Positions 1 through 64,000 of a DNA stretch of 64,000 nucleotides are shown piece by piece (positions within the stretch are counted from its first letter, which is position 1; the number at the start of each line of letters is the position of its first letter). The position numbers and the translations under genes are program-made. The notes under the pieces were generated by a model, which saw nothing but the letters and a program-made list of their open reading frames with translations, did not search any database and had not been told where the DNA came from. Origin of the DNA: Maribacter litopenaei (GTDB lineage: Bacteria; Bacteroidota; Bacteroidia; Flavobacteriales; Flavobacteriaceae); assembly GCF_025244665.1 (NCBI RefSeq), contig NZ_CP104205.1:1299001-1363000 (forward strand), in the 5' to 3' direction.

Positions 1-108
1 TGCATACCAATCTCCCCCTCCCTGATACTTTAAAATGGCTATTTCCTGGGCACTAGTAGATGCAATAGTAACCACAAAAACCAGTAGGATGACTAATAAC
101 TTTTTCAT
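1..108 (-). CDS. DUF4159-type secreted protein, N-terminal fragment
   Basis: The first 36 codons are present; the gene runs off the left edge. The start ATG at 108-106 opens a clear signal peptide: a Lys-Lys start, a hydrophobic Leu/Val/Ile core, then a small-residue cleavage region ending Ser-Ala-Gln. The mature start EIAILKYQGGGDWYA resembles the beginning of DUF4159 proteins of Bacteroidota, which sit next to rsmE in related genomes as I recall. The function of DUF4159 is not established. The assignment rests on a short stretch. Confidence 0.6.
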   Translation of the reverse strand, partial: MKKLLVILLVFVVTIASTSAQEIAILKYQGGGDWYA

Positions 109-171
109 TGTTATAAACTTGTCATCCAAAAATAAGCAATAACTAGCTATGAAAAATAGGCCGAATTATAT

Positions 172-880
172 TTAGCCATTATTGATAATGGCCACGGTGG
201 TACAAGCTACTATGGCTGCAGTTTCTGTCCTTAGTCGATTTCTCCCCATGGAAACAGGAAGATAACCTTTCTCTTTAGCTAATTTGATTTCACGAATTGA
301 AAAGTCTCCTTCAGGACTGATCAAAATGGTAATGGGTTTATCTCGGAATAACGCGTCTTTTAAGTTCAAATCTCTCGGAATCATCGCAGTGTGCGATAAA
401 CAACCCGCCTTCCCTTGGTGCCTCAATAATTTCATTGAAATTGGTTAAGTCGTTCAATTTAGGTAAATAGGCCTGCATAGACTGTTTCATGGCGGATAGT
501 AAAACCTTATTATAGCGATTCAATTTTATTGTTTTACGTTCCGAATGTTCGCAAACAACAGGTGTTATTTCATTGACTCCTATCTCCGTTGCCTTCTCCA
601 AAAACCACTCGAACCTGTCATTCAGTTTAGTGGGAGCTACAATCATATGTAACCAGTAATTTTTTGGGTGAACCTTTTTTACCCCTGTAATTTCTACAGC
701 GCATTTTTTTGGATTACTATCGGTAATTTTGGCACTTAGCATAAGACCTTTTCCGTTACTAATCAACACCTCGTCATTCACTTTCTTTCTTAGAACACGC
801 ACCATATGTTTGCTTTCTTCCGTATCAAATGAAAAATGGGAAGAGGTCTCATCCAAGTTGGGATTATAGAATAGTTGCAT
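172..880 (-). CDS. rsmE: 16S rRNA (uracil-1498-N3)-methyltransferase RsmE, frameshifted
   Basis: RsmE methylates N3 of U1498 in 16S rRNA using SAM. Start MQLFYNPN is the family's usual beginning, so I prefer 880 to the longer reading frame. The N-terminal PUA-like part holds HMVRVLRKK. The central SPOUT part has KATEIGVNEITPVVCEHSER, and the C-terminal SAM knot has ISPEGDFS and a tail with MGRNRLRTETAA. The frame breaks at 373-378, where TCTCGG stands for TCTGG; removing one base gives 236 codons, normal for the family. Another TCTCGG at 341-346 is in frame and appears native. Ends 10 bases from tsaD, same strand. Confidence 0.93.
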
Positions 881-890
881 GTTTAAGAAG

Positions 891-1909
891 TTAAGTTGTA
901 TCGAGCTTTGGCAGAAGTATCTTGGTCGCAAACAGACCGGATTTGTATTTATAATAACCTACAATTCCGATCATCCCAGCATTGTCCGTGCAAAATTCAA
1001 AATTAGGGATATAGGTATTCCAACCTAGATCCTCTTCGGCATCATTTAGTGCTTTTCTTATACTGGAGTTTGCAGAGACTCCTCCACCAATAGCAATGTT
1101 TTTTATGCCTGTTTTTTTAACGGCCTTTTTAAGTTTTACCATTAAAATATTGACAATGGTATATTGTATGGATGCACAAATGTCCTCCAAATTTTCATCT
1201 ATGAAATTTGGATTTTTGGAGGTTTGCTTCTGTATAAAATAAAGGATGCTCGTTTTAAGTCCGCTAAAACTAAAATTCAAATCCTTTACTTTGGGTTTTG
1301 GGAATTCGAATGCTAGCGGATTTCCGGATGCCGCATATTTGTCTATTAACGGCCCTCCGGGATAGGGGAGGCCAAGGATTTTAGCGCTCTTATCAAACGC
1401 CTCGCCTACGGCATCGTCCAGGGTTTGTCCCAAGATTTCCATGTCAAAATAATCTTTCACCTTAACGATTTGAGTATGTCCTCCGCTAATGGTCAGGGCA
1501 ATAAAGGGAAATTACGGGGTTTTCATGTTTTCGGCCCTTATAAAATGTGCCAAAATATGGGCCTGCATGTGATTTACTTCAATCAGGGGAATCTCCAAGG
1601 CAAGTGACAACGACTTGGCAAATGAAGTGCCCACCAACAGGGAACCAAGTAGACCAGGTCCTCTTGTAAAAGCTATGGCGGATAATTGTTTTTTATCGAT
1701 ATTTGCTCTAGCTAAAGCTTGGTTCGTAACAGGGACGATATTTTGTTGATGTGCACGCGAGGCAAGCTCGGCACGACCCCGCCGTATTCCTCGTGAATTT
1801 TTTGGGAAGCGACCACATTGCTGAGTATAGTGTCGTTTTTTAAGACTGCCACGGAAGTATCGTCGCAGGAGGATTCAATGGCGTGAATATAAATAGTTTC
1901 GTTTTCCAA
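891..1909 (-). CDS. tsaD: tRNA N6-adenosine threonylcarbamoyltransferase TsaD, two apparent sequence errors
   Basis: TsaD transfers the threonylcarbamoyl group to A37 of ANN-decoding tRNAs and is generally essential. Visible motifs are [11 protein letters not shown] at the N terminus, the metal-binding [10 protein letters not shown] segment (reading across about 1570), ISGGHTQ after it, [15 protein letters not shown], and [11 protein letters not shown] near the C terminus. Two defects interrupt it. At about 1775 the expected VPELASR needs CCAGAG where CCGAG is seen. A TAA at 1512-1514 sits where Glu or Asp is expected before FPFIALT. With one base restored the length is 340 codons, the usual size. 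Loss of an essential gene is unlikely, so I read these as sequencing errors. The start is probably TTG at 1909, with no ATG nearby. Confidence 0.92.
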
Positions 1910-1993
1910 CAGGTTTGGAATAAAAATTGAAATACAAAGGTAAAACATAATAGCCCTATCAAAAAACTTAGAAAAATACTGGTTAGAACACTT

Positions 1994-4900
1994 TTGGTTC
2001 TTTTATTGACCTGTGTTTTAGGGACTATTGTACTCTCTTTGCCCATTGTTCAGACTACCTTGGCCAAGTATGCCACAGACTCAATAAATGAGGAATTCGG
2101 GACACATATCAATGTAGAAAGGTTAAGGGTCTCCCTCATATCTTGGGACACTTCATTAAAGGGCGTTTTTGTGGAGGACTACAAGCAGGACACGCTTTTT
2201 TATATCAATGAATTAAAAACTTCTATCGTTAGCATAGGTAATTTGGCCAAGGGGCGGTTGGAGTTTGGGGATATTGAAATTGACGAACTTCATTTTAAAC
2301 TGAAAACCTATTACGGCGAGCAGGAAACGAATATCAACGTTTTTGTTGATAAGTTGGACGATGGCAAGCCCAGGGCACCTGGAACTCCACCTTTCTTTTT
2401 CTCATCTTCTTTTGTGGATATAGAAAATAGTAGGTTTCAATATATTGACGAGAATTTGGAAAATGAAGAGGCCCTACACTTTAAAAATCTAAAAATACAG
2501 GCAAACGATTTTCAAATCTTAGGTCCGGAAGTGACTGCAGATATTGATAAAATGTCCTTTTTTAGTAAAAGGGGCATACAAGTTGAAAATTTGAAAACCG
2601 ACTTTAAATACACAAAGGAACAAATGCGTTTTGATTCCCTTCAAATAAAAACGCCACTTTCCGAGCTTGATGGAAATATCGTTTTCAACTACAATCGAGA
2701 GGATTTTCAGGATTTTTTGAACAAGGTAAACTTGGTGGCAGATTTTCAGGAATCTACAGTTTCATTTGATGAAATCAATCTAATTTATAACGAGTTCGGC
2801 CAGGGTAAAACAGCAACCCTTACTACCAATTTAAGTGGAGTTTTGAACGATCTCAATATTAATAATTTGTTTTTGGTTTCCGACAACACTGGTATAAGGG
2901 GGGATTTTAATTTTAAGCATCTTTTTAACAAACAAAAATCCTTTATACTGGATGCCAACATGCGTAATGTGACCAGTAGTTATTACCAGTTAAATGCACT
3001 TTTGCCAAATTTCATTGGGAATTCATTACCGTCCACCTTTAGTAAATTAGGACAATTCACTATTAGGGGAGAGGCCCTTGTAACCGATTCCTCCATAGAT
3101 GCCAAGGTAAACCTCAACACTGCGGTTGGCGATAGCTATTCGGATATTGTACTGTCCAATTTCAACAATATTGATAATGCTACATATACGGGTTTCATTT
3201 CTCTAATTGATTTTGACCTTGGGAATTTTGTAAATAGTAAAAGCCTGGGAAAGACCAATCTTGACTTTAATGTGGAGGGTCAGGGGTTTGTAACCGAAAA
3301 GCTGAATACAGAGGTAATCGGTCAGATTTACTCTATAGAATTCAATAACTATAACTATCAGGATATCAAGGTTTCCGGTATTTTGAAAGAACAGCTGTTT
3401 GATGGTTCCCTGACGAGTAATGATGAAAATTTAAAGTTCAATTTTAAGGGTCTTGCAGATTTTGGCGAGGAAAGCAATAATTTCAACTTTAAGGCATCCG
3501 TTGATTATGCCGACTTAAGGAAGTTGAATTTTATCAATGATAGTGTTTCCATATTCAAAGGTGATGTTAGCATGAACATAAGGGGTAATACCTTGGATAA
3601 CATCGTTGGAGATGTAAATTTTACCAAGACGAATTTTCAAAATAAAAACGACACCTATTACTTTGAGGATTTTACCATTACCTCCACTTTTGAAAGTGAC
3701 TCTATTAGAGTTGTAGATATTAATTCTCCGAGATATCATTACCGGATTTATGAAAGGTAATTTTAGGGTGAGGGAGTTGGGTAAGTTGGTTCAGAATTCA
3801 ATTGGTAGCATTTATACAAATTATCGTCCTTTTAAAATTTCAAGTGGACAAAACCTCACTTTTAATTTTAAGATTTACAATAAAATTGTCGATGTTTTCT
3901 TTCCGAAGTCCGGTTTGACCCCAACACTTTTATCCGAGGTAAAATTGTATCTGACGAAGGTGATTTTAAACTTAATTTTGAATCTCCCAGTATAGTTGCT
4001 TTTGGTAATGAAGCCGATAGTATCGTCGTAAATATTGATAATAAAAACCCTTTGTTCAATACCTATGTTTCGGTGGGAGACTTAAAGACCCCCTATTATA
4101 ACGTAAAGGATTTTAATCTGATAAACACAACGTTAAAGGACACTTTGTTCTTTAGGTCAGAATTTAAAGGAGGTAGTGAATATAATGATAGTTACAACCT
4201 TAACTTTTATCACACTTTTAATGCTGAAAATAAATCAGTCATCGGTCTTAAGACGTCTGATGTAAGTTTTAAAGGCAATAAATGGATTTTGAACAAAGAT
4301 GGGAATACCAAAAACAAAGTAATCTTAAATAGAGCTTTAGACAGTATTTCCATTGAGGAAATTGTAATGAACAACGATGAGCAGGAGCAAATTCGCTTAC
4401 GTGGACAACTTGCGGACTCGACGTACAAGGACCTTCAGCTTCAATTTAAAATTGTATCCCTGAACAAAATTACACCGGTAATCGACAGTCTAAAGTTGCA
4501 AGGTGAAGTCAATGGAAATCTCAATATTCTACAAAAAGATGGTATCTATCTACCATCTTCAAATTTAAATATCGATGAATTTGCAATCAATGATATGGCA
4601 ATGGGAGATTTGGCCATTAGTATTGTCGGAAATAGGGATTTAACGGAGTTTCAGGTCAATTCGCAATTATCCGAAAATGGCATAGAGAAATTTGGTGTCG
4701 TGGGTAAAATCGAAAACAAGGAAGAAATGCCCACGGCTAATTTGGTCGCGAACTTCAGTAAGTTTCCTTTAGAACCTTTCAACCCATTAGGGGAGGGGGT
4801 TATAGACCATATAAGGGGTGATTTAGAAGGTCGTGTCAATATTACAGGCCCTGTGGACAATCCTAATTTCAATGGGTTGGTCACCTTGGATAATGCTGGA

Positions 4901-6427
4901 ATTGCCATTCCATATTTAAATGTAGACTACAGCTTTGCTCCAGCATCACGGGTGCGTTTGGAAAATCAAACATTTGATTTTGAAAACATTGCCCTTTCGG
5001 ATGTTGCTATGGGGACTCGCGCAAATCTGGACGGTACCATTACACATAGTTATTTCGATAATTGGGTGCTTAATTTTAATGTGAACACCAATAATAATCG
5101 ATTCTTGATATTAAATACCGAATTTAAGGAAGGTGACTTGTATTACGGTACGGGATATCTTAATGGTACTGGAAGAATTTATGGATCTACCACAGCATTG
5201 AATATTACTGTGGATGGGGAAACGGCCAGGGGAACTTCATTAAAAATACCCTTGAGCGATGTGGCGAGTGTTGGGGATTATTCATTTATCAACTTTTTGG
5301 AGAAGGATAATATAAAATCTATCGACGGGCAACGACAGTTGAAGGATTACCAAGGTTTGGAATTGGAATTCAATTTGGACGTTACACCTGAGGCCGAAGT
5401 GGAAATTGTCACTGACACTAGAACGGGAAGTTCCCTCAAAGGTACTGGGGAAGGAATCCTTTTGATTCAAATAAATACGAACGGTAAATTTGAAATGTAT
5501 GGTGATTTCGTTGTGGTTACCGGGCAGTTCAGGTATAAATTCGGTGGTATTATTGATAAGACTTTTACAGTGGAGCCTGGGGGGCAAATAAACTGGGATC
5601 AAAAACCCTTGGAGGCACAATTGAATATGGAGGCGGTTTATTCACTTACGGCAAACCCTGCACCCTTATTGGAAAACCAAGGATATACCGGAAGAATTCC
5701 TACAGATGTAATTATTCGTTTAACAGGGGAGTTACAAAACCCCGATATTGAATTTGGGATCAATTTCCCCAGTACCAACTCCATTGTAAAGTCAGAACTA
5801 GAGTATGCTTTACAGGATCCCACGGTTGCTGAGAAAAATGCCATATTCCTTTTGGCCCAAGGAAACTTTGTTAATGATCAAAGTGGTATCAATCAGCAAG
5901 CCATTACGGGTAACTTGGTCCAGAGTGCCTCAGGTATCTTAAACTCAATTCTTGGTGGAGGAAATGATAAGTTGAATTTTGGTCTGTCCTATGAACAAGG
6001 CTATCAAAGTACCGAATTAGAAACGGACGATAGGATAGGCGTAACGGTCTCTACTCAAATTTCCGATAGGGTGTTGTTCAATGGAAAGGTTGGAGTGCCA
6101 GTAGGTGGCGCTAGTGAAACCCTTGTGGCTGGGGACTTTGAAATTCAGGTTTTATTGAACGAAGAAGGTAGTTTAAGCGCTAAATTTTTTAGTAGACAGA
6201 GTGAGATTCAGGCATTTCTTCCCGATCAACAAGGGTCTACCCAAGGAGCGGGTTTGTCCTATGAGGTTGATTTCGATAGTTTTAGGGAACTATTCAGGAA
6301 AATCCTTAAGAAAGACGAAAAACAAGATTCTACGGACATTAAGGTGATTCAACAGCAGGAACCGCCTATTTCAGTTATGGGAAGGGATAGTTTGTTAAAC
6401 TTTTATGCAAAGCCAAAATCTTTCTAG
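1994..6427 (+). CDS. TamB/DUF490-like translocation and assembly module protein
   Basis: A large protein of about 1,478 residues after correction. It starts with a membrane anchor ([18 protein letters not shown]), continues with long beta-rich repeats, and ends in a DUF490/TamB-type C-terminal domain (about 4.8-6.3 kb; [37 protein letters not shown]). TamB family proteins span the periplasm and support outer-membrane protein or lipid transport. The frame is open upstream to 1931, encoding a basic stretch ([10 protein letters not shown]) typical of a true N terminus, but no ATG is visible, so TTG at 1994 is only a placeholder. Frame breaks: CCGAGA at 3728-3733 (insertion) and CCGAAG near 3903 (deletion); both are repaired by CCAGA. 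It diverges from tsaD. Confidence 0.85.
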
Positions 6428-6578
6428 ATCACTTTTTCAATTTGATATTGCGATCTATTGTTAAGCAAACATAGGTTTATGTCATATTTTGGTTAAAATG
6501 TAACATCATTACTATTTTTAAGCATTTATGTTGAAATGGATTGGTAACACATTTCGTAATTGAAAGAAGTTTTACTAA

Positions 6579-7586
<1,008 letters not shown>

Positions 7587-7609
7587 ATTATAATCGATAA
7601 AAACAATAG

Positions 7610-8615
<1,006 letters not shown>

Positions 8616-8635
8616 TAGGCAATTAGATTTCATAG

Positions 8636-8686
8636 GATAATCCTGTGAATAAGGTATTTTTTCCTTATTTTCAGGATTATTTTTTA
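8636..8686 (+). terminator. Rho-independent terminator after gap
   Basis: A long inverted repeat pairs ATAATCCTG (8637-8645) with CAGGATTAT (8672-8680), extended by GAATAAGG pairing with CCTTATTTTC, followed by a T run from 8681. It ends the pfkA-gap unit and lies just before the next gene. Confidence 0.8.
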
Positions 8687-8697
8687 AATATCAAGGC

Positions 8698-9549
8698 ATG
8701 ATTTTAATTGTTGATAGTGGGGCGACCAAATCTGATTGGATCGCATTGGATGATAATGGCGATCAGCTCTTTTTGACCCGGACCTTAGGTTTGAGTCCTG
8801 AAGTGTTGACAAAGGATGTTATCGAGGACAGGTTGGCGAATAACTTTGAGCTTTCCAAGAACAGGGAGGATGTAACCCATTTGTTTTTTTACGGAGCTGG
8901 GTGTGGTACAGATCGGATGAAGAATTTCCTAAAGGATATATTCAAGGACTTTTTTCCCAATGCCGTGGCCGATGTAAAGGAAGATACCTACGCAGCTATA
9001 TTTGCCACCACCAAGGTTGGGCAACAGGGAATCGTGTGTATTTTGGGCACAGGTTCCAATTGTAGTTATTATGATGGAGAAAAACTGCATCAGAAAGTAA
9101 CGTCCTTAGGTTACATTCCAATGGATGATGGTAGTGGAAACTTCTTTGGCCGTAAATTGATAAGGGATTATTACTTCAACAAAATACCCAAGGATTTAGC
9201 CGAAAAGTTTGCCAGCCAATATAATTTGGAGGCAGATGTGATAAAAGACAATTTATACAAGCAGCCAAATCCAAATACCTATCTAGCAACATTTGCCGGA
9301 TTTTTAATAGAAAACAAAGAGCATCCGTATTCAAGAGGTGTTATTGATAAAGGCTTTCAGCAATTTATCAACAATTACATCATGCAGTTCGATTTAGCAA
9401 CAAAGGTTCCAATCAATTTTGTTGGAAGTATAGCCTATTATCTGCGGGATGAACTAACCACAGTATTAAAACGAAACGATTTAATAGTAGGGGTGATTAG
9501 ACAAAAGCCGATTGAAGGGTTGGTCGTCTTCCACCGTGAAAATATGTAG
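8698..9549 (+). CDS. BadF/BadG-type ATPase, N-acetylglucosamine kinase-like
   Basis: An intact 283-residue protein of the ASKHA fold. It has the phosphate-1 motif VDSGATKSDW at the N terminus, a phosphate-2 motif ILGTGSNCSYYD near residue 120, DDGSGNFFGRKLI in the middle and an adenosine-type GSIAYYL near residue 240. Family members (eukaryotic GlcNAc kinase-like proteins and BadF-type activators) phosphorylate amino sugars or activate dehydratases. The sequence around GSGNFFGR fits the sugar-kinase branch commonly found in Bacteroidota next to glycolytic genes, so a role in amino-sugar recycling is an inference. It is one of the few long genes here without an apparent frameshift. Confidence 0.8.
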   Translation: MILIVDSGATKSDWIALDDNGDQLFLTRTLGLSPEVLTKDVIEDRLANNFELSKNREDVTHLFFYGAGCGTDRMKNFLKDIFKDFFPNAVADVKEDTYAAIFATTKVGQQGIVCILGTGSNCSYYDGEKLHQKVTSLGYIPMDDGSGNFFGRKLIRDYYFNKIPKDLAEKFASQYNLEADVIKDNLYKQPNPNTYLATFAGFLIENKEHPYSRGVIDKGFQQFINNYIMQFDLATKVPINFVGSIAYYLRDELTTVLKRNDLIVGVIRQKPIEGLVVFHRENM

Positions 9550-9550
9550 C

Positions 9551-9934
9551 TTAAAACTGGACGGCTATCATAGAGATTTCCACATTCACAAATTTTGGTA
9601 GATTGGCCACTTCAACAGTTTCCCTAGCAGGTGCTGTGTCTGAATCAAAATAGGAACCATACACTTCATTTACATGAGCGAATTGATTCATATCGCTCAA
9701 AAAAATAGAGGATTTAACTACATTTTCAAAGGTCATTCCAGCTTCAAGCAGAATGGCCTTTAAATTTTCCATGGACTGCTTTGTCTCCTTTTTGATATTT
9801 CCCAAAACCAATTCACCTGTTTCCGGATTCATAGGAATTTGGCCGGAAATATACAGGGTACTTCCAATGAATACCGCTTGATTGTAAGGGCCAATTGGTG
9901 CTGGGGCCTTCGAAGTGTTTATTATTTTTTTCAT
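9551..9934 (-). CDS. RidA family reactive-intermediate deaminase
   Basis: A 127-residue protein typical of the RidA/YjgF family, which hydrolyses reactive enamine/imine intermediates released by PLP enzymes. Conserved features are APAPIGPYNQAV at the N terminus, SGQIPMNPETGEL, and the C-terminal ARETVEVANLPK with the substrate-binding Arg. It is convergent with the BadF-type kinase (one base apart) and lies just downstream of lptD on the same strand. Length and start are standard. Confidence 0.95.
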   Translation of the reverse strand: MKKIINTSKAPAPIGPYNQAVFIGSTLYISGQIPMNPETGELVLGNIKKETKQSMENLKAILLEAGMTFENVVKSSIFLSDMNQFAHVNEVYGSYFDSDTAPARETVEVANLPKFVNVEISMIAVQF

Positions 9935-9947
9935 AAAGCTTATTTTT

Positions 9948-12686
9948 TTAGTTTCTAAAAGGCTGACTTCTATTTTCCCATTTTAAATCGCTCAATATGG
10001 ATGCATCGATTCCGATGAAAAAGTACCACCGTCTATATTGCCCAAAAGGAGTCCAGTTAAAACGCATGGAGAAACTTTTTAAATCTCTTTGAAACCGTAA
10101 CTGTGTCAAGGTAAAACCTTTGTTTTTAAAATCATAACCGGAGAATCCACCCACTTTCCAGCGTGGTGATAATTCTATGTTCCCTGAAAACATCAAGGAA
10201 TGGGCGCTGAACTCATTTTGTCCGGCGCTGTTCAAGTAGCTGGCAGAGTACGCCAGCCTAAAATCCCAAGGGATTTTGGTTCCATAAACCGGGTTTTCCA
10301 CATTATCCCCTTTTTCCTTGGCTTTCACTGGATTGTCTCTAAAACTGTCCGCTTGGCCGAAAAGATCATCTGTCCTACCACCACTTTGGGCAACATAATC
10401 AAAGGGGTCTTCTTCCTCAAGACCTTCTTCCTCCTTCTTTTTCTTTCCAAACATTTCGCTATCAATGGAATAGGAAATATTTGCATTGGCTCCGGTCAAT
10501 CTAAATAGACTACCTCCATTATCAATGTTCCAGGTATCTATCCGTCTTCCGTTATTGTCAATGGCATAGGGGTCGAGACCAGCTGAAAAGTTTATGGACA
10601 TTTTTTTGTTCAAAATCGTAGTACCCCCGTTCAAGCTTAACGGACTTAACCTTAGCGAGTCTGATTCCAAGTTGTATGCCGTTGAAATATTTAAGTTGCT
10701 TAAAATTGGAATCTTTTTTGGTTCCGTTTTGGTAGAATCTTTGTCTCGGACTTTGGCCTCCAAAGTATTTGCAAGTGAAAAACTGAGACTATTGGAACGG
10801 CCCAGTCTTGGAGCACCGTTCAAGGTTCCGTCAAAACGACTGTATTGAACCACCCGGCCTTCAGCATTTATACCTTCTTCTATATATTCATCATAGTATT
10901 GTTCAAATGAGGGAGCATAACCGTAACTAAGTGTTGGTCTCATCACATGCCTCATTGCTTGGAATTTCTTGTCCTCACCAAAATTAAAAGTCCCGTAAAG
11001 GGTGGTTCCTATACTCGCGTTTAAATTATATTGTCCGTATCTGTCAAATCCACCAATACTATCAACCACCACACTTTCAGTTTCAGCATCGTAACTCCTT
11101 TGATAGGTCTCCATCGTCCAAACATCTTCATAGTTACCTCCCATGGTTACACTGAAGTACTTTGCTATTTTGAAGTTTGTGCTTATTGGAATCCGGTGTC
11201 CGGCACCAATTCTTGAATTGTCGAACATACGTCCGGTTAAAAAGTCTTCATCATTGGTAGTGAGTCGGTTTTGGGCATTCACATCATATTGAAAGTTTAT
11301 GTTCTGTATAGCTCCCTTTTTTATTCCGTCCCTCTTTGCAAAGGGAAATATACGCTCCATACTAGCCTGTAGTGTAGGAAGGGTCATGGTGATATTGTCC
11401 CGGTTGGTTTCCGTTGCCGTTGGTGAGGTTAATTGCGAATGTGTTGCCGTAATACTCATGTTCACCGAGGGATATGCCGGGAACGTTTTGGAGTATGATA
11501 TGGATGATGACAACGTGTTGTTTTGGGTATTGGGTAAATTACGCTGCTGAAGGGAGTTTCTATAATATTCACTACTCCCCAAATTCACCGAAGCCGAAAA
11601 CCTGGAATTAGGACTTGCCTTTTGATCCTGCGAATGTGAGAATTGTAAGTTCCAGTTTTTGGTCAAACTATAATCACTGAAACCCTTTTGACTGTTAACT
11701 AGATTCTCATATCTAAAGTTGATATTTCCCCTATATTTATATCTCTTGGTGTAAATGGATGCAGTTCTAAATCCCCAACTTCCATTGGTATAGAAATCAC
11801 CCGAAAATTCCACATTAGCATAGTCGCCTAATGGGGCATAATAGCCAAAGTCCTGTAAAAAATAACCTCGATCCGGGTCGTTCCCAAAAGTAGGCATTAG
11901 GACTCCAGGAGCGCTCCCCACGGATAAGGGAAAATATGCGAACGGCATTGCAATGGGCGTGGGTACATCGGCAATATAGAGGTTGCTAAACCCTGCGATC
12001 ACTTTTTTCTTGGGAACAAATTTGGCCTTTCTTACCCTTATATAATAATCGGGATTGATGGTATCCTGGGCAGTCGTAATTTTGGCCTCGCTGAGAAAAT
12101 ATACTGAATCGTTTTCTTTTTTAGTGATTTCTGCATACACCTTCATAGCGTCACTACCCAATTGACCGGCCGCCGCTTGCTGTTCTGTTCTAGAATTCCA
12201 AATAATGGCTTTTTGGGAATCGAAATTAAATCGGATGGAATCAGGAATAACTACATTGGAACCTTGCTTAAAGTAGGGTAGCTGGGTGTAATTGCCTACG
12301 GAGTCCTTAATTCTGCCCGCATACACTTCGTTCTTCACATAATCCATAATGATTATGCCCGCTTTTAACTCCGTATCCTGATAATAGATTTCAGCTTCGT
12401 TGTACAGATAAATTTTGTTCTCCCGTTGACTTAATTTAACAAAATCTTTGGCCTTATATGTAATGTTATCCAGTAACAGAGGAGGTTTTTTATTCAAGGA
12501 ATCCCTTTGAAGGGAATCTCTCAATACACTATCGTTTGCTATGGGTTTAGGAAGAAGTGGAGCCATGATAGTATCCCTTTGTGCCTTAATCTCAAGGGGA
12601 ACCACCTTGCCCTCTTGTGCTGTTACCGAAAATACACCAACAAAAAGTAGGAATAGGAAAAGTACGTTCTGTTTATTTGATTGCAA
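9948..12686 (-). CDS. lptD: LPS assembly outer-membrane protein LptD
   Basis: A 912-residue protein with an N-terminal signal peptide (LFLFLLFVGVFSVTAQ), an OstA/LptA-like beta-jellyroll domain (about residues 80-210, with YKAKDFVKLS, GIIIMDY and KVYAEITKKEN), then a very long beta-barrel region. In Bacteroidota this architecture is annotated as the putative LPS assembly protein LptD, which inserts LPS into the outer leaflet. Near residue 250 it has FAYFPLSVGSAPGVLMPTFG, characteristic of the family. The reading frame is uninterrupted over 2.7 kb, which stands out in this window. It is divergent from the amidase gene, whose predicted promoter overlaps its start. Confidence 0.92.
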   Translation of the reverse strand: MQSNKQNVLFLFLLFVGVFSVTAQEGKVVPLEIKAQRDTIMAPLLPKPIANDSVLRDSLQRDSLNKKPPLLLDNITYKAKDFVKLSQRENKIYLYNEAEIYYQDTELKAGIIIMDYVKNEVYAGRIKDSVGNYTQLPYFKQGSNVVIPDSIRFNFDSQKAIIWNSRTEQQAAAGQLGSDAMKVYAEITKKENDSVYFLSEAKITTAQDTINPDYYIRVRKAKFVPKKKVIAGFSNLYIADVPTPIAMPFAYFPLSVGSAPGVLMPTFGNDPDRGYFLQDFGYYAPLGDYANVEFSGDFYTNGSWGFRTASIYTKRYKYRGNINFRYENLVNSQKGFSDYSLTKNWNLQFSHSQDQKASPNSRFSASVNLGSSEYYRNSLQQRNLPNTQNNTLSSSISYSKTFPAYPSVNMSITATHSQLTSPTATETNRDNITMTLPTLQASMERIFPFAKRDGIKKGAIQNINFQYDVNAQNRLTTNDEDFLTGRMFDNSRIGAGHRIPISTNFKIAKYFSVTMGGNYEDVWTMETYQRSYDAETESVVVDSIGGFDRYGQYNLNASIGTTLYGTFNFGEDKKFQAMRHVMRPTLSYGYAPSFEQYYDEYIEEGINAEGRVVQYSRFDGTLNGAPRLGRSNSLSFSLANTLEAKVRDKDSTKTEPKKIPILSNLNISTAYNLESDSLRLSPLSLNGGTTILNKKMSINFSAGLDPYAIDNNGRRIDTWNIDNGGSLFRLTGANANISYSIDSEMFGKKKKEEEGLEEEDPFDYVAQSGGRTDDLFGQADSFRDNPVKAKEKGDNVENPVYGTKIPWDFRLAYSASYLNSAGQNEFSAHSLMFSGNIELSPRWKVGGFSGYDFKNKGFTLTQLRFQRDLKSFSMRFNWTPFGQYRRWYFFIGIDASILSDLKWENRSQPFRN

Positions 12687-12706
12687 GGCTATATATCCTA
12701 TTTTTG
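12676..12706 (+). promoter_or_regulatory. Bacteroidota-type sigma promoter for the amidase gene
   Basis: TTTG at 12676-12679, a 19-base spacer, and TATTTTTG at 12699-12706 match the Bacteroidota primary-sigma consensus (TTTG, about 19 bases, TAnnTTTG). The predicted start of transcription lies about 100 bases before the amidase start, leaving a moderately long leader. The -33 element lies inside the first codons of the divergent lptD. Confidence 0.55.
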
Positions 12707-12811
12707 TAAAGGTTTGGCAATCTATAAGCCACTAGATTCAGATGCCAAACTTACATATATTTTTTATTCTCTTTACAGGGTGTTACCATAAATTTAACCA
12801 TATAAAGAGAT

Positions 12812-14083
12812 ATGGAAACCTATAAGAATATGAAAATTAAATCTATCGTTGCCTTCTTTATTTTATTGTTTTTCCTGCCGTTGACATATATCATCGCGGA
12901 GGAAGGCAAAAAGTCTCCGAGATGACCCATTTGTGGTGGTGTTGGATGCGGGTCATGGGGGGCATGACCCCGGTAACTTGGGAAATGGTTACTTGGAAAA
13001 GAATATAGCACTAAATATTGTCCTAAAGGTAGGTGAGATTTTGTCCACCAATAAAGACATAAAGGTCATATATACGAGAAAGGACGATACCTTCATAGAT
13101 CTTTTCGTGAGAGGAGAAATTGCCAATAAGGCCAATGCCGATCTTTTCGTCTCGGTACATTGTGATTCACATAACTCGGATGCTCATGGAGCCGGTACTT
13201 TTGTTCTTGGACTACATGCCAATAAACAAAACTTCGAAATTGCAAAGAAGGAAAACTCTGTAATCTATTTAGAGGATAATTACGAAACCCGATATGCCGA
13301 TTATGACATTAATTCTCGAGAATCGGTTATTGGTTTGACCATTATGCAAGAAGAATTTTTGGATCAAAGTATAGCATTGGCCAAAAATATACAGGACAAT
13401 ATGTCCGGAAGATTAAAGAGGACTGATAGAAAGGTAAAACAGGCTGGCTTTATTGTTTTGCATCAAACATTTATGCCAAGTGTTTTGGTAGAAACAGGAT
13501 TTTTGACAAATAAGGATGAAGGGGCCTATTTAAATTCTCAAAAGGGACAATCGGAAATGGGTACGGCCATTGCCGATGCCATATTAAAATATAAAAAAGA
13601 TGCACAGGGAGTTGGTCAAATAGTTCAGAGTACACCATCCAAAGAACCTGAAAAAACAGTAAAGGATGCCGATAAAGAGGTAGTATCAGTGAAGGTTCCG
13701 GCAGAAGAATCCTCAACTATCAAGGAGCAGGAAAAAGCAAAGGAGTTGGTCGAAAAGAAGGAGAGTAACAATATCGTGGTCAAAAAGCACCCGAAGTGGA
13801 GGGAAAACAGGATGAAAATACCATTGTCTATAAAGTACAGCTGATGGCAAGTAGTAAGGATTTAGAGTTGGTGGCCGAAAATTTTAAAGGTCTGCCCCAA
13901 ATTACAAAAGAACCTTACAATAACTTGTTTAGATATATGTACGGGTTCACCCAATCTTATAGGGAGGCAAAAATGTTGCAATCCAAGGCCGCTAGGACTG
14001 GTTATTCCTCAGCATATATCGTTGCATATAGAAAAGGTGAAAGAATCTCGATTCCCAAGGAGGTAGAGGAGGATTCCCAATAA
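12812..14083 (+). CDS. N-acetylmuramoyl-L-alanine amidase with C-terminal SPOR-like domain
   Basis: Cleaves the amide between MurNAc and the peptide stem during cell separation. A signal sequence (IVAFFILLFFLPLTYIIA) is followed by an Amidase_3 domain: VVLDAGHGGHDPGN (zinc His), NIVLKVGEIL, SVHCDSH (zinc His), and LVETGFLTNKDE with the catalytic Glu. A charged Lys/Glu linker leads to a SPOR-like domain (VYKVQLMAS ... AYIVAYRKGERI), which binds denuded septal glycan. Starts at 12812 and 12830 are both in frame. Two breaks: CCGAGA at 12917-12922, and CACCCGAAG near 13792 for CACCCAGAAG. The corrected length is 424 codons. Confidence 0.92.
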
Positions 14084-14088
14084 AGGCA

Positions 14089-14116
14089 TTTGGTATATTA
14101 TTTATTCCTAATTTTG
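14089..14116 (+). promoter_or_regulatory. Possible promoter for the MCE/MlaD gene
   Basis: TTTG at 14089-14092 and TAATTTTG at 14109-14116 resemble the Bacteroidota promoter consensus, but the spacer is only 16 bases, shorter than usual. It lies between the amidase stop and the TTG start at 14139, so the MCE gene could also be transcribed from the amidase promoter. Confidence 0.3.
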
Positions 14117-14138
14117 TTATAAACGTAAAATTCATTGC

Positions 14139-15101
14139 TTGAAACTATCCAGGGAAATTAAGACAGGAATTATTGTAATTGGTGGAATCCTTTTGTTCGT
14201 ATTAGGATTTAGCTATTTAAAATCCACACCCCTTTTTGACAATAGTAAAACTTTATATGCAGTTTATTCTGATGTGGGGGGGCTACAAGCCGGTACTGTT
14301 GTTTCCATAAACGGATTTGGTGTAGGTAAGGTCAACGACATAAAATTTAAGGATTCACAAGGAAATTTGGTAGTTACCTTTACGGTAAGTAGTGATTTTG
14401 AATTTTCCAAGAATAGTACCGTTGAATTATATGATACAGGTATTATCGGAGGAAAAGGTTTGCAGATTACCCCGGTTTTTGATGGGGCTGGGATCGTAAA
14501 GTCCGGCGATACCCTTAGTACAGAAATTAGGCCGGGATTAACCGAGCTTGCGCAGGAAAAGCTTACTCCGTTGTTCAAAAAGTTTGAATCGGCAGTATCC
14601 GATGCGGATTCTGTTTTGATCAATGTGAACAATGTTCTTGACACCGACACAAAAAAAGATTTACAGAAAGCTATCAATGGTTTGAGCGAGCTTATGGTGA
14701 GCTTGAATGGGAGTGCTAAAGTCTTGAATGATATTTTGGCCAACAATGAGCAAAAATTGGATAGTTCACTTACTAATTTTGAGATTCTAACATCCAATTT
14801 CGCCAAACTTTCTGATACGTTGAACAATGCCGGTGCGGGTAAGACGTTGTCCAGTTTGGAAACAACTATGGCCAATTTGGATAAAGTGATATCAAAAATT
14901 GAGCGGGGCGATGGTACTTTAGGTAAATTGATGAACGATAAAGAATTATATTCCAATTTAACCGATGCCTCTAGGGAATTGGATTTGTTGCTACAAGACT
15001 TTAGACTAAATCCCAAACGATATGTGAACGTTTCGGTTTTCGGTAAAAAGCAAAAGGAATATGAAGTTCCTGAAGATGACCCAGCCGCCAAAATAGAATA
15101 A
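14139..15101 (+). CDS. MCE/MlaD domain lipid-transport protein
   Basis: A 320-residue protein with one N-terminal membrane anchor (IIVIGGILLFVLGFSYL) and an MCE domain (LYAVYSDVGGLQAGTVVSINGFGVGKV), as in MlaD, the periplasmic substrate-binding part of lipid ABC transporters that keep outer-membrane asymmetry. The C-terminal half is alpha-helical and rich in Asn/Leu/Ser, as in the helical needle of MCE proteins. It starts at TTG 14139 and ends 6 bases before the Fe-S gene. No permease or ATPase partner is in the window. Intact. Confidence 0.9.
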   Translation: MKLSREIKTGIIVIGGILLFVLGFSYLKSTPLFDNSKTLYAVYSDVGGLQAGTVVSINGFGVGKVNDIKFKDSQGNLVVTFTVSSDFEFSKNSTVELYDTGIIGGKGLQITPVFDGAGIVKSGDTLSTEIRPGLTELAQEKLTPLFKKFESAVSDADSVLINVNNVLDTDTKKDLQKAINGLSELMVSLNGSAKVLNDILANNEQKLDSSLTNFEILTSNFAKLSDTLNNAGAGKTLSSLETTMANLDKVISKIERGDGTLGKLMNDKELYSNLTDASRELDLLLQDFRLNPKRYVNVSVFGKKQKEYEVPEDDPAAKIE

Positions 15102-15107
15102 TACCTA

Positions 15108-16438
15108 ATGCAGTATTTATCCAATATCCTTTTTGTAGCAATCCTAGTTTTAGGGATCGGCTTTTTCGCAAAGAATGTATCAAAACTTAGGCGAAATATC
15201 CTATTGGGAAAGGATGTCGATGTAAGTGATGATACACAAAAAAGGTGGCGAAACATGGTTCGTATAGCCTTAGGCCAATCGAAAATGGTGGTGCGTCCTA
15301 TTGCAGGATTTCTGCATGTAATAGTGTATGTAGGTTTTATTATTATCAATATTGAGGTATTGGAAATCATCATTGATGGTATTTTTGGGATCCATAGAAT
15401 TTTTGCAGGTTTAGGCCCTATATATGATTTTCTAATAGCTTCTTTTGAGATATTGGCACTACTGGTAATTGTTTCTGTGGTAGTTTTTTGGACCCGAAGA
15501 AATATTATCAAACTTAAACGCTTCTTTAAACCTGAAATGAGTGGTTGGCCCAAGAAGGATGGGAATCTAATACTTTATATAGAGTTTGTTTTGATGATTC
15601 TTTTTCTAACGATGAACGCGGCCGATTTAAGCTTGCAGGAACTCGGTGCGGAACACTATGAACAAGCGGGTAGTTTTCCAGTAAGCCAGTATATTTCCAA
15701 TTGGTTCAGTGGAATGGATATTTCAAGTTTGATTTTCTTGGAAAGGACCGCCTGGTGGTTACATATAGTTGGAATTCTATTCTTTTTAAACTATTTATAT
15801 TATTCCAAACATTTGCATATACTGTTGGCTTTCCCAAATACCTATTACGGAAAATTGGGACCCAAAGGCAAGTTTAGGAATCTCGAGGCCGTTACTAAAG
15901 AAGTCAAGTTAATGATGGATCCCGAAGCCGACCCCTTCTCTGCTCCTGCAGAGGATGTGGATGCAGATGAACCTTCAAAATTTGGCGCTTCCGATGTGAT
16001 GGATTTAAGCTGGGTACAGTTGTTAAATGCCTATACCTGTACCGAGTGCGGACGATGTACGAGCGAATGTCCCGCAAATCAGACTGGGAAAAAATTATCC
16101 CCTAGAAAGATTATGATGGACACCAGGACCGCTTGGAAGAAGTAGGTAAAATCCTGGATACCAATAAGGGTGAATTCAAGGACGATGGTAAACAATTACT
16201 GGATGATTATATCAGTAGTGAAGAATTATGGGCCTGTACTTCTTGCAATGCCTGCGTAGAGGCTTGCCCTGTGAGTATCGACCCTTTATCCATTATTATG
16301 GATATGAGACAATATTTGGTCATGGAACAGTCCGCGGCACCATCTGATTTAAACAATATGATGGGCAATATTGAAAACAACGGGGCTCCTTGGCCATTCA
16401 ACCAAATGGATAGGTTAAATTGGAGTACCGAATCTTAA
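15108..16438 (+). CDS. Membrane 4Fe-4S dicluster oxidoreductase subunit
   Basis: The N-terminal half has about five membrane helices (LFVAILVLGIGFF, VIVYVGFIIINI, FEILALLVIVSVVVFW, FVLMILFLTM, LHIVGILFFLNYLYY) resembling the NarI/HdrE-type cytochrome b fold. The C-terminal part has two Cys clusters: CTECGRCTSECPA, then CTSCNACVEACPV after a break. The break near 16127 (AGGACC where AGGGACC is expected, giving TRDRLEEVGKI) is a lost G; with it restored the gene has 444 codons. With the next gene it forms the usual Bacteroidota pair that resembles heterodisulfide reductase DE/BC modules. The electron partner is unknown. Confidence 0.85.
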
Positions 16439-16451
16439 AGAATACAACAAA

Positions 16452-17243
16452 ATGGCTGACACAATAAAAGTTCCTACAATGGCGGAAATGTATGCTGCCG
16501 GTGAAAACCCCGAAGTACTTTTTTGGGTAGGCTGTGCCGGTAGTTTTGACGATAGGGCTAAAAAAATTACAAAGGCCTTTGTAAAGATTCTCAACAAAGC
16601 CAATATATCCTTTGCAGTTTTGGGGACAGAGGAAAGTTGTACAGGGGATCCGGCCAAAAGGGCGGGAAACGAATTTTTGTTTCAGATGCAGGCCGTAACC
16701 AATATAGAGGTGCTAAATGCTTATGAGATAAAAAAGATAGTCACTACCTGCCCACATTGTTTTAATACCATTAAGAATGAATATCCTGGTCTTGGAGGTA
16801 CGTACGAAGTAGTCCATCATACACAATTTTTAAAGGAGTTATTGAAGGAGGGTCGTATAACCGTGGAAGGTGGAACTTTTAAAGGGAAGAGAATTACATT
16901 CCACGATCCTTGTTATTTGGGTAGGGCCAATGGCGTCTATGAAGCCCCTAGGGAACTCATAAGGAAACTGGATGCCGAGTTGATAGAGATGAAAAACTGC
17001 AAACAAAGGGGATTGTGTTGTGGTGCAGGAGGTGCCCGGATGTTCAAGGAACCTGAAAAAGGGGACAAGGATGTGAACATTGAGCGCACGGAGCAGGCCT
17101 TGGAGACTACTCCGGATATTATTGCTGCTGGATGTCCTTTTTGCAATACTATGATGACCGATGGTGTAAAAAATAAGGAAAGGGAGGACAGTATTAAGGT
17201 TTTGGATATTGCGGAGCTAATAGCCACTGCAGAGGACTTATAA
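16452..17243 (+). CDS. CCG-domain (HdrB/GlpC-like) Fe-S protein
   Basis: A 263-residue soluble protein with two Cys-rich CCG domains: VGCAGSFDDR with a later TCPHCFNTIKNEYP, and FHDPCYLGR with RGLCCGAGGARMF and AGCPFCNTMM. Such domains bind a noncubane or [4Fe-4S] cluster in HdrB, LldE and GlpC. It lies 13 bases after the membrane Fe-S subunit and is very probably its partner, forming a quinone-linked oxidoreductase. The reading frame is intact. The substrate is not predictable from sequence. Confidence 0.9.
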   Translation: MADTIKVPTMAEMYAAGENPEVLFWVGCAGSFDDRAKKITKAFVKILNKANISFAVLGTEESCTGDPAKRAGNEFLFQMQAVTNIEVLNAYEIKKIVTTCPHCFNTIKNEYPGLGGTYEVVHHTQFLKELLKEGRITVEGGTFKGKRITFHDPCYLGRANGVYEAPRELIRKLDAELIEMKNCKQRGLCCGAGGARMFKEPEKGDKDVNIERTEQALETTPDIIAAGCPFCNTMMTDGVKNKEREDSIKVLDIAELIATAEDL

Positions 17244-17275
17244 GGAGCATCGCTAATAAAAAACAGGAAGGATTT

Positions 17276-17758
17276 ATGCTAGCAGATTTTAATACATTGC
17301 CCGATGATTCAAGGGTTTGGATTTACCAGGCGAATCGAAGCTTTACAGAAGTGGAGTTGATCGAAATAAAAAACGATTTAAACGAATTTTTGGAAAACTG
17401 GACGGCACATGGAAAGGATTTAAAAGCGGGTTTTGAAATTAAGTACAATAGGTTTTTGGTAATAGCCTTGAACCAGAGCGGACAGGCCGCTACCGGTTGT
17501 TCTATTGATGCTTCAGTTCATTTCATACAGCATTTGGAAAAGAAGTACCAAGTGGAACTCCTGGATAAAATGAATGTTTCATTTAAACAGGGCGAGTACA
17601 TAGCGTATAAAACCCTACTCGATTTTAAGGCCATGGCAAAACAAAAAGCCATTTCCAAAAATACCATCGTTTTCAATAATCTTGTGGCTACAAAAGGTGA
17701 ATACCTAGATCATTGGGAGGTACCCGCCTCGGAAAGTTGGCACGCACGCTTTGTATAG
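17276..17758 (+). CDS. Conserved Bacteroidota protein of unknown function
   Basis: A 160-residue soluble protein starting MLADFNTLPDDSRVWIYQANR, without signal peptide or membrane helix. I recall orthologues following the Fe-S gene pair in Bacteroidota, often annotated as 'ABC transporter ATPase', but there is no Walker A or signature motif here, so that name is not supported. Conserved-looking features are GFEIKYNRFLVIALNQ, ATGCSIDASV and the C-terminal WHARFV. It follows the CCG gene by 32 bases and is probably in the same operon. Confidence 0.75.
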   Translation: MLADFNTLPDDSRVWIYQANRSFTEVELIEIKNDLNEFLENWTAHGKDLKAGFEIKYNRFLVIALNQSGQAATGCSIDASVHFIQHLEKKYQVELLDKMNVSFKQGEYIAYKTLLDFKAMAKQKAISKNTIVFNNLVATKGEYLDHWEVPASESWHARFV

Positions 17759-17853
17759 GGCATAGTATGGGCTAACCATTAATTTTATTAGGTTTTATCG
17801 ATGAAATGCAATAAATTTCATGGTTTTATGTTATCTCCATACAGCAAAAACAC

Positions 17854-20764
17854 ATGAGGCTTTTTCTTAGATTTTTCTTTTTTCTTATTGGATCATCTAT
17901 TCTTTTTGGACAAAACCCATTGGTTAGTTCCGATAGTCTCGGAACAGGGAAATTGGGTAGACACCCAGTACCAACAAATGACCTTAGAAGAAAAGATAGG
18001 TCAATTGTTTATGGTTCCGGTTACCTCCAATCAATCGAACCAGGAAAGGGATAGGATAAAAGGACTTATTAAAGAACAAAAAATTGGAGGGATTATATTT
18101 TCAAAAGGGGGGCCGGTACGCCAGGCCCAGCTTAGTAATGAATATCAGTCATTATCCAAGATACCCTTATTAGTTGGTATGGATGCTGAATGGGGCTTGG
18201 CCATGAGACTGGACTCCACCTATGCTTTTCCGTGGAATATGACCCTAGGTGCCATTCAGGATGATAAAATCATAGAAAAAGTTGGCCAAAGGGTAGGCTA
18301 TCATGCCAAACGGCTTGGTGTACATATCAACTTTGCTCCGGATATCGATATCAATACAAATCCCAAAAACCCAATTATTGGAAATCGATCTTTTGGTGAG
18401 ACCAGAGAGGTCGTTACAAGTAAAGGAATCGCTTTTATGAAAGGAATGGAAAGCGCTGGGGTTCTTTCCAGTGGAAAACACTTTCCTGGCCATGGTGATA
18501 CCGAAGTGGATTCTCATAAAGATTTGCCCATAATTCCATTTTCTAGGAATCGTCTCGGACAGTTTAGAACTTTATCCATTTAAAAAACTAATAAATGAGG
18601 GTTTAAGTAGTGTAATGGTCGCACACTTAGAGGTTCCTTCTTTAGAGATAAAAGAGGGATTACCCTCATCTTTATCTGAACAGATTATTTCCGGAATTCT
18701 CAAAGATGAGCTAGGTTTTAAAGGTCCGGTTTTTACCGATGCCCTGAATATGCAAGGGGCTACTAAATATGGGACGGAAGGCCAAGTTGAATTGGCAGCC
18801 TTTAATGCTGGCAATGATATCCTTTTAATGCCTCAAAATGTAGAGAATGCTAAAAATTTATTAATCAAAAATTACAACACGGGTCGAATTAGTGAAGCAA
18901 GACTTGCCCAATCCGTAAAGAAGATTTTGATGGCAAAGTATAAAGTGGGCCTTCATGAATATAGACCAATTGAATTGGATAATCTGTATGAAGATTTAAA
19001 TACCCTAGAGGATGATATTTTGTATGAAGAGGCCATTGAGAATGCACTCACGGTTATTAAAAATCGGTTTGACCTTATTGGTATCAAGAATTTGGAAAAT
19101 AAAAAGATTGCCTATGTGAAATTTGGGGATGCCCCAAGCGATACTTTTATTCGCGAACTGAATAAATACACCGAGGTAACACAGATAAATGATGACAATA
19201 TTGAATCCTTAAAAAAACAGTTATCGGATTATAATCTTGTTATTATCGGGCATCATAAAAGCAATGAGAGTCCTTGGAAGCCTTATAAATTTACGGATAG
19301 GGAGTTGGCTTGGCTTCAGGAGATTTCAAATTTAAGGACATCGAACTTAATTCTTACGATTTTCGCGAAACCTTATGCCCTTTCCGATATTTCGACTTTT
19401 CAGAATATAGATGCCGTGGTGGTATCCTACCGAGAATAGTGAGATTTCACAAAAAAAGACCGCAGAACTTTTGTTTGGTGCTATACCGGCTGTAGGGAAA
19501 CTCCCTGTGAGTGGTAGTTTTGAGTTTCGTGCGGGTACAGGGATTGAACTGACCTCATTAAATCGTTTAGGATATAGCCTTCCTGAACGGGTAGGTCTTA
19601 GTTCAAAAGGACTTGCCGAAGTAGATAGGTTGGTTCATGATGGACTGGACAGCCTGATGTATCCTGGTGCACAAGTGTTGGTTGCCGGACATGGTAAGGT
19701 GGTCTACAACAAAAGCTTTGGAAAACCAACATATGATTCCAATGCTGAGGTAACCGATGACGATATATATGATTTGGCTTCTATTACCAAGATTTTAGCG
19801 ACGTTGCCTATGGTTATGAAGATGGAAGAGGAAGGAAAAATTGAGTTGAACGATACTTTTGAAGAATTGGTTCCGAGTACTCCAATACGGAAATAAAAAA
19901 TGTAACGGTACTAAAGGCTTTATCGCATTATGGAAGACTTCCAGCATGGATACCTTTTTACGTCAGGACTTTGGATGAGGATAGAAAGCCTTCGAAGGAA
20001 TTTTACAGAACACAACCAACTAATGGTTTTTCAGTAAAGGTTGCAGAAAATTTATATCTGACCGACGCCTATAATGATTCCATTTACAATAGAATCGGAA
20101 GACAGGATTTAAAATCCAACAGATATCGTTATAGCGATGTGCCCTACTATGTTATGAAGAAGTATGTAGAGGATACCTATGGGGAAAGATTAAATATTTT
20201 AACAAACGATTTTCTGTATAGTAGAATAGGGGCAAACTACACTACCTACAATCCCCTGGAGAAGTTTCCAAAAAATAAAATAGTTCCCACGGAAGAAGAT
20301 AATTATTACCGGTATCAAACGGTACAAGGTTACGTTCACGACATGGGAGCGGCTATGCAGGGTGGAGTAGGAGGTCATGCGGGATTGTTCAGCAATGCGA
20401 ACGATGTAGCTAAAATCATGCAGATGTACCTACAGAACGGTTATTATGGTGGTACAAAGTTTTTTGATTCCGGAACTGTAAAAAAATTTAATACCTGCTA
20501 TTTCTGTGATAAAAATGTAAGAAGGGGTGTCGGTTTTGACAAGCCCCAATTGGAACATAGTGGATCCACGTGCGGATGTGTTTCCGGAAAAAGTTTTGGT
20601 CATAGTGGATTTACCGGTACGTACACTTGGGCCGATCCTGAAGAAGAAATAGTGTACGTATTCCTATCCAATAGGACCTACCCAACTGCCTCTAACACAC
20701 TTTTAGTTAAATCGGGTTAAGAACTAGGATTCAACAGGCCATTTACGACTCTATTATAAATTAA
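17854..20764 (+). CDS. Glycoside hydrolase family 3 and serine-hydrolase (beta-lactamase fold) fusion
   Basis: A secreted fusion of about 970 codons. After the signal peptide (FFFFLIGSSILFGQ) comes a GH3 N-terminal domain with MTLEEKIGQLFMVP, KHFPGHGDTEVDSHKDLP and the nucleophile region FTDALNMQGA, fitting beta-N-acetylhexosaminidase. A short second domain follows, then a beta-lactamase-type serine hydrolase with the SxxK motif (ASITKILATLP) and a late HSGFTGTY motif. This fusion is known in Bacteroidota and is thought to act in peptidoglycan recycling. Breaks: TCTCGG 17937-17942 and 18553-18558, CCGAGA 19430-19435, and CCGAG near 19880 and TCGGG near 20713 (both deletions). The corrected length is a multiple of three. 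The true stop is the TAA at 20762-20764. Confidence 0.88.
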
Positions 20765-20867
20765 AGAGTAGTTTTGTATATAAAAAGAGCCATTATAAGC
20801 CTTGTTAATGACCAAGATTTTCTATGGTAAATGGTGCCTGACCTATTACTTAATAAAATTAGAATAG

Positions 20868-22007
20868 ATGAAAATTGCTATTGTTTGCTACCCCACATTT
20901 GGCGGAAGTGGTGTGGTTGCCACAGAATTGGGTATTGCACTCGCAAATAGGGGCCACGAGGTGCATTTTGTAACGTATCGTCAACCAGTAAGGTTGGAAC
21001 TATTGAACAATAGCATTTATTTTCACGAGGTTCATGTACCGGAATATCCTTTATTTCATTACCAACCCTATGAGTTAGCCTTGTCGAGCAAGTTGGTGGA
21101 CACCATTAAATTGTACAACATAGACCTGCTGCATGTACATTATGCGATTCCCCATGCATATGCGGGTTATATGGCCAAAAAGATGCTGGAAGAGGAAGGA
21201 ATTTATATTCCCATGGTTACTACCCTTCATGGAACCGATATTACGTTGGTAGGAAAACATCCTTTTTATAAACCTGCCGTGAACTTCAGCATCAATCAAT
21301 CTGATGTGGTTACCTCTGTTTCGGAAAGTTTAAAACAAGGTACTTTGGAGATATTCGATATTAAGAATACAATTGAAGTGATTCCAAATTTTATAGATAA
21401 GAATAAGTATAAGACTTCTTTTACTGATTGCCAAAGATCTACCATGGCCAAGGAAGGAGAGCGAATAGTTACTCATATAAGTAATTTTAGAAAAGTCAAG
21501 CGCATACCGAGATGTGATCAAGGTATTTAACGAAATACAGAAAAAGTTACCTGCCAAGCTAATCATGGTAGGTGAGGAATCGTAAAAGGAAGGAGCCGAG
21601 CGTTTATGTGAGAATTTGGGTATAGTTAATAAGGTCATCTTTTTGGGTAATAGCAACGAAATAGATAAAATACTCTGCTTTTCCGATCTTTTCCTTCTGC
21701 CTTCACAAACCGAGAGTTTTGGATTGGCGGCCTTGGAAGCGATGATAAATAAGGTTCCTGTAATTTCGAGCAATACTGGGGGAATACCGTAGTGAATATC
21801 AATGGCATAACTGGTTTTTTAAGTGATATTGGAAATATCGAGGAGATGGCCGCAAATGCCATTCACATTTTAAGTGATGATGAGACCTTGGAAAAGTTTA
21901 AACGGAATGCGGTTAGAGAAGCCGAAAAGTTTGATATTTTAAAAGTGTTGCCTTTATATGAGGAGGTCTATGAAAGAGCTTATAAAAGCCGACTGAAAAA
22001 TGTCTAA
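20868..22007 (+). CDS. bshA: BshA, N-acetyl-alpha-D-glucosaminyl L-malate synthase (bacillithiol pathway)
   Basis: A GT4 glycosyltransferase making GlcNAc-malate, the first step of bacillithiol synthesis. The start MKIAIVCYPTFGGSGVVATELG is diagnostic; further motifs are THGTDITLVGKHP, VTSVSESLK, VIPNFID, and TESFGLAALEAM with the EX7E glutamates. Breaks: CCGAGA 21507-21512 (PDVIKVF restored); a TAA at 21583-21585 in a stretch reading GAATCGTAA where GGACCAGAA would give the family's VGEGPE; and CCGTAG near 21788 where IPEVN is expected. The corrected length is 380 codons, the normal size. It overlaps the next gene by 8 bases. Confidence 0.93.
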
Positions 22008-22441
22008 GTCCTTATTGGCTATATCTGTTTTAGTAGTTTGTCTATGCAGTTGCAAAAGTCAGGAAAAAGTTCAATCTGGGGAGAATGGAAAGGAACAAAT
22101 GGAACTTGTTCTTAAAGGAGATCATAGTGGCTATGAGAAAGAACAGTTGATTAAAATAGATAGTAAGTCAGATTTTGAGGCTTTTTTTGGAAAAATCAAT
22201 AGAACCAGAAAACCCGGGATTCCAATTCCAAAAGTTGATTTTGAAAGAAAAACGATTATCATCCGCTTAAAAGGTGAAACTACTAGTAATGAGCCGAGAT
22301 GTAACAATGGGAAAATCCTCAAAAGAAACGCTTTTCTTGAAAAAAAGAAAGCAAACTTCCGGAAATGACAATACGGCAATAGTAACTCCATTTTTTATCT
22401 ACAGCATTCCTAAAACATCTAAGGACATAAAAATCAAGTAG
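22000..22441 (+). CDS. Small lipoprotein of unknown function
   Basis: About 146 residues after correction. It begins MSKSLLAISVLVVCLCSCKSQ, a lipoprotein signal with its lipobox cysteine, followed by a charged spacer. The frame breaks at 22294-22299 (CCGAGATG for CCAGATG); removing one base gives NEPDVTMGKSS and then a C-terminal stretch (AIVTPFFIYSIP) ending in KIK at TAG 22439-22441. It overlaps bshA by 8 bases, so the two are translationally linked. No domain is recognised; Bacteroidota often have small lipoproteins of this kind beside bshA, but I cannot name a function. Confidence 0.75.
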
Positions 22442-22563
22442 ATTACATCGGAAAATTATAGGAATACATCTATCAAACGATAAAAATTACCTTACAAAGG
22501 ACTTTTTTGAAACATAGTTTTTAATGTCATAATTTTACATTGTAATACCCAAATTTAATGGAC

Positions 22564-23745
22564 ATGAGAACCGATTTTTATTTTCAGTTATGATGATTAT
22601 TGCCATGGTCAATTCGTCTCTGGCACAAGAAGACCTCCAAATTACTTCCAAAGACAGTATCATTGAAAGTTCATGGATGGTAGGTATCGGATTTAATGCT
22701 GTTGACGATTCCGGTAATGTTTTTGATGGTTTATTTAATTTTAATGACGAGTGGAACATTTTACCGTATCCTTCGAGGGTCAGTTTGGGTAGGTATTTTA
22801 AAAGTGGCCTAGGTTTAGAGGCCATTGGTACCATTAATAAGTATAAAGAGGGAAAAATCATAGATGCACAGGTTAACCAAGAAGAATCGAATTACTATGC
22901 TTTGGATGCACGTGTTACATATGATTTGAACAAAATTATAGGGGAAACAGGATGGTTCGATCCTTATGTAGGGGTTGGTGCAGGATATACGGAAGCCAAT
23001 AACTTGGGAAGAGGCACCTATAACGCCATTGTCGGTTTTAGAACTTGGTTTTCGGATAAATGGGGACTGGATTTTAATTCCTCCGGTAAATGGGCCATGA
23101 GTCAATCAGATGGCGCCACCAACCACATCCAGCATGCAGTAGGTGTTGTGTATCAATTCGGCATTGAAAAAGGACTTTCAAAAAGAGGTGAAGAAAAGAT
23201 GGAATTGTTGGCTGCCATTGAAAAGGAAAAACAAAGGCAAGCGGACTCCATTGCAGAGGTAAATAGACAAAGAGAAGAAGCTTTATTGGCGGAACGATTA
23301 AAAAGGGAAAAGGAGGCTGCTGAATTAGCCGCCGCTGAAAAAGCTGCTAAGGAAAAAAGGGAGGCAGAGTTAAGAAATATTCAAGAACAGATAAACGGCT
23401 TAGGAAAAGTTTATTTTATGTTGAATTCTTCCTATCTAACTTCTAAGGACGAAGAATTACTGAATAGCCTTACCGAGATTTTAAATAACTATGATTCCGT
23501 TATTCTTGAAATTTCAGCGCATACAGATGCCCGCGGTTCTGCTACATATAACCAATGGTTATCAGAAAAAAGGCTGGAGCGTACTATTGGCTATCTACAA
23601 GATAGAGGTATAGCACCGTGAACGTTTGGTTGGTAAAGCAAGGGGCGAAACAGAACTCGCTAATCATTGTGCCGACGGCGTTAAATGTACCGAGGCCCAG
23701 CATCAGGAAAACAGGAGGACAGAGTTTGAGGTAGTGGAATTTTAA
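22564..23745 (+). CDS. OmpA family outer-membrane protein
   Basis: An N-terminal signal peptide (after repair, MRNRFLFSVMMIIAMVNSSLAQ) is followed by an eight-stranded-barrel-like domain (YYALDARVTYDLN, WFDPYVGVGAGYTEANN). An Ala/Lys/Glu-rich coiled-coil comes next at about residues 205-270, then an OmpA C-terminal peptidoglycan-binding domain with LEISAHTDARGSATYNQWLSEKR. Two breaks: a lost A near 22570 (GAGAACCG for GAGAAACCG) puts the ATG out of frame, and CCGTGAACG near 23618 for CCNGAACG. Both restored, the gene has 394 codons and ends FEVVEF. Confidence 0.88.
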
Positions 23746-23771
23746 ACCGTTAAACAAGAATTTGAATAAAG

Positions 23772-23797
23772 CCGTTCCTAATGGAACGGTTTTTTTA
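23772..23797 (+). terminator. Rho-independent terminator after the OmpA gene
   Basis: CCGTTCC (23772-23778), loop TAAT, GGAACGG (23783-23789), then a run of Ts. It separates the plus-strand OmpA gene from the converging minus-strand lipoprotein gene. Confidence 0.85.
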
Positions 23798-23831
23798 TTT
23801 TTAAATTTTAAAACATAAGTATGTAAAAGTA

Positions 23832-24519
23832 TTATCCAACAGAAAAATAAAAAATTGGAGAAATAGATTCATGACCAACGCTGTCCTTAGTTACTATTTT
23901 CCAATAATATGTTTTTCCGAGAGGTCACAGGAATGTCATTAAATTGAGGGTTTTCCAAGTCCGTTTCAAATATGCCAGGGTCATTGTTCTCTCCAAAATA
24001 GATATCATAACCAATAATATCATTGTCAAAATCTTCTGCTTTCCATCTAAGGTTCACGACCGTACTCGTAGCAGAAATAGATGCCCCACTTACTGGAGAT
24101 AGCGCGATTGCGGGGGTTGGGGCAAATGTTTCCAATCCGGGACCCTCATTAAAGAAAACCCAGGTTTCACTTCGTATTTTGTTTGGATTGGAAGCAGAGG
24201 AAATGTTCCAAGAATAAGGAGTACCTCTTTTTAAAGTTACTTTTAACTGGGCCTCCGTACTTTCCAATTCTTGAGTTTCGGAGTTGTTTAAATCGGTTAG
24301 GGTCATTTTGTAGGTTTCTACAATATCTATTTTTTCCCAAAGAAAAGTTAGTTCACTTTCAGTGTCTGAAACCCAAGTGCCTTCGGTGCATTCAGATAGA
24401 TTTTTTGGAAAAGTCAGGTTAATAACGGTACTTGGGGCAAGGATATCCACAAGGTCACTATCCGCGCTACAATTAACTAGGGCGATTGTAAAGAAAAATA
24501 GCCCTATTTTTTTTTTCAT
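23832..24519 (-). CDS. Fibronectin-III-like lipoprotein
   Basis: About 228 residues after correction. The N terminus MKKKIGLFFFTIALVNCSADSD is a lipoprotein signal with lipobox Cys. Two beta-sandwich-like segments follow (LTFLWEKIDIVETYKMTL ... YSWNISSAS, then VVNLRWKAEDFDNDIIGYDIYFG), resembling fibronectin type III folds. The frame breaks at 23917-23922 (TCTCGG read on the minus strand); repaired, the protein continues GKTYYWKIVTKDSVG and ends FYFSVG. It starts inside the stop of the upstream quinoprotein gene (4-base ATGA overlap), so the two are co-translated and may act together at the cell surface. Confidence 0.75.
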
Positions 24520-27500
24520 GACTTAAATACTTTAATGACTTTTTTTACTTCACCGATAGTAAGCTGTGCAAAGTAAAACCCACTTTTAAAACTACTTGTG
24601 TTTATTGGCCTTATGTTTTCTTCAACCGTAAATTTATCATTAAAAACCAATTTTCCAGTAATATCAAATATTTTTATTTCCATGCTCCCTTCCGGAATAT
24701 TGGATACATCTATATTCAGGAAAGTATCAAAAGGATTGGGAAAGGCTATTAAGGAATCCTCTAAAATGATGGTCTCGGTATAAGTTCCTTGGCATTCTTT
24801 GGATGTTACAACCAATTCGTTGTTGATCCTATCCAATGGTAAAGTAATTGAATTCAAACTACTTTCTATGGTTTCCTCATTTAATTGTATGATATAGTTT
24901 GTGCTGCCACTTACTTTTAGTGTAACCGTTTTATTCACGAAGTCCATTGAAGTCGTTACGCTAAGAGGCTCAGGTTCTTGTACTATGATGGAATAGCAAG
25001 ATTGAATATATTCTTCGTTGGAGGATCCAATACAAATGTCGTAGCTTCCCTTAGGTAGGTTTTCAATCATAAGTGAATCGTTGAAATTAAGCGATTCGTT
25101 TCTATCATTTCCAGTAATTACGGCTATGAATTCCCCATCTATCTTACTTGTAATATTTATTTTGCCCGTATTGGTTCCAATACAGCTTGTAGCATTACTT
25201 CCAACAGTAAATTGATCTGCTGGAAATGCAGGAATGGGACAACCGTTTGGTGTAACTTGTGTGCCTTGAGGTGTATCTCGGACACTCATCAATTGTGTCG
25301 TCCACTCCATCACTATCACTATCAATGGAGTTTTGATCAAATTCAAGTGCCCATTTGGCGATGTTATTGGTATTAACCGTTGCTCCTGATTGATTGAAAT
25401 TTCCTCCAACTATCAATTCTTGATTGGAATTCGTGTGAATTAAGGCGTTGCCCCGAGTGTCTATTCCAACATTGGTATCTGTCCCCAAGGCTTCCCAACC
25501 ATCGCTTTCGCTCCAACGGGTAATGTTACCCATAAATTTGAATTCATCTGAACTACTTCCTATTGTTCCTGCAGCCTCGAAGGTTCCAGTAACATAAATA
25601 TAATTGTCTTTGGATATAATATCGTTAACGTTGCCAGTCACCCCATTTTCAATGGGTTCCCAATCTTGATTGGACAAATCAAATACGGCAATTCTGTTAA
25701 CGGTTTTGTTTCCGGCACCTACAAAATTTCCACCTGCATACACGAAATTATCCTCAATGGCTATTGTCTGCACAAAACCTGTAGTACCTGAGCCCAAGGG
25801 TTTCCATTGTAATCCGTCCCACGCAGCAATTCTATTGGCCGAACACCTCCAGCAGCGTCAAAATTACCTCCGATAAACAAATTATCACTTTCGTCAAGGG
25901 CCATAGCCCTAATTTCATTGTTAGTGCCAACAATACCGGTATTTACATCTGCCAAACCTTGAAAGGTTCCATTTTCCCATTTGGCGATATTGTTAACAGT
26001 CAAATTCCCTGCAGTAGTGAATACCCCACCCAAATAAAGGATGTCTCCCGCATTATTAAAAGAAATCTTAGCTACAGGTCCATCTGTTCCAGTATCTAAT
26101 GGATACCACTTAAGTCCATCATAATAGGCAATATTGTTTGCTGAAATTCCACCAACCTCTGTGAAGTCACCAGCAATAAAAAGGTGACCTTCATTTGAAA
26201 TGGCCATGTCAAAAATAGTTCCATTAGTACCGGAAATGGTATTATTCCAATTACCTTCATTATCAAAAAGTGCCAAATTATTTACAGAAATATTACCAGC
26301 TTGAGAAAATGCACCGCCCACCCAAATATTGCCATTTAAGTCTTCGACCAAACATTCTACCGTTCCATTGGTGCCGCTCCCAAGACTTCGCCATTCACCT
26401 ATTCCCTGGACCATTTGGGCTTCAGGTTCTGTTGAAGTTGAAGTGAATTTGTAAATTTTTGCCGAATCGGCGTATCCTAAAAAATAAAGTTCACCGTTTT
26501 CATCCTCCCCAAAAGATGAGATATAGGTTCCATTAGTTTGGAATAATAGTTCGTTATCCGTGGTTTGTGTATTTTCATCATACTTCAATGCCCATACCCT
26601 ACCGGACACAAAGTCCCCATATATATAATTATTTTGCATTCTGTCATCCGGAATACTACCTTTATACACATATCCTCCAGTGATGGATGCATCTCCGGCA
26701 CTTTGGTCGTAATAATAGATAGGTTTTATATCTCGGTGTAGTAGCGAGAACAGTCCCTGCCCCGTAACTAGGCTGGCTCATTGCCTCAAACATATTCCAG
26801 CCATAGTTCCCACCTTTTTGTATAATGTTTATTTCCTCATACAGGTTCCGCCTACATCCGCCGCCCGGATTCGACCTTGGGCATCAAACGAAAATTTCCA
26901 TGTATTACGTAGCCCCCATGCATATAGTTCATCTAGTCCGGTAAGATTAACTCGTGGATTATCGCTGGGAATTTCATAACGGCCATTGGGTTCTGCTGGG
27001 TTCGTTTCCAAAGGATTGTCCCCATTAAGGTCAACATCCAAACGAATCATACTTCCAAAAACCGTTTCCAAGTTTTGCCCATTTCCTCGAGGTCCCCAGC
27101 ACCACCTCCGTCTCCAATGGTTGCATAAAGATATCCATCGGGGCCAAATGCAATTTTACCCCCGTTATGGTTGGAGTCTCCGGTATCCTTGGTGAACTGG
27201 GCAATGATAAATTCACTTTCAGTATTAAGGCTATTTGGGTCGGACTCTGACACCTCGAATCTAGAAATATTTATCCGGTAATATTCATTAGGTTGGTCAA
27301 TATAATAAACAAAAACATATCCATTAGATTGAAATTGTGGATGGAAGGCCATGCCTAAAAGACCAATTTCCTGACCCGAACTAAATGAGACTTTATCCCT
27401 AATATCAAGAAAGACGGAAACTTCGGAAATTGTGGTTTCCGGTCTATTCTGAAAAACCTTAATTAAACCGGCTTGCTCCACAACAAAAAGTCGATTGCTC

Positions 27501-27646
27501 CCATCTATTGATGATTCCAATTCGACCGGAAAATTAAAGGATAGTTCCGGAAAGGCGCTTTCGTAGGATATTTGGGCTATCAGGAAATCTCCTATGAACG
27601 AAAATAGTAGCCATAGGAATGAAAATTGAGTAGTTTTGGGGGCCAT
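24516..27646 (-). CDS. Secreted quinoprotein glucose/sorbosone dehydrogenase-like protein with propeller repeats and T9SS domain
   Basis: Reconstructed length is 1,044 codons. After a signal peptide comes a GSDH-type six-bladed propeller (FVVEQAGLIKVF, LLGMAFHPQF, GDSNHNGGKIAFGPDGYLY, YAWGLRNTWKFSFD, GDASITGGYVYKGS). Then about eight repeats of the type GGxFxxAGxxxVNNIAxW...LGxGTxG follow, resembling delta-60/kelch propeller strands. A TSP3-like calcium motif (DSDSDGVDDTIDECPDTP) and a T9SS type A sorting domain at the C terminus (FPNPFDTFLNIDVS ... KKVIKVFKS) complete it. Breaks: about 27092 (lost C), 26848 (CGGA for CCAGA), 26731-26736 and 25276-25281 (TCTCGG), and about 25845 (lost T). A role as a soluble PQQ sugar dehydrogenase is family-based; PQQ-binding residues were not checked one by one. 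Confidence 0.85.
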
Positions 27647-27752
27647 GAATTTTAATTATTCGCTGATCCAAAGATACCATTCCTATTATGTTTGGTTATC
27701 CGTATTAAAAGTAAAATTGGCCCATTTACTTTTAAGGATAATGTTCAATTTC

Positions 27753-29297
27753 CTAGTTTAAACTGTTCTGTAAATTTTTTGAAAGTACGGAGCTCGACCA
27801 AATAATTCGAATACAGTGTTCCAAATGCCAAAAGATTTTGTCCTCTATTTGGTTCCCGGCCAACAGAGGTCCAGCTATAAAAAGATTCTCCGAGGCCTGC
27901 ATTTTATCATCAATATGAAAGCCAATATTGGAAGGATTTGGCTTACATAAGCCATCCTGTATTAAATTTTGAAGCAAGGGGCCAAGGTCATCTGAAGACA
28001 AATTAATACTACCAAGGCAATTGATTATTAAGTTAAAGTTTTCTTGACCTTCCAATGCATTATTTTCACTTTGCTCGACCTTATACCTTAGGTCTAATCC
28101 CTCATTTACTTCCTCTAAAGATAAAAAGCGACCTTTGATGTGTTTGAATCTTTTTCTTTTTGTAAGTTCTTGAACAACTGATAGATAGTGATTTCCTGCA
28201 CAACGTTGTCTTCGGCCAATCTGATTTCCATGAAAGCATGCAAAGTTGAGAAGTTCCTCCCTATTCAATTTTGGCAACAAGGAGCCAAAGCCTTTTGATA
28301 TAATTCCAACCGATGTTGCTGCACCAATTCCCAATCGCTCGGCCTCATCAATATCCTTGTGCGCTGCCTCTGAAATTAATTCGGCACTAATATTATTAGC
28401 GCTGGCTAATGTTTCCAAATGCAACGGTCTAAATGATTTGGCCTTTTCTAGGTCGATAGTTCCATCTCGGCATAACACCATGTGAGGATAGAGTGGCAAA
28501 TGATGTTTGAAATTCATCCATTGGCAGTTTGTCACAGATTTTATAGATCATCTCCAACCCGCTGGCATTTGCTCCTAAAATGGCAATCTTTGTTTCTATA
28601 CCTTTTTCTCTTCTTGCCGTTACAAAGTCGACAATCCGATTCATATTCTCCTCCATACCTACGCCATAGGGCTCTTTAATATAAAGTGAGTTTAGCGGAT
28701 TCTTAATCGACTTTTGATAAAGTTTCTTATAAGGCAGGGAACCCATGGATAAAATGGTTTTATTCACTTCTAGATTTGAACCATCCTTGAAATTAATTTC
28801 AAAATGGTCTCTATGTTTAGATACACCCGTAGTTTCCTTCTGTAGGTAGTATACTTTTAAATGACCTTCCTCGGTTCGGTCTTCTATTCGTTTCTCGGAC
28901 TTCCTGGCTTATGTATCTTCCAAAAAAGAATCTTGGTATATACAGATCATCCCAATCTCCGAGAAAGATATATTGGGCTGTTTTTTTCAACCCACTTTTT
29001 GGCTAAATGACCGCCATTTTTAATAAACTCTTCTTGAAGAGCATCAATATTTTCATTTAACCAATTTTTAAAATGCGATCTATGGGGTTCAGATATAAAA
29101 TTTTTAAGATCCTGAATCAATAAAACTGATTTGCCTGAACGGTCGCCGTAGGGCATACCCTTGAAGAAATCATTACTTTTATCTATAATGTATAGTTCTA
29201 GCGGCGAGTTTTTTTGTTTTGGGTACTTATCAAGGAATGGAATTAGGGTATAACTTGTGGCAATACCTGCTCCTATAAAGGCAATTTTTATGGACAT
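27753..29297 (-). CDS. FAD/NAD(P)-binding oxidoreductase-like protein
   Basis: 514 codons after correction. The N-terminal Rossmann motif is IAFIGAGIATSYTLIPFL, and the family signature GMPYGDRSGKSVLLIQDLKNF resembles the NAD_binding_9 group. A second nucleotide motif, KIAILGANASGLEMIY, lies in the middle, and the C terminus has ENLFIAGPLLAGN, typical of flavoproteins. Related proteins are described as FAD-NAD(P)-binding or ornithine-hydroxylase-like, with unknown substrates. Three breaks, all TCTGG/CCAGA type: 28465-28470, 28893-28898 and 28959-28964. Flanked by an intergenic gap on each side; no clear pathway partner. Confidence 0.78.
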
Positions 29298-29423
29298 TTT
29301 CTTTTGAAATTTGGTGTAAATTACTTTATTAATATTCTAAGGACAATGCTCGAAGCCAAAAATTTGATAAAGTTTCTCATTTGTTCGATTACATTCCCTT
29401 TGTTCGAGTTTTTAAGAAAAAAA

Positions 29424-29447
29424 GCCCGTGGAGGACGGGCTTTTTTT
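29424..29447 (-). terminator. Symmetric terminator downstream of the tRNA
   Basis: GCCCGT (29424-29429), loop GGAGG, ACGGGC (29435-29440), flanked by a run of seven As on one side and seven Ts on the other, so it can work in both directions. On the minus strand it directly follows the tRNA 3' end. The stretch 29298-29423 between it and the flavoprotein gene holds no other gene I can support. Confidence 0.85.
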
Positions 29448-29448
29448 G

Positions 29449-29538
29449 CGGAGGAAGTAGGGATTCGAACCCTCGGAGGCGTTAACCTCAATAACAACTA
29501 AGGTTGTTATTTGCAATAAACCACTCTGCCATTCCTCC
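29449..29538 (-). tRNA. Class II tRNA, Ser-like, with abnormal anticodon arm
   Basis: The acceptor stem GGAGGAA (29538-29532) pairs with TTCCTCC (29456-29450), with G as discriminator base. Next come TG at positions 8-9, a serine-type D arm GCAGAGTGGTTTATTGC, a long variable arm (GAGG TTAACG CCTC), and a T arm GAGGG TTCGAAT CCCTAC, which has one extra A (CCCTC would pair perfectly). The anticodon region is AATAACAACCTTAGTTGTTATT: outer 5-bp stem AATAA/TTATT with a 12-base loop, or a 9-bp hairpin with loop CTTA. No normal 7-base loop is possible without a mismatch, so no anticodon can be assigned. Identity elements suggest Ser; a pseudo-tRNA or sequence error is possible. Confidence 0.6.
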
Positions 29539-29746
29539 TTTGGAAACTTTAACGTAACTCATTTCATAATATTGTTGATAACTACTTCTTTTGTAGGCCC
29601 AAAGGTTTCTTTTTGAACTCGCAGTGGCTTAAATTTGCGCGGTTGAAATTAAACGTTTTTATGGGGTCATTGAACGATATTAATCTAAAAACCGCTTAAC
29701 AATGGTTTTTTTTGTGGTCTCATTTACTTACTATTGACTTATTGCT

Positions 29747-32700
29747 ATGAAAAAGAATTACACTACTAATTCAAAGAAAATACGGAATTACTTCTATTTA
29801 TCCGGTGTTATTGGTTTCGCGGTCATTTTAACAGGATTCGATCTCTATGTTTTTTGGACCTGGTCTAACGAACCCAGAACCTTTTGACCCATGGACGGAT
29901 ACGGCATTCACGCCAACCGGAACTTCTACGACCCTTATGAGGTAGCATTTCCAAATTTAACTTTTGACTCACCCATAACTTTTAGTCCGGTGCCAAACCA
30001 AGCCAAGATTGTTGTGGGTCAATTGGATGGAAAGGTATTTTCGATTGGAGCTGCCAATAATACTACGGTTAAGCAGCAAATCATTGATCTTTCTGCTGAA
30101 GTTGGAGATCGTAACGAAGGTCAGGTTTGGGATGGAGGATTTTTAGGTTTGGCCATTCATCCGGAATTTGGGACGACCCCTGGTAAGAATTATTTTTTTA
30201 TTTATTACACGACCGCTTCGGACAACCCAACACTTGGCGGGCCCCAGGGTTTTTCATGTAATGTAGAGACTTTTTCAGGGAACTACTTAATACTAGAGCG
30301 TTTTGAGGTGGATCCTATAACCATGAATTTTGTTGCGAATTCAAGGGTTACAATGATCAACAGAAGAATGTATAATACCACTCATAGGGGTGGTGGTATG
30401 GAATTTGGTGATGATGGGTTTTTATATTTATCCACAGGTGATCAAGCCGCTTATGTCAATGCACAGGAATTAGATGAGAATTTAGATGGAGGTGTGCTGC
30501 GTTTGGATGTGGACATGATTGGAGGAGGTACAAGTCATGCCCCCATAAGAACACTATCTGATCCCGGTGCCGGAGATGCAGATGAGTTTTCAGGAATTGA
30601 ATATTTCATTCCAAATGATAATCCTTTTCCAAGCCCGGGAGGAGCTACATTTGAAGAGTACTATTCTATTGGACACAGAAATCCGCATCGTATGACCAAG
30701 GATAGGGGTACGGGTATTTTCTATATTGGTGAAGTAGGTGAAAATACCCATGAGGAAATCAACGTGGTAGGTGCTGGAAATAATTATGGTTGGCCCAAAT
30801 ATGAGGCAAATGCCTTACGTGATTATTGTGGAACCCCACTTAATCCCTTAAGTAATGTTCATACTCCTCCATTGACCCAGTTTGTAAGGAGTGAAGCAAG
30901 TTCCATTATAGGAGGGTATGTATATAGGGGTAGTAATATGCCTGAATTGGTAGGTAAATATATTGCCGCTGATTATGCACAAAATACAATATGGCAAATT
31001 GATACAGGTACGGGCGAAAAGCAGTTATTAGGTGATTTTGGTCCACACAAGTTATTTCTTTTGGTCAGGATGTACAAGGAGAGCTCTATTTTTTAAGATT
31101 AGGCAATAACGTGCCTTTATATAGAATGAGGTCTTCAATTACACAAGCATCCGCACCTGCAACATTATCGGCTACAGGAGTTTTCACGGATGTTCAGAAC
31201 TTAGTGGTTGCAGAAGGATTTATACCCTATGAAATGATTGATCCCTTTTGGTCGGACGGAGCCTACAAAACTAGATGGATGGCCATACCAAATGATGGAT
31301 CTCATAACACGGCTGCGGAGCAAATTCAATGGTCTGAAAACGGAGATTGGGGTTTCCCAATTGGATCTATTTTGGTAAAACATTTTGATTACCCGATAGA
31401 CGATAACGACCCGTCGGTTACACGTAAAATAGAGACCCGTTTTTCTGTTAAAAGTACAGATGGTAACTTTTACTTTTTGACTTATAAATGGAGGCCGGAT
31501 GAAAGTGATGCTGATTTGGTGGATATGACAGTTGGTGATACTGTCACTATACCCGTATCTACCGTTGGAGGGGGAACCCGGAATGTGGAGTGGTTATACC
31601 CTTCCAATACGCAATGTATTTCCTGTCATAATCCTGCACTGGGAGGTACCTTGGGATCAAGAACCCGTTCCTTGAACAAGGATTTTGACTATGCGGAAAA
31701 GGGAGGTACCGTAGGAAACCAGTTGGTTACGTTAAGTACGTTGGGAATATTGAACCGAGACTATAACGGATACGGATACTCCAGGGTATTTGACCCATAA
31801 ATCCATTAATGATCTTAACGCAACTTTAGATGAGAAAGCAAGAACGTATTTAGACAATAATTGCGCTTATTGCCACCAACCGGCGACAGGTAATAGGGCT
31901 GATTTTGATTTAAGACTTTTCAATACACTTTCCCAAACAGGACTATTAACTGCTGGCATGAATCAAACCATACCAGCAATGGGACTGGACCAACAAATAG
32001 TGTATGCCGGGGACGCATCCAAGTCACAAGTGTATCATAGGGCTAACAGCATTGACCCTGGAATTATGATGCCACCTTTGGCAAAGGGAATTGTAGATAC
32101 GGAAGGTGTGGCATTATTGGAAGCTTGGATTAATCAGCTACAACCACCTGCTCCGCTTCCGGCAGAAGGGGAGTATCGTATTGTGAACCGTGCCAGTGGT
32201 GAAACCCTACAAGTTTCCAGTGGTAGTACCTCTAATGGACAGAATGTGGATGTAGGAAGTTATGAAGGCCTGTCCTATCAGCATTTTGCTCCGGAAGAGC
32301 GACTAGATGGTTTTTTTGAACTGCGTGCCTTACACAGTAATAGATATTTGGATGTTCAAAATGGAAATACTCAACCTAATGCCAACGTATGGCAATATAC
32401 TTCCAATGGTACTGTTTCCCAAACGTTCGAATTACTTGATGCAGGTGATGGCACGTTCAATTTAGTTAATAAGATATCCGATTATTTCTTAGGGCAAGAT
32501 GCCTCAGGGAATGTATTGGTGGTCGAAAACGACGGAAGCGATGCCCTAAGATGGGAATTTCTGCCCACCAGCGCCCCATTTACCATAGGGATTGAAGTTG
32601 ATAAATCCCTTGTTATTACCAACGAGGATGGTGCAACGGACAATTTAGGTGTATCGTTAATGACGGCACCTGTAGATGATGTAGTGGTTTTGATTGAAGG

Positions 32701-35700
32701 TGTTGGGAACACGGATGAATATTCCCTATCCGAAACAGAATTTACATTTACAGCTGGAAATTGGGATACTCCCCAAATACTAACGATTACCGGTTTGGAC
32801 GATTTGGACGTGGATGGGGTTCAGTATTATGACATTCGCTTTTCTGTCGATAATGCACGAAGTGATGCAGCCTATGCAGGATTTGAAGAAATAGTAGGTG
32901 GCTACAATGAGGATAATGAAGGCGGTGGAGGTGCTCCACCAGCTCCAGGCATTTATAGGATAATTAATGTGTCCAGTGGTCTGTCAATGGAAGTCATGGA
33001 TGAGGACATAGCAAGTAGTGTGAATATCGAACAGGGTTTATACCAGGCAGGTACCCATGAACAGTTCGAATTAAGGTACGAGGATAACGGTCTCTATTCA
33101 TTGATTGCTCAGCATAGCGGTAAAGCGGTAGATGTTGAGTTGGGCAATGCAAATCCTGGAACTAATGTTTGGCATTTTGCTTATAACGGAACGATTTCCC
33201 AGCTATGGACGATTCAGGATGCAGGTAACGGAACTTATCATATTATTAGTGATCTTGGTGGACATTATCTAGGTATTGAACCTGACGGAAACATAAGTGT
33301 CAATGTAGACAATGGTGGGGATATTTTTAGATGGGAATTTAAGGAAATTCAAACACCAGGTAATGGCGGGGTCTCAATTAACAAGAATGATCTGTATACA
33401 GATGAGGATGGAGATACCGATACCTTCACGGTTGTGCTGACGGAAGCACCTACTGCCACCGTAACAGTTGGCATAATGGTTACTGTGGGGGCGGACGAAG
33501 TTACATTGTCGACTGCACAACTTACATTTGAACCAGGTAATTGGGATGTGCCCCGGACTATTACCGTAACTGGCGTGAATGATGACGATGTGGATGGAAT
33601 TCAAGATTATACTGTAGAAGCCGTCGTTATAGACCCTATCATTGATACGAATTATGATGGAGGCGTAGGTGATACTGTGGCAGGACTAAACTATGATAAT
33701 GATGGTGGTAATGGCGCACCTAGACAAGGTATTTACAGATTGCAAAATGTTGGTAATACGGAAAGTTTAATGCCTGAAAATGGTGGTTTAACAAGGGATA
33801 CCAATTTTGTAACAGGTACCTATGATGCCTCAAGCTATCAACATTTTGAATTGCTGCCTATGGGCAATGATCAGTATAGTATTAGGGCAATACATGGAAA
33901 CTTTGTAGTGGATATTGAGAATGGAAACCGGAATGCAGGAGCCAATGTTTGGATGTATACAGGTAATGGGAATATTGCCCAATTGTTTGAAGTGGTTGAT
34001 GCCGGTGATGGTACATACTTTATAATTAGTGTACTTCCTGGAGGATATTATTTAACTGTGGCACCAGATGGAAATGTCATCGTAGATGCGGAAGATGGTA
34101 GTGATTTTTATAGGTGGAGATTTTTACCAACAGGTTTCCCACCTGAAGCAATTGCCACCGCTGATATAACGAGTGGAAACGCACCTTTGACCGTTCAGTT
34201 CACAGGAAGTGCTTCAACGGATGACAAAAATGATATCGTTGATTATTTGTGGGACTTTGGTAATGGCGAAACTTCAACAGAGCTAAATCCATCTTATACT
34301 TTTGCCGATGGAGGCACCTATCAAGTATTGTTAACCGTGACAGATGGTGATGGCTATTCGGATGAAAGCGATATTATTACCATAAATGTGAACGCTGGCC
34401 CAACGGCCGTAGCTTCTGCAAGTGTGCTGGAAGGGAATGCTCCTTTGGAAGTATCTTTCACAGGTGACCAGTCTACTGACGATGTTGCGGTAATATCCTA
34501 TGATTGGGATTTTGGTAACAGTGGAAATTCAACACTGGCAAACCCAGTTCAAACTTTTAGTTCCCCAGGAACTTACACTGTGAGCTTGACTGTTACGGAT
34601 GATGGAGGATTACAGGATACAACTACGTTAGAAATCGTCGTAAATGAGAATGGTGCTCCCGTTGCAGTTGCTTCTTCTGACATTTTTGAAGGGAATGCTC
34701 CTTTGGACGTAACCTTTACAGGAGACCAAAGTACGGATGACATTGGAATCGCAACGTATAGCTGGGACTTTGGTGATGGTACTACTTCCAATCTTCCAAA
34801 TCCAACCCATACATTTGCCACGGCTGATGTCTATACGGTAACCTTGACGGTTACAGATGATGGAGGGTTAGAGGACTCGGATACGATTACTATAACCGCA
34901 AGTGATCCTAATGGAGCACCTATTGCGGTGGCCACTGCGGATATTTCAGAAGGAACGGTACCGTTGGAAGTTTCCTTTACAGGTGACCAAAGTACGGATG
35001 ATGTTGGTATTAGTACCTATTCTTGGGATTTTGGGGATGGTTCTTCATCTTCGGATATGAATCCAATACATACCTTCGTTGGGGAAGGGACCTACCAAGT
35101 AGTTTTGACAGTAGCGGATGCTAATGGTTTGGAAGATACGGATACTATTACAATTACAGTTAATCCATCGACCAATATGGCTCCAGTAGCTGTGGCCACA
35201 TCCAATATTAGTAGTGGGGAAGTTCCATTGGAGGTTGCCTTTACCGTGAATCAGAGTACAGATGATGTTGGTATAGTCACATACAATTGGGATTTTGGGG
35301 ATGGAAATACTTCCGCTGATGTTAATCCTATATATACCTTCAATGAAATTGGGGAGTATACGGTAATTCTAACTGTTATTGATGAAGGTGGTTTGCAATC
35401 TACCGATCAGATTACCATTACAGTAAGCGAGGAAAACGTTGCTCAAGAAGAACCGGATTTCGAATTCGTATTGGCTCCAAACCCAACTACTAATTATGTA
35501 GATGTGGTTATGAGCGAGAATTTTGATTTAGATCAAATTCGGGAGTTATGTTACATGATATGTCGGGCAGATTGATTAGGCAATTTATGCTGGATGAAGT
35601 TTTGGAAGGAACTGTATTACGCTTGCCAACCAACACCTACAGGAACGAGGTTTATGTAGTGACCGTTATGTTCGCTAATAATGAACCTGTTTCAAAAAGA

Positions 35701-35715
35701 TTGGTTATAAATTAA
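29747..35715 (+). CDS. Giant secreted quinoprotein/cytochrome c/lectin/PKD protein with T9SS domain
   Basis: About 1,990 residues. An N-terminal signal anchor (YFYLSGVIGFAVILTG) is followed by a GSDH-like propeller (WDGGFLGLAIHPEFG, STHRGG-like TTHRGGGMEFGDDGFLYLSTGDQ, YYSIGHRNPHRMT, IIGGYVYRGS). A haem-c type region has CISCH (31619-31633) and CAYCH (31864-31878). Next are three ricin-like lectin segments, two Calx-beta-like segments (LTITGLDDLDVDGVQYY, ITVTGVNDDDVDGIQDY), five PKD domains (DYLWDFGNGETS and four more) and a T9SS C-terminal domain (LAPNPTTNYVDV ... KRLVIN). Frame problems: about 29.85-29.94 kb, 31052 (GGTCCACAC for GGTCCAACAC), about 31775, and 35549 (lost G). Probably a surface carbohydrate-oxidising, carbohydrate-binding protein. 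Paralogue of the gene at 49.65-55.5 kb. Confidence 0.85.
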
Positions 35716-35735
35716 GATTAGTAAGAATATTTTCG

Positions 35736-35766
35736 AAGGCCATACTTTAAAAAGTATGGCCTTTTT
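35736..35766 (+). terminator. Rho-independent terminator after the giant quinoprotein gene
   Basis: AAGGCCATACTTT pairs with AAAGTATGGCCTT across a two-base loop region, followed by a T run from about 35762. It lies 20 bases after the stop codon. Between it and 35951 I see no further gene. Confidence 0.85.
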
Positions 35767-35951
35767 AATTTCAAAAAAGTCTTCCATGAATGTTGTTTTT
35801 ATTAGATTCAACGATGATACTATACAGTATTGTCCACTACTAAAGATGATTGTCTTGTTTAAACTTATTTTGAACGTTTTAATTCCAGATTAATTCTTTT
35901 TAAAGGTATTTTCGTAACATATTTGCTACTATAAATTTTAGAAAAGATCTC

Positions 35952-36740
35952 ATGATACCCAAAATCATTCATTATTGTTGGTTGAGCGGAGAAGAATTTC
36001 CTCAAGACATAAAGAGAAATTTAGCCTCATGGAAGGAAATGTTGCCGGATTATGAGTTCATGCTTTGGGATACTAACCGATTTGATTTGAATCAGTGGCC
36101 TTTTGCAAAAGAAGCTTTTGATAAGAAAAAATATGCATTTGCGTCCGATATTGTAAGGCTCTATGCGGTACATAAATATGGTGGTATTTACTTGGATACG
36201 GACGTGCAGGTTCTTAAGAGATTTGATGATCTTTTGCACTTACCGTATTTTGCCGGTTTGGAACATGCGAATATCATTGAAGCTGCCGTCTTTGGTGCCG
36301 AAAAGAATTCAGATTGGTTAAAACTTTGTCTGCAGCACTATGATGGTCGATCCTTTGTGAAAGAAGATGGAAAATATGATATTACCATTTTACCTGCCAT
36401 CCTTAAAAAACAATTAAAGCAGGAAAAAGAATTGGTTGAAATGACTCCTGAACAGGTAACAAATGTGGAGCAACTTATTAGTGACAAAAGCAAATTCTTT
36501 CTGTTCCCTTGCGATTATTTCAGTCCTAAAGATGTTGAAACAGGGACTATTCATAGTTCTAAGAATACGTATGCCATACATCACTTCAATAGTTCATGGT
36601 TACCTGGATTTTCTAAATTCAGAAGAAAATTAAAGTTATTAATTGGCTCAAAAACGACCGCTAAAATTATCTCGAACCCGTTGGTGGGTGGTATATTGAA
36701 GTTTTTTAAGCGAATTGAATCAAAATTAGATACAAAATGA
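35952..36740 (+). CDS. Glycosyltransferase family 32-type (capsular polysaccharide) protein
   Basis: A 262-residue GT with the GT32/Och1-like start MIPKIIHYCWLSGEEFP, the DxD region KYAFASDIVRLYAVHKYGGIYLDTDVQVL and a C-terminal HHFNSSW. Bacterial members transfer mannose or other hexoses in capsule and surface-glycan synthesis. It is intact and stands alone on the plus strand, convergent with the NRPS cluster. It could decorate the NRPS product or belong to general surface glycan synthesis; nothing in the sequence decides this. Confidence 0.88.
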   Translation: MIPKIIHYCWLSGEEFPQDIKRNLASWKEMLPDYEFMLWDTNRFDLNQWPFAKEAFDKKKYAFASDIVRLYAVHKYGGIYLDTDVQVLKRFDDLLHLPYFAGLEHANIIEAAVFGAEKNSDWLKLCLQHYDGRSFVKEDGKYDITILPAILKKQLKQEKELVEMTPEQVTNVEQLISDKSKFFLFPCDYFSPKDVETGTIHSSKNTYAIHHFNSSWLPGFSKFRRKLKLLIGSKTTAKIISNPLVGGILKFFKRIESKLDTK

Positions 36741-36791
36741 TTTATGGGACATTTATATCTTATCTATTGGTTAGTTTGGGCATTCTAAAAC

Positions 36792-37543
36792 TTATAATCT
36801 TGGCAATTGGCTAAAAGGCATATGTTCAGCTGAATTATCGTATACCCCTTCAAATGCCATAGCACCCACATGGTGCTCATCAACCTCAAAACTTAATATA
36901 ACGAATTGACTCTTTTGGCTTAGAATATTAGTGGGTACTAAATGTTCGCCATCCGTTACAGTTATACTTTTTAAATCTACGTTAATTCCTTTACCAATAG
37001 CTTTTAGGATAGCTTCTTTACGTGTCGAGAATTTGTAAAAGGTCAAAGTCTTATTGGAGCTTATCAATAATTCATCTATTTCGTATTTGCTGAAAATAGT
37101 AGGGAGTATATCTGAAAAGTTCGGGTATGGTTTATTTTTTCAATATCAATACCGACCTTTTTATCACCAATAATTATCAATATAAAATCCCCTGAATGTG
37201 AAATATTAAAATATAAACTGGGATGTGAAGGAAGATAGGGTTTATCAAACGAATTTTTTTCAATTTTAACTTCAGTTGCATTCAGACCTATTTCTTTAGC
37301 AAGAAGTATTTTTAGAAAGGACCTTGAAATAATAAATCTATTTCGGTCTGCATCAAAATGATACCTTCCTGCACGAAGCCTTTCCTCATTGTCCAAATTT
37401 TCTATTAGTGAAGTAATAGAATGTACATAATCTGGTATGAAGATTTTGAAAATCCTTATACCGAAATTGCTTTTATTTCCTAAATTCTGAAATTCAGCCT
37501 TAGTCTTGAGTATTTGGATGTTACCACAAAGGAGATTATTCAA
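36792..37543 (-). CDS. 4'-phosphopantetheinyl transferase, Sfp type
   Basis: Transfers phosphopantetheine from CoA to the conserved Ser of carrier domains. Visible motifs are ISRSFLKILLAKEIG, PYLPSHPSLYFNISHSGDF, the Mg-binding VGIDIEKI and the catalytic FSTRKEAILKAIGKG. One break near 37110 (a T lost from a T run) separates two frames; restored, the gene has 251 codons, normal for Sfp-type enzymes. It starts at TTG 37543, overlapping the end of the thioesterase-containing NRPS gene by 8 bases, so it is the last gene of the biosynthetic operon and almost certainly activates the three carrier domains encoded upstream. Confidence 0.92.
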
Positions 37544-40500
37544 AACTATCTACATTATAGGTATCCAAGGCGTATTGCAATTTTTCAGCAAATATCACAA
37601 CATTTGGTTTTTCGAACATATCGATATGGTTCCCTGGAACCAAATGTTTTCGAATACCTTTTTTAGCTATATTTTTCCACCCAAGCAAATCCATATCATG
37701 AACGAAATTAATCTCTTCAGATGATCTAAATAAATCTATCACGATATCCATAGGGACAATTGTATATTTTTCAGTAGCTTTATTATGATTGATTTCTATT
37801 TTTAAGGAGCGATTGAACTGTTGCTCATACTGTTTCTCCCTTCCTAACTTTAACCTTAGGTATAATCCTTTAAACATTGTGCTGATTAAACCTATCCTAC
37901 GTTTAAAGTTTTTATTACTACTAAACATATTGGCGAATATGAATCCAACTTTACCAACAAAATATCCAATTGATACTATTTTTTTTCTTATTGGATTCTT
38001 ATAATAATAAATAGGAAAAACATAAGAATCTAACTCGGCCAGCATTTTCACAATTTTACCTTGTTCTATTAATTTACGGGCCATTTCAAATGCTATAATC
38101 CCTCCAAGTGAAAAACCTGCCAAACAGTATGGCCCATCAGGATTCCGGGCAATAATTTCCTTTACATAGGCATTTGCCATTTCATCTATAGATTTATGAG
38201 GCTCTTGTAGCCCATCCAAACCTTTAGGTTGTAATCCATATACTGGTTGGTCATCACTTAAATTTTTTGCTAGCTCATGGAATATTACAACATTGTGATG
38301 GGCCCCATGAACAATATACAAGGGAGGTTTAGTTCCGGAAGATTTTATTGGTACCAAACAATCCCATGAAAAAGATTCTTTTTCAACATAAGCCGCCAAT
38401 TCCTTGATTGTAGGATTTTGCAGAAGAGCTGCAAGCGGTAGTCTATTACCTGTTTCTTTTTCAAGTTGAGTCATTACCCTTACTGCAATGAGAGAATGCC
38501 CCCCCAGTTCAAAGAAATTCGGCTTATGTCAATTTTTTCAATACCCAAATGTTTTTGCCATATTTCGGAAATCTGTTTTTCCAACTGGCTTTTTGGATGA
38601 TTAAAAGTGGATACATTAAAATTTTTCTTTAGCTGTGAACCAAGAGTTTTACGGTCAATTTTTCCATTAAGAGTAAGCGGAAATTCTTTAACGAAGTGAT
38701 ATTTTTGGGGAACCATATAGGCTGGTAGATGTCCCTTGAGAGCCTTCTTCCAAGAATCTATTTGGTTTGAATTTATAGCCTCTGAAGAAGAAAGTATCAC
38801 GCAAGCCTCCAAAAGATTGTCAGTTACCAAAACCACTGAGCTCTTTACATCCATGAGGGAATCCAATTCCTTTTCTATTTCACCTAATTCGATGCGATGA
38901 CCTCTTATTTTTACTTGTTGATCTATTCTTCCCAAACAAATAAGATTACCATTTGGAGATAATTTTGCTAAGTCACCGGTTTTGTACAGAATTGGGCCTA
39001 ATTCAATTTCAAAAGGGTTTTTTATGAATTTTTCAGAAGTAAGTTCGGACGTTTCCAGTATCCCCTTGCTACTCCATCACCAGCTATACATAGTTCACCA
39101 GTTTTACCGGGTTCCACTAGTCTGTTTTGCTCATCTACTATATAAATGCGGGTATTGGCAATCGGTCTACCAATACTAATAACTTCATCCGATTCCAATA
39201 TACGATTTACTGCAGACCAAATAGTTGTCTCGGTGGGCCCGTACATATTCCATAGTTCATCTACTTTCTCCAATAAATTTTTAGCTAGAACCAAGGGAAG
39301 AGCTTCCCCTCCACACAGAGCTTTTAAAGGTAACCGTTTATTCCAGCCAGTTTCCAATAACATTTGCCATGTAGTTGGAGTTGCCTGCATCATGGTGATA
39401 TTTTCATTATTTAAAACATCCCATAATAATCTACTGTCTTTAGCGGTTTCCTCATCAGCTAAAACTAAAGTCGCACCTTTTAATAAAGGAACAAACATTT
39501 CAAGTCCTGCAATATCAAAAGATATGGTAGTAACAGAAAGTAACCTATCGTTTTCATTAATCCCTGGCTCCTTAAGCATGCTAAAAAGAAAATTAACTAA
39601 GTTTCTATGGGTAATGGAAACACCCTTTGGTTTTCCTGTTGATCCTGAGGTATAAAGTATATAAGCCTCTTTATCATTTGACACTTCTACCATGGGAGCT
39701 ACTCCATTCTTTTGGGAAAGTGATGAAAGAATATCCCCTAGGAATAAAGTCTCTACATTTGTTTTAAAAGTTGGTGATAGTTCTTCTGTAGTAATCAATA
39801 ATTTGGCCTCCGAATCTTCAAGCATAAACTCCAAACGATTCTTTGGATATTGAGGATCTAGGGGAAGATATGCAGCCCCCGTTTCCAAAATCGCTATCAA
39901 TATTGGGATTAATTCAATGGATTTCGGTAAAGAAACCGCGACAAAGTCACCTGGTGTAATACCTTTATCGATCAGGTAGGCCGCTATATTGTTAGATTTT
40001 TGGTATAGTTCTTTGTATGTATTTTCTACATTGCCGAACTGAATTGCAGTTTTTTCGGGTGTTATTTTTGCCTGTTTAGCCAACAAAACATGCAAGGGCT
40101 CTTCGGGATAATCAATTTTGGTGTTGTTCAGTTCCGCATAGGCAGAAACATCAGTTTTGATAATATCACCGATGGGATTTGTTGGATTATCAACAATGCT
40201 CTCCAGGACTTCCGTAAACGAAATCATCATTTTTTCAATACTAGAAGCACTGAAAAGAGAAGTATTGTAGGACCATTCCGAATGAGGGCACCTTCGGATC
40301 CCGTAGCATTTAAAAAAAGTTCAAATGCCTCAAAATCCCTAGGATTACTATTCAATTTATGGGTTAAACCATCAAATTTAACCGCACTGTCCATACCCAT
40401 ATCAATGTTGAAGGCAACAGGTACCAAGGGAACCCTTGATGGGTCCCGGGCAATAGCTAGTTTTTGAAGCAGCTGTCCGAAACTGAACTGTTGATGTTCG

Positions 40501-41511
40501 TAGGCGTCAAAAATCTTATTTTTTCTATCTTTTAGATATTCATTGAAAGGTGTATTCGTATCAATGCTCGTACGCAAAGGCAACAAATTCACACAGTGGC
40601 CAATGAGATGGGTATTGTTGTGAAGTGATTGACCAGCGGCTGGTAATCCTAATACCAAATCATTTTGTCCAGTAAGGCGATTAAGAAAAACCTCGAAACC
40701 TGCCATTAAGGTAACTACTAAACTGGCCCCGGACTTAATCCCAACTTGTTTCAATTTGCCTACCAAATCACTTGGAATAGGGAAATCTAATCGATTGCTT
40801 TTATAGGTTCTTATTTGAGGTCTAGGATAATCCGTTGGCATAGTAACCGTGGGGACATTGCCCTTATATTGCTCTAGCCAAAACCTTTCCGTTTCCTCGA
40901 ATTTTCCACTCCTCAGGAACATTTGTTCCTCTTCAGCATAAGAACTAAAAGATGCAGGTTCGGATATTTGCGCTAAAGTTCCATTTTTAATGGCATTGTA
41001 TTGAGCGCTCAACTCTTCTAGAATAATTCCCATGAATCATCCATCACATACAATATGATGACCCGTTATAACTAATTGATGTTGATTATCGGAGAGTTTT
41101 AATAAACCAATTTTAAGTAATGGATCTTTAATTAAATCAAATACATAATGGGCATCGCCAGTAAGGTAATCCTTAATTCTCTTTTGTCTTTCTTCGGAGT
41201 CAAGATTTGAAAAATCCTTTTCGGTAATCTCTATTTTAATCGATTCGAAAACGGTCATAAAACGACCGTCTCGGATTAAAAGTGGCTCTAAGTGCCTCGT
41301 GCCTTTCGGTCATTTTTTCAATGGCTTGATGTAGGGCATTTATGTCGAGTGACCCTTCGATTAATAATGAAACTGATTCATTATAGGCCCTATTGGCATC
41401 GTCACCGCCAAGCTTGCAAGCAATCCAAATCTCTGCTTGGGCCTGAATCATTGGAATTACTCTTTGTATAGCAGGACCCCTAAAAGGATTGTAATCAACG
41501 GTATTTTTCAT
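37536..41511 (-). CDS. NRPS module C-A(Gly)-T-TE
   Basis: 1,326 codons after repair. Condensation domain (about residues 20-450) with ITGHHIVCDG. Adenylation domain (about 460-960) with YILYTSGSTGKPKG, YGPTETTIW, GELCIAGDGVARGYW and GRIDQQVKIRGHRIELGEIE. Carrier domain NFFELGGHSL with the phosphopantetheine Ser. Thioesterase with GFSLGGIIAF and a late PGNHIDMF. The specificity code read against GrsA is D-I-L-Q-L-G-M-I-W(-K), close to published glycine codes. Breaks: 41269-41274 (TCTCGG), TGA at the Trp of DGWSMG (41034-41038 reads GAATC for GGACC), and deletions at 40273, 39047 and 38523, all of CCAGA type. It is the terminal, product-releasing module. Confidence 0.92.
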
Positions 41512-41573
41512 TCCTAATTGGTTAATGAGAAATTAAAGGGAATTCAATAGTTGGTTTTATAATTATTCAATTA

Positions 41574-44500
41574 TTAAAAATCAATTTTAACAAAGGCTCC
41601 TTCCTTTTTTGCATCAGGAACAAACCAAGCCGGATTCCCGAATCATCAAGACCTAGTTTAGCTCCCTGTACGGGTGGAGTATTAAGAGATTGAATGTCTG
41701 TTTTATCGATGTTCACCGAATTTACATTCTCTTGCATCATGCTCTTATCGTTACCCTCAATACCTCTAAATATTCCAATAGAGATTAATTCATCCACACT
41801 TTCTATAAATGCATCCTTGATTTTTTGAATGTCCTCCTTCAAAAAGGCACTCGTCATAAAACAGGGAAAGCCATCCCAAATATGAATACCTTTTTCTCTC
41901 ATTAAAACAAATAGAAGGTCAGAGTAGGGAATGTCTTCCAAAAACTTAAGTCGCCATAAAGACCCGAAATACATAATCTCCATGGGTAAGTCCCGTTTTG
42001 CAAATTCTTGGTTTACTTCTTTAACATAATTTTCGGTCATGTCATTGAGACCGTCTTGTAATGCTTTTCCCTGTTCTTTCATATGAAGTAGAGAGGCTTT
42101 TGCGGCAGCAAGGGCTAAAGGATGGCGAACAAACGTACCGGCAAAGTACGTTACCCCAATCTCCGGATAGGAGTTGTCCCCATATTGCCAATGACCTCCG
42201 TCAAGGGCATCCATGTATTTTCTTTTCCCTATGATAGCTCCAATAGAAATACCACCCCCTATAACTTTTCCATAGGTTCCAAGATCCGCCTTTATTCCGA
42301 ACAGGGCTTGGGCACCTCCTGGGTGCATTCTGAATCCCGTGATCACTTCGTCAAAAATAAGTACAGATTCAGATTGCTCAGTAATCTTTCTAACTTCCTT
42401 AAGAAATTCAACAGGTCTGAATTCCGGTCTTCTACTTTGCACGGGTTCCACTACTACGGCTGCAAGTTCGTGAGCCCTTTCTTTGATGATTTGAAGGCTT
42501 TCGGGAGTACCGTACTCCAAAACCAATACGTTTTGTACGGAATCAGGTAGTATACCTGCAGCTGCCGGAAACGTTTTCAATTTTTTGGAACCTCTAACTA
42601 AGGCCTCATCATTAATACCATGGTAGGCCCCGCTAAACGATACAATCAATGATCGACCGGTTACCGTTCTAGCGATTCTAATGGCGCCAAGAACTGCTTC
42701 CGACCCAGTATTACAGAGGGCGGCCCTATCCTGACCAGTAAATTCACAGAGAAGTTTGCAAACCTCACCTGCTAGTGGATGTTGTGGACCCACCTCATAA
42801 CCCAATTCAATTTGTTCATGTAGTACCTTTTTAATGAAGTCTGGTTGGTGTCCAAACATACAAGATCCAAAACCATTTAGGGCATCTATGTATTCGTTGC
42901 CGTCTATGTCCCATAATCTATTACCAGATGACTTTTCAACTACTAATGGATATACCATCTCCTTGGTAGCTGGTTTAAATCCAGTAACTACCCTTGGATC
43001 GGACATATAGGATCGATGTTGTTGGGCATATGCCTTACTGGAAGCCGTTTTTTTATTATAGCGTTCGGTCAATTTCTTTAAATAAATTTCCTGCTCCATG
43101 TTCACTCCCGCAGATTGCTTTTCTATCCGGGGGGATGCTCCAAAAGGTTTCTTCAATTCCTTTTTTTCCTCTTCTGTAAGGTCGTCTTCATGACTATTGG
43201 TATTCCCAGGAGCGGACATATTCTCTGTCTTATTGGAACTAGTAGAATTGGCAGCCATTGGTGCCTGCATTTTATGTGAATCCGTCACATTGGAAATTGG
43301 TACTTGCCCGTTATTTTGGATAAGGTCAATCTGCTGGCCTAATAATTGAAGTTGTTGTGCAATTAATCCAAGGGCCGAATTGTTGGTGTTTCCAGTCGAG
43401 TAATTTTGATTAATAACAGGCGGTGCATATGTTGGAACATTTGACTGATGGTTCTGTTGGATTGTATTTGACGCCTGTACTTCCGTTTGTGGGTGAGTAA
43501 TTTCAGGTGCAAATCGGTCTTTAGGCAATTTGGTATCCGAGATACGCTGCAAGAAGTTGTGGTGAATTCAATTCGTCATTTAATTGACGAAAAGTAATAT
43601 CCGTTTCAAATTCTTTTTTGCATGTAGTAGCCATTTGTGTTAGTACCAGTGAGTCCAATCCCAGTTCTAAAAAGTTATACTGGTTATCTTCCTGCTCCAA
43701 CTCTATTCCGGATATATTGGAAATAATTTCAGAAATTTTTTGAAGGATTATGTCTTTTCTCATAATACTAGGGATTTCATTTGTTCCACTTTCATGGAAA
43801 GTATCAATATTTATTGGGATATCCACTCTATCATATGTAGGCGGAGTGTTATTAGTGAAATGTAAGTTTTCTTGTTGTTGCTCTATTTGAGGTGTTTCCA
43901 CCCAGCAAGGTTTACGGTCAAAACTGTAAGATGGTAAACAGATCTTATGTTGGTCATGTTCTTTGTAAAATAGGTTCCAATCAGGTTCGTGTCCATTGAT
44001 CCAAAGCTCTCCAAGAGCAGTAAGTATTGTGTGATACGAATCTTCCTGATCTTTTGGAGCTGTTAAAGAGGAAATGGGAGTGATGCTTTTGCCTGCTTTT
44101 TTCTGTCGTGCCAATGTTGATAGAGCTCTTCCCGGTCCCACTTCCAAAAGTACTGTGTTTTCATCAAGTTCTATTATAGTATCCAGCGCCTGTGAGAATT
44201 TAACGGCATCCCGCAAATGATTGGTCCAATATTTTGGATTTGTTGCCTCTTCCTTGCTCATCCATTTTCCAGTTGCTGTGGATATGATAGGAATTCTAGG
44301 GGCATTCAATTCCATTTTTTGAACTTCTTTTTCAAAAGTATCCAATATGGGATTCATCATGGTCGAATGAAACGCATGACTAGTTGCCAATAGCATATTG
44401 GCTATACCTTCCTCCTTCAATTTTTTACTAAAACGTTCGATGGCCTCATCCTGAATCCGATACAACGCATAAGTTATCGGAATTTATGGCAGCCATGGAC

Positions 44501-47500
44501 AAATCATCTGTCAACAAGGGCATGATTTCTTCTGCCGCTGTTCTTATGGAAAGCATACTTCCTCCAGGGAGGTCACTAACTAATTTACCCCTAAGTGTAA
44601 TTAGTCGTAGGGCATCCTGAAGTGAAAATACTCCGGCCAAATGAGCCGCTACAAATTCACCAATACTATGGCCACAGACAAAAGTTGGTTTTATCGACCA
44701 ACTTTGCCGGAGTTGTGCAAGCGCATACTCTATAATGAACAAAGCAGGTTGGGTGTATTGGGTATCTTTCAATTTTTCTTCTGCCTCAGGAGTAGTTAAA
44801 CCCTGGAATATGATATCCCTGATATCCAAATGAAGCAACTCTTTGATTTCTTCTGCACAATAATCTACAGCTCTTCTAAAAACGCCCTCGTTTTCATATA
44901 AGGCTTTACCCATATTCAAATACTGCGAGCCTTGTCCAGGAAATAAAAATCCTAGTTCATCTGTTACAGATCTTAAAATATTACTTTTTATTCCCTTGGA
45001 ACCTTCGCTTAGAAGAAGTTCTTCTGCCTTTGGACTACCATCGGTCACCAAAAAGCTTCGATGATTAAAAGCTTTACGCGTAGCAGTAAGTGAATATGCT
45101 GTATCCACCAGTGGGATATCTTTGTTCGAAACTAGGTGCTCGCCTAAATCTTTTTGATACGACGCTAAACTATTTTTTGATTTTGCGGACTAGGATAAGA
45201 ATTTCAACGGGCCTACCTTTTGACTTAGGTCTTTCCTTATTCTTATACTCCTCTAAAACAACATGGACATTGGTTCCTCCAACCCCAAAAGAGCTGACAC
45301 CTGCTTTTTTAGATGCTTTTGAATCCCATTTTCGTAACTCGGAATTTACAAAGAACGCATTGTTTACAAAATCAATTAATGGGTTTGGACTTGAAAAGCC
45401 CAATGAGGCAGGAATTTCCTCATGTTTAAATGCCAATAATGTTTTTATGACCCCAGCCACACCCGCCGCAGAGGTTAAGTGGCCCATATTACTCTTGATA
45501 GAACCAATCGCACAAAAGTTTTTTTCAGACTGTTCCCCAAAGGCTATTTCTAGCCCTTCAATTTCTATAGGGTCACCCACCGGCGTTGCCGTTCCGTGGG
45601 CTTCAATATAACTGATTTCATTTGGAGCAACGTCCGCATCAAAATGTGCTCTCATAATGGCATTGGCCTGGCCTTCGGCACTGGGAGCCGTAAAACTTCC
45701 CTTGTCGCCACCATCATTATTTATGCCAACACCTTTTATTACTCCATAAACATAATCCCCATCTTTTTTGGCCTGATCCAAACGCTTTAACAATACGACT
45801 CCTGCACCATCACTAAATACGGTTCCTTTGGCATTGGCATCAAAAGGTCTACAATGACCATCAGGTGTTTTAATTGACCCTTCTTGATATAAATGCCCGC
45901 TGTTCATGGGTGATGTAACACTGGCCGCACCAGCGATGGCTATATCACATTGACCATTTCTAAGTGCTTCGGTAGCTTCGGCAATAGCAAGAAGTGAAGT
46001 GGAACAGGCGGAGTGAATACTTATTGCTGGTCCTTTAAGATTTAAATGATAGGCGATTCTAGTGGCTATATAATCTTTTTCATTTACGGTACTAGCTTGA
46101 AATTCACCAACTTGATCTATTAGCTCTTTGTTGGGCATTACATTATGCGTATAGTAGGTGTTATGACCACAGCCCGCATAAACTCCTACAGTACCTTCAT
46201 GATGATCAGGTAGATAACCTGTTTGTTCCAATACCTCCCAAGAGATTTCCATTAAGATTCGTTGTTGTGGATCCATGGCGGAGGCAACTTTTGGATTTAG
46301 TCCAAAAAATAAGGCATCAAATTCCTTTGCACTGGGCAAAATACCCCTAGAACCTACATAAAGAGGATCATTCTTTATATTTTCCGGAATGGAGCTATCC
46401 AATTCCTCTTTTGTGAAATGGGAAATAGTTTCTTTTCCCTCCCTTAATATTTTCCATAGTTCATCTACCGATTTTGCACCAGGGAATCTTCCAGCCATAC
46501 CGATTATGGCTATATCTCGGGAATCATTTTTCTTTTTGGATTGTTTGGCAAAAGCCATTTTAACATTCTTATTTTTTGGTTCCAAATAATCGGAAATATT
46601 TGCGATAGTCGGAAATTGGTAAAGCTTTGTTACCGGTAATCTCAAGTTATGCTCCTTTAACAATTGTGCCACTAATTTTTGGGCAAGTAATGAGGTGCCT
46701 CCCAATTCAAAGAAATTATCATCGATACCAATTTTGGGAATATTCAATAAACTTTCCCGAGATAGAGGCCAGTTGTTTTTCCAATTTTGAACTTGGCTTT
46801 TTGTAGGGCGGGGCAGAGCTCGGTCTTGAATATTGTGGTTTAGGCAAACTCTTTTTATCAATCTTACCGCTACTGGTTTTAGCAAAATTATCTACAACAA
46901 CATAATGAGAGGGGTGCATATACTCCGGAAGTAGTGTGGACACCTTTTGACGAATTTCATTAACATCCAATGCTTCCTTCTGTGGTTGAAGGTAGGCTAC
47001 TAGTTGAGTTTGTCCCGCCAAATGATCTGATGCAACTACCACTGTTTGCAATACTCCGGAAATTGTATTCAAAGCAATTTCTACCTCTGCAAGTTCTATT
47101 CGGTGACCACTAATTTTAACTTGATCATCTTTTCTACCTTGGAATTCGATATTTCCATCCGGTAAATACTTTGCGATATCACCAGTTCTGTACAACCTTA
47201 TTTTTTTCCCGTTAGGGGAGTTCCAAGAAACGAATTTTTCTTCCGTTAGTTGTTGGTTGTTCAAATAACCTTGCGCTAAACAGTCTCCGGCAATACAAAG
47301 TTCCCCCAAACTGCCGTTTGGTAAAGATTTTAGATTTTCGTCAACAATATAAATATCAGTATTGTCAATGGGACTTCCAATACTTGGTAAAGCGGGCCAA
47401 GATGATGGAGTATCCTGTAGTTTTAACTCTGTAACCACATGGCATTCCGTAGGGCCATACTGATTATAAAGTACACAATGTTCCAATTTGGAGAAAAAGG

Positions 47501-48336
47501 CTCTAACTTGGTCGGTGATTTTTAGCTGCTCACCAGCGGTCATTATCTCTTTTAACGATTTTGGAAATAACCCTGTGCTGACAGCAGTTTCTGCCAATGC
47601 CTGAAGGGCAACAAATGGAAGAAAAAGTCTATTTACATTATGTTTGTTTATCTGCTCTAAAAGCGCCATCATATCTAGACGCATATCTTCTGTGATAAGT
47701 ACCAATGTACCTCCCGTGGTTAAGGTGGCCATAATTTCTTGGAAAGAGACATCAAAACTTAATGGGGCAAATTGTAATGTACGGGTCCCTCTCTACAAAT
47801 TGAGTTTTTCTTTTGCCATTGCAAAAGATTTATCATGGCATTTTCACCCATGCATACTCCTTTTGGTTCACCGGTAGAACCGGAGGTATAAAGCACATAA
47901 GTTGGAAGATTATCTAATTTTTTAACCTCCTTTGGTACATTTTCACGGATTATCACCTGAAATCCCAATAGTTGTAAGGCCTTCATTTCTAGCTAGTTCT
48001 TCATCTGCTTGGGTAGTGAGGCAGAATGACAGACCTGAATTGTTAATAATGCTTGTTAATCTTTTCTTTGGATACTTAAAATCAATAGGAAGATATGCTT
48101 TACCTGATTTTAAAATGGCCATAACAAACAATATCTCCTCAATACATCTGGTAGTAGGTACACCAATAAATGACTCCTCGCGGGCATAATATTGAATATT
48201 ATTGGATATTTGTTCTATTCGAATATAAGCTTCTTGATAGGTAATTGTTTCCTCTCCGAGAAATAATGCATACTTCATTGGGATGAAGTTTAACGATTTT
48301 TTCAAATAGGGTATATATAGTATTTGGGCCGTTCAT
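41574..48336 (-). CDS. Hybrid NRPS-PKS: A-T-KS-AT-ACP-aminotransferase
   Basis: About 2,250 residues. Loading adenylation domain (YVLYTSGSTGEPKG, YGPTECHVV, SSGKIDKKSLP; code reads D-V-Q-F-M-A-Q-V-V, nearest to Pro-type codes) and carrier FFELGGTSL. KS with HSACSTS, EAHGTATPVGDP and KSNMGHLTSAAG. AT with GHSIGEF and HAFHS, the malonyl signature. ACP LELGLDSLVL. Gln/Asn-rich linker. PLP aminotransferase of the GSA class with NTGSEAV, FDEVITGFR and TYGKVIGGG (PLP Lys). Breaks: TCTCGG at 48256, 46757 and 43537; CCGTGAAAA near 47953; and single indels near 47790, 45178, 44457 and 41640. The true start is ATG 48336 (MNGPNTIYTLFEKI), seen only after repair. 62 bases separate it from the C-A-T-TE gene. 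Confidence 0.92.
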
Positions 48337-48549
48337 TTCTTGGGATTTATTTCTTGGTGTACCTAAAAAGAATTATCTACTGAATAATTTTAAACTATAA
48401 CTTTTGTAATAGTTGGGGAATAGTAAAGTTCTGTATTTTAAACCTTTTGAAAAGGATATTACTACTGTTTTTTGAGAAAAGTATGAAATAAATAACCTCA
48501 GATTCTAAAAATTAGATAAGCCGTTTTTTTTACCGTTAAAATTTATGAA
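48337..48549. other. Leader region between methyltransferase and NRPS-PKS genes
   Basis: AT-rich, no open reading frame of note and no clear promoter match on the minus strand. The two genes point the same way, so they could share a transcript. Confidence 0.4.
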
Positions 48550-49419
48550 TCAACATTTTGCACCTATAAATGTTTGCTTGTCAAAACCACCTAACCATGG
48601 TTGCTGTGAAAAATGCCAAATTTTAAAACCTGCATTTTTAAATAGTAAGGGATAGTTGTGGGAAAAAGATGGTTCATTTCCGTATAATTGTGAGTTGGGA
48701 CTAGCTTCAAAATCATGGTCTCCACCATTTGGTTCTATCGCGACAAAAAAAGTGTGCCCTATTTTTGAGATGTTATTCAATAATTCCTGTAATTGAGATT
48801 CAATAAAATACTCCAATACTCCTCTCGATGAAACGAAAATTGTATTACTTTTTCCTTTCTTCTTGACCCATTCATATGCGTCGGCAGCGATAAACTCAAG
48901 TTTTTCATTATTACCAAACTTTTCCTTGTTCATTTGAATCTGTTGCTCACTTAAATCTATTCCAATGAACCTTTTAACTTTTGGAAATTCAGAACTTAAC
49001 CAATTAAGGACATCACCATTTCCTGTACCTATTTCAACAAAGGTATCAAAGGATTGATCTGTGTTATTTAACTCAGTTTTCAGTAAATCAAATACAAAAG
49101 TACAATTGGGTAAAAAGTCCTTTACAAAACCATCCTCTGTTTCCTTAAACAGTTCAGTAGCCGTGTTATTGATCCAAAAATCCCTATTGTTATCCCTAAT
49201 GGTCTCATAGTCATTTATTGGCTTTAGCTTTTTAACCAATGCAGCCCTCATTAAGATTTCCGATATCGTCATGTTCTTCTTATTCTTATGAATCAACGTG
49301 ATTCTGTTGGCCGACATTTCCTTGGCTTTTTTAGGGCGAAGTATTATTAAAAGATTTCCAAGGGTACTGGCTAGAAAATGATATAGAAATGATTTTAGTT
49401 TGCTCTTCACTTTATGCAA
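48550..49419 (-). CDS. Class I SAM-dependent methyltransferase
   Basis: A 289-residue intact protein. The SAM-binding motif I is TFVEIGTGNGDVLNWL, followed by FIGIDLSEQQIQMNK (motif II acidic residue) and LEFIAADAYEW. The N terminus has a hydrophobic stretch (FLYHFLASTLGNLLIIL) that might associate with membrane. It lies directly upstream of the NRPS-PKS gene on the same strand, with no other gene between, so it probably methylates the peptide/polyketide product or its precursor (N- or O-methylation cannot be told). The 230 bases after its start, up to 49652, contain nothing I can support. Confidence 0.85.
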   Translation of the reverse strand: MHKVKSKLKSFLYHFLASTLGNLLIILRPKKAKEMSANRITLIHKNKKNMTISEILMRAALVKKLKPINDYETIRDNNRDFWINNTATELFKETEDGFVKDFLPNCTFVFDLLKTELNNTDQSFDTFVEIGTGNGDVLNWLSSEFPKVKRFIGIDLSEQQIQMNKEKFGNNEKLEFIAADAYEWVKKKGKSNTIFVSSRGVLEYFIESQLQELLNNISKIGHTFFVAIEPNGGDHDFEASPNSQLYGNEPSFSHNYPLLFKNAGFKIWHFSQQPWLGGFDKQTFIGAKC

Positions 49420-49652
49420 TGGTTTGGTTCAGTCTTTTAACGATTACAATTTGTTAAAATTGTTTTGAAATTATTTTAATCACAAAGGAATCAAGTTCTA
49501 ATCTTTTGATTTTACAATAAGTGTTTATTTACTGTAAACAATAGTTATTGAAATTGTACAAGATTCCCATTATCAATGGGAATACGAATCTAAAATGTTT
49601 TAATGTCTGTTAAATTTAAGCTTATAACATCCTATAATAATTCATATTTAGC

Positions 49653-52600
49653 CTACTCGAGCACTATCTTTTTTTGAAATATTTGATTGTGTCCTTGAAT
49701 GGTTAATAGATAGATTCCGAGAGGACAAATTTTCTTCCAATTGTAATGAATGTTTTGCCGATTTGTAAGACCCATTGAGGCGCGTAATATGAACCATTCT
49801 GCCGCTTACATCAAAAATTTTGAGAGTTACTTCCATGCTATGAAGTATAGTGGGAAGAATGATTTCTAAATACCTATCTCTCCCAACAGGATTAGGCGAT
49901 ACTATTAAATTTTCATTGTTCTGCACCTTTTTTTGAGTATCTATTTTTCCGGTTAGCCCAATTAAGGGTGATACGGCGTCGCACCCGAGCAGTTCGATCT
50001 CTGCGATCTGTGTCATTTCCACGTCGAGGTCGTTCTTTGTGATCTCCAGCCTGTAGGTCGTGTAGGTTGCCGGCGCCGACAGCTCGAAGGTCCTTTTCAG
50101 GTACCTCTGGTCGAAGGTCTCGCCGGATCAGCGAGCCTACGAGTTCGAAGGTACCGCCGTTCGAGGCCATGAGCCTGAAGTCCATGGGGTCCCTTCCATA
50201 GTCGTCGTTCGCGCTTGTGATGGTGATTTGCTCCACGCGCCTGGGCTCCTGGAGTACTATCTGTATCCAGCTCGGGCTTGCGGTGGTTGGGACTCCCCCT
50301 GCGTCGAGCCATTTGGAGTGGTCCCCCCTGACACTTCTGTTGTCGAACGCCTTGTACCGGTCCTCGGCGGGTACGAAATCGTTCCTTGAGGTGATGGTAC
50401 CGCTGCCCACGGGCTCGGTAACGTCCGAGAGCTGGCCGTTGCAGTCGCCGCCCGTTCCCGGATCTTGCACCTGTACCGTTGCGCTCGCGGTGAACCCTCC
50501 GTCATCCGTGGTCACGGTCACTGTGGTACTTCCCGGTGCGATTGCGGTAACGTTCCCGTTGCCGTCGACCGTGGCGATGGCGCCGTCCTGCGATGACCAG
50601 GAGACACCTTTATCGGTGGCGTTTGACGGGGAGAGGTTCGCCAGGAGCTGTAGGGTTGCCCCGGGCTCCATCTGCAGGGAGGTAGGGGAGAGCTCCACCC
50701 CGGTTACGGCCACCGGTCCGGTAGGCGTTGCGTCGCACCCGAGCAGTTCGATCTCTGCGATCTGTGTCATTTCCACGTCGAGGTCGTTCTTTGTGATCTC
50801 CAGCCTGTAGGTCGTGTAGGTTGCCGGCGCCGACAGCTCGAAGGTCCTTTTCAGGTACCTCCGGTCGAAGGTCTCGCCGGATAGCATGAGCCTACGAGTT
50901 CGAAGGTACCGCCGTTCGAGGCCATGAGCCTGAAGTCCATGGGGTCCCTTCCATAGTCGTCGTTCGCGCTTGTGATGGTGATCTGCTCCACGCGCCTGGG
51001 CTCCTGGAGTACTATCTGTATCCAGCTCGGGCTTGCGGTGGTTGGGACTCCCCCTGCGTCGAGCCATTTGGAGTGGTCCCCCCTGACACTTCTGTTGTCG
51101 AACGCCTTGTACCGGTCCTCGGCGGGTACGAAATCGTTCCTTGAGGTGATGGTACCGCTGCCCACGGGCTCGGTAACGTCCGAGAGCTGGCCGTTGCAGT
51201 CGCCGCCCGTTCCCGGATCTTGCACCTGTACCGTTGCGCTCGCGGTGAACCCTCCGTCATCCGTGGTCACGGTCACTGTGGTACTTCCCGGTGCGATTGC
51301 GGTAACGTTCCCGTTGCCGTCGACCGTGGCGATGGCGCCGTCCTGCGATGACCAGGAGACACCTTTATCGGTGGCGTTTGACGGGGAGAGGTTCGCCAGG
51401 AGCTGTAGGGTTGCCCCGGGCTCCATCTGCAGGGAGGTAGGGGAGAGCTCCACCCCGGTTACGGCCACCGGTCCGGTAGGCGTTGCGTCGCACCCGAGCA
51501 GTTCGATCTCTGCGATCTGTGTCATTTCCACGTCGAGGTCGTTCTTTGTGATCTCCAGCCTGTAGGTCGTGTAGGTTGCCGGCGCCGACAGCTCGAAGGT
51601 CCTTTTCAGGTACCTCTGGTCGAAGGTCTCGCCGGACTAGCGAGCCTACGAGTTCGAAGGTACCGCCGTTCGAGGCCATGAGCCTGAAGTCCATGGGGTC
51701 CCTTCCATAGTCGTCGTTCGCGCTTGTGATGGTGATCTGCTCCACGCGCCTGGGCTCCTGGAGTACTATCTGTATCCAGCTCGGGCTTGCGGTGGTTGGG
51801 ACTCCCCCTGCGTCGAGCCATTTGGAGTGGTCCCCCCTGACACTTCTGTTGTCGAACGCCTTGTACCGGTCCTCGGCGGGTACGAAATCGTTCCTTGAGG
51901 TGATGGTACCGCTGCCCACGGGCTCGGTAACGTCCGAGAGCTGGCCGTTGCAGTCGCCGCCCGTTCCCGGATCTTGCACCTGTACCGTTGCGCTCGCGGT
52001 GAACCCTCCGTCATCCGTGGTCACGGTCACTGTGGTACTTCCCGGTGCGATTGCGGTAACGTTCCCGTTGCCGTCGACCGTGGCGATGGCGCCGTCCTGC
52101 GATGACCAGGAGACACCTTTATCGGTGGCGTTTGACGGGGAGAGGTTCGCCAGGAGCTGTAGGGTTGCCCCGGGCTCCATCTGCAGGGAGGTAGGGGAGA
52201 GCTCCACCCCGGTTACGGCCACCGGTCCGGTAGGCGTTGCGTCGCACCCGAGCAGTTCGATCTCTGCGATCTGTGTCATTTCCACGTCGAGGTCGTTCTT
52301 TGTGATCTCCAGCCTGTAGGTGGTGTAGGTTCCCGGCGCCGACAGGTCGAAGGTCCTTTTCAGGTACCTCCGGTCAAAGGTCTCTCCGGACCATGAGCCG
52401 ACCAGTTCGAAGGTACCGCCGTTCGAGGCCATGAGCCTGAAGTCCATGGGGTCCCTTCCGTAGTCGTCGTTCGCGCTTGTGATGGTGATCTGCTCCACGC
52501 GCCTGGGCTCCGGGAGTACTATCTGTATCCAGCTCGGGCTTGCGGTGGTAGGTATTCTCCCGGCGTCGAGCCATTTGGAGTGGTCCCCCCGGATACTTTT

Positions 52601-55497
52601 GTTGTCGAACGCCTTGTATCGATTCATCCGCGGGTATGAAGTCGTTCCTAGAGGTGATGGTACCGCTGCCCACTGGCTCGGTAACGTCCGAGAGCTGGCC
52701 GTTGCAGTCGCCATCCGATGAAATGCCCATTGCGGTAAATACCCATTTTACATCATTACCATTTAAGTTTTCCACAACCGCCACATTTCCATCCGCACCA
52801 ACACCAAGATAGTACCCTGAAAGTTTGCTAATAATAAAAAAAGAATCATTCCCAGCGGGAATTAGTTGCCATAACTGAGCATCAGTACCATTGCCAGTAT
52901 ATTGCCAAACATTTGTATCAGGAAGGGTAGCGCCCATCGCTACGTCAATGTATTTGTCACTGTGCAGGGCCCTAAACTTATAATATCCGTTTCCAGCATC
53001 CTCCAGGGCAAAATGTTGATAGTCCAATTCATTATAACTTCCTGTGGCAATGTTAGATTGATTGTTAAGTCCGCCATCGGGAACCTGCAGTGTTTCTCCA
53101 TTGGAAAAACTTATAATTCTATAATCACCATAATTAGGGGGTGATGAGGATACATCCATTTGATTTATCCAATTCTCTATCAAAGTAACAGCATCTTCAT
53201 GTATCTTATTCTTTGCGATTGGAGGCATCATGATGGAAGGGTCATCGGAATTAATTCTATAGTATAAAATGGATTTCGATGCATCTCCAGGAAAAAGTAT
53301 TTTTTCATCAGTAATACCTAAAGGAGTGTTGATACCAGAATTTAATAGTCCGGTTTCCTGTAAACTGTTAAACAAGCGTAGGTCAAATTGTGCTCTATCC
53401 CCTGTTGCTCCAGGTCTGTGACAGTAAGCACAATTAAGATCCGGATAAGACCTAGCCTTTTCATCAAGGTTTGCGTTACCATCATCAAGTGCCTTATACG
53501 TTAGATAATTTTGTGCCTTAGTATCGTCAATTAGTTCGTTCAAAATGCCTAAATGACTTAGAGTCACTAGTTGATTGGAGGTAACCCCCGTTTTGTCATA
53601 TGTGTATTGCGAGTTTAGATAACGCGTTCCGGGGCCTAAGGTTCCCCCCGTTGCCGGATTGTGGCAGGCTACACAATCTTGATTGGAAGGGTACGTCCAT
53701 TTTTGATATGTGGTAGTTCCATTGGTCTTTTTTATTTGGATATTCTCATCCAAGCCAGTCGTCAGAAGTACCGCATCGGTCTCCTGTGCATTCCATTTGT
53801 AAGTGGCAAAATAAAAAGACCCGTCACTTGTCTTGATTGAAAATCTAGTTTCCAATCTCTTGGTCGAGGAAGGGTTGTTTTCATCAATAGGAAGCTCAAA
53901 ATGTTTGATGAGTACCGTCCCTGTCGGGAATTGCCAATCCCCATTTTCTGAAAACTGAATCTGCTCATCTACTTGGTTGTGTGTGCCATCGTTGGGAATT
54001 ACCATCCAACGCTTTTTTTCTGCCCCGTCGGACCAAAAAGGCTCAATAAGGTCATAGGGAACCAATCCGTTATTTGGAACTAAGTTCTCGACATCTGAAA
54101 AGGCCCCGGTTTCCGAAAGTAATTGTGGCATATTACCTTGTAAATCTCCGCCTTGGGTTAATCTGTAGATTTTCACGTTGTTGCCCTGACTCAAAAGATA
54201 GAGTTCCCCCCCTTGGTCTTGGCCGAATGAGATAATATTTGTTGGTGAAAATTGCGTAATTACTTCGTAGGATCCGGTTGAAGGGTCTACAGCCCAAATT
54301 TCTTCACCAACACCGTAATCTGCACATATGTATTTTCCGTAATATTCTGACATTGTAGATCCCCTATAAACATATCCTCCTATTACGGCGTTGGCCTCTG
54401 TTCTTGGGAAGGTCAACAGAGGCCTTTCATGTGGCATATCATCCAAAAGATTTACACAGGTTGTTCCTCTGAAATAGTCACCTTCGTACACGGGCCAACC
54501 AAAATTTTTCCCCGCAGCCAGTCTATTTATTTCTTCATGACGAGTTTCCCCAATTTCTCCAATATATATGGCCCCTGTAAGTTTATCCAAGGTCATTCTA
54601 TGGGGATTTCGATGACCAATGGAATAATATTCCTCAAAACGACTTCCGTCAGGACTTAAAAATGGGTTGTCATTGGGTATACCATATCCGATACCGGAAA
54701 TTTCATCCGGAAAACGGCCATCATTTGTCAACGTCCTTATCGGCGTATGGCTCTTATTTAAGTCTTGATTTACATCTAAACGTAGTACTCCACCATCTAA
54801 ATTGGTTGTCACATCCTGTGGTTTGGCGTAAGCAGATTGGTCTCCTGTGGCCACATATAAAAAGCCATCATTTCCAAAAGTGAGTCCTCCACCTCTATGG
54901 GTAGAACTGAACATACGGCGTTTGATCATCACCAAGTCTTCATTTGGAATCCTAGTCAATGAGTTGGGGTCTATGGAAATTCGTTCCAAGATTAGAAATC
55001 CACCCCAGTAGTCTTCTAAATTACAGCCAAACCCGGAAACAAATGAACCAGGATAATCCCTGCCCTGCCCATCTTTGGTGGTATAATAGATGTAGAAAAA
55101 GTTTTTATTCGGTTGTCCAAACTCAGGATGTATGGCCAATCCAAGAAAACCGCCATCCCATACAACGCCAACCTTGTTGGAAAGGTCGGCTATTATAGTT
55201 TTCTGAGTAACATTATCATTATTTTCAAATCCGTATATTACCCCATTTTGCTGCGCTACAACAAGGTGATTTGAGTTGGGTACCGTGGAAAAGGTCAAAG
55301 GAGAATCAAAGGACAAGTTTGGAAAAGCAACTTGATATTTTTCATCCGAGGCACTTTTATCAGGAAAATTCCCATTTAAGAAAGGACCTACAGGTTACTG
55401 GATTCGTTAATCCTGGTTCATAAAATAGAGGGGAAAAGCTTATATAAAGATAGGAGAGGGCAATTAATGCGAGTATCCCTGGAATAATTTTTTTCAT
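49653..55497 (-). CDS. Giant secreted quinoprotein/cytochrome/lectin protein with tandem discoidin-Big_2 repeats and T9SS domain
   Basis: 1,946 codons after repair. ATG at 55497 gives MKKIIPGILALIALSYLYI, a signal anchor. Then a GSDH-like propeller (WDGGFLGLAIHPEFG, THRGGGLTFGNDGFLYVATGDQ, YYSIGHRNPHRMT), two CxxCH sites (CVACH, CAYCH), one ricin-like lectin domain, four F5/8 C (discoidin)-type domains alternating with three Big_2 domains, and a T9SS sorting domain (VSPNPVGRDRYLEI ... KKIVLE). Breaks: about 55385, 52617, the three repeat copies at 51634, 50879 and 50125 (each at a Trp-Ser TGGTCC), and 49717-49722 (TCTCGG). The repeat block is markedly more GC-rich than the rest. Likely an extracellular sugar-oxidising and glycan-binding protein. 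Confidence 0.85.
49976..52711 (-). repeat. GC-rich tandem repeat, about 754 bp units, encoding discoidin + Big_2 domains
   Basis: Units run on the minus strand: 52711-51957, 51956-51203, 51202-50449, and a last partial unit 50448-49976 holding only the discoidin half. The same landmark (GTTGCAGTCG) recurs at 52701, 51947, 51193 and 50438, a period of 754-755 bases. The antisense frame translates identically over 197 residues in three copies, so they are almost identical in DNA. The first (N-terminal) copy differs at several places. GC content is visibly higher than the flanks and changes abruptly at both ends, inside the coding frame. Confidence 0.95.
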
Positions 55498-55963
55498 AAA
55501 AAACATAGTTGTGGGGAATGTGGGTCAAATTACCATAATTTTATGTTAATAGCAATGGACTCACATCTTAAATATGTAGTCTATAGAGTTCATTTTTAGC
55601 TTTTTCTGATTAAAAGGTGATTATACGAAGTTTATCATAACTGAATGTACTTATACAGAGGTCAAGGGGACAACAACTCTAAAACTTAGAGTGTCCTCAT
55701 AATAATCACTTACTTCACTGGAAAATTTATTGCTCCTATTGGAAAATCCTTTGTTCTCGGTAAGCGGTGAAAAGAATAGACCGATATTTCACTTTGATTA
55801 GCTCTTTGGGCTTCTATGAATTGATACTTTTTAAAGCTAATATTTTTTTAAATCAATGTAAAGAATAAAAAGCAAGCCCTACTGTATAAAATGGGTTATT
55901 TTTGTAAAAGAAAGGGGCAATTCTTTTGACCTGAGTACGTTTTAAAAACAAAACTTTACAATT
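55498..55963. other. Divergent intergenic region
   Basis: 466 bases between the minus-strand quinoprotein gene and the plus-strand FemAB-like gene. AT-rich, no ORF I can support. TATTTTTG at 55897-55904 fits a Bacteroidota -7 box for the plus-strand gene but has no matching TTTG at the right distance. Confidence 0.5.
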
Positions 55964-57064
55964 ATGCAGTCTATTGAGACGTATACACTTCAAAATAAAT
56001 CATTTACGAATAAAGAGTCCATAACTATTTATAAAGAGGCGTTGAATCAGTTGAAATGTGATAGCGCCTATTATTGTTATGAATTGCTTGATAGTGGCCA
56101 AAACGAACACCAAGAATTACAATTTTTTCTTTTTGAATCTGCAGAAGAGGGTTTGCTGGCGGTTATGCCTTTTTTAATGAGGGAGGTTCTTATTAATGGT
56201 ATAAAAACCCAGTATTATGATGTTAGCAGTCCTTGGGGTTATAATGGTCCATTCTTTAGAAAGGATTTATCTAAAGAAGATCGTATCGGTTTTTGGAATG
56301 CCGTAGACGCTTGGTATTGTGATCACTCGGTTGTTTCTGAATTCTTGCGATTTAATTTCTTTCAGAATTACATAGATTATTCGGGAACTGCAGTACATAC
56401 ACTTCTGAATGTAAAAGGGAACATTAGGGATTGGGAAGCTTTTTGATCCAATCTAAAATCCAATACGCGCAATCAATTCCGCAAGGCCGAAAAAACAGGA
56501 TTGGTTTTCGGCTTGTTTTATGAGGATATCGATGAGGAAAAAATCAAGGATTTTTATAAAGTGTATATTGGCACTATGGATAGGAGGGATGCTATCGACT
56601 CTTTTTATCATCCTGTCTCCTATTTTATTGAGTTACGGAAGGTCAATCCAAAAAAATGTGCCATTGGTTTGGTATACTATGAAGGCAAACCCATTTCTCG
56701 GAGAACTATTTTTGATATCCGAAAATACCATGTATTCTTTTTCGGGCGGAACGGATTCCGAATATTTTAAACTTCGACCCAATGAGTATTTGAAAATAAA
56801 TGCGGTAAAGTGGGCCCATGGTGAAGAAATGGATTTTTATATGATCGGAGGAGGACTTTCAAACGGATCTGAGGATAAGCTTTACCAATACAAGAAGAAG
56901 TATTTTCCCTTGGATGATGACATTGATTTTTACACCGGAAGAAAAATCATTTTGCCGAAGCGTATAAGGAACTGGTGTCTTTATCTACAAAAGATAATGT
57001 AGGAAGTGAATGTCTCGAGAATATAGAAACTGGATTTTTTCCAAGATACAGAGCTCCAATGTAA
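55964..57064 (+). CDS. FemAB/GNAT-like acyltransferase of a surface polysaccharide cluster
   Basis: 367 codons after repair. The first half has FESAEEGLLAVMPFLMRE and YYDVSSPWGYNGPFF; the second has the Arg/Lys-rich SNTRNQFRKAEKTGL stretch and YFKLRPNEYLKINAVKWAHGE, typical of FemAB-like (GNAT-fold) proteins that move acyl or aminoacyl groups in envelope glycans. Three defects: TGA at 56444-56446 in GGTCC-type context (Trp-Ser expected), TCTCGG at 56696-56701, and a lost A near 56950. The real stop is TAA 57062-57064. It is the only plus-strand gene in this part, facing the glycosyltransferase cluster. Confidence 0.72.
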
Positions 57065-57142
57065 ACTAGGTACTTTTAGTAGTATCTATTAAGATTCCAA
57101 AAAAAGAAGTATTTTCCTCTAATAAGGATTTTGAAAACCTTC

Positions 57143-58276
57143 CTAAAGGGATTTCAATTCCTGATACACTTTTAGTGTGTTGGATGTCATTTTTTCCAGT
57201 GTGAAACAAGCCAATGCTTTTTCCCTACCCTTTAGGGCCATGGATTTTCTTAAGTCATCATTGGTTAGGACTTCGGTCAACTGTTTTCCCAAACTAGCGG
57301 AGTCCTCCATAGGAAATATCATACCGTTCACCCCATGTTCTATCTGATCAGATGCCCCATTTCCATTAGACCGAATGGTGCAACAACCCCCCATCATGGC
57401 TTCAACGGCTACAAGCCCAAAGGTATCCGATCTAGAGGGAAGCACGAATACATCGAACAATTGATAGAAGGGTTTTGGGTCTTGAAAACCTAAAACTTTT
57501 AATTTTCCTGTTAGTTTATGTTCCTCTAATAAGCCTTCTAACCATAGCTCATGTTTTGGGGTTTGATAATCGCCTACTATGACCACAAAGATTTTGTGGA
57601 TTAATTCTTTGGGCATATACTGGCCTATAGCTTTTACCAAAACATCGGTTCCTTTTTGCTGTGTGATACGACCTACTAGACCAATAATGATTTTATCCTC
57701 CGGTATTTGGTGCTCGCGTTTAAGCCTTTTAAGGTTTTCTTGTGTTTCCGGTTCGGAAAATCGTTCAGGGATTCCATGGTACACCATTCGTATACTCTCG
57801 GGGGGCGTATGCATTACGGTCTCTGTAAAGTTTTTGGATCCTTCACTTACTGCAATCAGTAAGGTGGGATGCTTGTAGCGGGCATTGGGTCTAATTGTGT
57901 CCGCATGTACCGTAGAAGTGAATTTTTTTCCAAGTAGCCAAGGTATAAACGTCAAGTTGGGAGAATGGCAGTGTATTATTTCCGGCTTGATTTTAGTAAT
58001 CCGGAAAATAATCTGCACCAAACTTTTTAAGGAATGATAACCTTTGGCAAATATACCTCCTTGGGGCTCTTTAAAATAGTGCATTTTTATCCCCAAATTT
58101 GCGAACCTCTGTCTTAAGGAACTAAAGAAGGTATTGTCTTGGTCTTTTTGTTCTTTAAAACCACCAGTGATGATATGTACTTCATGTCCCTTGTTTACAA
58201 GTCCATCGGCAAGCTCAGCTATATTGGTGGCCAAGCCATCCTTGCCAAATCGCATGATAATGAAGAGTATTTTCAT
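57143..58276 (-). CDS. Glycosyltransferase family 4
   Basis: 377 residues, intact. The start MKILFIIMRFGKDGLATNIAEL is preferred over the longer frame. The acceptor domain has EIIHCHSPNLTFIPWLL; the GT-B C-terminal domain has IIGLVGRITQQKGTDVLVKAI, LGFQDPKPFYQLFDVFVLPS and DTFGLVAVEAMMGG with the EX7E-type acidic pair. It probably adds a sugar to the lipid-linked repeat unit started by the sugar transferase encoded just upstream (10 bases away). Confidence 0.92.
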   Translation of the reverse strand: MKILFIIMRFGKDGLATNIAELADGLVNKGHEVHIITGGFKEQKDQDNTFFSSLRQRFANLGIKMHYFKEPQGGIFAKGYHSLKSLVQIIFRITKIKPEIIHCHSPNLTFIPWLLGKKFTSTVHADTIRPNARYKHPTLLIAVSEGSKNFTETVMHTPPESIRMVYHGIPERFSEPETQENLKRLKREHQIPEDKIIIGLVGRITQQKGTDVLVKAIGQYMPKELIHKIFVVIVGDYQTPKHELWLEGLLEEHKLTGKLKVLGFQDPKPFYQLFDVFVLPSRSDTFGLVAVEAMMGGCCTIRSNGNGASDQIEHGVNGMIFPMEDSASLGKQLTEVLTNDDLRKSMALKGREKALACFTLEKMTSNTLKVYQELKSL

Positions 58277-58286
58277 CGGTGTGATA

Positions 58287-58925
58287 TTATAAGAGGCCTT
58301 TTTCTTTCCAATCACGTCGCTCCACATCCAAATACTCCATGTCCGGATTGGAAGTTGGATCTACTTCAATATCATCGGATTTTACGACTTTTAAAATCGT
58401 TTTCCAAATAATATCAACGTCCATGGCAAAGGTGATATTTTCACTGTACTCCACATCCCTGGCAAATCGGTCTTCCCAGGTAATATAGTTCCGTCCGGAA
58501 ATCTGTGCCAACCCGGTGATACCAGGGCGGATTGAAAATCGCTTACGTTCCTCAAGGGTATAATAGGGTTGGTAACGTATCAATAATGGTCTTGGACCAA
58601 TTAGGCTCATTTCTCCCTTCAGCACATTTATTAATTGTGGAAGCTCATCAATAGACGTTTTTCGTATGAAAATACCCAAAGGGGTAAGCCGTTCCGTATC
58701 AGATAACAAATTGCCGTTGGCATCTTTTCGACTGTTCATGGTCTTCAATTTTATGACCGAGAAGATTTTTTCATGTTTACCTGGCCTTTCCTGCATAAAA
58801 AAGGGATTTTCCCTAAAATCAATGGCCAAAATTAGTATCGCTATAAGTAGAACAGGGGAGACTATGATTAGCCCTACCAGGGCCAATAAGAAATCCAGGG
58901 GTCTTTTGAAAAATTTCCTATACAT
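58287..58925 (-). CDS. Undecaprenyl-phosphate sugar-1-phosphate transferase (initiating transferase)
   Basis: 212 residues, intact. One N-terminal reentrant membrane helix (LLALVGLIIVSPVLLIAILIL) and the polyprenyl glycosylphosphotransferase motifs: PFFMQERPGKH, FSVIKLKTM, RKTSIDELPQLINVLKGEMSLIGPRP and PGITGLAQISGRN. Such enzymes start O-antigen/exopolysaccharide repeat units by loading a sugar phosphate on undecaprenyl phosphate. The start MYRKFFKRPLDF overlaps the end of the upstream gene by 8 bases. The longer frame upstream has no family similarity. Confidence 0.95.
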   Translation of the reverse strand: MYRKFFKRPLDFLLALVGLIIVSPVLLIAILILAIDFRENPFFMQERPGKHEKIFSVIKLKTMNSRKDANGNLLSDTERLTPLGIFIRKTSIDELPQLINVLKGEMSLIGPRPLLIRYQPYYTLEERKRFSIRPGITGLAQISGRNYITWEDRFARDVEYSENITFAMDVDIIWKTILKVVKSDDIEVDPTSNPDMEYLDVERRDWKEKGLL

Positions 58926-59986
58926 GGTCACAAATATACTGCCATTCATTGATAGATTTGGCAATATAATCCAAATCATTTGGCGTATATCTGAAATCGA
59001 CATGAATGTTCAGTAAGTATTTGTGCTGATATTTTATAGGGTTATTGTTCCAAAGTTCTGCGGGATAAATGGATTTTTCTATCAAATGCTTTTTAAGCTG
59101 GTCCAGTGTTTCTCGATCTTTGAAAATAAAAAGAAGTCCAAAAGGAGTTCCATTTAAATAGTGTAGGCGTTTGAACTTTTTTGTAGGCAACAATTTCTTA
59201 TTGAGATAGGCAAGGTTTCTTTTTTTGAAGACGTTAAAATCTTTTAAAAGAAGGGGTTTAATAGTATTGTAATGATCCTCTTCTAAAGGTAGAATATCAA
59301 AATTTTCGCCTAAATACAGTTCTCCATTAATATAGGTGCCTAAAAACTCCCTTTTGTCTTCATTGGTAGCAGCTTTTGATTTCAATTCCATGGCCTTCGT
59401 AATGAGGCTCCACGAGATGTTCATGGAACTTCTACTTATGGGGGCAAATTTATTTTCCGCTTTAGGGAAGGGTAAGTTGGAAAGACTTTTTCTTGGTTTC
59501 CAAGCGATTCCACCAAGTGGTACGGGAATGGTTTTTCTTAAGGAGGCGATACAAAAGTCAGCCCGGCTTTCAAGACAACCCTGGGTAAGCCACCCATGGG
59601 AGTGATCTTCTACGATAATGGGTCTGTTACCAATAGGATATACTGTCTTCTTTAGTCCCCAATAATTTTGAACCAAGACTAAGTCCTTTGAGGAAAACAG
59701 TTTCCAATCTACCTGCTCATCAATATCAAAGGGGTTTATGTCATAATAGCGAATATTACTGAACTCATTTTCCAACCATTTTTTTATAAGAGGGCAGTAG
59801 TAAATGGGTAGCCGAGATAGTGGGTACATTGTAGTTTTCGCAGATATGAAGAAAAATATATTTTAGAGCGTATCTTCCAGCATAGAAAAGCTGGTAGTCT
59901 TCCATAAACGAGCCATCGGCATGAGGTGCTTCATTTACTTGGGACTTTTGGAAAAAAGAGCCATAGCCTAAAATAGTATTCTGCAT
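58918..59986 (-). CDS. PLP-dependent aminotransferase-like protein (DegT-related fold, tentative)
   Basis: 356 codons after correcting TCTCGG at 59812-59817, which restores VPTIWLPIYYCP. Visible features: FYAGRYALKYI near the N terminus, a middle segment IIVEDHSHGW followed by DFCIASLRKTIPVPLGG, and a C-terminal YPAELWNNN. The DHSH and SLRK(T) segments resemble the PLP-Asp and PLP-Lys regions of sugar aminotransferases, which suggests synthesis of an amino sugar for the polysaccharide or a related acyl/amino transfer. The overall match is weak, so this is a hypothesis. It overlaps the sugar transferase by 8 bases. Confidence 0.5.
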
Positions 59987-60310
59987 GGTGCAAAAAAATA
60001 ATAAATTAACCCGAAAAGATATAAGAATTCGAGCAAATCCCTAATTTCTAGATGAATGGAAATTTTGGTAGGGATGACAAATATTGGTATTATTCGTTAG
60101 CTACTCATCAAAAAAAAGGAAAATTTAGATTCAAAGTAAGTTTAATTTTTTTTAAGGTATTGAAAATAAAACACTTACATTTATTTCTTTAATGAAAATT
60201 TGAATTTTAAGTTTGGTATGCCAGGGTTCTTTTTTTAAGATTGAGAATTATTGGTTGAAAATTCGTTTAGATAATCCGATACATACTTTCAATTATAAAA
60301 GTATCACGAA
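59987..60310. other. Intergenic gap in polysaccharide cluster
   Basis: 324 bases, AT-rich, no supported ORF and no clear terminator hairpin. It separates two minus-strand transcription blocks, so a promoter for the aminotransferase-like gene is likely here, but I cannot point to a consensus match. Confidence 0.4.
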
Positions 60311-61491
60311 TTAATCTTCCACCTCCATTTTTCTGTACTCCTTCAAAATTTCCTGCCAAACATATTCCCTTGGATATTTTTCCACAATGTGTCGCCTACA
60401 ATTGTCTGCCATCTCCTGGACCAAATCATGATTCCCCAAAAATTCGCGCATTGCCGTTTCCAAGGATTTTGTGTTTTGTGAGGGTATGATGATTCCATTA
60501 TACTTCTCGATTATTATTTCATTACTTCCATTAATGTCTGTCACAATGGAAGGCAGCCCCATGGCACCGGCTTCTAATACTACATTTGGAAAGCCTTCTC
60601 GGTAGCTGGGGAAAGCAAAAACATCGGAAGTAGCAAGAAAGGGCCTTACATCGAATTGGTGCCCGGCCTCAATAATTTGTTCATTTTCCCTTATAATATT
60701 CCATGTTGATTCCGCAAGCGGTCAGATTCCCCTTCATCTGAACCAATCAAGAGCAATTTAGCTTCCGGATAATTTTGCGATAACCTATTAAAGGCGATTA
60801 CCAATTCATTTATTCCTTTATCATTGACCAATCTACCGACATATACAAATACAAAATCCTCAGGCAGTAACCCATAGTCCATTCGCAATTGTAGGTTATC
60901 CTCCATACTAAATAGTTTTGGGTTAAAATGGGTAAGGTCCAAGCCCCTTATACTTCCGTTGGCAATCACCTTAAGCGATTTTTTGGTAACATTATGTTGC
61001 TCCAAATCTTTTTTTACGCCTTGGCCTTCAGGGAAAATATGGGTGGCGAATCTGCAAATTAACCAATCAGTAGTAATGAGTACCTTTCGCATTATCCCTG
61101 TTTTAGTAGGGAAGATAAGCCCAGTAAAGGAATGGGCTCTTTTAGGCACCCTTGCCAAATAGGCGGCCAACATGGATACCAAGCCTGCCTTAGGCGTCAT
61201 ACTATGGATCAAAAAGGGTTTTTCTCGCTTAAAGGTTTTATAGAGCCTGTACACGGATACGACGTCCTTTATAGGGCTAATAGTTCTTTCAATAGGTATA
61301 TATACTGATTTAATGCCCTCCTTTTCGACCAAGGGTTCCACCTCTTTATTGTAGGATCCAATGGTCATCATTTCATAGTATTGATTCAGAAATTTAAGCT
61401 GTCCACCTAAAAATGCATAGAGCGACCATGATAGGGAAGCGGTTCGTATTATTTTTTTTCTTGTAGGTTTCAACGAATTTGCCATAGACAT
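60311..61491 (-). CDS. Glycosyltransferase family 4
   Basis: 394 codons after repair. N-terminal domain with PFLIHSMTPKAGLVSMLAAYLA and RAHSFTGLIFP (a pattern of WbnK/Fuc- or GlcNAc-type GT4s). C-terminal domain with FVFVYVGRLVNDKGINELV, FAFPSYREGFPNVVLEAGAMGLPSIVTD. The break near 60716 (CGGAATC for CCAGAATC) separates the two halves; restored it reads RLPESTWNIIRENEQII. The start ATG 61491 directly abuts the stop of the upstream GT gene (61492), indicating one operon. Confidence 0.9.
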
Positions 61492-62651
61492 TTATTGGGA
61501 AAGAATAATATCAGTATACGCTTGTAAAATGGGTTCTCTTTTAAAATCCTGTATACGTTCCTTAACGCGTATACGACATCGTTCTAAATATTCCGGGTGT
61601 TCTAGGCAATAGGTGAGTCCTTTTCGCATAAGCTCCAAATCTCCTACAGGCGTTAAGATACCATAGTCTGTAATCATGATATCGTCCTTTTTTTCCTCTT
61701 GCAACTCCATAATTTCATCCGGATCTGATTTACAATTGGTCGTTAAAATAGGTAGGCCACAGCACATGGCTTCCATTAATACATTGGGAAAACCTTCATG
61801 TAGGGAACCAAAAATAAATAGATTGGCATTTTTTAAATATTGGAAGGGGTTTTTCTCGAAACCCATTAGAAAAACCCTGTCCTGTAGCCCGAGTTGTTTG
61901 ATTTGCTCTTCGAGGTCCGCTCTTAGTTCTCCTTCTCCAAAAATGTATAATCGCACCTTTTTAAAAGGAACCACTGCATCTATGATGAACTTTTGATTTT
62001 TAACAATTTGCAACCTACCTACCGTTACCAAGTTTATATATTCTTCGTCGAAGAAATGATCCTTAGGTTCAATTGCATCAATTCGTTCCAAATCAATGGG
62101 GTTATAGATTACCCGTGTTTTTTCGTCGTTTACGTTAAAGTTTTGAACCAAGTCAATTGCACTGGCCCTGGCATTGCTTACAACTAGGTCTGCTTTGGGA
62201 TATAATTTTTTTACCGAGATAGGTGTTGATTTTACTTTGCATGTCACCATAACCATATTGTAGGCTGGGATAATTCCGTTCACTCACCATAAGTTTATAG
62301 GGGTGATTTGTAAACCACCTTGCCATAATGTTTACATAACAAGGTCTCGGTAAGAAGGCTGAACGAATGTGTAATGCTTTCCCTCTTTAACAGTTTGGCA
62401 TATTTCCATGCCAACCAAGGAAGTTTTAGAAATTTGAATATTCCTGGCTCATCTCCCCTCGATTTTTCTATGAAATGAACGGGTATGTCTTGGGGTATGT
62501 CATAGTCAAAGGTATCGTTCATTAATACCAATACTACCTCATGACCTTTGTTTTTCAAATAAGGGAGTAAGTAGGACATTACCCGCTCCGCGCCTCCACC
62601 AGCCATGGAGTACATGAAAATTGCAATTTTTGGTATACCTATATTCTTCAT
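61492..62651 (-). CDS. Glycosyltransferase family 4
   Basis: 386 codons after repair. The start MKNIGIPKIAIFMYSMAGGGAER carries the GGGAER donor-loop motif; the C-terminal domain has LVTVGRLQIVKNQKFIIDA, FIFGSLHEGFPNVLMEAMCCGLPI. Two breaks: TCTCGG/CCGAGA at 62345-62350 (restores LLTRPCYVNIMARW) and 62214-62219 (restores NTYLVKKLYPKADLVVSNARA). Family resemblance suggests GalNAc- or hexose-transfer in O-antigen assembly, but specificity is not readable. 9 bases from the next upstream gene. Confidence 0.9.
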
Positions 62652-62660
62652 TTCTACTGA

Positions 62661-63734
62661 CTAGTTTGCGATTTCCAAGAAAAAATCCTCGTATTTTTTT
62701 AAAATTATGGATTTGTCGAATTTTTTATAAACAGATTCTGAAACCGATTTTGGATTTAGTTTCGGCAAATGATTTAGGCGGTATAAAAATTCCTCTCCGT
62801 CCTTTACCATAAAACCATTAATTCCATTTTCAACAATTTCTTTAGTGCCTCCAGGAACATCAAATGCAATTACAGGGGTTCCGACAGCACAACTTTCCAA
62901 AAGGGCATTTGGGAATCCTTCGGATAAAGAACCTTGTAGGAAGTAATCACTTTTCCTTAAGTAAATCGCCACGTCTTTCGTAAATGGGATATATTGAATT
63001 TTGTTTGACAGCCCTAGTATCTCAATCTTATCAAGCAAATCATTTTTTAACGATCCATCACCTATAATTGTATAATTAAAAGGATAATCAATATTTGTCA
63101 ACATCTGCAAAATTCTAGCATGCCCTTTAACGGTAACTAATCTTCCTACAGTAATGAACTTTAGGTGTTTGGAATCACTTGGAATAGAATCATGATATTG
63201 GAAATTATCTGTGATAGGATTATTAATGATCTTCAATTTGTTTTTGTTTAGATTATACAATTGAACACAATCTTCAACCATATCCTTAGATTGGCAAATG
63301 ACATAACCTAATTTTTTTAACGCAAACTTTAAAAGAAATGAAAACCAATCAAAACTGGTTTCCCCTCCAATCTCTTTATAAATTTTTGTAATAGAAGTCT
63401 GTCTACCAACAAACACAACCTTTGGGAATAAAAAGGAAATAAAACCTAATAATAAATTAACATGGGATAGAGTGCCAAAGACAATGTCCGGTTTTCTTTT
63501 TTTTATCAGCGAAATCAGTTTAGGAATAGACTTAGAAACTCTGTTACAATTTAAATATTGAATATTCGTGCCTGTAGTTTCATACCCATTATCCAACTCT
63601 TTTCCTATGACAATTAGTTCGCTTTCAAATTTAGAATTATTCAGATTTTTGGATAAAAAAATTAAAACACGTTCTGCTCCACCAAAACTAAGCATTGGTA
63701 TAATGAAAAGTACTTTTATTTTCGAATGGTTCAA
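62661..63734 (-). CDS. Glycosyltransferase family 4
   Basis: 357 residues, intact. The start MNHSKIKVLFIIPMLSFGGAER has the GGAER motif; then KPDIVFGTLSHVNLLLG and VGRQTSITKIYKE, and the C-terminal GT1 domain has FITVGRLVTVKGHARILQML and YFLQGSLSEGFPNALLESCAVGTPVIAFD. It is paralogous to the neighbouring GT4. Base composition here is more AT-rich than in the preceding genes, common in surface polysaccharide loci. Confidence 0.92.
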   Translation of the reverse strand: MNHSKIKVLFIIPMLSFGGAERVLIFLSKNLNNSKFESELIVIGKELDNGYETTGTNIQYLNCNRVSKSIPKLISLIKKRKPDIVFGTLSHVNLLLGFISFLFPKVVFVGRQTSITKIYKEIGGETSFDWFSFLLKFALKKLGYVICQSKDMVEDCVQLYNLNKNKLKIINNPITDNFQYHDSIPSDSKHLKFITVGRLVTVKGHARILQMLTNIDYPFNYTIIGDGSLKNDLLDKIEILGLSNKIQYIPFTKDVAIYLRKSDYFLQGSLSEGFPNALLESCAVGTPVIAFDVPGGTKEIVENGINGFMVKDGEEFLYRLNHLPKLNPKSVSESVYKKFDKSIILKKYEDFFLEIAN

Positions 63735-63795
63735 AGTGTTGTTATTTTATATTCTGAATTTAACGGTATGTGGGTTTCAGAATTTTAAAGAAAAT

Positions 63796-64000
63796 TTAAG
63801 CTAATTGGCTTTCGCTAAAAATGTATTTCTCGTTATTAAACTCTCTTATTCTTAAGTATACGAATACGGATAAGGCAATACTTTGATAATTCGCAAAAAA
63901 GGTATGGCTCGCCATAAGGTTCAATAATACCACTATTAGTATGTAAAGTAAATAGGGTTCTTTTTTAAAGTAAACTATACTATACCTAAAGAGATATCCA
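63796..64000 (-). CDS. Membrane protein, C-terminal fragment (O-antigen polymerase-like)
   Basis: The last 67 codons of a gene entering from the right edge, ending at TAA 63798-63796. Translation shows a basic YFKKEP segment, one hydrophobic helix (LLYILIVVLLNLMASHTFFAN) and a charged tail. The context, within a glycosyltransferase cluster and directly before the GT4 gene, suits a Wzy-type polymerase, but one helix cannot prove it. Confidence 0.5.
   Translation of the reverse strand, partial: GYLFRYSIVYFKKEPYLLYILIVVLLNLMASHTFFANYQSIALSVFVYLRIREFNNEKYIFSESQLA

What the first reader, a model, noticed from the sequence alone, without database searches (positions are those of the whole stretch)
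36792..49419. Compact hybrid NRPS-PKS cluster with in-line aminotransferase
Four minus-strand genes form a complete assembly line: methyltransferase, A-T-KS-AT-ACP-AMT, C-A-T-TE and a phosphopantetheinyl transferase. Seen directly: all carrier serine motifs, KS Cys/His/His, malonyl-type AT (HAFHS), PLP lysine segment, C-domain HHxxxDG and TE GxSxGG. There is no KR, DH or ER, so the beta-keto group made by the KS would be converted to a beta-amine by the aminotransferase. Inference: product X-CH(NH2)-CH2-CO-Gly, possibly methylated and released free or cyclised. AMT-containing PKS modules are known (for example mycosubtilin and iturin synthetases), but this minimal two-module order in a Flavobacteriaceae is unfamiliar to me.
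Basis: partly seen in the sequence, partly recalled or inferred. Interest (0 to 1): 0.75.

Follow-up and report, generated by a model that had tools for sequence, protein, structure and literature searches.

The report
Two-module beta-amino peptide assembly line
A marine flavobacterium carries a small, real gene cluster that probably joins an amino acid, a two-carbon unit that is then given an amine, and glycine; the layout was already catalogued, but I found no known product, and its first building block appears to have been exchanged many times in related bacteria.

Summary
On the minus strand, 36,792-49,419 encodes MT, A-T-KS-AT-ACP-AMT, C-A-T-TE and a PPTase. No KR, DH or ER was found, and the catalytic motifs searched for are present. 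About 15 frame breaks interrupt the window copy, but a same-genus genome (L081) carries the same four genes intact, and codon-position divergence shows purifying selection. So this is probably a working cluster in a poor assembly. The host falls in the GTDB genus of Maribacter stanieri.

The layout is not new: a 2013 survey (PMC3870968) lists it for Pedobacter heparinus, and 35 of 394 other same-class genomes have the AMT in a frame of 1,100 aa or more. I found no characterised product.

New here: the starter A domain is exchangeable while KS-AT-ACP-AMT stays together (pairwise identity KS/AMT r=0.91, KS/A1 r=0.46, 88 lines). The window's A1 pocket (DVQFMAQVV) is nearest the GrsB and TycB proline domains; A2 looks glycine-specific. 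An amino-acid starter, malonate and AMT predict a beta,gamma-diamino acyl-glycine. The 12.6-kb cassette has an empty site in a congener (G030), beside a capsule-type locus. Verdict: a new member of a known kind, moderately interesting.

The parts
48550..49419 (-). class I SAM methyltransferase, probable tailoring enzyme
   Evidence: Pfam Methyltransf_25; 71% to L081 MT; kin near 17 of 86 related lines, across several starter classes
46845..48320 (-). starter adenylation domain A1 (in pieces), pocket DVQFMAQVV
   Evidence: Pfam AMP-binding and AMP-binding_C; code; tblastn with L081; nearest PDB for the L081 orthologue GrsB/TycB proline domains
46583..46750 (-). carrier domain T1 (LGGTS)
   Evidence: Pfam PP-binding; motif
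45191..46519 (-). ketosynthase KS with C-terminal extension
   Evidence: Pfam ketoacyl-synt 2.1e-70, Ketoacyl-synt_C, KAsynt_C_assoc; Cys/His/His motifs, triad kept in 88 of 88 relatives
43992..44949 (-). acyltransferase AT, malonyl-type HAFHS, split by one frame break
   Evidence: Pfam Acyl_transf_1 in two pieces; HAFHS in 86 of 88 relatives
43539..43742 (-). acyl carrier ACP (LGLDS)
   Evidence: Pfam PP-binding; motif
41780..43141 (-). in-line class III aminotransferase AMT
   Evidence: Pfam Aminotran_3 4e-49; best PDB mycosubtilin synthase MycA 6kfu/6kfm, 1.6e-114; PLP lysine in 87 of 88 relatives
40290..41466 (-). condensation domain C (HHIVCDG), one frame break and one in-frame stop
   Evidence: Pfam Condensation in two pieces; motif
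38660..40080 (-). adenylation domain A2, pocket DILQLGMIW (glycine-like)
   Evidence: Pfam AMP-binding 4.1e-95 and AMP-binding_C; code
38367..38519 (-). carrier domain T2 (LGGHS)
   Evidence: reading, motif; no Pfam hit on the split pieces
37539..38324 (-). thioesterase TE (GFSLGG ... PGNH)
   Evidence: Pfam Thioesterase 1.2e-25; motifs
36792..37543 (-). Sfp-type phosphopantetheinyl transferase, two pieces
   Evidence: Pfam AASDHPPT_N and ACPS
35952..36740 (+). glycosyltransferase-like gene: conserved flank, not part of the cassette
   Evidence: Pfam Gly_transf_sug/Caps_synth; present also at the empty site of G030
49648..55391 (-). surface protein (GSDH, ricin lectin, Big_2, F5/8 C): other flank of the empty site

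Best explanation
A working two-module NRPS-PKS assembly line in a Maribacter-group flavobacterium. The PPTase arms the carriers. A1 activates a proline-like amino acid onto T1. The KS extends it with one malonyl unit to a gamma-amino-beta-keto thioester on ACP. The in-line PLP aminotransferase converts that ketone to an amine (glutamine is the donor in MycA), giving a beta,gamma-diamino acyl thioester. C-A-T adds glycine and TE releases the product as the free acid or a lactam. The methyltransferase modifies the constant part of the product. If the starter is proline: C9H17N3O3, [M+H]+ 216.134; +14.016 if methylated; -18.011 if cyclised (worked out by hand). Shown by sequence: the domains, their order, intact catalytic residues, selection, conservation. 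Inferred: substrates, amination in vivo, release form, methyl acceptor.
For: Domains and motifs. Intact orthologue in the same order. AMT closest to MycA AMT, 1.6e-114 against 1.1e-47 for the next molecule. PLP lysine kept in 87 of 88 relatives, KS Cys/His/His in 88 of 88. A1 pocket region of orthologue L081 nearest GrsB 8p5o (3.6e-43) and TycB 9bfd_B (6e-42), next LgrA 4.9e-33. Window codes DVQFMAQVV and DILQLGMIW. 54 of 86 non-redundant lines have a separate downstream C-A-T-TE. Divergence from L081 at codon positions 1/2/3 is 0.31/0.19/0.57 over 4,155 codons. Glutamine as amine donor and action on the ACP-bound beta-ketothioester: passages of PMC3870968 citing Aron 2005.
Against: No product, expression or biochemistry. 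A1 differs from GrsB/TycB at three of nine pocket positions (278, 299, 322), so the starter may not be proline. The window copy is broken at about 15 places, and homopolymer runs explain this poorly (20 runs near 15 junctions against about 14.5 expected). The canonical glycine-type code is in only 29 of 78 non-starter A domains of the parsed loci, which include some domains of other proteins; even close relatives differ (L081 reads DIFEFTLIW).
Confidence: 0.66

Rival explanations
1. The starter is not an alpha-amino acid but another small acid, so the product is an ordinary beta-amino acyl-glycine.
For: Three pocket differences from the proline domains; no A1 substrate has been tested.
Against: Position 235 is Asp in all 88 A1 domains that gave a code, of 89, the residue that holds the amine (recalled); relatives carry codes known from memory for Thr, Val, Ser and Asp.
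Confidence: 0.15
2. The cluster is a decaying pseudogene in this strain.
For: About 15 frame breaks in 12.6 kb, not clearly tied to homopolymers; the empty site in G030 shows the cassette can be absent.
Against: Genes elsewhere in the genome are broken too: one ketoacyl-synthase match (G000:C1:3,516,697-3,517,432) is split over two frames and another holds a TGA. Completeness is 81.7% on one contig, against 97% or more for 28 of 35 congeners. Third-position excess shows purifying selection.
Confidence: 0.08
3. The product decorates, or is exported with, a surface polysaccharide.
For: A Wza-type export gene (PF02563) lies within 42 kb of the AMT in 16 of 17 genomes of the genus searched, within 1.5 kb in 11. 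Wza, Wzc, Wzy, Wzx and GT kin follow the PPTase in nine Maribacter-type lines (Pfam on L030; homology for the rest). An OEP and a Wzc-like gene lie beside 9 of 86 lines, with a GT2 in 7 of these.
Against: Same-genus loci are not independent, and capsule loci are hot spots of gene turnover (recalled). Of 28 other-genus genomes, PF02563 lay within 42 kb only in G289, and the Wzc-like family GNVR lay within 20 kb in two (G348, G199; a third place at 21 kb) where a rough estimate expects about one. The window cassette is bounded by a GT and a surface-protein gene and has an empty site there.
Confidence: 0.15
4. The product is a metal chelator.
For: A vicinal diamine with amide and carboxylate would chelate copper (inference). 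Four of nine Thr-code lines (eight of the 86 plus Spirosoma plasmid pSLIN02, L158) lie beside DUF305 genes, three of these also beside a multicopper oxidase.
Against: None of the other 78 non-redundant lines has kin of these genes in its stretch.
Confidence: 0.08

Closest known systems
Mycosubtilin synthase MycA (also iturin, bacillomycin)
   Same: KS-AT-ACP followed in line by an Aminotran_3 AMT at the PKS/NRPS boundary; the AMT is the nearest solved relative
   Different: MycA starts with an acyl ligase and a fatty acid (recalled); here an amino-acid A-T loads the KS, the next C domain is on a second protein, and the line ends after one residue
Pedobacter heparinus C6XWU5 and kin (Milano et al. 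2013, PMC3870968 Table 2)
   Same: A-CP-KS-AT-CP-PLP1 in a Bacteroidetes NRPS-PKS cluster with predicted product Nrp-Mal-Gly-Pk
   Different: Only listed there, with no product structure given in the sections I read; I did not align C6XWU5 itself
Microcystin/nodularin McyE/NdaF, puwainaphycin
   Same: in-line AMT after a PKS module, then C-A-T (recalled; puwainaphycin seen as a search listing)
   Different: long assembly lines with aryl or fatty starters (recalled)
Statine- and detoxinine-type units
   Same: amino acid plus one malonate from a hybrid line (recalled)
   Different: ketoreductase gives a beta-hydroxy (recalled); here AMT would give a beta-amine
Guadinomines
   Same: natural product in which a vicinal diamine matters for activity (passage of PMC6963908)
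   Different: biosynthesis not compared by sequence

Membership tests
AMT-containing hybrid PKS-NRPS (MycA type) | Aminotran_3 domain in line after an ACP of a KS-AT-ACP module | tested here: met
   intact in L081
AMT-containing hybrid PKS-NRPS (MycA type) | AMT sequence kin of MycA with PLP lysine | tested here: met
   E 1.6e-114
AMT-containing hybrid PKS-NRPS (MycA type) | no KR in the module, so the beta-ketone remains for AMT | tested here: met
   no KR/DH; AT-ACP gap at most 120 aa in 93 proteins
AMT-containing hybrid PKS-NRPS (MycA type) | amination of the beta-ketothioester, Gln donor | not testable with these tools
   needs enzyme assay
Iturin/mycosubtilin subgroup | fatty acyl ligase starter | tested here: not met
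   starter is an amino-acid-type A domain (TIGR01733 over its cut-off in L081; code)
A-CP-KS-AT-CP-PLP1 layout of Pedobacter heparinus C6XWU5 | same domain order, Gly module follows | tested here: met
   layout; sequence of C6XWU5 not compared
Proline-activating A domain (GrsB1/TycB1) | nearest kin among solved structures by pocket region | tested here: met
   with the L081 orthologue as query
Proline-activating A domain (GrsB1/TycB1) | pocket code DVQSIAHVV | tested here: inconclusive
   6 of 9 positions equal
Glycine-activating A domain (A2) | code DILQ(L/I)G(M/L/V)(I/V)W | tested here: met
   substrate meaning recalled
Gained or lost cassette | empty site in a relative | tested here: met
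   G030 keeps both flanks without the genes; gain and loss not told apart
Gained or lost cassette | recombinase or terminal repeats | not tested
   not sought

The most novel reading that the evidence does not exclude
A largely unstudied Bacteroidota-wide family of compact beta,gamma-diamino acid ('aminostatine') synthetases in which a fixed KS-AT-ACP-AMT core is fitted with ever-changing starter A domains (proline-, threonine-, glycine-, valine-, serine- and aspartate-type codes), each making a different small vicinal-diamine peptide; some branches are tied to capsule export and one to copper handling.
Probability: 0.4. Interest if true: 0.68.

Novelty: new member of a known kind. Interest (0 to 1): 0.48.

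Why it matters
If the reading is right, roughly one in eleven sampled genomes of this bacterial class (35 of 394 besides the window's own) encodes a very short, easily expressed line for vicinal-diamine amino acids, units that resemble protease-inhibitor statines. The starter exchanges show which junction tolerates domain replacement, which is of use to people who engineer such lines. Only two proteins plus a PPTase are needed to test it.

Tried and rejected
Thallusin (an algal morphogen of Maribacter) as the product: considered because of the genus. The listing (titles and abstract openings; no paper opened) showed no gene cluster, and the domain logic does not fit what I recall of its structure; dropped.

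General tie to polysaccharide export: strong in the genus, weak in 28 other-genus genomes; kept only as a rival.

Glycosyltransferase 35,952-36,740 as part of the cluster: it sits beside the line in 6 of 7 genus genomes that have it (36 searched), but the seventh, G030, has it with the same flanks and no line, so it is a flank.

Homopolymer errors as the cause of the frame breaks: 20 runs near 15 junctions against about 14.5 expected; not convincing. An earlier count said 17; 20 is the recount from the call output.

KS motifs in relatives: my first, too narrow patterns fitted all three sites in only 56 of 88; read by alignment column, Cys/His/His is kept in 88 of 88.

Methyl acceptor from structure: the AlphaFold model of MT (pLDDT 81.5) hits many class I methyltransferases (896 at E 0.001 or better; 50 rows shown). 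Among the shown rows the best query-normalised TM-scores are alpha-N-terminal methyltransferases (NRMT1, 0.59) at 13% identity; too weak to assign.

CPBP/Rce1-like and JmjC/cupin genes that accompany relatives: no Rce1-like kin in the window or own genome (one search had no positive control); the label itself is weak (L034 copy just under Pfam's cut-off; no Pfam match for the L081 copy). Cupin kin elsewhere in the genome are distant, 25-37%.

Rows dropped: tblastn pieces under 36% identity were left out, and two short carrier-domain cross-matches (39% and 43%) stayed in. In one search, one of 89 A1 domains (L152) was left out because it did not fit the single-KS line. In some searches, 86 of 88 lines were kept after removing near-copies. 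In one search, G020 (68% complete) of the 18 genomes of the genus that carry the line (own included) was not searched. Of the 35 other-genus genomes with a long frame, 28 were fetched and parsed, seven were not.

Literature searched. Papers opened: PMC3870968 (abstract, outline, passages, sections 7 and 8) and PMC6963908 (two passages); all others seen as listings only. That I found no product in print rests on these open-access searches alone.
Full report
What was checked. The finding names four minus-strand genes at 36,792-49,419. The open pieces were scanned one by one with Pfam, read in six frames and tested for catalytic motifs. The named domains are there in the stated order. T2 is split by a frame break and rests on its motif and on L081 rather than on a Pfam hit.

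Real or decayed. The window is part of a single-contig 3.86-Mb genome with completeness 81.7%, whereas 28 of 35 congeners reach 97% or more. Of the ketoacyl-synthase matches elsewhere in the genome, one is split over two frames and one holds a TGA. A same-genus genome carries MT (286 aa), A-T-KS-AT-ACP-AMT (2231 aa), C-A-T-TE (1325 aa) and PPTase (246 aa), intact and in the same order (L081). Against it the window differs at codon positions 1, 2 and 3 by 0.31, 0.19 and 0.57 over 4,155 codons, the signature of a protein kept by selection. Homopolymer runs do not clearly explain the breaks. I take the copy to be functional with sequence errors, but only better reads can settle it.

Anatomy and mechanism. 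The AMT is closest to the aminotransferase of mycosubtilin synthase (6kfu, 1.6e-114; the next molecule 1.1e-47) and keeps the PLP lysine, as do 87 of 88 relatives (the other has a gap there). The KS triad is kept in 88 of 88. No reductive domain was found in L081, and the AT-ACP gap is 57-120 aa in 93 proteins, too short for a KR. HAFHS, the malonyl signature (recalled), is in 86 of 88 ATs. The pocket residues are DVQFMAQVV for A1 and DILQLGMIW for A2. For A1, the pocket region of orthologue L081 is nearest the first domains of GrsB and TycB, which activate proline (recalled), ahead of LgrA by about ten orders of magnitude; six of nine pocket positions are equal. DILQLGMIW is a glycine-type code (recalled). 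Therefore the starter most likely carries its own alpha-amine, and amination of the beta-ketone gives a beta,gamma-diamino acyl unit joined to glycine.

Spread and diversity. A pattern scan of genome contigs (84,980 species) for the window AMT returned 52 loci, mainly Flavobacteriaceae, Spirosoma, Hymenobacter and other Bacteroidota, with a few from Verrucomicrobia, Bacteriovoracaceae, Hydrogenophaga and a delta proteobacterium. In an even draw of 395 genomes of the class, own genome included, 38 matched at 1e-100; besides the own genome, 35 of 394 have the match in a frame of 1,100 aa or more and two (G091, G409) only in a frame of about 445 aa. None of the 13 same-family genomes from other genera in that draw matched. 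I fetched and parsed 28 of the 35. In the genus, 17 of 35 other genomes match at 1e-240 or better. Among plasmids, 50 records match at 1e-60, mostly rhizobia and agrobacteria at under 60% identity. Of 86 non-redundant lines, 54 have a separate downstream C-A-T-TE, 2 a downstream C-A-T, 5 a fused C, 2 an upstream C-A-T-TE only, and 23 none in the stretch held, some of which are cut by the stretch end.

Starter exchange. Over pairs of 88 lines, identity of KS follows that of AT (r 0.90) and AMT (r 0.91) but much less that of A1 (r 0.46). L081 and L082, from one genus, share 74% in KS and 78% in AMT but 33% in A1. In a quick KS+AMT tree of 87 rows, the window groups with L036 and L082 (SH-aLRT 100), though its A1 piece is nearest L037 and L081 (75 and 73%). 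Sixteen starter labels of my own making need 18 changes where 15 is the least possible; the DVQ class alone needs 12, of which starred branches force 8; a few long rows (L073, L075, L079, L143, L153) are placed unsurely. Thirty-nine of 89 A1 domains, near-copies included, are of the DVQ kind; others carry codes read, from memory, as Thr, Val, Ser, Asp and Gly. A-domain exchange is known in such enzymes (recalled); its extent around a fixed aminating core is what I had not seen.

Surroundings. The cassette has a clean empty site: G030 keeps, in the same order, the surface protein, FemAB-like, sugar-transferase and glycosyltransferase genes on one side and the GT and PKD-lectin gene on the other, with no trace of MT, PKS, NRPS or PPTase in the 19.9 kb fetched and no AMT match at 1e-50 in its genome. 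In the genus, a Wza-type gene lies within 42 kb of the AMT in 16 of 17 genomes searched; the exception, G019, has it on another contig. The link is not general. The MT accompanies lines with several starter classes (17 of 86), which suggests that it acts on the constant part of the product.

Comparison with the known. By mechanism this is a MycA-type aminating PKS-NRPS; by layout it matches an entry in a 2013 survey, Pedobacter heparinus C6XWU5, predicted product Nrp-Mal-Gly-Pk. It fails the fatty-acyl starter feature of the iturin subgroup. I found no characterised product in ten open-access searches, but subscription papers and MIBiG were out of reach. Verdict: a real cluster, a new member of a known kind, of moderate interest, chiefly for the starter exchange and the predicted vicinal diamine.

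Noticed in passing
L052, L065, L078, L158 (Spirosoma plasmid pSLIN02): Thr-code A-T-KS-AT-ACP-AMT lines with an upstream GNAT and no C-A-T-TE found lie beside DUF305 genes; in three of the four also a multicopper oxidase, in two also P-type ATPases. A possible copper-binding product.
   Followed up: partly
L030, L032, L043, L084, L144, L146-L149: Kin of Wza, Wzc, Wzy, Wzx and a glycosyltransferase follow the PPTase of the assembly line in these Maribacter-type genomes.
   Followed up: partly
L034, L036, L037, L038, L039, L040: One or two JmjC/cupin_8 hydroxylase-like genes flank or split the two assembly genes (Pfam on L034 only; the rest by homology); L034, L037, L038 and L039 also carry a weakly CPBP/Rce1-like membrane protein.
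   Followed up: partly
window 50000-52700: Stretch of about 62% GC in a 38% GC window: repeated segments coding Big_2 and F5/8 type C domains of a surface protein.
   Followed up: no
window 57143-63734: Glycosyltransferases and a Bac_transf initiating sugar transferase: the near end of a capsule-type locus; the only Poly_export match found in this genome lies about 42 kb from the AMT.
   Followed up: partly
L133, L135-L141, L150 (family f24, one genus): A high-GC Bacteroidia genus (locus GC 0.58-0.68) carries a uniform sub-branch with A1 code DVQIFSQVV, six of nine with the A2 code DALWLGGTF; names are hidden.
   Followed up: no
L159 (Rhizobium sp. SL42 plasmid): A related AMT line in Rhizobium also lies beside polysaccharide genes (pyruvyl transferase, GH16).
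   Followed up: no
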